Shown: positions 1 to 42,105, numbered from the stretch's first letter. The stretch: 42,105 nucleotides of DNA from Spartobacteria bacterium (GCA_003167555.1 PMSN01000002.1:1-42105); one strand, 5' to 3'. Numbers and translations are program-made. Notes: generated by a model from the sequence alone, not told the origin.

Positions 1-6
1 CCAGCG

Positions 7-54
7 ATGACAAGCGGATGGCGTTTTCTCCATAGACAGTTTTCCGCTTGTCAT
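7..54. repeat. 12-bp inverted repeat near the left end of the island
   Basis: ATGACAAGCGGA at 7-18 is matched by its exact reverse complement at 43-54, with 24 bases between. It lies beside the CCAGCGATG copy at 1-9. It could be a recombinase arm site, or a terminator-type hairpin for the minus-strand lipoprotein gene that ends at 136. Confidence 0.5.
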
Positions 55-135
55 AACTTTTTGTAATAATATTTGGCATTTAGGGGTCTTGAGAGCCGTT
101 TCTCATCAAAACGACTGCTAGAGCCAAATACGTGG

Positions 136-669
136 CTAGAAAGGTCCTACCCAGGAGCGAGGATTGTCTATTGCCTGGTACAATTTATCCAGCCGTTTGA
201 ATGTGTCGTCAAGTCTAGCACTCTGCTCCGCGTAATCCGTATTCCATTTCTCCTGCTCCTGTCTAAAACCAGAGTGGGTGTTTCGGCTGACGGTGCCCGC
301 AAACACCAAGTCTTTGCCCAATTTTTCAACCTCTTGGGCTACTTCTCTTAGCTTGGGATTCTGGTTTTTAGTCCACTCCCTCATTTTGTCACAAATATCC
401 GTTCCGATAATAATCATTTTTTCCGCTTTCGTCGCAGGCTCTTTCTCCGCGCTCCAGTCCGAGAAGAATGAATGCTCCATCCTCTTCACCTCGACGAGAG
501 CGTCGAAAAACCTTTGGTTTTCTGCTTCTATGGCAGCCCTCTGCCGTGCCTCTATTGTAATTTCTCTGGCTTCTTTAGAGTCTCGGTTAGAAACAGCCTT
601 TTTTGGAGCATCGCAACTGCTAAACGTCAAAGCAACACCCACAAGTATAGTCAATGCATTCCGTCTCAT
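136..669 (-). CDS. Hypothetical lipoprotein
   Basis: A 177-residue protein of unknown function. The N-terminus has two arginines, a hydrophobic stretch and a lipobox-like LTFSSC, with the acceptor Cys near residue 19, so it should be lipid-anchored. The rest is highly charged and probably helical (many Glu, Lys and Arg), consistent with a coiled coil or four-helix fold. No catalytic motif is visible. It is the leftmost gene seen in the island and is transcribed in the same direction as the restriction genes, but far from them. A cargo or envelope function is possible; none can be named. Confidence 0.6.
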   Translation of the reverse strand: MRRNALTILVGVALTFSSCDAPKKAVSNRDSKEAREITIEARQRAAIEAENQRFFDALVEVKRMEHSFFSDWSAEKEPATKAEKMIIIGTDICDKMREWTKNQNPKLREVAQEVEKLGKDLVFAGTVSRNTHSGFRQEQEKWNTDYAEQSARLDDTFKRLDKLYQAIDNPRSWVGPF

Positions 670-708
670 GTATCATGAGTAGAATCATTTCTCTTGCCAG
701 CGTTTCGA

Positions 709-972
709 TTATTTTGACGCGGACGTTTTCTTTTTCTTCGCCGCCCATCGTTTCCTTTGAGCGTCTCCAATTTTGGCTCTCGCCGCCGCGCTCATCTTGC
801 TGCCCTTCTTCCGTCCCCTCTTTTTCTTTCCAGAAGCGATGGCGGCTGTTTTTCCCGAATCGTTTTTTGTCTTTTTGGAATTCGAGGCAAAGAGCGTTGA
901 AAGCTCCGCCTCCAATTCCAGCATCTCTTTCTTTATTTCTTCGGCTCGTTGAAACTTCTTAAGGTCAATCAT
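709..972 (-). CDS. Small Lys/Arg-rich DNA-binding-like protein
   Basis: About 87 residues from the ATG at 972; an in-frame ATG at 1023 would add 17 poorly conserved-looking residues. The N-terminal half is a short amphipathic helix (FQRAEEIKKEMLELEAEL). The C-terminal half is very basic, with KKRGRKKGSKMSAAARAKI followed by QRKRWA. This GRKKG...MSAAARAKI..AQRKRWA pattern is common in small bacterial nucleoid or AT-hook-like proteins. It is divergent from the mobilization genes, with the oriT-like segment between them. A role in compacting DNA or regulating the element is plausible but inferred. Confidence 0.6.
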   Translation of the reverse strand: MIDLKKFQRAEEIKKEMLELEAELSTLFASNSKKTKNDSGKTAAIASGKKKRGRKKGSKMSAAARAKIGDAQRKRWAAKKKKTSASK

Positions 973-1023
973 GCCGAACTGTACTCTTCTCTTCGATTTG
1001 GAAAAGGACTCTTTTCCAAACAC

Positions 1024-1153
1024 TAGACCCGAATTGTAGTACGTACTACAATTCGGTTTTCCGAGAGGGTCTAAAAGGGAGATTCTTCCCTTTTCAAGGG
1101 GGAAACCTTACTACTCCACTACCAAAAAGTAGTGAAATAGTAATGGGTTTCCC
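1024..1153. other. Candidate oriT: nested palindromes upstream of the mobilization genes
   Basis: The segment contains a perfect 28-bp palindrome (1029-1056) enclosed by TAGACCC (1024-1030) and GGGTCTA (1067-1073). It is followed by a hairpin with AAAAGGGA (1073-1080) and TCCCTTTT (1087-1094). Last comes a long cruciform at 1100-1153, with outer arms GGGAAACCTTACT and AGTAA-TG-GGTTTCCC, an inner stem CACTAC/GTAGTG (1117-1122, 1129-1134) and loop CAAAAA. Its place between divergent genes, next to an RHH protein and a relaxase-like gene, fits an origin of transfer. No nic site can be assigned. Confidence 0.5.
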
Positions 1154-1243
1154 GTCTTGCTCTGCCGAGGGCACTGCAATTCCACCATAAAATGAATTTC
1201 CCCTTCGTTTTTTGGTTAATGACGGGATCATGAAATGCTTTTG

Positions 1244-1263
1244 TCTCTTTCATATGAAAGAGA
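1244..1263. promoter_or_regulatory. 20-bp perfect palindrome touching the start of the RHH gene
   Basis: TCTCTTTCATATGAAAGAGA reads identically on both strands and ends on the A of the ATG chosen for the next gene. Since that gene encodes a ribbon-helix-helix protein, autoregulation through this palindrome is the simplest reading. It also contains the only purine-rich ribosome-binding-like stretch (GAAAGAG) near that start. Confidence 0.5.
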
Positions 1264-1778
1264 TGAAACGGGTCGCAAGCTTTAGCCTGACGGAGGCGGG
1301 CTACCAAGCTTTACTAACGCTAGAGAAGAGAACGAAAAAAACTCGCAAGGAGGTTGTTTCGTCTTCTTTGACGGCAGCGTTAGGAACGACACTCAGCCAG
1401 CCCGTTATTACTTTTCAGCTCCCTTCGCCCGAGGAAGTCATGTTCTTGCGGACTGAAATTCTCAATCTCGAATGTTCAGCCGATGACCTCATCAAAGCTC
1501 TTTTTGGGCTTCGTCCAAAGGACAAAGACCAAAGTAAACACATTGCTGGTCTTATTACTCAAATCCAGGACCACATTAAAGACCTTCGTGTCTTGGATAG
1601 AATTTTAAGTAATAAACAGCATTTGCTCAAAAGCCTTTCCGCTTCGGACTACAAGCTAATTCCAAAGCTCATTGATAAGGCAGAGGAAATGAAGGTAGCC
1701 GCTTTCGGAAAACACGACTCGACCAGCCGCTTGGCTCGTGCCGAGGTGCTTTTAAAACTTCTGCGGATTGTCGTCTGA
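1263..1778 (+). CDS. Ribbon-helix-helix protein, relaxosome accessory or repressor (MobC-like)
   Basis: About 171 residues from the ATG at 1263; in-frame ATGs at 1212 and 1254 are possible. Residues 1-45 fit the RHH plan: a short strand (KRVASFSLT), a first helix (EAGYQALLTLEKRT) and a second helix (TRKEVVSSSLTAAL). The remainder is helical with several Leu/Ile heptads, suited to oligomerization. The relaxase-like gene starts 3 bases after its stop, so the two are co-translated. In mobilizable elements such proteins bind oriT and help the relaxase, and often repress their own promoter. This specific role is inferred from domain type and context. Confidence 0.6.
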   Translation: MKRVASFSLTEAGYQALLTLEKRTKKTRKEVVSSSLTAALGTTLSQPVITFQLPSPEEVMFLRTEILNLECSADDLIKALFGLRPKDKDQSKHIAGLITQIQDHIKDLRVLDRILSNKQHLLKSLSASDYKLIPKLIDKAEEMKVAAFGKHDSTSRLARAEVLLKLLRIVV

Positions 1779-1781
1779 TTT

Positions 1782-2720
1782 ATGTCCTTTACTTTAATTA
1801 GTCGAAATAAACAAAGGGCAAAGTCCCAGAAGGTTCTTCGGGGAAGGGTTGCTTATCTTGAGGACCGAGAGCATTCCGCCCATGTGGATAAAATCATCTA
1901 TCCCGCGAGGAATCTTAATTGCGGCGGTCCTGGCGGCGAGGATTTCGTTTCTGAGTGTATCCGAACCGATGACGCTTATCAGGCTTATCGTGTCGGGCTT
2001 CCTGGTAGACCCTCAGAGACGTTGTTTGTTGAGATTGTTTACTCCAGCCCCACGGGCGCCCATCTTACCGACTTGGAGCGGGACTCCATCGCTACAATTG
2101 CCTTAAATCAATTCGCTCGGAATACCGCTTGCAGGTATGGCTGGCACGCCAATCCAAAGACGGGTAGGGCTGATTTGCACATTCTCCTTGCTGCAAAGGA
2201 CGACGATTATCCGCCAAAAATTGCTCTCTGGCGTGATTTTGGCGGCAAGGATGGGGCGCACCTTTACGCGTCAATGGACCGACTCGGAACCTCTATTGTT
2301 AAAGCTTTGAACAAAGAACGAAGCCTAGAGCAACAATTAAAGAGTGCTGAACAAGTCCACAAAGAAAAAGTAAAAGGTATAACTGGCAAAAACAAATCCG
2401 ACCTTGCGGCGGAATTGGCTCCTTTGAATCTGTCCCAAGCCGAGTTAGTCGAGGGAATAAAAAGCCTGGGTTACAATGTGACAAAGGAAACCGACAAAAA
2501 CATATCTGTTCTTTTTCCTGGTTCGAAAAGGGCTGCACGTTTTAACAGATCTGAACTGTTAAGAAACATTGCTGAAGTTCCTTTGGACGAGCCAACTGTT
2601 TTGCCTGCACGAGATAAAACAATTCTTAAAAGGCAAGAAATCACAAACCAAGATATTCCTCTTCCTGCTCCAAAGGCATGGAAGCCGAAGAAATGGAAAG
2701 AAGGTCCAACGATTAGGTGA
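1782..2720 (+). CDS. Relaxase-like mobilization protein
   Basis: 312 residues. The N-terminal half resembles the relaxase fold of MOB families: a Tyr in RGRVAYLED near residue 26, a strand FVEIVYSSP followed by a helix (LTDLERDSIATIALNQFA), then GWHANPKTGRADLHILLAA near residues 120-140. The last has the His...AsxLHI spacing of the relaxase metal site, although the canonical HxDxxHxH triad is not fully present. The C-terminal third is basic with coiled-coil-like stretches and ends in a Pro/Lys-rich tail. If it is a relaxase, it would nick oriT and pilot the DNA strand. It is shorter and more divergent than standard MobA/VirD2 proteins, so the call rests partly on the upstream oriT-like segment and RHH partner. 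Confidence 0.5.
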   Translation: MSFTLISRNKQRAKSQKVLRGRVAYLEDREHSAHVDKIIYPARNLNCGGPGGEDFVSECIRTDDAYQAYRVGLPGRPSETLFVEIVYSSPTGAHLTDLERDSIATIALNQFARNTACRYGWHANPKTGRADLHILLAAKDDDYPPKIALWRDFGGKDGAHLYASMDRLGTSIVKALNKERSLEQQLKSAEQVHKEKVKGITGKNKSDLAAELAPLNLSQAELVEGIKSLGYNVTKETDKNISVLFPGSKRAARFNRSELLRNIAEVPLDEPTVLPARDKTILKRQEITNQDIPLPAPKAWKPKKWKEGPTIR

Positions 2721-2733
2721 GGGGGTCCTTAAA

Positions 2734-2767
2734 CTTCTGCGCGAATTTCTTTCAGAAATTCTTGCGG
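2734..2767. repeat. 34-bp palindromic repeat, copy 1
   Basis: Core CTTCTGCGCGAATTTCTT continues to TTGCGG. It contains the perfect inverted repeat GAATTTCT-ttc-AGAAATTC, extended by CGC/GCG with a two-base bulge. It sits just past the stop of the kelch gene. On the minus strand, an ATG overlapping that stop (TAATG, 2776) opens a 15-codon ORF, 2776-2729, reading MLNPQEFLKEIRAEV. Identical in its 34 bases to copy 2. Confidence 0.8.
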
Positions 2768-2775
2768 GTTCAGCA

Positions 2776-4263
2776 TTAATCCAAAATGTAAGCCTCCACC
2801 ACCGCGACTCCTTGCGTTCCACCGTTCCCCTTTACGACCGCAGTGTACTGACCAGCGCCCAAAGTAATAAGTATTGCACTCTCTTTGTCGTTTGTTGGCG
2901 CTAATCCCGTGGCGGTGATTGCCGCTTGCTGACTTGTTTTCCAATCGTTGTTACTTGCTATTAGTGCGCCTGTGCCGTCGTGAATTTCCAAGGTTGGATC
3001 TTGGAGCGTCCCTGTGATTCCGAAAGTCGATAAACTTGGACCTATAGCCCTAACTACTACCCGACTGCTTGCACTTCCATTTCCTCCAACTATAAACCCA
3101 GCAATTAAAACATCACTTCCAGTTCCTACATGTGCTCTTGTTGAAATATTTAGTAAAGCAACGTGGGTTGGCGTTGGAGTGTACAATTCAGCGCTCGCGA
3201 GAACATTGGAGTTGTTGTCAACTCCTGCAGCGACGAGCACCTTGCTGCTGGGCAGCAACGTCGCCGTGTGAGCGGAGCGCGCGGTGTTTAGACTACCAGT
3301 ACCAGTCCAAGTCCCACTTGCTGGATCGTACAGTTCCGTGCTGACGCTGGCACTTGCGGTATTGTTAGCGGTAAAGCCTGCGGCCACGAGCACCCTGCCG
3401 TTGGGCAGCAAGGTCGCGGTATGCCTTTCCCGCGCGCTGTTCATATTTCCCGTCACCGTCCAAGTCCCGCTCGTAGGATCGTACAGTTCCGCGCTCGAGA
3501 GATAGCCGCTGGTGTCATTATATCCTCCTGCGACGAGCACCTTGCCGTTAGGCAGCAACGTCGCCGTGGGAAAATATCGCGCAGACGCGAGGCTGCCTGT
3601 AGCCGTCCAAGTCCCGAGCGCTGGATCGTACAGTTCCGCGCTCGCGAGATAGCTGTTAGAGCCTTGTCCTGCTTCCCCTTGTCCTCCCGCCACCAGCACT
3701 TTGCCGTTGGGCAGCAACGTCGCCGTGTGACCCGCGCGCGCGGGGTTTAGACTACCAGTACCAGTCCAAGTCCCACTTGCTGGGTCGTACAGTTCCGCGC
3801 TCGCGGGATAGCCGCTGTTGTTAAAACCTCCTGCGACGAGCACCTTGCCGTTGGGCAGCAACGTCGCCGTGTGACCCGCGCGCGCAGACGCGAGGCTGCC
3901 TGTAGCCGCCCAAGTCCCACTTGCTGGGTCGTACAGTTCCGCGCTCGCGAGATAGCTGCCGTTGTACCCTCCTGCGACGAGCACCTTGCCGTTGGGCAGC
4001 AACGTCGCCGTGTGACCCGCGCGCGCGGGGTTTAGACTACCAGTACCAGTCCAAGTCCCACTTGCTGGGTCGTACAGTTCCGTGCTCGCGGGATAGCTGT
4101 TGCCGTCATACCCTCCTGCGACAAGCACCTCTCCGTTGGGCAGCAACGTCGCCGTGTGATAACTGCGTGCGGTGGCGAGGCTGCCTGTGTTATTAAAAAC
4201 ACCAACGTCTGCAAAGGCTGAAACTGCGAGGGCAAAAAATGGGAAGAGAAATTTATAGTTCAT
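2776..4263 (-). CDS. Secreted kelch-repeat protein with a verrucomicrobial C-terminal domain
   Basis: 495 residues. A signal peptide (MNYKFLFPFFALAVSAFA) precedes about seven kelch blades of the form ARxxHTATLLPNGKVLVAGG...SAELYDPASGTW, enough for one beta-propeller. The last ~130 residues (from about NISTRAHVGTGSDVLIAGF, including VVRAIGPSL, LEIHDGTG and ending VVEAYILD) form a domain I associate with many secreted Verrucomicrobiota proteins. The blades are near-identical at DNA level with a period of roughly 145-165 bases, a sign of recent expansion. The gene is GC-richer than its island neighbours, so it looks like cargo acquired from the host lineage. Function is unknown; adhesion or carbohydrate binding would be typical of the fold. 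Confidence 0.85.
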   Translation of the reverse strand: MNYKFLFPFFALAVSAFADVGVFNNTGSLATARSYHTATLLPNGEVLVAGGYDGNSYPASTELYDPASGTWTGTGSLNPARAGHTATLLPNGKVLVAGGYNGSYLASAELYDPASGTWAATGSLASARAGHTATLLPNGKVLVAGGFNNSGYPASAELYDPASGTWTGTGSLNPARAGHTATLLPNGKVLVAGGQGEAGQGSNSYLASAELYDPALGTWTATGSLASARYFPTATLLPNGKVLVAGGYNDTSGYLSSAELYDPTSGTWTVTGNMNSARERHTATLLPNGRVLVAAGFTANNTASASVSTELYDPASGTWTGTGSLNTARSAHTATLLPSSKVLVAAGVDNNSNVLASAELYTPTPTHVALLNISTRAHVGTGSDVLIAGFIVGGNGSASSRVVVRAIGPSLSTFGITGTLQDPTLEIHDGTGALIASNNDWKTSQQAAITATGLAPTNDKESAILITLGAGQYTAVVKGNGGTQGVAVVEAYILD

Positions 4264-4350
4264 GTACTTGCTTTAAGCAAAGCAAGTACCCAATTAATCT
4301 CTCCTTTTATCTAACATTGAGGCAATCGTTTTTTAGCAATGATTCTTGTA

Positions 4351-4384
4351 CTTCTGCGCGAATTTCTTTCAGAAATTCTTGCGG
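4351..4384. repeat. 34-bp palindromic repeat, copy 2
   Basis: Its 34 bases are identical to copy 1. It begins 8 bases past the stop of the small minus-strand gene that ends at 4393. On the minus strand an open frame across it reads KKTPQEFLKEIRAEVQESL, in the +1 frame relative to the upstream gene. Confidence 0.8.
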
Positions 4385-4392
4385 TGTTTTCT

Positions 4393-4602
4393 TTACTTTC
4401 CTTTCTTTACAGTCAAAGTCTCTTCTTCAATAAAGACTTCTCCGACTGTTTCCCCTTCGTTGAAAATAGGAAATTTGCAGGGAGGCTTTGGGTCATAGAC
4501 TAACAACTCATCACTTACTTCGTCCATCATCTTTTGCATAAAGAGATTAACTTTCCTCGCTCCACCTTCTGGCATTTTAAACTTTATTGTAATGAGCTTC
4601 AC
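4393..4602 (-). CDS. Small hypothetical protein
   Basis: 69 residues from a GTG at 4602; AAGGAG lies directly against that GTG, which is too close, so the in-frame ATG at residue 10 (MPEGGARKVN) may be the real start. The composition is acidic in the second half (NEGETVGEVFIEEE) and it ends VKKGK. No family is recognised. It lies between two copies of the 34-bp repeat and is read in the same direction as vsr and the kelch gene, like a cassette. It may be an antitoxin-like or structural small protein, but nothing in the sequence proves it. Confidence 0.4.
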   Translation of the reverse strand: MKLITIKFKMPEGGARKVNLFMQKMMDEVSDELLVYDPKPPCKFPIFNEGETVGEVFIEEETLTVKKGK

Positions 4603-4691
4603 TCCTTACAATATGTAGCGCTTTTGTTCAGCTACAAAGAAAAAACTTTAAACGAGAACTTAGAACGATTAATTGACGGGGTCCTTGTGAA

Positions 4692-4725
4692 CTCCTGCGC
4701 GAATTTCTTTCAGAAATTCTTGCGG
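4692..4725. repeat. 34-bp palindromic repeat, copy 3
   Basis: One mismatch to copies 1 and 2 (CTCCTG for CTTCTG). It overlaps the last codons of vsr: the Vsr C-terminus HRKNF and its TGA are encoded by the repeat. In another minus-strand frame it again reads KKTPQEFLKEIRAGV. Copies 2 and 3 also share flanking bases (GTGT-TTCTT on one side). Confidence 0.8.
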
Positions 4726-5165
4726 TGTCTTCTTCGAACTTCTGTCGTTAGGCTGGTTGAAATGATTCGACGGAGTTTCTGAAGTAGTTGAGTTCGCTCT
4801 TTGCGAGCAAGCTCATGCTCCCACACTCGGAAAACAGTCCAGCCCTTCGCCCGCAGCGTCTGAGTTACGAGAACGTCCCGTGCTCGGTTCCTAGCGAGTT
4901 TTTCTTTCCAGAAATTCGCGTTGTTTGTCGGCTCCGTTGCGTGCTTCGGGCAGCAATGCCAAAAACACCCGTCAACGAATATCGCGAGTCTCAACTTGGG
5001 GAAAACGAAATCTGGCTTTCCGAATACCGCCCGATGCCTTCGCCAACCTGTGAAACCGTTTTCACGGAGCAATCGAGCGAGTGCAATTTCAGTGTCCTTA
5101 TTTCCACGCCCGCGAATTCTTCCCATCACGAGCGACCGTTTTTCTTTGGTGAAAACGTCGCTCAC
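4710..5165 (-). CDS. vsr: Very short patch repair endonuclease
   Basis: 151 residues, GTG start. Vsr endonucleases nick beside T:G mismatches that arise when 5-methylcytosine in a CCWGG-type site deaminates. Family motifs are all present: SLVMGRIRGRGNKDTEIALARLL at the N-terminus, RHRAVFGKPDFVFPKLRLAIFVDGCFWH with the catalytic Asp near residue 52, then CPKH and the WTVFRVWEHEL strand. It overlaps the stop of the nuclease gene as GTGA, so the methylase, nuclease and vsr form one translationally coupled unit. Its last residues are supplied by the 34-bp repeat, which suggests the original 3' end was replaced. Confidence 0.93.
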   Translation of the reverse strand: MSDVFTKEKRSLVMGRIRGRGNKDTEIALARLLRENGFTGWRRHRAVFGKPDFVFPKLRLAIFVDGCFWHCCPKHATEPTNNANFWKEKLARNRARDVLVTQTLRAKGWTVFRVWEHELARKERTQLLQKLRRIISTSLTTEVRRRHRKNF

Positions 5166-6472
5166 AAAACGTCAACCACGTTCACATCTTGATATAATGC
5201 AGCGATGTCTCGAGACCCGATGCGGAACTGACTGCGGCTTTTTGTCACCGCTGTCGTCGAAGCGTTTTCCAGTTTAATCCCAGGGTCGTAGTAGACTTTT
5301 CCATCTGCAAGGGACGCGAGAAGGCGGAGCGGATCGGTTTGCTCGGCAAGTCGAACACGCTTTCCGTATCTATACTCCCACCCTTGTTCGACCCGTCGTT
5401 GCGACGGGACGTAAACGACCTTCTTGTGTTTATGCAACCAGTGTTCTAGGATTTTGCTGAAACTCCAAGACGCTGCAATTTCTCCTCCGTCGTTTCGCAA
5501 CTCGACCGCTCCGCCAGCGTCTCGAATCCTTCCTGCCGTTGAATCGAAACCAGTTAACGCCATCGTTAGGTTTGTGAGCTGGCATTTGATATTCACGGAA
5601 TGTTTCCCTCCGAAATTCATTCGGTCCGCTCTTCCCGAACGGTCCGCGTAACCGAACTTGCGAACAAAGGCCGCCACTCCATTTTCTCTGTAGAAGCCGC
5701 CGTTCGGTTCGGGCGTCATGAGGGTAATTGCTTTAGCAGATTCTGGTCGGTCGAAGTTGGCGACTGCGTACTGCTTTATTTCCCAGCCCATAAAGTCTGG
5801 CGCGGCAGAGCTGTTCTTTGGAATTCCTAGCTCCGCCTCCAAAGTGAAGCCGCCGCATTGTGGCGCTTCACAGCTTGTAAATTCTCCATTCGCTCGAAGC
5901 TGTTTCGAGACAATCCAGCCGAGCCGATGGATTCGACCAAGTTCTTCAAGTAGTCGCGTCCGAGCAACGTCTGGGGTCGGAATAGTCGGCAGCGTTAGCT
6001 CGACGAAAACACCTTTGTCTGGCTGGATCCCGCCCGCACGAAATTCCGCCGCAATCGGGGAGTCGTGTCCAACGACAAAACCGACGGTGCGCTCGCCTGG
6101 GGTGACTCCAATAAAGAGGACACGCCCGAGAATTCTGCCTGCCATTAAACTTGATGGCGCTCCTTTGGAGCCAGAAAGAAATCCCGAAAAACGGACCTCG
6201 GGATACTGTGGATAAAGAATTAGCTGTGCTCTTGGGGCGTTCGTCACTTGCCCAGTTGGTAGCAGCCAACCGAAATTTATTTTCGCCTTGAACGTGTGGT
6301 TCTTCGCGTCCGTGTCGGCCTCAATTCCAGTATTCGGAAATAGATTAAGGGCCTCGAAGCCAGGCCCAAAATAAACTTGGTTTTTGGAGTTGTCGTTTTC
6401 AGCAAGTGACTTCGCGTAAAGCTTAATGCAGCCCGCGCCCATCATCATTTGTTTTAACTGTGTCAGATTCAT
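5162..6472 (-). CDS. MvaI/BcnI-family type II restriction endonuclease
   Basis: 436 residues from the ATG at 6472; the open frame continues upstream to 6712, but that part lies inside the methylase gene in another frame. The MvaI/BcnI hallmark is clear: GGFTLEAELGI (Glu 212) followed by APDFMGWEIKQ, giving Asp 226 and Glu 231-x-Lys 233 of the PD-ExK site. Known members cut CCWGG or CCSGG. The N-terminal ~170 residues are an extra domain not needed for the catalytic core. The start overlaps the methylase stop as ATGA, and the stop overlaps the vsr start. Cognate specificity of CCNGG/CCWGG type is inferred from the Dcm-like methylase and Vsr. Confidence 0.88.
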   Translation of the reverse strand: MNLTQLKQMMMGAGCIKLYAKSLAENDNSKNQVYFGPGFEALNLFPNTGIEADTDAKNHTFKAKINFGWLLPTGQVTNAPRAQLILYPQYPEVRFSGFLSGSKGAPSSLMAGRILGRVLFIGVTPGERTVGFVVGHDSPIAAEFRAGGIQPDKGVFVELTLPTIPTPDVARTRLLEELGRIHRLGWIVSKQLRANGEFTSCEAPQCGGFTLEAELGIPKNSSAAPDFMGWEIKQYAVANFDRPESAKAITLMTPEPNGGFYRENGVAAFVRKFGYADRSGRADRMNFGGKHSVNIKCQLTNLTMALTGFDSTAGRIRDAGGAVELRNDGGEIAASWSFSKILEHWLHKHKKVVYVPSQRRVEQGWEYRYGKRVRLAEQTDPLRLLASLADGKVYYDPGIKLENASTTAVTKSRSQFRIGSRDIAALYQDVNVVDVL

Positions 6473-7566
6473 GCGACGACGTTTCTCCTCCTTCCTGCCC
6501 CGTTCCCGTTGCTCTTCCTGCTCGGTGTCTCCTTGTCGTACTCCAAACGAAAACCGTCGTCCGCATACTTGGGAGCCTTTAATGTCGCAACGACTGCTCT
6601 TGCGATGCGTTCGACGACAGGCACCACAACAGAGTTTCCAAATTGCTTGTACGCTTGCGTATCTGAAACGGGAATTTTGAAGTCTTCTGGGAATCCCATC
6701 AGCCGAGCGCACTCCCGAGGGGTCAGCCGACGGGGATTTTTTTTTGTTCCCTGCGAGATGAGGATTTCCGACCCATCTTTGTAGTAGCGTGCGCTAAGCG
6801 TGCGAGCGGTGTCTTTGCCCGTCATGAGTCCGAATCCGAATCCATTTCCAGCCGCTCGATGCTTCGCTGCGTAGTCCTGCAAATATTGCCAGAGGTGAGC
6901 ACTGAGCGTGTACTTTTCTGGAACCTTTTTGTCTAGAATTGAAGCGAGTTGCGGCCCGATTTTTGGAAATTCAGGAAACTTGAATCCAACGTTTTTTTTG
7001 AAGCCAACGAGATAAATACGTTCCCGATGTTGCGGGACGAGTCCTCTCGCATCCACGACCTGGGGAAAAACATGGTAACCGAGTCCCTTCTCAAGCGTGT
7101 CTTTTATGACTTGGAACGTTCTCCCTTTGTCGTGGGTAGTCAGATTTTTGACGTTCTCTAGGACGAAGGCTCTCGGTCGGTGGTAATCAATAATGTCGGC
7201 GATTGAGAAAAAAAGATTGCCTTGCTCCTTGTCGTCGAACCCATGCTTTCTGCCGAGGCTTAGCTTTTTTGAAACGCCCGCGATGCTGAACGGCTGACAT
7301 GGAAAACCCGCACAAAGAATGTCGTGTTTGCGAATTTCAGAAACGGCGACATCGTGGATGTCTCCAACTGGCTCCTCTCCAAAGTTAGCTTCGTAAGTGA
7401 TGCGAGAAAACGCATTCCAGTCCGAAGAGAAAACGCATTTTGCGCCAGCACGTTCAAACGCAATTCGGAATCCTCCAATCCCGCAGAACAGGTCGATAAA
7501 GCGGAATTGCTCCCTTCGCTTTCGGTCTGTCTGAATCGTTGGGTCTGCGGACTGTTTGTTAAGCAT
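6469..7566 (-). CDS. Dcm-type DNA (cytosine-5) methyltransferase
   Basis: 365 residues. It transfers a methyl group from S-adenosylmethionine to C5 of cytosine to protect the host from the neighbouring nuclease. C5-methylase motifs appear in order: I (FIDLFCGIGGFR, residues 23-34), IV with catalytic Cys 90 (GFPCQPFS), VI (FVLENVKNL), VIII (QHRERIYLVGF), a target-recognition region, then IX (RRLTPRECARLMGFP) and X (KQFGNSVVVPV). The overall order and the partner Vsr suggest CCWGG-like specificity. It is the first gene of the M-R-V unit, and a palindrome overlaps its start codon. Confidence 0.93.
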   Translation of the reverse strand: MLNKQSADPTIQTDRKRREQFRFIDLFCGIGGFRIAFERAGAKCVFSSDWNAFSRITYEANFGEEPVGDIHDVAVSEIRKHDILCAGFPCQPFSIAGVSKKLSLGRKHGFDDKEQGNLFFSIADIIDYHRPRAFVLENVKNLTTHDKGRTFQVIKDTLEKGLGYHVFPQVVDARGLVPQHRERIYLVGFKKNVGFKFPEFPKIGPQLASILDKKVPEKYTLSAHLWQYLQDYAAKHRAAGNGFGFGLMTGKDTARTLSARYYKDGSEILISQGTKKNPRRLTPRECARLMGFPEDFKIPVSDTQAYKQFGNSVVVPVVERIARAVVATLKAPKYADDGFRLEYDKETPSRKSNGNGAGRRRNVVA

Positions 7567-7578
7567 CTTCTGCTTAAC
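7558..7578. promoter_or_regulatory. Inverted repeat across the methylase start codon
   Basis: GTTAAGCA-tcttc-TGCTTAAC, with the methylase ATG at 7566-7564 inside it. It could be an operator for autoregulation of the modification gene, or an mRNA hairpin limiting its translation. Confidence 0.45.
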
Positions 7579-7634
7579 AGTCTGTCCGCTTCCTCAGCTT
7601 TTCCAAAGAAGTTTTTTCTTAAACCTCTCCTTTT

Positions 7635-8735
7635 TTAAAAAACTCCCTCTAACGCACCCTTCTGTGGAATAGAGTGCCAGTAGTGCGTCTCAAGCACCTT
7701 CGTGGTGTTGCCCATCCAAGAGGCAACGATTGCCATTGTTTTTCCTGCCGACAGGGCTGCACTCGCAAAACTGTGCCTCATGGAATGGGGGGTTATATGC
7801 TGCGTAGCACCAATCCAACCATTTTGCTTCGCTTCTTTTATGAACGAATTGAACCTGTCTCGGAAATCATATCTATACCAAACGGTTCCCTTTCCCTTCC
7901 TAAGCGCCCACTTCTGTTCTGCAGCAAATGGATATTCGTTTAGCAAAAAATCTTCGAACTGTTGCACTATCGGAACCACTCTTGGTTTCTTATTCTTTGT
8001 TTCAAAAATCATCCCGTCGGTTTCTTCAAAATAGGGAATGTAAATATTGCTGTTGGCGATATGGAACCAATGAGTTCGCGCCATCACGATTTCCTTCTTC
8101 CTCATCCCCGCGTAAAAGCCGCACATCAAAATAAATTTAAGGTCTAAATCTGTGTAATGCGTTACCGAGTTCGTGCAGTAAGTCATTAAATTCGCTATCT
8201 CCCACGGTTCTAAGTACTGGTCGCGTGCAACTGCGTGCGGCTTCGGTCTGAACACTCCTTTCACTCCTCGGAGAAAATCGGTATCGATTTTATCGTTTTC
8301 TTTTAACCACCTAACGAATCCCCTCAGCCTTCCCAAGTAAGTCTGACGTGTCGTGTCGGGAGATTTGATTGTGCTGTCGAAAAACGCTTGGGAATCCTTC
8401 AACTCTACTTCTAAGCAGATGTCTTTTTTTATCGCTTTGAAAAACGTCTCTACGCAATGCCTCGTCCCTCGGTCCGTCGCTTTGGTAAATTTACGGTCTC
8501 TCCTCTGTTCGGCTAAATAAGTGTCTAAATCGCTCTGCCACGTTCCGACTCCTGCGATGCTCGGGCGTCCTTTAATCTGCTTCGCCTTTTTGAGGGCCTC
8601 GTTGTAGTTCTCCTTTTTTATTTTCAACGACAGATGGCGCTGCTTTCCACCTTTCACGGGCGTGAAGTGCATCCACCAAACCCCTCCTCGGAGGTAAACA
8701 TTGTATCTTGGCTGTCGGGGCTTTTTGAGCTTCAT
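7635..8735 (-). CDS. Tyrosine recombinase / site-specific integrase
   Basis: 366 residues. The N-terminal arm and core-binding regions (residues 1-170) are followed by a catalytic domain with Arg 212 (CGFYAGMRKKEI), His 317 and Arg 320 (TPHSMRHSFASA) and the nucleophile Tyr 352 (LETHYWH). The usual GH before the Tyr helix is MGN here. It should catalyse integration and excision of the island. The gene reads away from the presumed attachment site at about 8,900, and its leader is occupied by a long inverted repeat that includes its ribosome-binding site. It is AT-rich like the rest of the island. Confidence 0.9.
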   Translation of the reverse strand: MKLKKPRQPRYNVYLRGGVWWMHFTPVKGGKQRHLSLKIKKENYNEALKKAKQIKGRPSIAGVGTWQSDLDTYLAEQRRDRKFTKATDRGTRHCVETFFKAIKKDICLEVELKDSQAFFDSTIKSPDTTRQTYLGRLRGFVRWLKENDKIDTDFLRGVKGVFRPKPHAVARDQYLEPWEIANLMTYCTNSVTHYTDLDLKFILMCGFYAGMRKKEIVMARTHWFHIANSNIYIPYFEETDGMIFETKNKKPRVVPIVQQFEDFLLNEYPFAAEQKWALRKGKGTVWYRYDFRDRFNSFIKEAKQNGWIGATQHITPHSMRHSFASAALSAGKTMAIVASWMGNTTKVLETHYWHSIPQKGALEGVF

Positions 8736-8736
8736 G

Positions 8737-8795
8737 TAAGTTGTCCTTGTTGCAGATTACCTCTTCTCCAAAAAGTGTCCAACAAGGACAACTTA
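8737..8795. promoter_or_regulatory. 16-bp inverted repeat in the integrase leader, masking its RBS
   Basis: TAAGTTGTCCTTGTTG (8737-8752) and its perfect complement (8780-8795) are separated by 27 bases. Read on the minus strand, the proximal arm contains AAGGAC a few bases before the integrase ATG, so a leader hairpin would bury the Shine-Dalgarno. As DNA it could equally be an operator or recombinase arm sites. A second inverted repeat, TTATTAC/GTAATAA, lies at 8804-8834. Confidence 0.55.
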
Positions 8796-8891
8796 TGGGA
8801 GAATTATTACAGTCGTAATTGCAGGATGTAATAACATGTCTGGACCTCGAGGCAAGATAATCCCGTCTTCTCCCTCTTGGCAAAAACTCGA

Positions 8892-8929
8892 CGCTTGGTA
8901 AAATCGCCTTCCCGTTTTTACCAGCGATG
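8892..8929. other. Candidate attachment core at the thioesterase 3' end
   Basis: CGCTTGGTAAAA (8892-8903) and TTTTACCAGCG (8916-8926) form near-perfect inverted arms around a 12-base spacer. The thioesterase stop codon (8918-8920) lies inside. The layout resembles a tyrosine-recombinase core site. CCAGCGATG (8921-8929) recurs at 1-9. The structure could also be a simple hairpin ending the thioesterase transcript. Confidence 0.4.
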
Positions 8930-9391
8930 GAAGGCGGGATGGCCCTCCTTCACGGCAACAAATGTCCCGCGGCAAGTCGCGCAAACTTTTCCGCCCGCGG
9001 TCAGCGTCCCGTCGATCGTCGCGCGATTTCCCTCGGACTCCGCCACTTTCGCGGAAAGAAAAACCGGCGCGTTTGTCGGCGTGGGTCGCAGGAGTTTGAT
9101 CGCGTAATCCGCCGTGACCGTGCAGGGCGGACTATCTTCGCCCGCTTGGTTCATCAAATGCCAGGCCGCGGTCCAGTTGCAGTGGCAATCGAGGAGCGCT
9201 CCGATAATGCCGCCGTTCAAGACGCCGGGAAATGCTTCATAGCGCGTCTCCGGTTTCCATTCCGCGACAACTTCATCACCGCGCGGGAAACTGCGGATGT
9301 GCAGCCCGTCCGGATTTGCCGGCCCGCAACCGAAGCACGCATTCTCCGGCGCGTAACGCTCCTGAAGCGATTGCGATTCAGCGTCCGTCAT
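8918..9391 (-). CDS. PaaI-family hotdog thioesterase
   Basis: 157 residues. The hotdog fold of acyl-CoA thioesterases is shown by NACFGCGPANPDGLHI near the N-terminus, GVLNGGIIGALLDCHCNWTAA (helix with the catalytic-region Gly/Asp) and closing strands (VTADYAIKLLRPTP, FLSAKVAESEGNRATIDGTL). It would hydrolyse a short or aromatic acyl-CoA. It starts 6 bases after the prpC stop and is very likely the last gene of the methylcitrate operon, perhaps relieving propionyl-CoA build-up. Its last codons (HRW) lie in the presumed integration site of the island, so its 3' end may have been supplied by the element. Confidence 0.85.
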   Translation of the reverse strand: MTDAESQSLQERYAPENACFGCGPANPDGLHIRSFPRGDEVVAEWKPETRYEAFPGVLNGGIIGALLDCHCNWTAAWHLMNQAGEDSPPCTVTADYAIKLLRPTPTNAPVFLSAKVAESEGNRATIDGTLTAGGKVCATCRGTFVAVKEGHPAFHRW

Positions 9392-9397
9392 CGATCG

Positions 9398-10537
9398 CTA
9401 CGCCCCGTTGGCCGCTGACCCCGGATAAGGCCGCAACTTTGGACCTGTGTAGAGCGAGCGCGGCCGGATAAGCCGATTGTGATCGTGCTGCTCGACAACG
9501 TGTGCGCACCATCCCGCGATGCGCGATACGGCGAAGATCGGCGTGTTCAATTCCGGCGGGAACTTCAACATCGTGAACACCGGCGCCGCATAGAGATCGA
9601 CATTCGCGCACAATTGTTTCTCGCGCTCCATCGTCGCTTCGAGATTTTCGCAGATGGGCACCCACTGCTCCTTGCCCAGGCGCTTCCCGAGATCGCGCGC
9701 GATCTCGCGCATGATCGGCACGCGCGAATCGCCTTTCTTATAAACGCGATGGCCGAAGCCCATGATCTTTTTTTTCTGCGCCAGCGCATCCATCATCCAT
9801 TTCTCAGCACGATCCGCCGTTCCGATATCGTCGAGCATCTTCATCGATTCTTCGTTCGCGCCGCCGTGCAACGGACCCTTCAACGTCCCACACGCCGAGG
9901 TCACCGCCGCGTACATGTCGGCGAGAGTCGACGCGGTGACGCGCGCCGCGAAAGTGGAGGCGTTGAACTCGTGGTCCGCGTAGAGGATGTAAATCGTGTC
10001 GAGCATTCGGATTTGCCAATCCTGCGGAACGCCGCCGGTGAGCTTGTAGAAAAAATTTCCGGCGTGCGTGAGGTCGGGCTTGTCTTCAATCGGCTCCAGC
10101 CCCTGCAAAATGCGCCAGCCATCGGTCACCAGGGTCGAAACACGCGCGAGCAACCGGATCGCTTTGCGAATGTTGGCGGCGTGCGAGTGATCGTTCAGAT
10201 CGGGATCGAAGGGCGCGAGTATGGAAACGCCGGTGCGCAGCATATCCATCGGGTGCGTGTTTTTCGGCATGAGCCGAAGCATTTCCAAAACCGGCTCGGG
10301 CAACGCGCGCTCAGCCGCGAGCGCTTTTGAAAACGCCGCCAGCTCCTCGGTCGAAGGCAGCTCGCCGTTCAGCAGCAAATACGCGACTTCCTCGAAGTTC
10401 GCCTTCTGCGCCATTTCGTGAATGTCATATCCGCGGTACATCAGACCCGCGTTCGGATCGACCCAGCAAATCTCCGTTTCCCCCGCCACCACGCCGGCGA
10501 GCCCCGGACTATAAGAAGGTTTGGTCTCAGTGGTCAT
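9398..10537 (-). CDS. prpC: 2-methylcitrate synthase / citrate synthase family
   Basis: 379 residues. Condenses propionyl-CoA (or acetyl-CoA) with oxaloacetate. Citrate-synthase landmarks are present: GLMYRGYDIHEMA near the N-terminus, the first catalytic His in GPLHGGANEE, the second in MGFGHRVYKKGDSR, and the catalytic Asp in CANVDLYAAPV. The short ~370-residue form is typical of Gram-positive-like and methylcitrate synthases. It sits in an operon behind prpD and prpB, which supports the methylcitrate role; sequence alone does not exclude citrate synthase activity. Confidence 0.88.
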   Translation of the reverse strand: MTTETKPSYSPGLAGVVAGETEICWVDPNAGLMYRGYDIHEMAQKANFEEVAYLLLNGELPSTEELAAFSKALAAERALPEPVLEMLRLMPKNTHPMDMLRTGVSILAPFDPDLNDHSHAANIRKAIRLLARVSTLVTDGWRILQGLEPIEDKPDLTHAGNFFYKLTGGVPQDWQIRMLDTIYILYADHEFNASTFAARVTASTLADMYAAVTSACGTLKGPLHGGANEESMKMLDDIGTADRAEKWMMDALAQKKKIMGFGHRVYKKGDSRVPIMREIARDLGKRLGKEQWVPICENLEATMEREKQLCANVDLYAAPVFTMLKFPPELNTPIFAVSRIAGWCAHVVEQHDHNRLIRPRSLYTGPKLRPYPGSAANGA

Positions 10538-10607
10538 ACGTTTTTCTTTAGAATCTGATTAGCTCCAACATGACCGATGAGCGGCGAACGTCCAATAGAC
10601 TCGAGAA

Positions 10608-11522
10608 TCAAGTCTCTGAAGTTCGACGTTGGGCGTTGGACGTTGGACGTTGGACGTTTTCTTCCGTCTCATATCCCGGCCAGCTCTCCGCCGCCGGATC
10701 GTAATCCAGCAGCTCATATAGCTCTTTCCGCGTCTGCATCTTCTCCACCCACGCGCTCTGCGTCCCCTCTTCTTTCAACGCGCGGAAAAATTCATCGGTC
10801 GCCTTCATCGCGACGCGAAAGGCGCTCATCGGAAAAATCACCATCCGGTATCCGATCTCTTCGAGTTCCTTGAAACTGAGCAGCGGACTCTTGCCGAACT
10901 CCGTCATGTTCGCGAGCAGCGGCACTCTCACTTCCCGCGCGAACGCCTTGAACTCGGTTGCATCCTGCAATGCTTCCGGAAAAATCGCATCCGCGCCCGC
11001 TTCGACATAAAGCAACGCGCGCTTCACCGCGTCATCGAAGCTTTCGACGGCCCGCGCATCCGTGCGCGCCATAATCACAAAATCGCTGTCCCGTCGCGCT
11101 CGCACCGCCGCTTTGATTTTCTCCGCCATCTCCTCGGCCGGAACGAGCGTTTTCCCCGCGAGATGACCGCAACGCTTGGGAAATTCCTGGTCCTCGATAT
11201 GGCAGCCAGCGAGGCCGGCGCGCTCCAGCTCGAAGATCGTGCGCGCGACACTTTCCGCTCCGCCGAAACCGGTATCGGCATCGACTAACGCGGGGATCTT
11301 CACCGCCTTCGCGATGTAACCGGCGAGCTGCGCCACTTCCGTGAGCGTGAGCAGACCGATATCCGGCACGCCGGCAGTCGCATTCGCCAAACCCGCGCCG
11401 CTGACATAGACCGCGGAAAATCCGGCGCGCTCGACTTGTCGCGCAAACGCCGCGTTCGGCACGCCCGGCATCGCGACGCAACCATCGCGAATCAGCTTGC
11501 GTAAATGTGAAGCAGTAGTCAT
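10608..11522 (-). CDS. prpB: 2-methylisocitrate lyase
   Basis: 304 residues from the ATG at 11522; the open frame reaches 11639, but that upstream part is a dispersed repeat. Cleaves 2-methylisocitrate to pyruvate and succinate. The PEP-mutase/ICL fold is shown by GAGLANATAGVPD, VDADTGFGG (metal-binding Asp residues), CHIEDQEFPKRCGHLAGK with the catalytic Cys of the KRCGH loop, and MARTDARAVE. The last ~16 residues (NVQRPTSNAQRRTS) are encoded by a tandem heptamer array and are foreign to the family. The start codon lies in one arm of a dispersed palindrome. Confidence 0.9.
   Translation of the reverse strand: MTTASHLRKLIRDGCVAMPGVPNAAFARQVERAGFSAVYVSGAGLANATAGVPDIGLLTLTEVAQLAGYIAKAVKIPALVDADTGFGGAESVARTIFELERAGLAGCHIEDQEFPKRCGHLAGKTLVPAEEMAEKIKAAVRARRDSDFVIMARTDARAVESFDDAVKRALLYVEAGADAIFPEALQDATEFKAFAREVRVPLLANMTEFGKSPLLSFKELEEIGYRMVIFPMSAFRVAMKATDEFFRALKEEGTQSAWVEKMQTRKELYELLDYDPAAESWPGYETEENVQRPTSNAQRRTSET
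10626..10660. repeat. Tandem heptamer array (CGTTGGR)
   Basis: About four head-to-tail units of the form CGTTGGG/CGTTGGA, ending CGTTTT. The array runs into the 3' end of prpB and encodes its odd C-terminal tail. A related array lies in the linker of the B12/GTPase gene (20109-20137), with the same trailing CGTTTTCTT. Confidence 0.8.
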
Positions 11523-11609
11523 TCCGAGCGGAGTCGAGGAACCCCGGTGCGAAGTTTGCCTGTAATGCAGCGGGATCCCTCGACTTCGCTGCGCTGCGCT
11601 CGGGATGAC
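11518..11609. repeat. Dispersed palindromic repeat upstream of prpB
   Basis: GTCATTCCGAGCGGAGTCGA at the left is mirrored by a right arm that reads TCGACTTCGCT...CGGGATGAC. The same family, with arms reading GTCATCCCGAGCGAAGTCGA, lies at 13073-13184. It fills nearly all the prpD-prpB gap, and its left arm includes the prpB start codon. Confidence 0.8.
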
Positions 11610-11628
11610 GGCCGATTTTTCAAAGTCA

Positions 11629-13020
11629 CTACCTCGCAATCTGGACCGATTTCATCAATTCGTTGACGCTGGCGGCGTTCTCGATTTTCCAGGCGTGCTC
11701 CAAAACTTTCTTCGCGCGGTCTTCTCCGAGCGCCGGCGCGGCGAGGAATTTGAACTTCCCTTCCACCTCCGAATCCTTCAGCGGATTTTTTGCGTTGCCG
11801 AGCGGATAATCGACCCGCTTCGAAAGCGTACGGCCGTCGGACAACTCGACATGCACGATATTGGCCACCGCCTCCGCATAGATCGCGCTCAGTTCATCGT
11901 TCCGCTGCACTTTCACGTTCTCGAGAAACTTCACGATGCCGGGCTCGGTGAAACGCGCCGGCTCAAACTGCTTGTCCGTGATTTCGCCGTCGATCAAGGC
12001 CACCGCCGTGATGTAAGGCAGACTGTGATCGGCCGTCTCGCGATTTTGCGGCCGCCATTTTTCCGGCTCGCTCCCGATGATGTCGACCGAAGCATCGTGA
12101 CTCTCGATCATCATCGATTTTACCTTGGAAAGATCGTCGATTTGTTTCCGCAAAAAGAGCGCAGCTTCGATGGCGCTTTGGCTGTGATACTCCGCCGGCC
12201 AAAATTTGATGCTCGTTCGTAAAATCATCGCCGCGGTCCCTTCGGTGTCGCCCTTTCCGCGGATGACAAATTTCGAGCCGACATCGCCGAGCGAGACGCC
12301 GAGTTCTTTTTCAAATCCCATTTGTCCTTCGAAAATCGGAGCCGGCCCGGTCATCCCCGCGCGCGCAAGCAGCGCCGAGTAAACGCCGTGACGCGCCGCG
12401 TTCGCGAAGGCCACGCCTTTCCAGTGGGATAATTCACCGACGCGCGCCTGGCGCAGCGCCGCGCAGGCGACCCCCGCGATGTTGACCGCGTGCCGGGTCT
12501 TCTCGGGATCGAGCTTCATCAACTTCGCCGCGGCCAGCGCGGTGGAGAACGCGCCGTACGTCACATGGTCCCAACCGCGGGCGCGAATGCTGGCGGCATC
12601 GCACAAGCGGCATTGCACTTCGTAGGCCAGCGCGATCGCCGTGATGAATTCGCGGCCATCGGCGCCGACGCTCTCCGCCACAGCGAGCGCGGCAGCGATG
12701 TTATCGCTGGGATGTGCCGGTTCTTTTGAGAGGTAGGTGTCGTTGTAATCGAAATAGCGAATGCAGCAGCCGGTCGCGAACGCGGCCCAGTCCGGCGGCG
12801 CTTGATGATTAGTTCCGATAATCGTCGCGCCATTCTTCGCCGAAAAATCGGACGCAACCTTTCGCGCGATCACGCACGGCTCCTCGTTCCACGCGCCGAG
12901 CGCGCAGCCTAACGAATCGATCACGCGCCGTTTCACTTCATGCACCACCGCCTCCGAGAGATCTTCGTAGCGGAGCGTGACAGCAAAATTGGCGAGTTGG
13001 TGAGCGAGCGTCGTGGTCAT
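11629..13020 (-). CDS. prpD: MmgE/PrpD family 2-methylcitrate dehydratase
   Basis: 463 residues from the ATG at 13020 (MTTTLAHQLANFAV); the longer frame to 13077 runs into a repeat. PrpD dehydrates 2-methylcitrate to 2-methyl-cis-aconitate without an iron-sulfur cluster. Typical stretches are VIDSLGCALGAW, CIRYFDYNDTYLSKEPAHPSDN (conserved Asp/His region of the family), AYEVQCRLCDAAS, HVTYGAFSTALAAAKLM and KFWPAEYHSQSAIEAAL. It is the first gene of the prpD-prpB-prpC-thioesterase series. A divergent CoA-transferase gene begins about 210 bases away. Confidence 0.88.
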   Translation of the reverse strand: MTTTLAHQLANFAVTLRYEDLSEAVVHEVKRRVIDSLGCALGAWNEEPCVIARKVASDFSAKNGATIIGTNHQAPPDWAAFATGCCIRYFDYNDTYLSKEPAHPSDNIAAALAVAESVGADGREFITAIALAYEVQCRLCDAASIRARGWDHVTYGAFSTALAAAKLMKLDPEKTRHAVNIAGVACAALRQARVGELSHWKGVAFANAARHGVYSALLARAGMTGPAPIFEGQMGFEKELGVSLGDVGSKFVIRGKGDTEGTAAMILRTSIKFWPAEYHSQSAIEAALFLRKQIDDLSKVKSMMIESHDASVDIIGSEPEKWRPQNRETADHSLPYITAVALIDGEITDKQFEPARFTEPGIVKFLENVKVQRNDELSAIYAEAVANIVHVELSDGRTLSKRVDYPLGNAKNPLKDSEVEGKFKFLAAPALGEDRAKKVLEHAWKIENAASVNELMKSVQIAR

Positions 13021-13072
13021 GAAAAAGTGACGCTGCAATCTGGCGATTAATCGCCGCGCGGCAACCTCAGCC

Positions 13073-13184
13073 GTCATCCCGAGCGAAGCGCAGCGGAGTC
13101 AACGGTCATCCCGAGCGAAGTCGAGGGACCCCGTGGAGAGTCGCTCGACTTGCGCCGGGGTTCCTCGACTTCGCTCGGAATGAC
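13073..13184. repeat. Compound dispersed palindrome between prpD and the CoA-transferase gene
   Basis: Three arms of the GTCATYCCGAGCGAAG...TCGA family occur: two direct (from 13073 and about 13105) and one inverted (ending 13184), plus CCCCGTGGAG...CCGGGG internal pairing. It fills most of the divergent intergenic region that must also hold both promoters. Confidence 0.8.
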
Positions 13185-13229
13185 AAAGCTTTCTTGATTC
13201 GTCCAATTCGTGGTTAAATCTCTTTCCAC

Positions 13230-14585
13230 ATGAGCAAAGTTTACTCAGACGCCACTGCGGCCCTGGCCGGCCTGCTCCACGACAACATGACGATTGCCGC
13301 GGGCGGGTTCGGGCTGTGCGGCATACCGGAGAACCTCATCGCCGCGTTGCACGGCAGCGGCGTGAAAGGCCTCACCATCGTCGGCAACAACGCGGGCGTG
13401 GATGGCTTCGGCATGGGCGTTTTGCTCACCACGCGACAGGTGAAAAAGGTCATGGCTTCCTATGTCGGCGAGAACAAGGAGTTCGAGCGCCAGGTGCTGG
13501 CGGGTGAACTCGAACTGGAGCTCATCCCGCAAGGCACACTCGCCGAGCGGTTGCGCGCGGGCGGCGCGGGGATCCCGGGATTTTACACTCGCACCGGCTT
13601 CGGCACCAAACTGACCGAGGGCAAGGAGACGAAAATCTTCGATGGTAAGGAATATGTGCTCGAACCCGGCATCCACGCCGAGGTCTCGCTCGTGAAGGCG
13701 TGGAAAGGCGACAAATCCGGCAACCTCATCTTTCGAAAAACCTCACGGAACTTTAACCCGATGATCGCCAGTTGCGGCCAGGTCTGCGTGGCAGAGGTCG
13801 AGCAACTGGTCGAGATCGGCGAACTCGATCCCGACCAGATTCACACGCCGGGTATCTTCGTTGATCGCATCATTCAAGGCCCGAGCTACGAAAAACGGAT
13901 CGAATTTCGGACCGTGCAGGGCAGCGCGGCGGCGAAAAAAGAAAATCCGATCCGCGATCTGATGGCGAAGCGCGCCGCGCAAGAGCTGCGCGACGGCTAC
14001 TATGTCAACCTTGGCATCGGTATCCCGACGCTGGTGGCCAATTACATTCCCGAAGGGATGAACGTCACGCTGCAATCCGAGAATGGCCTGCTCGGCATCG
14101 GCCCGTTCCCCACCGAGGAGGAAGTGGACGCCGACCTGATCAACGCCGGCAAGCAAACCATCACGACAATGCCCGGCTCCGCTTTCTTCTCGAGCGCCGA
14201 CTCGTTCACGATGATTCGCGGCGGACACATCGATCTCGCTATTCTCGGCGCCTTCGAGGTGACGGACAAAGGCGACATCGCCAATTGGATGGTTCCCGGC
14301 AAGATGGTCAAGGGCCCCGGTGGCGCGATGGACCTCGTCGCCGGAGTGAAGCGCGTGGTCGCGGTGCTCGAGCACTGCGCCAAGGACGGTAGCTCGAAGA
14401 TTTTGAAAGAATGCACCCTGCCGATCACGGGTTTGGGAGTCGTCAACCTCATCATCACCGACCTGTGCGTGTTCGAGGTGAAACCGGGAGGTGGGCTCGT
14501 CCTCACGGAGCTGCATCCCGGCGTCACGGTGGACGACATCCGCGCCAAGACCGGCGCACCCTTCGAGGTTGCGCTCGCGCGCTAG
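13230..14585 (+). CDS. Fused 3-oxoacid CoA-transferase (SCOT type, A and B domains in one chain)
   Basis: 451 residues. Moves CoA between succinyl-CoA and a short 3-oxo or fatty acid such as acetoacetate. The A domain (1-235) has [27 protein letters not shown] and [16 protein letters not shown]. The B domain starts near 240 ([13 protein letters not shown]) and holds the catalytic Glu 284 in [11 protein letters not shown], then [14 protein letters not shown]. Most bacteria have separate subunits; the A-B fusion recalls the eukaryotic enzyme. It is divergent from prpD. With the thiolase at 24.3 kb it could feed acetoacetate into acetyl-CoA; propionate:succinyl-CoA transfer is an alternative given the methylcitrate genes. 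Confidence 0.9.
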
Positions 14586-14587
14586 AC

Positions 14588-15153
14588 AAATGTGGGAGGG
14601 GCCTCAGTGCCCCGACTGCTGCAACTTAGTCGTAGATTAGCGGCCAAGGATCGGTAACCAGATCCTTACAGCTGGCACTACTTGCATCCCACTGCTCCGG
14701 TGAGCCCACAAATCCTTTCACCACCGGATTCTGCTCGATGTAGTAGGCAACGTACTCAAACTGCTTGGCCGTCTTGACGTGCGTGTCGTAATAGCCGTCC
14801 TGCCAAGCCGTGTCATGTGTGCTGAGGAAACGATCGGTCTTTTGGCCCACAAAACTCATCATGGCATGCATAAACTTGGGGAGCGTCCATGGCTCGCGTA
14901 ACGCGAAAAGCGCATGCCAGTGATCGGGCATGACAACGAAGGCGCGGAGGTAAATGCGGTTGTCTTCCACCGCGAAACGAAATGCGGCAACTATAATCGC
15001 GCGTGCTTCTGGATCGAGAGCTGGTCTCTTTGGATGTAGTGACTTAGTGATGAAGAAAGTGGCTGACGCATCCGCCCAGCGATGCAGACGCAGGCTTCGA
15101 GAATGAGCGTCCGAGCTCACGTTGGTCGGGGCACTGAGGCCCCTCCCACATTT
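14588..15153. mobile_element. REP-RAYT unit 1: transposase gene bracketed by inverted REP palindromes
   Basis: AAATGTGGGAGGGGCCTCAG... at 14588-14615 is repeated in exact inverted form at 15125-15153. Each arm is itself a hairpin (GGGGC-CTCAGT-GCCCC). The gene between encodes a Y1 transposase. A solitary relative of the same REP sits at 21457-21484. Confidence 0.85.
14626..15120 (-). CDS. REP-associated tyrosine transposase (RAYT, Y1/HUH family)
   Basis: 164 residues from the GTG at 15120, chosen because it overlaps the MFS stop as GTGA; the frame continues to 15297 but through the REP and MFS sequence. The HUH metal-binding motif is FVVMPDHWHALF, and the catalytic Tyr lies in KQFEYVAYYIEQNPV near the C-terminus. 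FITKSLHPKRP near the start and the WQDGYYDTHV strand fit the Y1_Tnp domain. RAYTs act on the REP palindromes around them and are usually domesticated single-copy genes. It rides on the transporter transcript. Confidence 0.85.
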   Translation of the reverse strand: MSSDAHSRSLRLHRWADASATFFITKSLHPKRPALDPEARAIIVAAFRFAVEDNRIYLRAFVVMPDHWHALFALREPWTLPKFMHAMMSFVGQKTDRFLSTHDTAWQDGYYDTHVKTAKQFEYVAYYIEQNPVVKGFVGSPEQWDASSASCKDLVTDPWPLIYD

Positions 15154-16424
15154 TCCCGCGGGCACATCAGCACCAGGACCGACGCGATCGTCCAGCATGC
15201 GATCATGAAGATAAAGCCATCGCGGAAGGAGCCTGTGCGCTGGCTCAACTCGCCGATGATTTTGGGGCCGAAAAATCCGCCGATGCTGGCCGTGCAATTA
15301 ATAAACCCCACCACCGCGGCGGCCGCGGAAGAGGATAGGAATGAACTGGGCAGCGCCCAGAACGAGGGCAGATAGGCGATCGTGCCGAAGACAACCAGCG
15401 AAAACACCGCCACCAGCATCGCGTTCGAAGGCGGGAGAAAGAACCACGCGCTCAGCGCCAGCGCTGCGGTCAATTGCGGGATGGCAAAGTGCCAGCGGCG
15501 TTCGCGCGTCCGATCGGAGTTCCAGCCCAGCAGGAGCATTCCGATAAGACCCGCGAGAAATGGGATCGCGCCGATCCAGCCCACGCGCTGCGTACTCCAG
15601 CCGGTGATCCGCTGGAGCATGGTCGGCATCCAAAACCAAAACGCGTAGCCCCCGCTATAACAGAAGAACAGCCCGACGGTGAGCAGCACGACCCGCCGAT
15701 CGCGGAGCGCTTGCCAAATCGTGACGCGCTCCTGGTTTGCTTTGACATCTCGCTCTTCGGTAAGGCGAGCTGCCAGCCAATCGCGTTCCTCAGCCCGCAA
15801 CCATCGCGCTTCGTTAGGCCGATCCGGCAGCACGAACAGCGTCGCTATTCCCAATAAGATCGCGGGCCCGCCTTCCAACAGGAAGAGCCATCGCCAGCCA
15901 GGAATGCCGCGCCACTGAATACCGAGGATGTAGCCGGCGAGAGGGCCGCCGAAGATATAAGCAATCGGAATCGCGGACATAAACAGTCCAACCGCCTTGG
16001 CCCGGTCCCGATAAATGAACCAGTGCGAAAGATACACGATGACGCCGGGAAAGAATCCGGCCTCGGCTGCACCCAGAAGGAAACGCGCGCCGTAAAGCTC
16101 CAGCGGCGTGCGCACAAAACCGGTGAGGGTTGTGAGCGCGCCCCAGGTGATCAGGGTTATCGCCAGGAGCAACCGGGCACTCCAGCGTTCCACCAACAGC
16201 GCCCCGGGAATTTGCAGCGCAAAATAGCCGATGAAGAAAATTCCGCTGGCCGTGCCGAACACCGAATCGGTCAGACCCACATCGCCTTTCATCCCCAGCG
16301 TCGCATACGCGATGTTGGTGCGATCGAGATAGTTCGCGACGTAAAGGAGGAAAAGAAACGGCAGGAGCCGCGCCGCGATTCGAGTGCGCGCACTTTCCCC
16401 AGCGTCTATTTGAGGAAAAGCCAT
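15117..16424 (-). CDS. MFS transporter, anion:cation symporter-like
   Basis: About 435 residues from the ATG at 16424; an ATG at 16439 is also possible and neither has a strong ribosome-binding site. Twelve hydrophobic helices are interpretable. LFLLYVANYLDRTNIAYA in helix 1 is the signature of the ACS family (hexuronate, tartrate, phthalate permeases); GAAEAGFFPGVIVYLSHW and WRWLFLLEGGPAILLG also match. A carboxylate substrate is likely. The last ~10 residues (VGGASVPRPT) and the stop come from the right REP arm of the RAYT unit, so the native C-terminus has been replaced. The loss seems tolerable because helix 12 is complete. Confidence 0.88.
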   Translation of the reverse strand: MAFPQIDAGESARTRIAARLLPFLFLLYVANYLDRTNIAYATLGMKGDVGLTDSVFGTASGIFFIGYFALQIPGALLVERWSARLLLAITLITWGALTTLTGFVRTPLELYGARFLLGAAEAGFFPGVIVYLSHWFIYRDRAKAVGLFMSAIPIAYIFGGPLAGYILGIQWRGIPGWRWLFLLEGGPAILLGIATLFVLPDRPNEARWLRAEERDWLAARLTEERDVKANQERVTIWQALRDRRVVLLTVGLFFCYSGGYAFWFWMPTMLQRITGWSTQRVGWIGAIPFLAGLIGMLLLGWNSDRTRERRWHFAIPQLTAALALSAWFFLPPSNAMLVAVFSLVVFGTIAYLPSFWALPSSFLSSSAAAAVVGFINCTASIGGFFGPKIIGELSQRTGSFRDGFIFMIACWTIASVLVLMCPRENVGGASVPRPT

Positions 16425-16523
16425 CGGTGCGCGCAGCATAAGGCGCGGGACGTGATGCTCACAATGTGAATCCCGCTCGAACGAGACTTGCCTTTGGCCG
16501 AATAAGCACACGAAAATACACGC

Positions 16524-16931
16524 ATGAAACTGCGCGCTCTTTTCACTTTAACGCTGACGTTGGTTCTTGGGGTGCACCTCTGCCTTGCCGGGGAAAATTG
16601 GGCCGGACAATACACTGACAAGAAATTCCTTGGCGGCCGGGCAGTGTTTCAGTTGAGCATCGAGCAATCAGGGAGCGCCATGCAGGTTTCCTTCGATGCT
16701 GTTTACAACGACGGACATGGTGCCGCGCCTGAAGCCGAAGGGCCCGCGAAGGTTTCCGGCAACACACTCACCTTCAAATTCGAAGACACCTTCAAGAACT
16801 CCGGGACCGGCACGATTACTCGCGCCGGCGATGACATCATCGTCTCGCTGAATCCGACGCACGTGGCAGATCCGCGCTGTCTCGCCTTTTATGGCAAGAA
16901 CATGCGGTTGAAGCGCGTGGTGAAAAAGTAG
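16524..16931 (+). CDS. Small secreted protein of unknown function
   Basis: 135 residues. A clear signal peptide (MKLRALFTLTLTLVLGVHLCLAG) is followed by a beta-rich domain with WAGQYTDKKFLGGRAVFQLSI, two Gly/Asn turns and a C-terminal basic RLKRVVKK. It is divergent from the MFS gene and followed by a REP pair. The pattern (binding of a small ligand by an antiparallel barrel) is typical of many bacterial periplasmic proteins of about 110 mature residues, but no family is recognised. Confidence 0.65.
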   Translation: MKLRALFTLTLTLVLGVHLCLAGENWAGQYTDKKFLGGRAVFQLSIEQSGSAMQVSFDAVYNDGHGAAPEAEGPAKVSGNTLTFKFEDTFKNSGTGTITRAGDDIIVSLNPTHVADPRCLAFYGKNMRLKRVVKK

Positions 16932-16965
16932 AGCGGTCCGTAAAATGGAAAGAACCTCCCTGTCC

Positions 16966-17036
16966 CGGCTCGACGGAGTCTCGCCCTACCAATTACGCAA
17001 GCACCTCTCCTGGTAGGGCGAGACTCTGTCGAGCCG
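16966..17036. repeat. REP pair (REPIN), family CGGCTCGACRGAGTCTCGCC
   Basis: Arm 16966-16991 and its near-perfect inverse 17011-17036 flank 19 bases. The second arm ends one base before the stop codon of RAYT 2. The same arms recur at 17501-17603 and 34025-34100. Confidence 0.88.
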
Positions 17037-17495
17037 CTAGCATCGAAGTTCATTAATGACGCCTTGATAGGGCCAATCCTCTGGCGTCTTCACTAAACCT
17101 ACTCTCACCGGGTTTGCCCTCACGTATTCCCATTTCTCAGCATAACTTTCCGCTCCCCGTAAGCGATGGTGAAAGCTTCCTGGTTGAAAACGCGGCGCGG
17201 CATTCCCAAGTTCGCGCCGAAATTCACGCTTCCAAAATGTAACCCACGGCTCGATCACGACGCTCTCATCCTTTGGCGAACAAAAGAAATGGATGTGATC
17301 CGGCATGATTACATAGGCGCCGATCATCCAAAAATCCGCGCTTTGCCAAGCTTGCCGTAGGGCCTCGTAAACTGTTGGATTCGCAAGCTGCTTCGCGCGC
17401 CCTTTCGCACAAACGGTGGCAAAAACGATCGTTGCTCGATCGAGAAAGATGAATACGCCTTTCGCTGGATGGCGTCGCTGTTTTAACTTTGCCAC
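17037..17495 (-). CDS. REP-associated tyrosine transposase 2 (RAYT)
   Basis: 152 residues from the GTG at 17495; the upstream in-frame ATG at 17552 would add residues encoded by the REP arm (LVGRDSVEPRD). HUH motif YVIMPDHIHFFCSP, catalytic-region Tyr in ESYAEKWEYVRANPVRVGL, and a C-terminal PEDWPYQG typical of RAYTs. REPIN pairs of the GGCTCGAC family border it on both sides, which matches the expected RAYT-REP partnership. It differs clearly in sequence from RAYT 1 and uses a different REP family. Confidence 0.85.
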   Translation of the reverse strand: MAKLKQRRHPAKGVFIFLDRATIVFATVCAKGRAKQLANPTVYEALRQAWQSADFWMIGAYVIMPDHIHFFCSPKDESVVIEPWVTFWKREFRRELGNAAPRFQPGSFHHRLRGAESYAEKWEYVRANPVRVGLVKTPEDWPYQGVINELRC

Positions 17496-17500
17496 ATCCC

Positions 17501-17603
17501 GCGGCTCGACAGAGTCTCGCCCTACCAGATTAGGAACTTGCGTCGATTGCATTCTGGTGGGGCTTCCATCTCTATTTGGTAGGGCGAGACTCCGTCGAGC
17601 CGC
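17501..17603. repeat. REP pair upstream of RAYT 2
   Basis: Arm 17501-17527 (GCGGCTCGACAGAGTCTCGC...) and inverse arm 17577-17603 are separated by about 49 bases. Same family as 16966-17036. The pair lies between the mutase stop (17609) and the RAYT start. Confidence 0.88.
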
Positions 17604-17608
17604 GACGC

Positions 17609-19435
17609 CTACACCATCGGCCGGAAATGGCCGACGATCTCTTGCAACCGGCCGGTAATTTGGCCTAACGAGCAGACCTCCACCGTCTCGATCAGCGTCG
17701 GGAAGAAATTCTCGCCGCGCTCGACCACGTCGCTCAACTTGTCGAGCGCGCGCTGGGCTTTCTCGGCATTTTTCTTTTTGAACTTCGCCAGCCGATCGAC
17801 TTGCAATTGTTTTTTCGCCCGCGGTGTTCGCACCATTTCCACTTCCGGCATTTCTTCTTTCGCGTTGGCGTATTTGTTCAAGGCGATGATCGGCCGGGTG
17901 CCGTCGTAAATCTGCTGCTCGTAACGGTGCGCCGCGTTTTGAATCTGGCTCCGTTGGTAGCGATGCTCGATCGCCGACAGGACGCCGCCGAGTTCTTCGA
18001 TCTGCCGGAACTCTTCGAGAATCGCCGCCTCGACCGCGCGCTCGACTGCCTTCATTCCCGGCGAACCGGTCAGCATGTTCATCGTGTGTTTGAAGATTCC
18101 GGACTCATCGAGCAGGATCGCCTGCCCGTGCGCGGCGAGCCGAATCCATTCTTCGCTCGGCGTCGTGAATGGTTCGTCGGCGCTGTTCGAATGGCACGAG
18201 TTCGTGCCGTTCATGTAGGCAAGCATCAACTCCGCCGCGGTGCGCGTGAGATTATTTTTGAATTCCGCCGCGACCAGCGACCGCCCGCTGGTCTGCGTGT
18301 GGAGCTTGAACATCTGCCCTTTCGGGCCGGCGCCAAACGCGTCGCGCATTCCGATCGCCCAGATTCGCCGCGACGCGCGCGCGAGCGCGATGTATTCGAC
18401 ATCGAGCCCGCAATCGAGGAAGAACGAAAGCCGCGGCCCGAATTGGTCGACTGAAATGCCGCGCTTGCTCAGCAACTCCGCGTAAGCAAATCCGTTCGAC
18501 AACGTATAGGCCGCCTGCTGCACCGGCGTCGCGCCAGCTTCGCCGATGTGATAACCGCTGATCGAGACCGGATACCAGCGGGGCATTTCGCGCGTCGTGA
18601 ATTCGATCATGTCGCAAAGGAAACGGAGCGACGCTTCGGTCGGGAAAATCGTTTCGTTCTGCGCCTGGACTTCCTTGAAAATGTCGGCCTGGATCGTGCC
18701 GCGCAGTTTTGGAATGACCGACGGCCCGAAGCGTTTCTTCGCCGCCGCGATGTACATCGCCATGATGATCGGCGCCGGTCCGCTGATCGTCATCGACGCG
18801 GAAAAGCTCGGCGAACCCATGTCGAATCCGTCGTAGAGGCGCACCATGTCTTCGTAGGTATCGATCGCGAGGCCGCCCTCGCCGATTTTTCCGAAGACGC
18901 CTTCCGCGTCGCTGTCGATGCCGTAAAGGGTCGGCCCATCGAAGGCCGTGCTGAGACGCGCGCTGCGCTGGTGTCCGGTCAGATAATGAAATCTCTCGTT
19001 GGTGTCTTCCGCGAGACCGAATCCGGAGAAAAGGCGCGTCGGTTCCTCCTGTTCCGCTTTCGGCGCCGGCTTTGTGCCGTTCTTGCCGTTCTTCCCGTTG
19101 CGTCCATTCTTGCCGTAACTCCCCTCCTCCGGTTCGCGCAACGGCTCGAGATACATTTCGCGGTAAGCGCCGTTCGTGAACGGAAATTCTCCCGGCAGAC
19201 CTTCACCTAAAAGATAGCGCGCGATCTCGCCGGCCTCATCGATCTCCGGCAATGCCAGACGCGGCAATTTCAAACCGGTCGGCGCGGTGCCGATCGGCGT
19301 GTTCGCTTTCACTTCATTCCAGCGATCGAGAAGTTTTTTCCCGAACGCTTTGTCCGACCGCGCACGTTTCACCTCATCGAGAACAAACTGATTGTAGTTC
19401 TCAACCGCTTCGACCACTCGTCCTAGCTTGCTCAT
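17609..19435 (-). CDS. Acyl-CoA mutase catalytic subunit, isobutyryl-CoA mutase (IcmF) type
   Basis: 608 residues from the ATG at 19435 (MSKLGRV). B12-dependent radical mutase, TIM-barrel domain only. FPFTNGAYREMY, EEPTRLFSGFG, RLSTAFDGPTLYG and SISGYHIGEAG (catalytic His ~296) place it in the mutase family, closest to the IcmF branch. By alignment from memory, the substrate pair that is Tyr/Arg in methylmalonyl-CoA mutase is Phe 136 (TRLFSGF) and Gln 259 (VQAQNET) here, the isobutyryl-CoA mutase pair. The B12 domain is missing from this chain and is supplied by the next gene upstream (19471-20628). Residues ~106-122 are an Asn-Gly-Lys repeat (GKNGRNGKNGKNG), a recent insertion. Pivalyl- or another branched acyl-CoA is also possible. 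Confidence 0.85.
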   Translation of the reverse strand: MSKLGRVVEAVENYNQFVLDEVKRARSDKAFGKKLLDRWNEVKANTPIGTAPTGLKLPRLALPEIDEAGEIARYLLGEGLPGEFPFTNGAYREMYLEPLREPEEGSYGKNGRNGKNGKNGTKPAPKAEQEEPTRLFSGFGLAEDTNERFHYLTGHQRSARLSTAFDGPTLYGIDSDAEGVFGKIGEGGLAIDTYEDMVRLYDGFDMGSPSFSASMTISGPAPIIMAMYIAAAKKRFGPSVIPKLRGTIQADIFKEVQAQNETIFPTEASLRFLCDMIEFTTREMPRWYPVSISGYHIGEAGATPVQQAAYTLSNGFAYAELLSKRGISVDQFGPRLSFFLDCGLDVEYIALARASRRIWAIGMRDAFGAGPKGQMFKLHTQTSGRSLVAAEFKNNLTRTAAELMLAYMNGTNSCHSNSADEPFTTPSEEWIRLAAHGQAILLDESGIFKHTMNMLTGSPGMKAVERAVEAAILEEFRQIEELGGVLSAIEHRYQRSQIQNAAHRYEQQIYDGTRPIIALNKYANAKEEMPEVEMVRTPRAKKQLQVDRLAKFKKKNAEKAQRALDKLSDVVERGENFFPTLIETVEVCSLGQITGRLQEIVGHFRPMV

Positions 19436-19449
19436 ATCTTTTTCAGCGC

Positions 19450-19470
19450 GGACGGCGCAGCGCGCCGTCC
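19450..19470. repeat. Short hairpin between the B12/GTPase and mutase genes
   Basis: GGACGGCGC-agc-GCGCCGTCC, a 9-bp perfect stem with a 3-base loop, directly after the TAG of the upstream gene and 15 bases before the mutase ATG. It lies inside a presumed operon, so it may tune the ratio of the two subunits or stabilise the downstream mRNA rather than terminate. Confidence 0.6.
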
Positions 19471-20628
19471 CTACCTTTTCTCCAGCAACAAATCGCACAA
19501 TTCGTCCACGCCTGCATCCCGATGCCGGTTCGCGACGGTCGAGACCGTCGTCTGCGAGCGTTTATTCTGGTCGAGCCGCCGCTCGATTTCCGAAATGGCC
19601 GTGCGCGCCCGCTCCTGATCGCTCTTGTTCACGACAACGATATCGGCCAAATCGAGCATGACGATCTTCTGCAATTGGAGCCGGCTTCCATAATCGGGAT
19701 TCATCACGAGCACCGTTTTATCGACGAGCCCCATCTGGAACGGCATCGCTTCCTGACCCGTCCCGACAGTCTCGATGATCACGTAATCGAAATCCGAATG
19801 CGCCAGGAGCTGCAAACAATCTTCCGTCGCCGGCGAAAGGCCGCCCGCCTGTCCGCGCGTGGCCATGCTCCGCATAAAGACGCGCTCGTCCTGCGAATTG
19901 ATCATCGTCGCGCGATCTCCCAGTAGTGCGCCCAAACCCACCACGCTCGGATCATGCGAAAGAATCGCGATCCGCACCTTCGGTTCCCGATTCAACAATC
20001 GCAAGACCAGCTCATCGATCAACGTCGTCTTCCCCGCTCCACCCGGTCCCGTAAATCCAAAAACACGCGTCCCACTTTTCCTGCCGCTCTTTTTTCCTTT
20101 CGGCATTCGGCGTTGGGCGTTGGGCATCGGGCGTTTTCTTTTTCCCCCCGCGTAGGAGTCCTCTATCTCCGTCAGCTTCCGCGCCAGCTTCATCTCCGCC
20201 GTCGGCGCTTTTCCTCCGCGCTTCCGCGCCCCGCCATAATGCTGGTGGACGTAATCCACCATCTCGCTCAGCGGCGTTCCCGCGAAAAAAATCTTGTCCA
20301 CGCCCTTCCGCCGCATGGCGGCCGCGTCCACTGTCGTGATCGTGCCGCCGCCGCCGCCGAAAAGCTTGATGTAATCCGCGCCCTGTTTTTTCAACAACGC
20401 AGCCACCTCGGAAAAGAACTCCACGTGTCCGCCGTTGTAACTCGAGATGCCGAGCGCGCGCACATCTTCCTGGATCGCGGCGCGCACCATGTCCGTGGCG
20501 TAGCGGTGGTATCCCATGTAAACGACTTCGATCCCGTGCCGAATGAATTCGAGATTGATCGTGTTGATGGCGCTGTCGTGCCCGTCGCAGATCGGCACAG
20601 CAGTGAGAACTCGGATCGGAGCAGCCAT
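19471..20628 (-). CDS. B12-binding domain fused to MeaB-type G-protein chaperone (N-terminal half of a split IcmF)
   Basis: 385 residues. Residues 1-135 are a cobalamin-binding domain: PICDGHDSAINTIN (His ligand in the D-x-H motif, with Ala where methylmalonyl mutase has Gly), ISSYNGGHVEFF and KLFGGGGGTITT. After a linker comes a MeaB/MeaI GTPase: P-loop GPGGAGKTTLIDEL, LSHDPSVVG, ETVGTGQEA (switch II) and VVNKSD. This domain order is that of IcmF minus its mutase part, which is encoded next door. The linker (KRKRPMPNAQRRMPKGKK) is coded by a heptamer repeat. The GTPase would load and protect adenosylcobalamin on the mutase. Confidence 0.88.
   Translation of the reverse strand: MAAPIRVLTAVPICDGHDSAINTINLEFIRHGIEVVYMGYHRYATDMVRAAIQEDVRALGISSYNGGHVEFFSEVAALLKKQGADYIKLFGGGGGTITTVDAAAMRRKGVDKIFFAGTPLSEMVDYVHQHYGGARKRGGKAPTAEMKLARKLTEIEDSYAGGKRKRPMPNAQRRMPKGKKSGRKSGTRVFGFTGPGGAGKTTLIDELVLRLLNREPKVRIAILSHDPSVVGLGALLGDRATMINSQDERVFMRSMATRGQAGGLSPATEDCLQLLAHSDFDYVIIETVGTGQEAMPFQMGLVDKTVLVMNPDYGSRLQLQKIVMLDLADIVVVNKSDQERARTAISEIERRLDQNKRSQTTVSTVANRHRDAGVDELCDLLLEKR
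20109..20137. repeat. Heptamer array inside the B12/GTPase gene
   Basis: CGTTGGG twice, then CATCGGG and CGTTTTC, within the coding sequence and in frame, so it adds a basic linker between domains. Same unit as the array at the prpB 3' end. Confidence 0.75.
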
Positions 20629-20690
20629 GAGTTTGAAATCTTAGCGGCAATCGCTTGTCGAGCAATGGCATTCCGGCCTAACGTCCGCGC

Positions 20691-21446
20691 ATGACAGACC
20701 CTCTCGATTTCTCCGGCAAGGTCGTGCTCGTCACCGGCAGCTCGCGCGGGCTCGGCGCAGAGATGGTCAAGGCGTTCGGCAAACGCGCCGCGCAGTGCGT
20801 CGTGAATTACGTCGCCGATTCCGAGGATCGGAACAAGTCGGACGCCGACGCCGTCGCGCGGGAGCTGAAAGATCCGCTCGTGATCGAATGCGACGTGACG
20901 GATCCCTCGCAGGTCGAAGCGATGATGAAAACGATCGGCGAAAAATTCGGCGGACTCGACATCCTGATCAACAATTCCGGAATCATCCGCGACCGCACGA
21001 TCAAGAAGCTGACGCTGGAAGAATTCGAGAGCGTCGTGCGTGTGAATCTGGCGGGCACCTTTAACGTCACGCAAAAAGCCGCCGCCATCTTGCGCAAGGA
21101 CGGCCGGATCGTGAACCTGTCATCGGTCAGCGGACAGATGGGACTTTTCGGCCAGGCAAATTATTCCTCGAGCAAAGCGGCGATCATCGCGCTGACAAAG
21201 GTTTCCGCGCGTGAATTCGCCCGGCAAAACATCACCGCCAATGCCATCGCGCCCGGGTTCATCGATGTCGGCATGAGCAAGGGCATGCCCGACGAAGTGA
21301 CCGCCAATTTCATTAAACAGATTCCGCTCGGCCGGTTAGGCGACGCCGAGAACATCGTCGATGCCGCCTTGTTCCTCTGCTCGCCGATGGCGAGCTACAT
21401 CACCGGCCACGTGTTGAACGTAAACGGCGGGTTTTACATGGGATAA
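20691..21446 (+). CDS. fabG: SDR reductase, 3-oxoacyl-ACP / acetoacetyl-CoA reductase type
   Basis: 251 residues. NAD(P)-dependent reduction of a 3-oxoacyl thioester. Classical SDR motifs: VTGSSRGLG (cofactor loop, residues ~15-23), CDVTDPSQ, NNSGIIRD, catalytic Ser in NLSSVSGQMG and Tyr-x3-Lys in NYSSSKAAII, then APGFIDVGM and a C-terminal GHVLNVNGGF. It is divergent from the B12/GTPase gene with about 60 bases between. In context it may act on acetoacetyl-CoA or a branched 3-oxoacyl-CoA rather than in general fatty acid synthesis; the sequence does not decide. Confidence 0.88.
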   Translation: MTDPLDFSGKVVLVTGSSRGLGAEMVKAFGKRAAQCVVNYVADSEDRNKSDADAVARELKDPLVIECDVTDPSQVEAMMKTIGEKFGGLDILINNSGIIRDRTIKKLTLEEFESVVRVNLAGTFNVTQKAAAILRKDGRIVNLSSVSGQMGLFGQANYSSSKAAIIALTKVSAREFARQNITANAIAPGFIDVGMSKGMPDEVTANFIKQIPLGRLGDAENIVDAALFLCSPMASYITGHVLNVNGGFYMG

Positions 21447-21456
21447 CGCCCGCTTC

Positions 21457-21484
21457 AATGTGGGAGCGGCCTCAGCGCCGCGAC
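21457..21484. repeat. Solitary REP related to RAYT unit 1
   Basis: AATGTGGGAGCGGCCTCAGC continues to GCCGCGAC. It matches the RAYT 1 flanks, with compensatory changes that keep the hairpin (GCGGC/GCCGC for GGGGC/GCCCC). Confidence 0.75.
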
Positions 21485-21596
21485 TGCCTTTCTCAAAATG
21501 CTGACAGGGGATGCGCGGCAGCCCCGATCCGGCCACTCGGTCTCGGAAACTCGTACGCGGTGGAGTGAGAATTGCTTTCCCTAATTTCACCATCCC

Positions 21597-22133
21597 GTGG
21601 AAGCGAACATTACATCCAGCCTGTCAATTACTGACACGTCCGCTCCGACGAAAGACGCTGAGCGCAACGCGACCCGTGATACTCAGATTATCGAGATTCG
21701 CGGTCGACACCGCCTCATTGATGAGATTTTGCAGCCGGGTTTGGAGGTGGCTCTTCCAATACGTGATCGCGGTATCGATCTTATTGTTTATGCGGATCTT
21801 TTTGAGCATGTCCTGACATTTGCCGCCCGTCCGATCCAGATGAAGGCGTCTTCCGAGCAAAGCTTCGGACTCTACCGGAAGTATTCTCGATTTCCTGGTT
21901 TGATCATTGCCTATGTCTGGCATCTCGCTGACCCGGCCCGCGCCGTAACGTATGCGCTCACCTATTCCGAAGCACTTCAGGTCGCCGAGGCGATGGGGTG
22001 GACCGCAACTTCGTCATGGATCGAGGGTGGCGGCTATTCCACACAAGCTCCAAGTGCCAAGCTAATTGCGCTGCTGGAACGGCATCGAATGACACCAAAA
22101 GCATGGTGGCAAAAGATTACTGAACCAACGTAA
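21597..22133 (+). CDS. Predicted PD-(D/E)XK-fold nuclease-like protein
   Basis: 178 residues, GTG start with uncertain 5' end. Residues ~50-85 read RDRGIDLIVYAD...PIQMKAS, an Asp followed by a Q-x-K like the core of PD-(D/E)XK nucleases. It continues with FPGLIIAYVWHL and a C-terminal segment with GYSTQAPSAKL and WWQKI. The host gene trend is GC-rich; this one is less so. It stands alone between a REP and the NYN gene. It could be an orphan restriction-like enzyme or a nucleic-acid processing protein. I do not recognise a named family with certainty. Confidence 0.45.
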   Translation: MEANITSSLSITDTSAPTKDAERNATRDTQIIEIRGRHRLIDEILQPGLEVALPIRDRGIDLIVYADLFEHVLTFAARPIQMKASSEQSFGLYRKYSRFPGLIIAYVWHLADPARAVTYALTYSEALQVAEAMGWTATSSWIEGGGYSTQAPSAKLIALLERHRMTPKAWWQKITEPT

Positions 22134-22140
22134 GTCGAGA

Positions 22141-22944
22141 TTACTCGATGGCGTGGACGATGTAGGTGCCGGCTTGTTTGTCGTCTTCCAGTTTTAGGAG
22201 GCCGCGCTTTTGCGCTTCGAGCAGGAGCTCGTTGAAGGCGCGGAAACCGTGCGCGCGTTCGTTGAAGCCGGGGTTCCGGCGTTTGATGGCTTGTTTCACC
22301 AAAGAACCGCGGATCGGATAATCCTCGCCTCGTTCGGCGCGCAACGCTTCCAAAGTTTTCGTGAGAAGATCGAGGGCTCGATCGACCGAGAGTCCGTTAT
22401 TTTTCTCGGGCGAACCTTTCGCGGCGGGCGTGTCCCGAGCAACATTTGGCCGCCTCTTTGCCGGCTCGACCCGCACAAGGTCGTCGTAATAAATAAACTC
22501 ATCACAGTTGCTGATGAAAAGGTCGGAGGTGGATTTCTTGACGCCGATCCCGATGACCGTCTTGGCGTTCTCGCGCAGTTTGCTGACGAGCGGCGAGAAA
22601 TCCGAATCGCCGCTGACGATGACGAAAGTGTCGACGTGACTCTTGGTGTAGCAAAGGTCGAGCGCATCGACCACCATTCGGATGTCGGCGGAATTCTTGC
22701 CGGACTGGCGGACGTGCGGGATCTCGATCAGCTCGAAGGCGGCCTCGTGCAGCCCGCGCTTGAACGTCTTGTAGCGGTCGAAATCGCAGTAGGCTTTCTT
22801 GACGACGATGTGGCCTTTGAGGAGAAGGCGCTCGAGCACTTTCTGGATGTCGAACGCGGGGAACTGCGCCTCGAGCGCGCCGATGGCGATGTTCTCCAGG
22901 TCGAGGAAGACGGCCATCGTGGCGTCGGAATCGGAAACGCTCAT
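22141..22944 (-). CDS. NYN-domain ribonuclease-like protein with C-terminal OST-HTH/LOTUS-like domain
   Basis: 267 residues from the ATG at 22944. The N-terminal NYN (PIN-like) fold has its acidic residues in VFLDLENIAIGA, KNSADIRMVVDALDL and IVSGDSDFSPLVSKLRE, the LabA/DUF88 pattern. After a Pro/Lys linker, residues ~185-265 (ALDLLTKTLEAL...IRGSLVKQAIKRRNPGF...GFRAFNELLLEAQKRGLL) fit an OST-HTH/LOTUS RNA-binding domain. The combination predicts an RNA endonuclease or RNA-binding regulator. It converges with the nuclease-like gene at 22133. Confidence 0.87.
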   Translation of the reverse strand: MSVSDSDATMAVFLDLENIAIGALEAQFPAFDIQKVLERLLLKGHIVVKKAYCDFDRYKTFKRGLHEAAFELIEIPHVRQSGKNSADIRMVVDALDLCYTKSHVDTFVIVSGDSDFSPLVSKLRENAKTVIGIGVKKSTSDLFISNCDEFIYYDDLVRVEPAKRRPNVARDTPAAKGSPEKNNGLSVDRALDLLTKTLEALRAERGEDYPIRGSLVKQAIKRRNPGFNERAHGFRAFNELLLEAQKRGLLKLEDDKQAGTYIVHAIE

Positions 22945-23054
22945 TAGACTCGCAGAGTAACGGCAAGCTCGGGGTGAAGGCAAGCGGCCCGCGCGGGTTG
23001 TAAGATTCTGAGGCGGTGGCCGCTGCCGGTACGGGAGCTGCTCAATTCTGGCCT

Positions 23055-23438
23055 ATGCAACTCAACCACAGTCTCCCGCGCACGGTAGTTCCGCCCAGGA
23101 CCTATCTGGAAAAGCAGCTGCCGAAAGGAATCACCCACGTCGAATTTGGCATGACGAATTACGTGGTCGACGAGATCAATGCCTACGCGGCGATCCGCGA
23201 CATCGCTCTCGCCGAAGCCGAGAAAGTCACGACCCAAGTGAATCTCGAGCGGGTCCGGATTGCGAATGAGTTTGTGGAGCATTGTCTCAAGCCGGCCCGG
23301 CCGCTTTACGAGAACCAGCATCTGCCGGAAGCAGATGCGGTCCGCGAGCGTGGACGCTGCCAGGCCGTGAAGGTCCGCCTCTCGTTGCTTCGAGCGCACA
23401 TGGAAGCGTTGTCCCGCGAGCACGCCCACGCGGCCTAA
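23055..23438 (+). CDS. Hypothetical protein
   Basis: 127 residues from the ATG at 23055 (MQLNHSLPRTVV). Mostly helical: TNYVVDEINAYAAIRDIALAEAEKVTTQVNLERVRIANEFVEHCL is followed by a second charged helix, and it ends in a His/Ala tail. No domain is recognised. A 217-codon open frame on the opposite strand overlaps it, but the protein read here has better codon character and a more natural composition. Possibly a truncated relic. Confidence 0.45.
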   Translation: MQLNHSLPRTVVPPRTYLEKQLPKGITHVEFGMTNYVVDEINAYAAIRDIALAEAEKVTTQVNLERVRIANEFVEHCLKPARPLYENQHLPEADAVRERGRCQAVKVRLSLLRAHMEALSREHAHAA

Positions 23439-23603
23439 GCGGAGTAGAATCGGCTCGAGAGACTCTCGGTCCGTCCTCTCTCTCGCTGAGGAACCCTGCA
23501 ACGGAGCCGCCTCCTCGGGGGGACTGAGGTCAATCACCCTACCTGTTAGGCGCGAGCGGTAAAAAATTGCAACACGATGAAGCAAGCGGAGCTGCAAGAT
23601 CGG

Positions 23604-23627
23604 ATATTGCTATATTGCTATATTGCT
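23604..23627. promoter_or_regulatory. Three tandem ATATTGCT units upstream of vapBC
   Basis: ATATTGCT is repeated three times without gaps, ending 16 bases before the antitoxin start. The 8-bp period and position suggest operator half-sites for the VapB/VapBC complex, or a promoter built of repeated TATA-like hexamers. Confidence 0.5.
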
Positions 23628-23643
23628 CCTATTTTCGAAAGCC

Positions 23644-23877
23644 ATGAAGACGACTCTCGATTTGCCCGAGACTTTGCTCCGGCGCGCGAAACGCAAAGCG
23701 CTTGAATCAAATACGACGTTAAAGGCACTGGTGATCTCAGGATTGAAACGGGAATTGCATGCGCCCAGTTCGGTCGAGGCCGATCCGATCGAACAACTGA
23801 AATCTGCCGACCCTTCAATTTGGCGCGGGATAAAAGCCGATCATTACGTCCGGCAGCTTCGCAAAGGCTGGAAATAA
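23644..23877 (+). CDS. vapB: VapB-type antitoxin
   Basis: 77 residues from the ATG at 23644. The N-terminus MKTTLDLPETLLRRAKRKALESNTTLKALV has ribbon-helix-helix spacing for DNA binding; the C-terminus (WRGIKADHYVRQLRKGWK) is the disordered toxin-binding type. The toxin gene overlaps its stop as TAATG. It would neutralise VapC and repress the operon, probably via the 8-bp repeats just upstream. Confidence 0.85.
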   Translation: MKTTLDLPETLLRRAKRKALESNTTLKALVISGLKRELHAPSSVEADPIEQLKSADPSIWRGIKADHYVRQLRKGWK

Positions 23878-24296
23878 TGCGCGTCTTTTGGGACACGAAT
23901 CTTTTCATCTACCTGTGGGAAAATTCGCCGATGCGCGCGCGCATGGAAACTCTTGTCGTCTGGCAAAACTCGCGCCAGGCGGAGGTGGTGACTTCGACGC
24001 TGACCTCGGGCGAAGTGCTCGTGCAGCCGATGCGAAAGCAGCGCGACGATCTCGTGGCGCAATACACTTCTGCTTTCTCGCACATGCACCTGATCGAGTT
24101 TGATAGAGCCACCGCCTTTCGCTTCGCCCAATTACGTTCGACCTACGTCACCCTGGCTCCGCCAGACGCGGTTCAGCTTGCCTGTGCCTCCACGGCGGGC
24201 GTCGATCTCTTTCTGACGAACGATCGGCGGCTGTCGCGGTTGAACGTCGCCGGAATCGGCGCGATCCGCTCGGTGATGGACGCGCTGATCGCCTAA
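23877..24296 (+). CDS. vapC: VapC-type PIN-domain toxin
   Basis: 139 residues from the ATG at 23877. PIN ribonuclease with the four acidic positions: Asp in VFWDTNLFIYL, Glu in TSGEVLVQP, Asp in PPDAVQLACAS and Asp in FLTNDRRLS. VapC toxins cut tRNA or rRNA; the target cannot be told. Directly coupled to vapB and converging on the thiolase gene, with one base between the two stops. Confidence 0.9.
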   Translation: MRVFWDTNLFIYLWENSPMRARMETLVVWQNSRQAEVVTSTLTSGEVLVQPMRKQRDDLVAQYTSAFSHMHLIEFDRATAFRFAQLRSTYVTLAPPDAVQLACASTAGVDLFLTNDRRLSRLNVAGIGAIRSVMDALIA

Positions 24297-25535
24297 CTAG
24301 TCGCGGCCCCAGATCATGGCGACGCTGGTCGTGAGGCTGCCGCCCATGTTGAACGTGAGGAATTTCTTTACCCCTTCGATCTGACGCGCGTTGGCCTGTT
24401 CGGTGAGCTGTTGATAGGCCTCGAAGACTTGGCGCACCCCAGTCGCGCCAACCGGATGTCCGTCTCCGATCAAACCACCGCCGGTGTTGACCGGAATCTC
24501 GAAATCGATTTTCCCGCTGACGTGTTCGCCCCGCACCTGGGGTAACGCCGTCGCGCCACTCATGGCCAGTTCCGCGCCTTTTCCCGGCTCGGCCAGACCG
24601 AGAATTTCGTAGGCAAGAATTTCGGTGATCGAGAAACAATCGTGAACCTCCGCGCCCTGCATGTCGCGCGGCTTCAGGTTTGCCATCGAGTACGCGTTCG
24701 TTGCGGCTTTGCGCGCAGTCGAGAATGTCGGTGCATCCTTCTTCGCGAGCGCGAGGTAATCAGTCGTATGACCGAAGCCAAGGAGTCGCGCGAGTTTGGA
24801 TTGGTCGCGGCCGATCTTTTTCAAATACTTCTCCGAACAGAGAACCAGCGATGCGGCACCGTCGGTGATCTGTGAACAATCGGAAACCTTGAGAGGCGGC
24901 GCGACGCTCGGATTCTTTTCCGAGACTTGTGACGCGGAATCGTAAGTCAGATCCGCGTCGCGCATCTGCGCCAACGGATTGAGTTTGGCATGCGCATAAT
25001 TCTTGTACGCCACCTGCGCCAACGCATCCGCCGAGACGCCATATTTATCGATGTAAATCTGCGCAATCTTGCCGAACAACTTCGGGAACATGAAATCGCC
25101 GTATTCCGGTCTCTCGACGTGATAATCCGCCGCGGCGCCCAGAACATCGGAGCCGTCCAGAGACGACATCGTCTTCTGCTGTTCGGCGCCAACGACCAGG
25201 ACGACATCGTAAAAACCGCCCATGATCCATTGCGAGGCGAGCAAAACGGAGAGCGCGCCGGAAGCGCACGCGGCCTCGGTATGCATGGTGGGAATGCCGC
25301 GCAGCTTCGGATCGATCTCCGGCAGAAACGCGCCGAGGTGCAGCTGCTTGGTAAATTGGCCGGCGTTGAAATTGCCGACCGTGCCGGCGTTGATTTCACC
25401 CGGATCGATCTTCGCATCGTCGATCGCTTTGCGGCCGGATTCCGTGATGAGATCGCGGATCGTTTTGCCTTCCTTCTTCAGGTTGCGCTTAAAATCGGTT
25501 CGGCCGCCGCCGAGAATGTAAACTGGTTCGTTCAT
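24297..25535 (-). CDS. SCP2-type thiolase / acetyl-CoA acetyltransferase family
   Basis: 412 residues. Thiolytic cleavage or Claisen condensation of 3-oxoacyl-CoA. Nucleophile Cys in TEAACASGALSVLLA (~residue 90), HDCFSITEILAYE, and the oxyanion His in GGGLIGDGHPVGATG. The final CxG cysteine of classical thiolases is absent (FNMGGSLTTSVAMI), which is normal for the SCP2/SCP-x subgroup, where the Cys in HDCF substitutes. With the CoA-transferase, mutase and reductase nearby, it fits breakdown of acetoacetyl- or branched 3-oxoacyl-CoA. Confidence 0.85.
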   Translation of the reverse strand: MNEPVYILGGGRTDFKRNLKKEGKTIRDLITESGRKAIDDAKIDPGEINAGTVGNFNAGQFTKQLHLGAFLPEIDPKLRGIPTMHTEAACASGALSVLLASQWIMGGFYDVVLVVGAEQQKTMSSLDGSDVLGAAADYHVERPEYGDFMFPKLFGKIAQIYIDKYGVSADALAQVAYKNYAHAKLNPLAQMRDADLTYDSASQVSEKNPSVAPPLKVSDCSQITDGAASLVLCSEKYLKKIGRDQSKLARLLGFGHTTDYLALAKKDAPTFSTARKAATNAYSMANLKPRDMQGAEVHDCFSITEILAYEILGLAEPGKGAELAMSGATALPQVRGEHVSGKIDFEIPVNTGGGLIGDGHPVGATGVRQVFEAYQQLTEQANARQIEGVKKFLTFNMGGSLTTSVAMIWGRD

Positions 25536-25610
25536 AAAATTGGATCGTTTGTGCTTGAATGGAAGTTATCGCGAAATTTCATGCTGTCATGCCGCGGGTG
25601 GCGAAAGGTT

Positions 25611-25757
25611 GGGTAGCGCACGCGTCTCGCGTGCTGGTTTCGGCGTCCTCGCCGAAACGAACTTTTTCGAAGTATCATCCGCGGTGCATGCGGAGCCTTA
25701 CGAGAAGTTCGCGATCGCGAGACGCAATCGCCAGCACGCGAGACGCGTGCGCTACCC
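25611..25757. repeat. REPIN/MITE-like element with 27-bp perfect terminal inverted repeats
   Basis: GGGTAGCGCACGCGTCTCGC... (25611-25637) is mirrored exactly at 25731-25757. Inside is a second hairpin, TTTCGGCG-tcct-CGCCGAAA (about 25637-25656), and no gene. It fills most of the gap between the thiolase and the citrate lyase genes and must overlap one or both promoters. Confidence 0.85.
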
Positions 25758-25792
25758 GGAAATTTCGCTAGAATCGCGCGAGACTACCAGCC

Positions 25793-27340
25793 ATGGCACG
25801 ACTTCACGAATATCAAGGCAAGGCCATTCTCGCCGCCAACGGATTCAAGATTCCACGCGGCCGCGCCGCTTCGACCGCCGATGAGGCTGTGGCGGTGGCC
25901 AACGAACTCGCGAGCAAGAAGGGCAGCGAAGTGGTTATCAAGATTCAAGCCTGGACGACCGGCCGCGCCGGTATTGGCGGCGTGGCCTTCGCCAAAAAAC
26001 CGGCTGATGTTCGCGCACACGCTTCGCGCATGCTTGCGATGAAAGTTGGACAGTTTCCCGTCGAGGCTGTGTTGGTGGAAGAAAAGATCCAGATCGAGCG
26101 GGAGTTTTTTCTTTCGTTCGCCATTGATGATGCCGCTCGCGCTCCGGTGATTATTTTCGCCGCCGGCGGCGGCAGCGGAATTGAAGAGCGCGCCGCTTCG
26201 ACCCGGCGCATCGCCTGCGATGTGAAAAGCGGACCGCTGGATTCCGCCGTTAACGAAGCCGCCGGTTCTTGCGGGCTTTCGCCGGCGCATGCGACGCAAC
26301 TCGCCGAGTCGATTCAAAAACTATTTGGAGCCGCGCGCAGTGTTGAGGCCCGGTCGCTTGAAATCAATCCGCTGGCGCTGACCAGGGAAGGCGAATTCAT
26401 CGCCGCCGACTGCCGCATCACAATTGACGACTACGCCGTGGCGCGTCATCCGGAGCTGAAGATTGAAATTGCGCGCGAGTTCGATCATCCGCCTACCGCT
26501 CTGGAACGCGTCGCCTACGCCGCCGAGCAAAGCGATCATCGCGGCACATTTTATTTCGCGCAGCTGGCCACCACGGCGGCGAAGGATTCCAAAGGCCTGG
26601 TTGGTTTTCACGGCGCTGGCGGCGGCGGATCCATGATGTCCATGGACGCCATCGTGAACGCGGGATTCACCATCGCGAATTTCACCGACACCAGTGGCAA
26701 TCCATCCGCTTCCAAGGTCTATCGCGCCAGCCGGATTATTTTGGCGCAACCCGACCTGGTTGGGTATTTCGGTTCCGGATCCGGCGTCGCGAGCCAGGAA
26801 CAATATTGGTCCGCGTATGGACTAGCCAAAGCATTCTGGGAACTCGATTTGGATATCCCCGCCGTGATTCGATTAGGCGGCAACACCGAAGATCGCGCCG
26901 TGGATATTTTGCAACGAACGTCCAAACTGCTTCGCGCGCCAATCGAAGGCTATCGCAAGACCGACGCGCCGGCCACGATTGCCGGCCGCTTCGCAGAACT
27001 TGTCGCGGGCGCGGGCGGCACCAAATGGAAACCGCGCGCTCCGCGTGTGCCGAAGTTCGTCAAAGATAAATCCGCCACCATGCTTCCCGTGAAAAGCGGC
27101 CGGGTGTGGATCGACACCGCGAAGTGGCCGCAGATTTGCCGCGCCGTCGAGACACATTCGGGCGGATTGATCGTGGACCGCGATGGGGCGCCAACGTCAG
27201 CGTCGTCGAGTGAAGAGTTTGCCAATAAAGATTCCGAGTTGCTCGCGTGCGATGTCGAGTGTCGACTCGAAGGAGTTGAAGGCTTTTACTTGGAACTCGA
27301 TATTCCAGGGCTGGACGAACTGATTGGAGGCGCGCGCTAG
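25793..27340 (+). CDS. aclB: ATP-citrate lyase / citryl-CoA synthetase, SucC-like ATP-grasp subunit
   Basis: 515 residues. Residues 1-~235 are a SucC-type ATP-grasp: MARLHEYQGKAILAANGFKIPRGR, VVIKIQAW, VLVEEKIQIEREFFLSFAIDD, EINPLALTREGEFIAADCRITIDD. Residues ~245-390 are the flavodoxin-like CoA-ligase domain (LVGFHGAGGGGSMM, VIRLGGNTEDRAVDIL). The last ~115 residues (from about VPKFVKDKSATMLPVKSG) are an extension I do not recognise, absent from SucC and from short AclB. The stop abuts the ATG of the next gene. Together they would convert citrate, ATP and CoA to acetyl-CoA and oxaloacetate. Plain succinyl-CoA ligase is unlikely because the partner carries a citryl-CoA lyase domain. Confidence 0.8.
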   Translation: MARLHEYQGKAILAANGFKIPRGRAASTADEAVAVANELASKKGSEVVIKIQAWTTGRAGIGGVAFAKKPADVRAHASRMLAMKVGQFPVEAVLVEEKIQIEREFFLSFAIDDAARAPVIIFAAGGGSGIEERAASTRRIACDVKSGPLDSAVNEAAGSCGLSPAHATQLAESIQKLFGAARSVEARSLEINPLALTREGEFIAADCRITIDDYAVARHPELKIEIAREFDHPPTALERVAYAAEQSDHRGTFYFAQLATTAAKDSKGLVGFHGAGGGGSMMSMDAIVNAGFTIANFTDTSGNPSASKVYRASRIILAQPDLVGYFGSGSGVASQEQYWSAYGLAKAFWELDLDIPAVIRLGGNTEDRAVDILQRTSKLLRAPIEGYRKTDAPATIAGRFAELVAGAGGTKWKPRAPRVPKFVKDKSATMLPVKSGRVWIDTAKWPQICRAVETHSGGLIVDRDGAPTSASSSEEFANKDSELLACDVECRLEGVEGFYLELDIPGLDELIGGAR

Positions 27341-29053
27341 ATGGCGATTCTAATCGACGAGACCAAGCGCGTTTTAGTGCAAGGCATCACCGGACGTGAA
27401 GGTCAGGCGCGGACACGACTGATGCGCGAGTACGGAACGAATGTTGCCGCGGGTGTGACGCCCGGAAAAGGAGGACAGACTGTACTCGGCGTGCCCGTAT
27501 TCAATTCGCCGCAGGACGCGGTGAAGGCTCTGGGCAAGATCGACATCTCCGTGCTTTTTGTACCGGCGGCCGGCGTGAAGGACGCGGCCATCTCGGCGAT
27601 TGAAGCGGGCATCAAACTCACTGTGCTGGTGCCCGATCGCGTCCCTGTTTGGGATGCGATGGAGATTGCAGCGGCGGCCAAAGCGAATGGCGCGATGTTT
27701 CTTGGACCAAACACACTTGGTGTGTTGAGCCCCGGTAAGGGCGTGGTCGGGATGATCGGCGGTCGCGCGGAAAGCGCGCGACAATGGTTCAAGCCCGGCC
27801 TTCCGACTGGCGTCGGAGTAGTCAGTCGCTCCGGCGGCATGGCTGCGAGCACGGGCTACTACCTGGGACAGGCGGGAGTGCGCATTTCGACCATCGCGCA
27901 CATTGGCGGCGACGCGGTCCTTGGAATTCGTATCCCCGATGCGGCACTGATGTTTGAAGCCGATCCGCTCACCGAAGCCATCGTCATCTTTGGTGAAATT
28001 GGTTCGTCGCAGGAAGAGGAATTGGCGCAGTTGATTCACGATCGAAAAGTGACCAAGCCGGTGATCGCATACATCGGCGGCAAAGCAGCGCGCGAAGGCA
28101 CGCGCTTTAGTCACGCTGGCGCGATCATTGAAGGTGGTCGCGGCACGCACGCCGGCAAAGTGAAGGCGTTGCGCGAGGCCGGCGCTACCGTAGTCGATGC
28201 GTTCGGTGAACTGCCGGATGCCGTGGTTGATATTCTCAAACGCATAAATGGAAAAAGTCTCATGAGTGAAACCGACAAGAACGCTGTGTGGAACACCGCC
28301 GTAACGAGGATTGAGCCCAATCGGGTCGCGGTGCGCGGATACGACATCGCCGATCTGATGGGGCGCGCCTCCTTTGGCGCCGCCGTGCATCTAATTTTGA
28401 CCGGCGAATTGCCGTCGCCTGCTATCGGACGCTTGATGGACGCGATCTTAGTGGCGTCGATCGATCACGGCGCGACGCCACCAAGCGCACTGGCCGCGCG
28501 AACAGTCGCATCCACGGGCGCCTCATTGAGCGCTTCGGTCGCCGCCGGCATCATGTCGATCAATCGTCATCACGGCGGCGCCATCGAAGATTGCGCCCGG
28601 CAACTGAAAAAAATCGCCGATCTCGCCGCGAGTGAATCCATTTCGATGGATGAAGCCGCTACGCGCACGCTCGCCGGGATCAAGGAAGCGGGCGATCGCA
28701 TGCCGGGATTTGGCCATCGCTATCACACCAAGGATCCTCGCACCGCGCGGCTGTTCGAGCTGGCACGCGAAGCCGGCGTGGATGGGACTCACATGAAAGC
28801 GGCGCGGGCCGTGGAAAAATCTTTCGCCGATGCGAAGAAACCGCTCCCCATCAATGTGGACGGCGCCATCGGAGCCATCCTTGCCGATCTAGGAATGAAT
28901 CCCGCGGCCTTCAACGGTATTTTCATGATCGCGCGAACGCCCGGACTAGTTGCGCACGTCATCGAAGAACAAACGCGCGAGAAACCGATGCGCCGAATTG
29001 ATCCCGTCAAACACGGCTATGACGGGCCTCCTCCCAGGAACGTTCCCGAGTAA
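27341..29053 (+). CDS. aclA: ATP-citrate lyase large subunit: SucD-like domain fused to citryl-CoA lyase
   Basis: 570 residues. Residues 1-~300 are SucD-like: LVQGITGREGQARTRLM, GVTPGKGGQTVLGVPVFN, VSRSGGMAAS and the phospho-His 258 in RFSHAGAIIEGG. Residues ~310-570 are a compact citrate-synthase-fold lyase: VAVRGYDIADLMGRASFGAA, SIDHGATPPSALAARTVASTG, His 411 in HHGGAIED, His 459 in GFGHRYHTKDPR and Asp 507 in NVDGAIGA. This is the CcsB-CCL fusion expected of an ATP-citrate lyase. Direction in vivo may be citrate cleavage or, as in some oxidative users of this enzyme, citrate formation with ATP gain. Confidence 0.85.
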   Translation: MAILIDETKRVLVQGITGREGQARTRLMREYGTNVAAGVTPGKGGQTVLGVPVFNSPQDAVKALGKIDISVLFVPAAGVKDAAISAIEAGIKLTVLVPDRVPVWDAMEIAAAAKANGAMFLGPNTLGVLSPGKGVVGMIGGRAESARQWFKPGLPTGVGVVSRSGGMAASTGYYLGQAGVRISTIAHIGGDAVLGIRIPDAALMFEADPLTEAIVIFGEIGSSQEEELAQLIHDRKVTKPVIAYIGGKAAREGTRFSHAGAIIEGGRGTHAGKVKALREAGATVVDAFGELPDAVVDILKRINGKSLMSETDKNAVWNTAVTRIEPNRVAVRGYDIADLMGRASFGAAVHLILTGELPSPAIGRLMDAILVASIDHGATPPSALAARTVASTGASLSASVAAGIMSINRHHGGAIEDCARQLKKIADLAASESISMDEAATRTLAGIKEAGDRMPGFGHRYHTKDPRTARLFELAREAGVDGTHMKAARAVEKSFADAKKPLPINVDGAIGAILADLGMNPAAFNGIFMIARTPGLVAHVIEEQTREKPMRRIDPVKHGYDGPPPRNVPE

Positions 29054-29080
29054 ATTACAAATCAAAACGAGAGGGCAGAT

Positions 29081-29362
29081 ATGAAAGAAGAAAAAATACT
29101 GACCAAACACCCGTTGGGTAAGAGCGGGAAAAATATCGACAAGCAAAAATACGAAACGCTCAAGAAGGCGATCCTCTCAACTCTGCAAAACAAAGAACTT
29201 ACTCACACCGAATTATCCGACCGGCTCAACAAGGCCTTAAAGGGCAAATTCTCCGGGAACATCAGTTGGTACGGAGAAACCGTTAAGCTCGATTTGGAAG
29301 CTAGAAAAACAATCGAACGAACTTCGGCCAAACCCCCGAAATACCGGCTGAAATTGAGATAA
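29081..29362 (+). CDS. Small conserved hypothetical protein (DUF6958-like)
   Basis: 93 residues with a good ribosome-binding site (GAGAGGG). The layout, a short N-terminal arm (LTKHPLGKSGKNIDKQKYETLKKAIL), a winged-helix-like middle (LTHTELSDRLNKALKGKF) and WYGETVKLDLEARKTIERT before a YRLKL end, recalls a family of ~90-residue uncharacterised proteins that I believe is DUF6958. It follows aclA by 28 bases and is probably co-transcribed. A helix-turn-helix-type DNA-binding role is suggested by the fold only. Confidence 0.65.
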   Translation: MKEEKILTKHPLGKSGKNIDKQKYETLKKAILSTLQNKELTHTELSDRLNKALKGKFSGNISWYGETVKLDLEARKTIERTSAKPPKYRLKLR

Positions 29363-29368
29363 CCCATC

Positions 29369-29968
29369 ATGACAACAACCCAAGGAACCAGCTACGGCGT
29401 CAACGAAATTGCGGAACTCTTTCCCAGCCTGCTGAAGGTCAAGGTCGAGTCGCTGCGCGAAAAGGTGGCTGCGGTGTGGAACGAGGCGATCACCACGGGC
29501 TGCGGCGGCAAGGGCTGGACCTTCGACGAACTGCGCGCGGTCAAGTTCACGCTGCTGGCCGGCGACATCGACATGACGTTCGTCGAGCATCTCAATTCCT
29601 GCGCGCTACAATGCATCGCCATCGCGGATGTGCTGGAGAGTTCGTTCCGCTGCGGCATTCCCGTCCAGCGAGACTATCTCATCGCCGGCGCGCTCCTGGC
29701 CGACGTGGGCAAGCCGCTGGAGTTTGATAAGGACGCTTCTGGCAAGGTGATTCAGGGTACGTTCGGGCAGCAAGTGCGGCATCCGTTCACCGGCGTCGCG
29801 CTTGCCTACAAGCACGGCATTCCCGGTGAAGTCATGCACATGATCGCCACTCACAGTCATGAGGGCGACAAGATGGAGCGCTCGATCGAGTCGATTATTT
29901 TTCATCACGCCGACTTCGTGGACTTCGATATCGCCAAGCTTCTAGGCAAGCGCGCCGCCAAGAAGTAA
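29369..29968 (+). CDS. HD-domain phosphohydrolase-like protein
   Basis: 199 residues. HD-superfamily metal ligands are recognisable in order: a first His in TFVEHLNSCALQCIAIAD, LLADVGKPLEFD, HPFTGVALAYKHG and the closing IATHSHEGD with FHHADFVDFD. Such proteins hydrolyse phosphate esters of nucleotides or related compounds, or act as signal hydrolases. It is the last gene of the acl transcript (6 bases after the small protein) and precedes a clear terminator. Substrate unknown. HD motifs are somewhat degenerate at the first HD pair. Confidence 0.7.
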   Translation: MTTTQGTSYGVNEIAELFPSLLKVKVESLREKVAAVWNEAITTGCGGKGWTFDELRAVKFTLLAGDIDMTFVEHLNSCALQCIAIADVLESSFRCGIPVQRDYLIAGALLADVGKPLEFDKDASGKVIQGTFGQQVRHPFTGVALAYKHGIPGEVMHMIATHSHEGDKMERSIESIIFHHADFVDFDIAKLLGKRAAKK

Positions 29969-29985
29969 CTCGCCGGCGTAAAAGG

Positions 29986-30008
29986 GCAAAGAAGCGTTTG
30001 CTTTTTTT
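29986..30008 (+). terminator. Intrinsic terminator after the acl/HD gene series
   Basis: GCAAA (29986-29990) pairs with TTTGC (29997-30001) around a 6-base loop, followed by seven T. It lies 18 bases past the HD gene stop, between convergent genes. Confidence 0.65.
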
Positions 30009-30021
30009 CACCTCTCCGCTT

Positions 30022-30927
30022 TCAGAGCTCGATTGCGGGCCGAACGTCAACGACGCCCCATATCATCGCTCGGTCCTCGGCTGCGTGGTTTGCCGGTAGC
30101 ATGGACGGAGGATCGCGAAAGCTGCGCAGCACCACCACCGCGCCGGGAGCGGCGGCGCGCTTCACTGCGGCGAAGAGTCGTTGCTCGTAGGCCACGCTGG
30201 CCCCGTCGAGAATGTTCGACAGAGTGAATCCGTCGAAGCTACCGACAGGCTCGCTTTCAAGAAACGTGGCCGCGTCGGCGTGCATGAGGCGGATATTCTT
30301 CACCTCGGGAGGGAGCCGCTCGTTAGGCATTTCCCCGAGAAACAGCGCGCGCGCGTATGGATTTGTGCGGTTGGGGAGCGAGGCAAAACAGCGCTCCATG
30401 CGCCGGCGCATGACGGCGCCGAGGTTTGGCGGCAGGAAATGGAGGAACGAAGAGGCGTAAATCGAGCGCAGTGTGGGTGCCGAGAATAGAAGATCAAGAG
30501 CTGCGCGGAATCGCCTGGTATCGAGGTCACGGCGCCAATAAACCATCTGTTCCACCGGGTTGTTGAGGTCCAGAAATGCGCGCACCCGCGATGGCCACCA
30601 TCCTGTCAAAGGACCTAGGGCGCGCGCGAATGCCAGGATGCGCTCGGCCGTGCCCGCCCGGCTAGAACCGCCATTAAGGCGATGTTCGACGTAGGCGAGT
30701 TGGACGGGATTAATGTCGACGGCCACAACTTCGTGATGCGGCGTCAGCTTCATTGCGGTGCAGCCGGCCGAAGCGATGCAAAAGACGCGCCCACCGAGCC
30801 GGAATGCATTACCCTCAATGGCTGCGTCCTCATACATGCGTCCGAAGAGCAGCTTGTGTGGTCCGTCGCGCGCGTCGAACCGGCCATGTTCCCAAGTCGT
30901 CGCGGCGACGGCCGTGGTCATTTCCAT
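30022..30927 (-). CDS. DUF3419 family protein (BtaA-like aminocarboxypropyl transferase fold)
   Basis: 301 residues from the ATG at 30927; the longer frame to 31074 overlaps the DoxX gene. The N-terminal WEHGRFDARDGPHKLLFGRMYED resembles the DUF3419/BtaA start, followed by an AdoMet-binding Rossmann core: FCIASAGCTAMKL, VVAVDINPVQLAYVEHRL. The C-terminal half has ADAATFLES and DGFTLSNILDGAS. BtaA moves the aminocarboxypropyl group of AdoMet to diacylglycerol in betaine-lipid synthesis; homologues also have other roles. It is the last gene of a three-gene minus-strand unit with SRPBCC and DoxX-like proteins. Confidence 0.8.
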   Translation of the reverse strand: MEMTTAVAATTWEHGRFDARDGPHKLLFGRMYEDAAIEGNAFRLGGRVFCIASAGCTAMKLTPHHEVVAVDINPVQLAYVEHRLNGGSSRAGTAERILAFARALGPLTGWWPSRVRAFLDLNNPVEQMVYWRRDLDTRRFRAALDLLFSAPTLRSIYASSFLHFLPPNLGAVMRRRMERCFASLPNRTNPYARALFLGEMPNERLPPEVKNIRLMHADAATFLESEPVGSFDGFTLSNILDGASVAYEQRLFAAVKRAAAPGAVVVLRSFRDPPSMLPANHAAEDRAMIWGVVDVRPAIEL

Positions 30928-31301
30928 GCGGGGATGCTGGCAGAGACCCAGACTAGCACGAGGAAAGCGAAGTTTTTGACCACCATCCCAGCCGGATCGT
31001 GAATGATATGACGAGCCCACAGCAGCCCGCAGGCGTTCAGTGCAATGAGCAGCACTGTTTGCACAAGCGCGCAAACAAGCGGTGCAATATCGCTCAAGGC
31101 CCAGATGGCAAGACCAACCTCGGTCACCCCGAGCAACTTGAGAAAAACCACCCCAATGCGCGGCCCGTAGCGAGGCACGGCCCCGACGACCTGCACCTGG
31201 CGAGGCTCACCGTTCAGCAGTTTGCACCACAGGCCCTCATAAAGCCAAACGCACGAGACCGCGACATGAATGAGCCAAGGCGGCGGCAGCAGCGGGAGCA
31301 T
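30918..31301 (-). CDS. DoxX-like integral membrane protein
   Basis: 127 residues with four hydrophobic segments, matching the DoxX-like fold: VAVSCVWLYEGLWCKLL at the start, VVFLKLLGVTEVGLAIWAL, VCALVQTVLLIALNACGLL and FAFLVLVWVSASI. Overlaps the start of the DUF3419 gene by 10 bases. DoxX-like proteins associate with diverse redox or lipid partners. Here the link to DUF3419 suggests a membrane-lipid modification unit. Confidence 0.8.
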   Translation of the reverse strand: MLPLLPPPWLIHVAVSCVWLYEGLWCKLLNGEPRQVQVVGAVPRYGPRIGVVFLKLLGVTEVGLAIWALSDIAPLVCALVQTVLLIALNACGLLWARHIIHDPAGMVVKNFAFLVLVWVSASIPAWK

Positions 31302-31326
31302 CGTAATTTTGTTTCCTGGCCCCGGT

Positions 31327-31875
31327 TCACCCTGACGGAAGGTTGCTGCGCATCTCTCTCAGGATGTACCGGTGGAACGAGTGACAGACCACCGCCTCAA
31401 TCCGCACGCGCAACCAGCGAGGGCTTTTCGGGCTGACATACCGTGTCTCCAAAACAACTTCGGTGCCGCCGTCCGAAAGGGCGCGCAGTGCGTAGCTGCC
31501 TCCGGACAGTCTTATCCCGCCGGCGAGCGTGAGATTTTGCTCAATGAGTTCGAATGCATAGTTCGATCCGCGAGTCACATGTGTCACCCGCTTCCGCAAG
31601 TGACCGGTCGTGTACTGGCATGTTACTTCATCGCCAATCTCCGACTTGCGGCCCTTGGTTTGAATTGGAGCCGGAAGTAACAGGCGCAAGAGCAATGGTG
31701 GACGCTTTCCAATCTGCTCGTAGAACATCAACCGCTCCCACACTTTCTCAGGCGGGGCGGCGAACTTCATCCGGGTGACGACTGAAGTGGTTTGTTGCTT
31801 TGCCCCTGCGGCGGCCATTGGCCCTCCGGTGATTTCGTCCGGGATGGCGCGGGGGTGCTTCGCAACGGGATTCAT
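31327..31875 (-). CDS. SRPBCC-superfamily protein
   Basis: 182 residues from the ATG at 31875 (MNPVAKHPRA); the frame to 31944 lacks support. The helix-grip fold starts at TSVVTRMKFAAPPEKVWERLMFYEQIG, with central strands (CQYTTGHLRKRVTHVTRG, YAFELIEQNL) and a long C-terminal helix (VRIEAVVCHSFHRYILREM). It would bind a lipid-like or aromatic ligand. First gene of the unit with DoxX-like and DUF3419 proteins. Divergent from the aconitase gene. Confidence 0.75.
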   Translation of the reverse strand: MNPVAKHPRAIPDEITGGPMAAAGAKQQTTSVVTRMKFAAPPEKVWERLMFYEQIGKRPPLLLRLLLPAPIQTKGRKSEIGDEVTCQYTTGHLRKRVTHVTRGSNYAFELIEQNLTLAGGIRLSGGSYALRALSDGGTEVVLETRYVSPKSPRWLRVRIEAVVCHSFHRYILREMRSNLPSG

Positions 31876-32022
31876 CGACTGGTCGTTTCCGCTCTTGCCG
31901 CATTCACTCTGCTCATCAAGCGACAACCAGCTGCACTGCGTCAATCAAATTGGGTCGCTGCCGGTTGACGCCTCATTGAGATGCGCTTTCTATGGAAAGG
32001 AGATTCGAATGGAAGAACTGAT

Positions 32023-33999
32023 ATGGGCCTGACACTCGTCGAGAAAATTGCCGCAAGGCATGCGGATGGGCTCGCTCCGGGCGCAATCGTCCGCGCGGGA
32101 GATTTCGTTTCGATTCGGCCGCGCCATGTCATGACGCACGACAACACCGGTGCGGTGATCCCGAAGTTCAAGCAGATCGGCGCGATGGCGATCGCGGATC
32201 CAGCGCAACCGGTCTTCGCGATCGATCACGACATCCAAAATGTCACGCCGAAGAACCTGGAGAAGTACGCCAAGATTGAAGCGTTCGCCCGCGAGCAAGG
32301 TGTAGATTTTTACCCGCCCGGCACCGGCATTTCGCATCAGGTGATGGTGGAGCAGGGTTATGTGGTTCCCGGCGCCCTGGTGGTGGCGAGCGATTCGCAC
32401 TCCAACTTGTACGGCGCCATGGCTGCACTCGGCACGCCGGTTGTTCGGACGGACGCCGCGAGTATTTGGGCCACTGGTGTCACCTGGTGGCAGGTCCCGA
32501 AAGTCGCGAAGGTGGTGCTGAAAGGAAATCTTTCCGCGGGCGTCACCGGCAAGGATGTCATCATCGCGTTGTGCGGCCTCTTCAACAAAGACGAGGTGCT
32601 CAATCACGCCGTTGAATTCATGGGGGATGGCGTGGCGAATCTTCCCATGTCCGCGCGCTTGACCATTGCCAACATGACTACTGAATGGGGCGCGCTGGCG
32701 GGCGTGTTTCCATTCGATGAAGTGACGATGAATTATTTGCGCTCGCGTGTCGGCCAGTTCACCAATCCCGGACGGCCGGGAACGCGCGGCGCCACGAGTC
32801 GCTCCGGCTACACCAACGCCGACATCGCTGCATGGTGGAACGATCGCGCGAACTTGAGCGCGGACGCCGAGGCCGACTACGCCATCGAACTGGAACTGGA
32901 TCTGGCGACGGTGGTTCCGCACGTGTCCGGTCCCAATGAAGTGAAAACCATGGTCTCGTTGCCGGAAATGGTGCGGAAACATGTGCCCATTCAGAAAGCG
33001 TATCTGCTGTCATGCGTGAACGCGCGCTTCGAGGATTTGCATGAGGCCGCGGAAGTGGTGCGCGGCCGCGGCGGACGTGTGGCCGCGGGTGTCGAATTCT
33101 ATCTCGCGGCGGCGAGTGCCGAAGTGCAGGCCCGGTCCGAGTCCAATGGTGATTGGAACACTTTAGTCGATGCTGGCGCCATTCCCCTGCCACCCGGTTG
33201 CGGAACCTGCATCGGTCTGGGTCGCGGTCTGGTCGGGAAAGGCGAAATCGCGATCAGCGCGACCAATCGTAATTTCAAGGGACGCATGGGCGATCCCGAT
33301 GCCCAGGTATATCTGGGTTCGCCCGCCGTCGTTGCGGCCAGCGCGCTGGCTGGATTTATTTGCGCGCCGCAAACATTCACGGATCGCGCAGCCGGCATCA
33401 CCATTCGACGCGCGCAAAGCAAACCGCCGTCGAACGTTTCCGTCGAGATCATCGACGGCTTTCCGCCAAGCCTGCGCGGTCGCGTTCTCTTTATCGACAA
33501 AGACAATTTGAACACGGACGGCATTTTCGCCGGCAAGCACACCTATCGCGACGATATCACGCCCGAAGAGATGGCCGCGGTAACGTTTGAAAATTACGAT
33601 CCGAATTTCAACGCGCTCTATCGCAAGGGCGACGTCGTGGTGGGTGGACTCAACTTTGGTACTGGCTCCAGCCGCGAACAGGCGGCCACGGCGCTGAAGT
33701 TCAAGGGTATTCCCTGCGTCATTGCCGGCAGTTTCTCCGAAACCTATAAGCGCAACGCGTTCAACAACGGCTTTGTGGTGTTCGAGTGTCCTGAACTGGT
33801 CACGCACCTTCGCGCGACGCTCGCCGATCGCGCGCCCACGACGGTCGCATCCGAGATCACAATCGATTACGGCAAATCCATGTTGACCATCGATGGAAAA
33901 TCATTTGCCTTTCCGCCGCTCAGTCCAGCAGCCCAGGAATTGATCGTCGCCGGAGGCGCCGAAAATCTGGTGGCCGCACGGCTTCGTAAGAAAGCGTAG
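32023..33999 (+). CDS. Aconitase-superfamily hydratase, closest to fused homoaconitase
   Basis: 658 residues from the ATG at 32023 (MGLTLVEKIAARH). Reversible hydration at a [4Fe-4S] cluster; ligands Cys 331 (LLSCVNARF), Cys 393 and Cys 396 (GCGTCIGLG). LDHDIQN-like AIDHDIQN, VASDSHSNLYG, TPVVRTDAASIWATG, LCGLFNKDEVLNHA, RLTIANMTTEWGAL and ISATNRNFKGRMG are very close, as I recall them, to fungal Lys4 homoaconitase. The swivel domain (FGTGSSREQAATAL, SGSFSE-like) is fused at the C-terminus. Substrate could be citrate/isocitrate, as its neighbours suggest, or homocitrate. Confidence 0.85.
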   Translation: MGLTLVEKIAARHADGLAPGAIVRAGDFVSIRPRHVMTHDNTGAVIPKFKQIGAMAIADPAQPVFAIDHDIQNVTPKNLEKYAKIEAFAREQGVDFYPPGTGISHQVMVEQGYVVPGALVVASDSHSNLYGAMAALGTPVVRTDAASIWATGVTWWQVPKVAKVVLKGNLSAGVTGKDVIIALCGLFNKDEVLNHAVEFMGDGVANLPMSARLTIANMTTEWGALAGVFPFDEVTMNYLRSRVGQFTNPGRPGTRGATSRSGYTNADIAAWWNDRANLSADAEADYAIELELDLATVVPHVSGPNEVKTMVSLPEMVRKHVPIQKAYLLSCVNARFEDLHEAAEVVRGRGGRVAAGVEFYLAAASAEVQARSESNGDWNTLVDAGAIPLPPGCGTCIGLGRGLVGKGEIAISATNRNFKGRMGDPDAQVYLGSPAVVAASALAGFICAPQTFTDRAAGITIRRAQSKPPSNVSVEIIDGFPPSLRGRVLFIDKDNLNTDGIFAGKHTYRDDITPEEMAAVTFENYDPNFNALYRKGDVVVGGLNFGTGSSREQAATALKFKGIPCVIAGSFSETYKRNAFNNGFVVFECPELVTHLRATLADRAPTTVASEITIDYGKSMLTIDGKSFAFPPLSPAAQELIVAGGAENLVAARLRKKA

Positions 34000-34024
34000 G
34001 TCTAGTCCTCCGAGAGAAGCGAGT

Positions 34025-34100
34025 GCGGCTCGACAGAGTCTCGCCCTACCAAGAGAGAGGGGTGAGCAAGGACTGGCAGGGCGACGCTCTGCGGAGCCGC
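34025..34100. repeat. REP pair of the RAYT 2 family
   Basis: GCGGCTCGACAGAGTCTCGC... (34025-34051) and a diverged inverse arm (34073-34100) flank about 21 bases. Same family as the pairs beside RAYT 2, about 17 kb away. It lies between the aconitase-like and dehydrogenase genes. Confidence 0.85.
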
Positions 34101-34212
34101 GAGGGATCGCGGCGCATCCGAAGAGAAGAATCCATCCGTGCGATCTGCGTAATCCGCGGTAATTGGATGCCGCTGCTTGCAGGTCGTAACGCTCCCCGAT
34201 AAAGTCGCCACC

Positions 34213-35364
34213 ATGTCGAAATACAAAATTGCGTGGATGCCCGGTGACGGAGTTGGCAATGATGTAATGGAGGCCGCGCGCATCGTCTTGGATCGCATGA
34301 AGCTCGATGCCGAGTATGTGCCTTGCGATATCGGCTGGGATTTTTGGTGCAAGGAAGGCAACGCGCTTCCCGATCGCACCGTCAAAGCTCTTAAGGAAAC
34401 TACGTGTGGTCTCTTCGGCGCCATCACGAGCAAGCCGCAAAGTGAAGCCAAGGAAGAATTAATTCCAGAGCTCAAGGACAAGGGGCTGGTCTACTTCTCG
34501 CCCATCGTCAAGCTGCGCCAGATGTTCAATCTGCACACCAACATGCGGCCGTGCAAAAGCTATCCCGGCAACCCGTTGAATTATCGCGGCACCAAGATCG
34601 CCAATCCCAGCGGCGCGGATATCCCAATCGATCAAGTCGTGTTCCGCGAAAATACCGAAGGCATGTACGGCGGCGTCGAGTTCTTCCCACTACCAGAGCC
34701 GGTCTACACGGCGTTGTGCGCCAATCCGAAGATGAAGCCGTGGAAAGACAAGGGACTCGAGAATGTCGCGCTCTCCACCCGCATCATGAGCAAGCAAGGT
34801 TGCACCAACATCTGCAAACAAGCCTTCGAGTTCGCCAAGAAGACCGGACGCAAGCGCGTCACGCTGATTGAGAAACCAAATGTATTGCGTGAGACCGGCG
34901 GCCTGATGATGCGTTGCTTCAAGGACGTGGCCAAGAGTTACCCGGACATCCGGGCGGACGACGCGAACATCGACGCCATCTGTATGTGGATGTTCAAGAA
35001 TCCGCAGGATTATTCGGTGCTCGTCGCGGAAAATATGTTCGGCGACATCGTCAGCGATTTGTGTGCCGGCCTGGTGGGCGGGCTCGGTTTCGCGCCCAGC
35101 GCTAATCTCGGCGATAACTACGCCGTCTTTGAACCAACGCATGGATCGGCGCCGAAATACGCCGGTCAATACAAGGTCAATCCGATCGCGATGCTCCTGA
35201 CGGCTAAGCTGATGCTCGACTGGCTCAAGGAAACCGACATGGCCACGCGCCTCGAAGCCGCCGTTGCCCGCGTCATCGGGGAAGGCAAAGTGCGCACGTA
35301 CGATATGGGAGGAAAGGATTCCACGCTCGACGTTGCAAAAGCGATTGCGGACTACGCCACTTGA
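34213..35364 (+). CDS. Isocitrate / homoisocitrate-type beta-decarboxylating dehydrogenase
   Basis: 383 residues from the ATG at 34213. NAD(P)-linked oxidative decarboxylation of a 2-hydroxy acid, or the reverse carboxylation. Family landmarks: WMPGDGVGNDVMEAA, TNMRPCKSYPG (substrate Arg), VVFRENTEGMYGG, IEKPNVLRETGG, VAENMFGDIVSDLCAGLVGGLGFAPSAN split across the active-site Asp residues, and EPTHGSAPKYAGQYKVNP (cofactor loop). Position after the homoaconitase-like gene makes isocitrate or homoisocitrate the likely substrate; isopropylmalate is less likely since no leu genes are near. Its 3' end is duplicated downstream. Confidence 0.85.
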   Translation: MSKYKIAWMPGDGVGNDVMEAARIVLDRMKLDAEYVPCDIGWDFWCKEGNALPDRTVKALKETTCGLFGAITSKPQSEAKEELIPELKDKGLVYFSPIVKLRQMFNLHTNMRPCKSYPGNPLNYRGTKIANPSGADIPIDQVVFRENTEGMYGGVEFFPLPEPVYTALCANPKMKPWKDKGLENVALSTRIMSKQGCTNICKQAFEFAKKTGRKRVTLIEKPNVLRETGGLMMRCFKDVAKSYPDIRADDANIDAICMWMFKNPQDYSVLVAENMFGDIVSDLCAGLVGGLGFAPSANLGDNYAVFEPTHGSAPKYAGQYKVNPIAMLLTAKLMLDWLKETDMATRLEAAVARVIGEGKVRTYDMGGKDSTLDVAKAIADYAT

Positions 35365-35600
35365 TTTCCCACGACATGTCCGGTCGCGGCGACACGGACT
35401 CGCCGTGGTGAGGGCGGCAAAGATTCCACGCTCGACGTAGCCAAAGCGATTGCGGACTTCGCGAGTTAATGATGCCACATTGATTGGCGAGTCCGCACCA
35501 ACGACACGTCCGCCATTGGACGGACTCCCCGTGGCGAGGGCGGCAAAGACTCCACACACTCGACGTAGCCAAAGCCATCGCCGAATGCGCGTGTGCCAGT
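35365..35600. repeat. Two extra copies of the dehydrogenase 3' end in a ~126-bp tandem unit
   Basis: The native end encodes GGKDSTLDVAKAIADYAT-stop. Copy A (35413-35469) encodes GGKDSTLDVAKAIADFAS-stop in frame with its own TAA, differing mainly at third codon positions. Copy B (35538-35590) is frameshifted by a small insertion (CACTCGACGTAGCCAAAG). Each copy is preceded by similar DNA (ACAYGTCCG...GGACTCSCCGTGGYGAGGGC). The copies look like attachment-site scars or displaced gene ends. From 35600 to the next start at 35837 nothing recognisable is present. Confidence 0.8.
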
Positions 35601-35836
35601 GGATAACGTTGAAGGATTCGACCGGCGCAGCGGTGCACACGGGCCCTGCTTGGGTGAATCACGTTTTGCAACGCGACCTAAGCGCGGATTCGCAACTTTC
35701 TGAAAGCCTGGCAATTTGCCAAACAGATTCTGGAGTGGCTTCCTGTAGCGTGACAACTGAGAGCGAAAATTCCCCCGCGTATTATTTGCCGCATGTTCGG
35801 CGCCTGAGAGGAAACGTTGTTCCTGGGTTGGAGCAG

Positions 35837-36859
35837 ATGGAGTCAGCAATTGAGTTCCTCCCGCCGCAGATCGCAGATGCGAAAATGTACTGCCCGTCCT
35901 GCCAAACCGATGTACCGGTGCCGTTGAAGAAGGCTTTTCCAGAACCATACACGCCGGTGTTTCCACGAGACTACAATCCCGTCACAAACAATAAATTTTG
36001 GCAGTTGGTTGCTCTAGAGGTCGAGTGTCCTACGTGTAAGGGGAAGGTTCGTCTGGAGCCGCCGCGAAAGCGTTGGACCAAAACGGTCACCCTGTACGGC
36101 GATGAGGCAGTTCGCGAAACAGTGGCGCGCCCATTCGTCTGCATCGCGTTGGTTGGCGGAAGCAATCATTTCGTAGAAAGTGCATGCGATAGAGTGAATG
36201 CGCTGAAGAAAACGCTTGAGCCCGAACGCGAACCCACCAGTTGGCGGTTCCATATGGCCGACCTTCATTCCGGGCAAAAGCGCAAGCGTCATAAGATTTT
36301 CGCGGATTGGGATCGCGAGAAGTGCGCGCAGGCGGTAAACGGACTCTTCAATATTATCGCAGAGTCAAACGACTCACTGTTCGTATTTGCACTTATCTAT
36401 CCCATCGGTGGGTCATCGATGATCGAGGCGAAACGAAAAGCGCACATGGCTATCTTATGCGACACCATCTACAATTTCACGCAACTCGGAGTTTCCCCCC
36501 GCTATACTTTTGATGCTGATAAGGCGGTGGGTAGCAACCGTTCCGTGATTCAACATTGGGCGCGTAGCGCCTTTTTGGGAAGTGAACGGCAACTGATGTA
36601 CTTATATCTTTGCCATGGCGTGCCGGTGCTCGAGCCGCAGTTCGTAAAGCCAGGATCGCACATATGTCTCGAGCTTTCCGATTTCGCGGCGTTCGTCGTC
36701 GCGCGCGAGTTGCATTGCTGGCAGAATCGCCGGGAGTCTGAATATCCTTCATCGCAATTCGGCAACGTTTACTATTCATGGCCCGACAAAGAAGGATGTG
36801 CACGCGAGCGCATAAGAGGAGTTCCAAGAGACCGCATATTTCCAACGAACGCCTTCTAA
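35837..36859 (+). CDS. DUF3800-like protein with N-terminal zinc ribbon
   Basis: 340 residues from the ATG at 35837; the frame is open from 35450, but the upstream part is repeat-derived and low quality. Two CxxC pairs (CPSCQTDV near residue 17 and CPTCKGKV near 65) form a zinc ribbon. The rest has WRFHMADLHSG, FVFALIYPIGG, and LELSDFAAFVVAREL, reminiscent of the C-terminal ADF helix of DUF3800 proteins, which are predicted RNase-H-like enzymes. The usual N-terminal DESG is not clear (ALVGGSNHFVESA). It stands next to the duplicated gene ends and may be a remnant cargo gene of an integrated element. Confidence 0.5.
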   Translation: MESAIEFLPPQIADAKMYCPSCQTDVPVPLKKAFPEPYTPVFPRDYNPVTNNKFWQLVALEVECPTCKGKVRLEPPRKRWTKTVTLYGDEAVRETVARPFVCIALVGGSNHFVESACDRVNALKKTLEPEREPTSWRFHMADLHSGQKRKRHKIFADWDREKCAQAVNGLFNIIAESNDSLFVFALIYPIGGSSMIEAKRKAHMAILCDTIYNFTQLGVSPRYTFDADKAVGSNRSVIQHWARSAFLGSERQLMYLYLCHGVPVLEPQFVKPGSHICLELSDFAAFVVARELHCWQNRRESEYPSSQFGNVYYSWPDKEGCARERIRGVPRDRIFPTNAF

Positions 36860-37088
36860 CACTCCCTCCATCCAAAATTGAAGCGTGAACGAAATCGCTT
36901 TTCGTTCTTGCCGATGTCCATCTTATCGTGTTTCGGCAGAGATTTTCTGAGCGCAAAAAGTTGTTGGCGTCCTAATCAGCATGTCGACCGATGCTGAAGG
37001 CTCCATCGCCTTTGCGTCGGGGTGTGGGGTTCTTTTCATTAGATCGTCTGCCATCGTGGCGACGGAATTCCTCGCCGAAGAGAATCCG

Positions 37089-38009
37089 TCACTTTACATT
37101 TGCGATCTTTACGATACTGCCCTTCGCCTGTGAGTCCTTTGGATCCTTGACTACCGTCACGTATAATTCTTTCTCGCCTTCACTGAAGGCCACGTTTGTG
37201 GTGCCGTCACCCGCGGCGATCTCAAAGACGTGCAGAAGCTTGCCGTCAGGAGATATCTTGAGAATCTTGCCGCCGAACCATTGGGCAACATAAATGTTAC
37301 CTTTGCTGTCGACCTTCATGCTATCAGGTCCAAGCCACCAGGATTCGACCTTGTTTTTTGTGAGAAGGTTTAGCAGAGCAAAATTCGATCTGCTGCTCAA
37401 CGAACCGTCATCATTGATTTTGAATTTCTTTATGCAGTTTCCGACGGTTTCGCTGACGTAGAGGGTCTTTTGATCAGGAGAGACGCCGATTCCGTTGGCG
37501 TAATTCAGGTCGTCGGCGACCTCGACCCATTTCTCGCTGCCAGGCGCCAGGTAGAGAATTTTTCCCACGACGGAGGTTGGTAGGTCCGTGGGCGGGCCAC
37601 AGACTGTGGCATAAGCACCTCCGTTGGCGGTCACCACAATATCATTTATGCCGCCGTCGAATGTCTTGCCGTTTTTGTCGGCCTCCCAACGGCGCAGTTG
37701 CTTGCCGGTCAGGTCGAGTTCAAGGATGGCGCCATGCTCCTCGACGCACGCGAGCAGGAATGTCTTCTCTTTCGTGAGCGCCAACCCGTTATGGCCGCAA
37801 CCCGGCGTGTGATTCAACACGGTGGCCGTTTTGCCATCCCATTTCGACAGCGTGTGGGAGACCCAGCCAACGTAGTAAAGGTTGCCGTCAACGTACAACG
37901 GACCCTCGGGTCCAAGGATATTGTTGACGATGGAGATTTCCTCGGCGCACGCAGCAGTAGCAGCCAACATTGCGCCGACGGCGAAGCAGATAATCTTACT
38001 TATCCTCAT
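37089..38009 (-). CDS. Secreted NHL/SMP-30-like six-bladed beta-propeller protein
   Basis: 306 residues from the ATG at 38009, which has AAAGGAA eight bases upstream. Signal peptide MRISKIICFAVGAMLAATAACA. Blades are marked by GPEGPLYVDGNLYYVGW, GHNGLALTKEKTFLLAC, INDIVVTANGGAYATVCG, NGIGVSPDQKTLYVSETVGN, SMKVDSKGNIYVAQWFGG and KELYVTVVKD. The N-GLA and NGIGVSPD-YVSET strings are those of the gluconolactonase/SMP-30 and strictosidine-synthase-like families. It would be periplasmic, perhaps a lactonase; the metal-binding Glu is not certain. Confidence 0.82.
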   Translation of the reverse strand: MRISKIICFAVGAMLAATAACAEEISIVNNILGPEGPLYVDGNLYYVGWVSHTLSKWDGKTATVLNHTPGCGHNGLALTKEKTFLLACVEEHGAILELDLTGKQLRRWEADKNGKTFDGGINDIVVTANGGAYATVCGPPTDLPTSVVGKILYLAPGSEKWVEVADDLNYANGIGVSPDQKTLYVSETVGNCIKKFKINDDGSLSSRSNFALLNLLTKNKVESWWLGPDSMKVDSKGNIYVAQWFGGKILKISPDGKLLHVFEIAAGDGTTNVAFSEGEKELYVTVVKDPKDSQAKGSIVKIANVK

Positions 38010-38111
38010 TTTGATTCCTTTCCGGTTAGCAGTAAATGCAAACTTGCGCCACCTCAGTTTCGTCGAAGAAGTTGTCGATCCTCCCGCCGGCATCATTGTA
38101 TTCTTGCAATC

Positions 38112-38531
38112 CTAACTGTCGGCCCCGAAAAATCTTTGAGCCAGCAACATGCCGATCGCCATCGCCGGCACAAAGAGCAGAGCTTCGGCTCGGAGACCGC
38201 CCAGATTGGCGAGCGCAGGTCCAGGGCAGAACCCGCCAAGACCCCAGCCCAGGCCGAAAATCGCGGCCCCGATGACCAGCCGACGGTCAATCGGTGACGA
38301 CGACGCTGTGGGCAGTTTCAGATTCCGGCTCGCGAAACGGCGCAAGACCAGCATTCCCAATCCATAGACGGCGACCGCACCTGCCATGACGAAGAGCAGC
38401 GCCGGATCCCAGGCGCCGAGGAGATCAAGAAATCCGATTACCCGCGCCGGATCGGTCATTCCCGAGATAGCGAGCCCGCACCCGAAGAGACCGCCGGCCA
38501 CGAGTAAGAGAAACAATTTTCCCGCCTTCAC
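38112..38531 (-). CDS. YeeE/YedE-family sulfur transporter, C-terminal half (DUF6691-like)
   Basis: 139 residues, GTG start at 38531 overlapping the upstream stop as GTGA. Four hydrophobic helices; the signature GFCPGPAL lies in LGWGLGGFCPGPALANLG. Preceding segments are LFLLLVAGGLFGCGLAISGM and ALLFVMAGAVAVYGLGML. With its upstream partner it forms the two-part version of TsuA/YeeE, which imports thiosulfate or related sulfur species through conserved Cys residues. Confidence 0.85.
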   Translation of the reverse strand: MKAGKLFLLLVAGGLFGCGLAISGMTDPARVIGFLDLLGAWDPALLFVMAGAVAVYGLGMLVLRRFASRNLKLPTASSSPIDRRLVIGAAIFGLGWGLGGFCPGPALANLGGLRAEALLFVPAMAIGMLLAQRFFGADS

Positions 38532-38989
38532 AGGATCGCCCGGTTGTAGATGAAAACCGTCACCATCGCCGTCGCCATGAAGATGAGCGTCGCCGCCATC
38601 GAATCCTTCGCGCCTATCCCGACCCCGCACACTCCGTGGCCACTCGTGCAGCCTCCGCCCAACCGAGTGCCGAATCCGACGAGCAAACCGGCAATCGCCA
38701 TGACAACGAGCGGGCGCATCGGTCGAAAAATTGCGGCGCTTTGCCACAGCGCGAAACTCAGCGCAGCGCCACCAATCAGGCCGAGGAGAAACACCGCCCG
38801 CCATGTCTTGCCTGCCACGCCGTAGGTCGCCGCGGCGACCGAAGGCGGGTCTGGCGTCGCCAGCACGAGGAGGCGACCGAACACACCAGAGATACCTGGA
38901 ATCTTTCCGCTCAGCACAGTCGCGAGGAGGCTGGCGAGACCGATGAGGATTCCTCCGATCAGAGGGTTCAAGAGCGTGTAATGGTCCAT
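38528..38989 (-). CDS. YeeE/YedE-family sulfur transporter, N-terminal half
   Basis: 153 residues with four or five transmembrane helices. The family signature GGGCTSGHGVCGVG is in the second half, following LLVGFGTRL. NPLIGGILIGLASLLATVLSGKIPGISG is the typical start. Co-translated with the second half at 38112-38531. No rhodanese or TusA gene is adjacent in the window. Confidence 0.88.
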   Translation of the reverse strand: MDHYTLLNPLIGGILIGLASLLATVLSGKIPGISGVFGRLLVLATPDPPSVAAATYGVAGKTWRAVFLLGLIGGAALSFALWQSAAIFRPMRPLVVMAIAGLLVGFGTRLGGGCTSGHGVCGVGIGAKDSMAATLIFMATAMVTVFIYNRAIL

Positions 38990-39071
38990 TGGAATTCGCG
39001 TTCGGATTTATCTCGAACCATCTGGAAAGTCGATCGCTCCCGCGGACCTAAGGCGCTCCGCAACGTTCTTG

Positions 39072-40112
39072 TTATCCCCGCATCTCGGCTTCTTTTAGCG
39101 CCGTCCATCCGTTCGATGAGCGCGCGTTCACATCGGCGTCGGCCGCGAGAAGCTCTTCGATCACGTCTAGCTTTCCATTCAGGGCGGCCATGAACAGAGG
39201 TGTCCAACCCGAGCCATCCGTATCATCAACCCGAGCGCCGGCAGCGAGCAACGCTCGAACAGTCGGCCCGTTGCCCCACTGCGCGGCGGTCTGCAAAGGA
39301 GTGCTGTTGATCTGACCTGAGCGCGCATTTACGTCTGCACCGGAATTCAACAAAAGCTGCGTCATCTTTTCGTCACCTGCCCTGGCTGCGTTAAACAGGA
39401 CACTAAATCCGTAGTTATCGGTTTGATTGACGTTGGCGCCATTGCGGATCAGCTTCTCCGCTTTCTTCAAGTCGCCAGCCTGCACGGCTTGAATTAGCGG
39501 AGGTTCCTTCTCTTGCTTACCAGACACTTGATTAACTACCCAAAATGCACTCTCGACAATTCTCTCATTTACCGGCTGCATCAGCCGCATCATTGGTTCA
39601 GAAACCTTGGGTGCGACAAATCCCACGAAGATGAGCGCCAGAAGGAGCGCGTAGGAAATTCCGTTGGCCTGTATCATCCAGCGTCGAATTGTCTTCCGCG
39701 GTACTTCGCGGAAGAAGCACGCAACAACAAAGCCTTCGGTGGCGACCGACATTAGGTAGAACACGACCGTCAACACCGCGATGGCTCCTGCGATTGCCCA
39801 CCAGCTTGGATCGGGCAACAACCACGCCGGCCCGGTACCGCTTGGGACGGTGACGAATTGAATGAGAACAATTACGAGCCAGGTTACCGGGATGCCAATC
39901 ACCGTAGACACGCAATTCGAGATGGCTTGCGCTAGAAACGCCCGGCGAAACGAAAAATTGTAACGTCGAGCGCCATACCCGGATTCAATAAAGATAATTG
40001 GCAGCAACGCCAGCCAAGCCGGCGGTAAATAGAGCGCCACCATTGGAAGACCAATGTCAGCGAGTATCGGATTAGTCAGCATCTGACCTGTTGGTTGCTT
40101 CCAATTGCCCAA
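39072..40112 (-). CDS. Membrane protein with C-terminal ankyrin repeats
   Basis: 346 residues. About four or five transmembrane helices in the first 190 residues (VALYLPPAWLALLPIIFIES, PVTWLVIVLIQFVTV, WWAIAGAIAVLTVVFYLMSV, SYALLLALIFVGFVAP). A soluble tail of four ankyrin repeats follows (PPLIQAVQAGDLKKAEKLI, NYGFSVLFNAARAGDEKM, STPLQTAAQWGNGPTVRALL, GWTPLFMAALNGKLDVIEEL). The tail should mediate protein contacts on the inner face. Partner unknown; the gene stands alone. Confidence 0.82.
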   Translation of the reverse strand: MGNWKQPTGQMLTNPILADIGLPMVALYLPPAWLALLPIIFIESGYGARRYNFSFRRAFLAQAISNCVSTVIGIPVTWLVIVLIQFVTVPSGTGPAWLLPDPSWWAIAGAIAVLTVVFYLMSVATEGFVVACFFREVPRKTIRRWMIQANGISYALLLALIFVGFVAPKVSEPMMRLMQPVNERIVESAFWVVNQVSGKQEKEPPLIQAVQAGDLKKAEKLIRNGANVNQTDNYGFSVLFNAARAGDEKMTQLLLNSGADVNARSGQINSTPLQTAAQWGNGPTVRALLAAGARVDDTDGSGWTPLFMAALNGKLDVIEELLAADADVNARSSNGWTALKEAEMRG

Positions 40113-40275
40113 GTGCTGCGAGCATTTCCCAGTTCATAAGCGCAATACCAGCAAGACCGGCTTCAGATTTACCGTCAATGTTTTTTTCAAACCTGACAAA
40201 CGCTGTCGTTTACATTTCTCGAACCGCGCTCGAATTGATATTGACGTCTAATGGCAGTTCTGCCGGAATCGCCGC

Positions 40276-40743
40276 ATGATGAAAACTCGAATTGCAGTAG
40301 TGGCTGTGGTCCTGTCGTTTGTGGCGGCAACAGCTTGTTTTGCGGCTAACGCGCATGTTGGAACATGGAAGGCCAATGAGGCGAAGTCGAAGCCCGCGCC
40401 GGGAATGGGCAAGACGAACACTGTCCAGTACGCCGAAAAGAAGGATCAGATCCAGGTGACAGTGGACGGCGTCGATAAGGATGGGAAACCGACGCACGGA
40501 GTCTGGATGGGCAAGACCGACGGCAAAACCTATAAAGTAAAGGGCAACCTTGCTTGGGACGCGATGGCCTACAAAATGGTGGATGATCACACCTACGATA
40601 TTACCGCGATGAAGGGCGGGAAAATGTCGTGGAGTGGCAGAAGCACCGTCGCGAAGGATGGCAAATCGCGCACGCTCAACATGAGTGGCATCGACGCGGA
40701 CGGGAAGAAGTTCAAAAGCAAGATCGTTTACGATAAGGCGTAA
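40276..40743 (+). CDS. Small secreted protein of unknown function
   Basis: 155 residues; the second Met at 40279 is an equally good start. Signal peptide MMKTRIAVVAVVLSFVAATACFA. The mature part begins VGTWKANEAKSKP and has alternating strands with many Lys, Gly and Asp residues (VDGVDKDGKPTHGVW, GRSTVAKDGKSRTLNMSG). The layout is like the small lipocalin-type families in which a GxWK start caps a barrel. No catalytic residues apparent. Confidence 0.7.
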   Translation: MMKTRIAVVAVVLSFVAATACFAANAHVGTWKANEAKSKPAPGMGKTNTVQYAEKKDQIQVTVDGVDKDGKPTHGVWMGKTDGKTYKVKGNLAWDAMAYKMVDDHTYDITAMKGGKMSWSGRSTVAKDGKSRTLNMSGIDADGKKFKSKIVYDKA

Positions 40744-40910
40744 ATAGGTCCGCTTCCGGACTGACGAGCCGCGCAGTCGGGGCGACATTCAGAGTTGAGT
40801 GCAACGCCCTCTGAACGCAACGGAGGACTGTGTACGGTGCGCGCGTAGTCAGGGGTCGAAAACTACTTCGAGCAAAACGAATTCGCGCGCGGAAACACCG
40901 TCGATCTTCG

Positions 40911-41633
40911 CTATTTCCCCGCCAGGACGTAAATGACCCACGGAGCGATCGATGTCTCGACCAGCCAATGGTATGGCTCATTCTTTCGCCCGAGCGGTGT
41001 GTGATGAGCGATGAGGCCGAGTTCAGCGGCAGCGAAAAGTTTCATATAGTCCTCGTGGAACCAAACAACGTCGACGACGGGACGCGCATCCGTCACGTCC
41101 TTCATCACGATCCGCACCTGTGAGCCGCCCTTTGCGCGGCGATTCTCTGGAAAATCTTTGGTGGTGAAGGATACCCATTCATGGGTGTAGATGTCCGGCG
41201 TCGAGCCGAGCAAGATGATGCGCCCGTCGTCGTTCAGTAATCGTGAGAGGCGACGCAACAGTTCACATCGCCTGGCCACATCGGGAATGTTGTCAAAAGC
41301 AAAGGCGGAAAGAATCAGATCAAAGCGAGTTTGATCGAAGGCGCTGAAGTCGCCGTCATCGACCAGCCGATAGCTTCCCTCCGGATCGGCGTCGATCGCC
41401 AGCTGGATCATGCGCGTTGATATGTCGAGCCCGATCGCATTGAAACCGAGCTTTTTCAGAAACCGCGTCGAGCGTCCGGCGCCGCATCCAAAGTCAAGAG
41501 CTTCGCGTCCGGCAACGTGTTTGTCGATGATCGCCGGCAGATCGCGATATGCGAGATAGTATGTTCCGGGAAACTCGAGAGTCGCGTATGCTTCGGCCCT
41601 CTGAGCATCGTCGTAGACGTTGGAGAATGGCAC
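40911..41633 (-). CDS. Class I SAM-dependent methyltransferase
   Basis: 240 residues. Rossmann motif I is ALDFGCGAGRSTRFLKKLG (residues ~45-63), motif II FNAIGLDISTRM, then FDLILSAFAFDNIPD and RLLNDDGRIILLGSTPD. The C-terminus (MKLFAAAELGLIAHHTPLG) is the usual last strand pair. Small-molecule type; substrate unknown. The N-terminal FSNVYDDAQRAEAYATLEFPGTYYLAYRDLP segment probably forms the substrate lid. Confidence 0.85.
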   Translation of the reverse strand: MPFSNVYDDAQRAEAYATLEFPGTYYLAYRDLPAIIDKHVAGREALDFGCGAGRSTRFLKKLGFNAIGLDISTRMIQLAIDADPEGSYRLVDDGDFSAFDQTRFDLILSAFAFDNIPDVARRCELLRRLSRLLNDDGRIILLGSTPDIYTHEWVSFTTKDFPENRRAKGGSQVRIVMKDVTDARPVVDVVWFHEDYMKLFAAAELGLIAHHTPLGRKNEPYHWLVETSIAPWVIYVLAGK

Positions 41634-41743
41634 GACTGTTTCTACCTCACGCCGGACCGCGCTTCAAAAATTGTTTGCAAATTAAATCCTGAAACAGCGC
41701 GTCAAGCTCGCAGCGGGCGCTGTGCTACGTTTGCGCGTGTTCG

Positions 41744-42105
41744 CTATTTCCCGCCGGTAATCTTTCGCACGAGCGCGTCGAAACGCGGATCGCCGCGCAG
41801 ATCGTCGAACAGTGGATCTACTTTGATGAGCGAAATGTAGAATCCGGTGTCGTCGTAGCCATGCTCCAATTCGTCGATGGCGCGCGCCTTATCGCCTAAC
41901 GCAGTAAGCACAACCGCGAAAGCATAGGGGGAGACGTATTGCGATTTTGCCTGTTCCCTCAGACGAGTGAGAACCTTGCGGGCCTCGTCCATTTCTCCCT
42001 TGCGGGCATACGCCTGGCCTAGCATGGCGAGCGAGTACGGATCGTTGTTTAGCTCGGCTGATTTTTGATACTCGGCGATCGCCTCAGTGAGTTTCCCCTT
42101 AAACT
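41744..42105 (-). CDS. TPR-repeat protein, C-terminal part (cut by the window edge)
   Basis: At least 120 codons, open to the end of the window. Translation from the edge reads FKGKLTEAIAEYQKSAELNN and continues SLAMLGQAYARKGEMDEARKVLTRL, a pair of TPR helices with the A8/G/Y positions kept. The end LFDDLRGDPRFDALVRKI is a sequence often seen at the C-terminus of large bacterial TPR proteins linked to serine/threonine kinases or winged-helix regulators. Which of these cannot be told, as the N-terminal part lies outside. Confidence 0.8.
   Translation of the reverse strand, partial: FKGKLTEAIAEYQKSAELNNDPYSLAMLGQAYARKGEMDEARKVLTRLREQAKSQYVSPYAFAVVLTALGDKARAIDELEHGYDDTGFYISLIKVDPLFDDLRGDPRFDALVRKITGGK

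Follow-up and report, generated by a model that had tools for sequence, protein, structure and literature searches.

A probable ATP-citrate lyase with a SucD-citryl-CoA lyase fusion and a putative degenerate ferredoxin domain in a verrucomicrobial genome

Two adjacent genes of a soil verrucomicrobium, aclS and aclL, most likely encode a working ATP-citrate lyase (ACL), as judged from their sequences and predicted structures. ATP-citrate lyase serves as marker enzyme for the reverse TCA cycle and, in eukaryotes, as the source of acetyl-CoA in the cytosol; how it arose from citryl-CoA synthetase (CCS) and citryl-CoA lyase (CCL) is a standing question. We consider it quite probable that the enzyme is a heteromeric ATP-citrate lyase which forms a unit with the aconitase and isocitrate dehydrogenase (IDH) of a neighbouring gene cassette, and that it originated by a separate fusion of SucD with CCL. 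The genes lie in a window of 42,105 nucleotides (the whole stretch of DNA that was analysed), with the following features:

25793..27340, + strand: aclS, SucC-like small subunit of 515 aa (profile search, structure search and AlphaFold model), with ATP-grasp domain at residues 3-~215, CoA-ligase/citrate-binding domain at ~220-405 and putative degenerate ferredoxin at ~412-515
27029..27337, + strand: C-terminal domain of AclS, read as degenerate ferredoxin-like (103-residue model, cysteine-bearing relative)
27341..29053, + strand: aclL, large subunit of 570 aa, SucD (residues 1-~302, phospho-histidine motif FSHAGA at 256) fused to citryl-CoA lyase (~311-570) (profile and structure search)
28247..28291, + strand: fusion junction, approximately residues 303-317 (NGKSLMSETDKNAVW), from alignment with free-standing CCLs
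29369..29968, + strand: HD-domain (HDIG) protein, conserved and adjoining the lyase in Verrucomicrobiota and Planctomycetota
31981..33999, + strand: Lys4-like aconitase-family cassette protein, whose homologues start near residue 12-14
34177..35364, + strand: isocitrate/homoisocitrate-dehydrogenase-family cassette protein (profile and structure search)

The coordinates of the two open reading frames given in the initial annotation proved exact, and the genes directly adjoin, the TAG stop codon of aclS being followed immediately by the ATG of aclL. Both are conserved at 82-95% in related genomes, which is not expected by chance, and a gene-prediction artefact was set aside on this ground. Residues 3-195 of AclS match ATP-grasp_2 (Pfam, 1.2e-35), and in the AlphaFold model residues 2-401 superpose on the beta subunit of succinyl-CoA synthetase (SCS) with a Z of 30.7. 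The SucC part ends near residue 405 and further residues lie beyond it, which bears out the initial description of a SucC-like small subunit with an additional C-terminal domain. Matches in the structure database comprise Thermus SCS beta (3.9e-42), the large subunit of Hydrogenobacter CCS (4.2e-26) and Chlorobium ACL (2.4e-20); a search of a plasmid collection returned only SucC or malate-CoA-ligase-like matches at approximately 30% identity. The Citrate_bind family (PF16114) matches AclS weakly, at 25.2 bits against a gathering cut-off of 26.8. The citrate-site region itself is matched best by CCS, with SCS narrowly second, and the motifs GGGGS and ANFTDxxGNPxAxKxY are common to both AclS and CCS. 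In AclL, residues 1-300 correspond to SucD (261.7 bits) and residues 316-569 to CCL, the latter passing three NCBIfam cut-offs (259 against 212, 253 against 245 and 202 against 193), so that curated models agree with the earlier reading of a SucD fused to a compact citryl-CoA lyase. For the SucD domain, scores against succinyl-CoA synthetases exceed those against CCS or ACL, and the top solved-structure match of the CCL domain is the Hydrogenobacter citryl-CoA lyase (3.4e-57). The CCL catalytic residues (H376, H411, H459, R460, R467, D507 and R532) are intact in AclL and unchanged in all 53 family members compared.

No Pfam family matched residues 420-515 of AclS, leaving an extra domain of approximately 105 residues, close to the ~115 residues first estimated. 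It had been described as unrecognised, a description that we would now replace: the structural matches at a Z of about 5 and a cysteine-bearing homologue together make it, in our reading, a ferredoxin that appears to have lost its clusters. Modelled alone (103 residues, pLDDT 91), the domain folds as beta-alpha-beta-beta-alpha-beta. Foldseek alone gave no significant match to it; when the Foldseek candidates were aligned with VIA-align, ferredoxins took the top four places, with modest Z values of 4.5-5.2, and seven of the top eight either were ferredoxins or carried a ferredoxin-like Fe-S domain, the top matches including Pyrococcus, Hydrogenobacter Fd1, Desulfovibrio FdI, hydrogenase CpI and formylmethanofuran dehydrogenase subunit F. 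The fold is common over the whole ferredoxin with 2[4Fe-4S] and related ferredoxins (2Z8Q, 7M1N, 1FXR), whereas the cluster-binding cysteines of the latter, arranged in two four-cysteine motifs, have largely been lost from AclS. The most distant full-length relative found (L030/L029; 38-40% identity), from another family of the same phylum, has a C-terminal end reading CEGCSSLACVKAC...CVECLACEHEC, with two ferredoxin-type motifs and weak but consistent Pfam Fer4 matches, and in L030 all eight cysteines are present, as CxxCx4Cx3C and CxxCxxCx3C. The matching columns in the source sequence and its kin read KDSELLACDVEC; in the alignment only LACDVEC is left of the second motif (CxxCxxCxxxC) and most of the cysteines are lost. 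The cysteine-bearing relative is located in a methylaspartate cluster. A search for more such relatives in 392 Planctomycetota genomes yielded four matches, all four cysteine-poor (including G445, the genome of L083). A ferredoxin remnant would tie citrate cleavage to a little-known ferredoxin-bearing ligase.

The order AclS-AclL (or SucD plus CCL)-HD-Lys4-like aconitase-IDH-type gene recurs in both phyla. Among 58 relatives the Lys4-like aconitase is present in 16, corresponding to 16 of the 20 lyase carriers and none of the 38 non-carriers (Fisher p 6e-11). An orthologue of the cassette dehydrogenase occurs in 15 of these 58 genomes, all of them lyase carriers, and separately a paralogue at 57-58% is found in two genomes. 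The same three functions, ACL, aconitase and IDH, are united in a Thermovibrio operon (PMC5441870). Genes of the methylcitrate cycle and for methylmalonyl-CoA mutase lie upstream of the lyase in the window, and an MmgE/PrpD gene follows the cassette in some relatives. Contamination was set aside, as a second genome (G003) also has the gene order from the Prp genes to the IDH and several further assemblies have the cassette.

In Planctomycetota the SucC-like partner occurs with SucD and CCL as two genes at 12 loci of the CCL set, and with a single fused gene at others. The SucD stop and CCL start overlap by four bases in three split loci (L089, L090 and L113), and the other split loci have SucD-CCL gaps of 35-82 bp or more than 1 kb. 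An internal methionine of AclL (SLMSE) aligns with the start methionine of free-standing CCLs (MSE...W): fused proteins read ...SLM(S/T)(E/D)...AVW.TA(V/I)T.I.P, and many free-standing CCLs start MSE...W.T(A/G)(I/V)T.I.P. By this alignment, the internal methionine of the fused proteins is evidently the old CCL start. The family therefore holds separate genes, some of them overlapping, beside fused genes in which the old start methionine is still visible, and with both states side by side the fusion can be placed on a tree and directly tested. In one planctomycete protein, L115, the linker between the two fused parts differs (HGIPLVSREAQAAMAAQNPNAW), and this protein clusters with split forms (99/96 in the SucD tree, 53/90 in the SucC+SucD tree), indicating a second fusion. 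SucD-CCL fusion within the family has thus probably happened twice; when all fused members were forced together, a single event was not rejected (p-AU 0.121). The rooted SucC+SucD tree (IQ-TREE on 35 rows; FastTree was used for all 63 rows) contains one large fused clade (100/99) that holds AclS/AclL, with split forms branching below it with weak support. The verrucomicrobial sequences nest with those of freshwater Planctomycetota (100/100), suggesting that the lyase was likely transferred from Planctomycetota into Verrucomicrobiota.

The enzyme had initially been presented as resembling a step between CCS plus CCL and classical AclAB. One part of this proposal stands, as split members do exist; the other, that the fused form is ancestral to AclAB, is opposed by the SucD tree. 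Classical (type I) AclAB (e.g. Chlorobium limicola, 6HXJ) also has two subunits with SucD and CCL fused in the same order, and its overall reaction is expected to be that of AclS/AclL. A single fusion on the line from CCS plus CCL to AclAB, with AclAB later losing the C-terminal domain, would account for this common order, as well as for an insertion and an SGG motif common to the SucD of the family and of classical ACL and absent from the SCS sequences compared. We nevertheless find such a line doubtful. In the SucD tree rooted on SCS, the whole family and the unfused ferredoxin relative form a group that excludes classical ACL (98/92), and the AU test rejects (p-AU 0.027) a union of classical ACL with the main fused clade. 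The best tree of SucD and CCL combined also has classical ACL outside (93/92), but here the alternative is not rejected (p-AU 0.159). The domain phylogenies, which had been suggested at the outset as a check, disagree in that, in the CCL-only tree with citrate synthase as outgroup, classical ACL falls within the fused clade (94/99), on a branch of length 10, a placement that we take as a probable long-branch effect. The CCL trees have only three outside ACL/CCL sequences and long branches, and the placement of the Hydrogenobacter CCL in them is unstable. Further points against a single fusion are that the junction retains the CCL start methionine of close split relatives and that L115 has a different, second junction. 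The lyase half lies near the Hydrogenobacter CCL, as first thought, with 45% identity compared to 28% to Chlorobium AclB and 27% to Methanothrix ACL, and the histidine of the HGG motif is kept in family members, whereas the two classical ACLs compared have FGG. The small subunits also differ, as that of Chlorobium has 398 aa without the extra domain. Overall, the fusion in this family is probably independent of the one in classical AclAB.

Other readings concern the substrate and the direction of the reaction. The substrate of the ATP-dependent lyase could instead be homocitrate or 2-methylcitrate, both homologues of citrate; the Lys4-like protein would then be a homoaconitase and the dehydrogenase a homoisocitrate dehydrogenase, or the two would take part in propionate metabolism. 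A homologous substrate is a candidate because the cassette aconitase and dehydrogenase resemble these enzymes as much as those of the TCA cycle: the aconitase passes the homoaconitase model (730 against a cut-off of 530), and the top-scoring model for the dehydrogenase, below its cut-off, is homoisocitrate dehydrogenase. The propionate genes upstream and the MmgE/PrpD gene of some relatives point the same way. However, the lyase shares 45% identity and all CCL catalytic residues with a structurally solved citryl-CoA lyase, the propionate genes were not found beside planctomycete cassettes, and the best PDB matches of the dehydrogenase are isocitrate dehydrogenases, with homoisocitrate dehydrogenase nearly tied, making this reading improbable. 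It is more improbable still that a succinyl- or malyl-CoA synthetase/lyase has been misread as a citrate enzyme; the closeness of the SucD part to SCS would agree with this, but a separate SucCD is encoded next to gltA in this genome, curated models assign the fused domain to CCL, and CCS has the same citrate-site motifs. An ATP-citrate lyase, which we prefer, might also run towards citrate (acetyl-CoA + oxaloacetate + ADP + Pi to citrate + ATP), an alternative that rivals the direction only and not the identity of the enzyme. Genes of the oxidative TCA cycle in the host would be consistent with this, and there is precedent in Desulfobacter postgatei, in which an ATP-citrate lyase is reported to make ATP during acetate oxidation (Moller et al. 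1987, cited in PMC9560492). As all 22 lyase-bearing genomes searched encode a full-length citrate synthase, such a route would be redundant and we think it unlikely; our guess is that the enzyme in vivo cleaves citrate, supplying acetyl-CoA and oxaloacetate.

The host genome was surveyed for citrate synthase and 2-oxoglutarate:ferredoxin oxidoreductase, a check that the initial annotation had proposed. It holds two full citrate synthases (gltA, beside sucCD, and a second among the Prp genes), 2-oxoglutarate dehydrogenase, a second aconitase-family gene, a second IDH-family gene, and three POR_N-family 2-oxoacid:ferredoxin oxidoreductase-like genes, so that the lyase would add a second citrate node. 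On this evidence the host is not an obligate autotroph using the reverse TCA cycle. A SucD-CCL fusion is thus not proof of classical AclAB, nor of autotrophy, since besides the citrate synthase found in every carrier searched, 19 of the 22 have a 2-oxoglutarate dehydrogenase above the cut-off.

In the mechanism that we propose, the overall reaction would be citrate + ATP + CoA = acetyl-CoA + oxaloacetate + ADP + Pi. The SucC and SucD halves would form citryl-phosphate and then citryl-CoA via the SucD phospho-histidine (the histidine of FSHAGA, 256-261), and citryl-CoA would be split by the fused citryl-CoA lyase domain. Together with the cassette aconitase and isocitrate dehydrogenase, the lyase would link 2-oxoglutarate, isocitrate, citrate, and acetyl-CoA plus oxaloacetate. 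As to origin, we infer that a ligase of SucCD type, carrying a ferredoxin domain at its C-terminal end, acquired the use of citrate alongside a separate CCL, and that the ferredoxin cysteines were lost as the domain became a structural appendage. SucD and CCL would then have fused in Planctomycetota, in an event distinct from that of AclAB and probably by way of a stop codon lying close to, or overlapping with, the following start codon, and one Chthoniobacterales family would later have received the fused cassette. A wider scheme, on which we are evenly divided, is that ACL was assembled at least three times, as AclAB once, and twice in Planctomycetota from a family of ferredoxin-carrying SucCD-type ligases, another branch of which lies in the methylaspartate cluster, with the ferredoxin stripped of its clusters and kept as a scaffold, and the cassette moving into soil Verrucomicrobiota. 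A probable separate assembly, with ferredoxin remains, suggests that a central metabolic enzyme may have been built more than once.

An intermediate of this kind was called hypothetical in the initial annotation, but planctomycete forms had already been published in 2017, when the citrate-cleaving enzymes of OTU-14 (split) and Planctomycetes bacterium DG20 (fused) were placed between CCS/CCL and type II ACL (Thiel et al. 2017, PMC5459899). By description these enzymes are SucC-like, SucD-like and CCL, both split and fused, as in the present family, and among our own relatives AclS/AclL are homologous to planctomycete SucC/SucD/CCL sets of both forms. Beyond that description are the verrucomicrobial occurrence, the putative ferredoxin remnant, the probable repeat fusion and the cassette. 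Type II ACL is a postulated second ACL of bacteria without classical ACL genes, with examples in Magnetococcus marinus (Mmc1_3638/3639) and tubeworm symbionts (PMC3522073, PMC6783814). In Hydrogenobacter thermophilus (CCS, 6HXQ; CCL, 6HXP), which has the ligase motifs GGGGS and ANFTDxxGNP in common with AclS, the CCL is a separate protein, in contrast to the fused CCL of AclL, and the large CCS subunit, at 429 aa, is too short for an AclS-type extra domain. Open-access literature, a scope that makes it weak evidence of novelty, yielded no mention of the ferredoxin remnant, second junction, cassette or verrucomicrobial occurrence, nor any biochemistry of the AclS/AclL family. What appears to be new is the probable repeat fusion, the decayed ferredoxin and the cassette in Verrucomicrobiota; the kind of enzyme is known.

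The initial annotation was right in naming a verrucomicrobial host. Across 84,980 species genomes, the best 80 of 203 relatives belong to Chthoniobacterales soil MAGs and to Planctomycetota, mostly Phycisphaerales; one Chthoniobacterales MAG among these 80 is labelled Ca. Udaeobacter, and no literature linking Udaeobacter with citrate lyase was found. Carriers of the family are Planctomycetota and about half of one Chthoniobacterales family, with the small subunit present in 20 of 58 close relatives, all 20 within the host's own family. Sampling 387 genomes of the host's phylum gave three matches, namely the source genome, one family member and the ferredoxin-bearing relative. A genome of the host's genus retains no more of the large subunit than a 57-residue stump, near the matching thiolase, which is evidence of loss.

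The aconitase of the lyase cassette (31981-33999 of the window) scores 730 bits against an NCBIfam homoaconitase cut-off of 530, and automatic annotation is therefore likely to name it homoaconitase, regardless of its real substrate. The genome of the window, which is 98% complete, carries only two aconitase-family and only two Iso_dh-family genes. Neither LeuC nor LeuB appears to be among them, so leucine synthesis may be missing. The cassette dehydrogenase is often followed by a gene of the MmgE/PrpD family, at 32-34% to PrpD (L067, L069, L078, L079, L082, L089, L090 and L098, and also L032 9691 in G003, a relative that shares the Prp-to-IDH gene order of the window).

In G006, a genome of the same genus as the window, a large-subunit stump of 57 residues (89%; L033 10900-11193) remains close to a conserved thiolase, and the small subunit, HD-domain protein, aconitase and dehydrogenase were not found, from which we conclude that the entire cassette has been lost. 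Among other carriers, the public records for L097, L105, L109 and L041 are labelled Leptolyngbya, Cyanobacteria, Vicinamibacteraceae and Acidobacteria, whereas their lyase genes are of Phycisphaerales or Chthoniobacterales type; these records are thus probably wrongly labelled or mixed MAGs.

A methylaspartate cluster lies at L030 534-9662 (genome G204, from a different family of the same phylum). It encodes a regulator, a B12-binding mutase subunit, a MutL-like protein, a mutase-like large subunit and methylaspartate ammonia-lyase, together with SucC bearing an intact eight-cysteine ferredoxin domain, SucD and a CitE-like lyase. This gene content points to a ferredoxin-bearing citramalate- or mesaconate-CoA ligase.

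Two further groups occur in the window:
5162-8735, mutually adjoining MvaI/BcnI-type restriction enzyme, C5 cytosine methylase and phage-type integrase
9401-20628, propionate block of methylcitrate synthase-like, PrpB-like and PrpD-like genes, CoA transferase, methylmalonyl-CoA mutase and MeaB

No restriction enzyme, methylase and integrase group was seen at the corresponding position in G003 (L031), and the gene order of the propionate block is kept in that genome.
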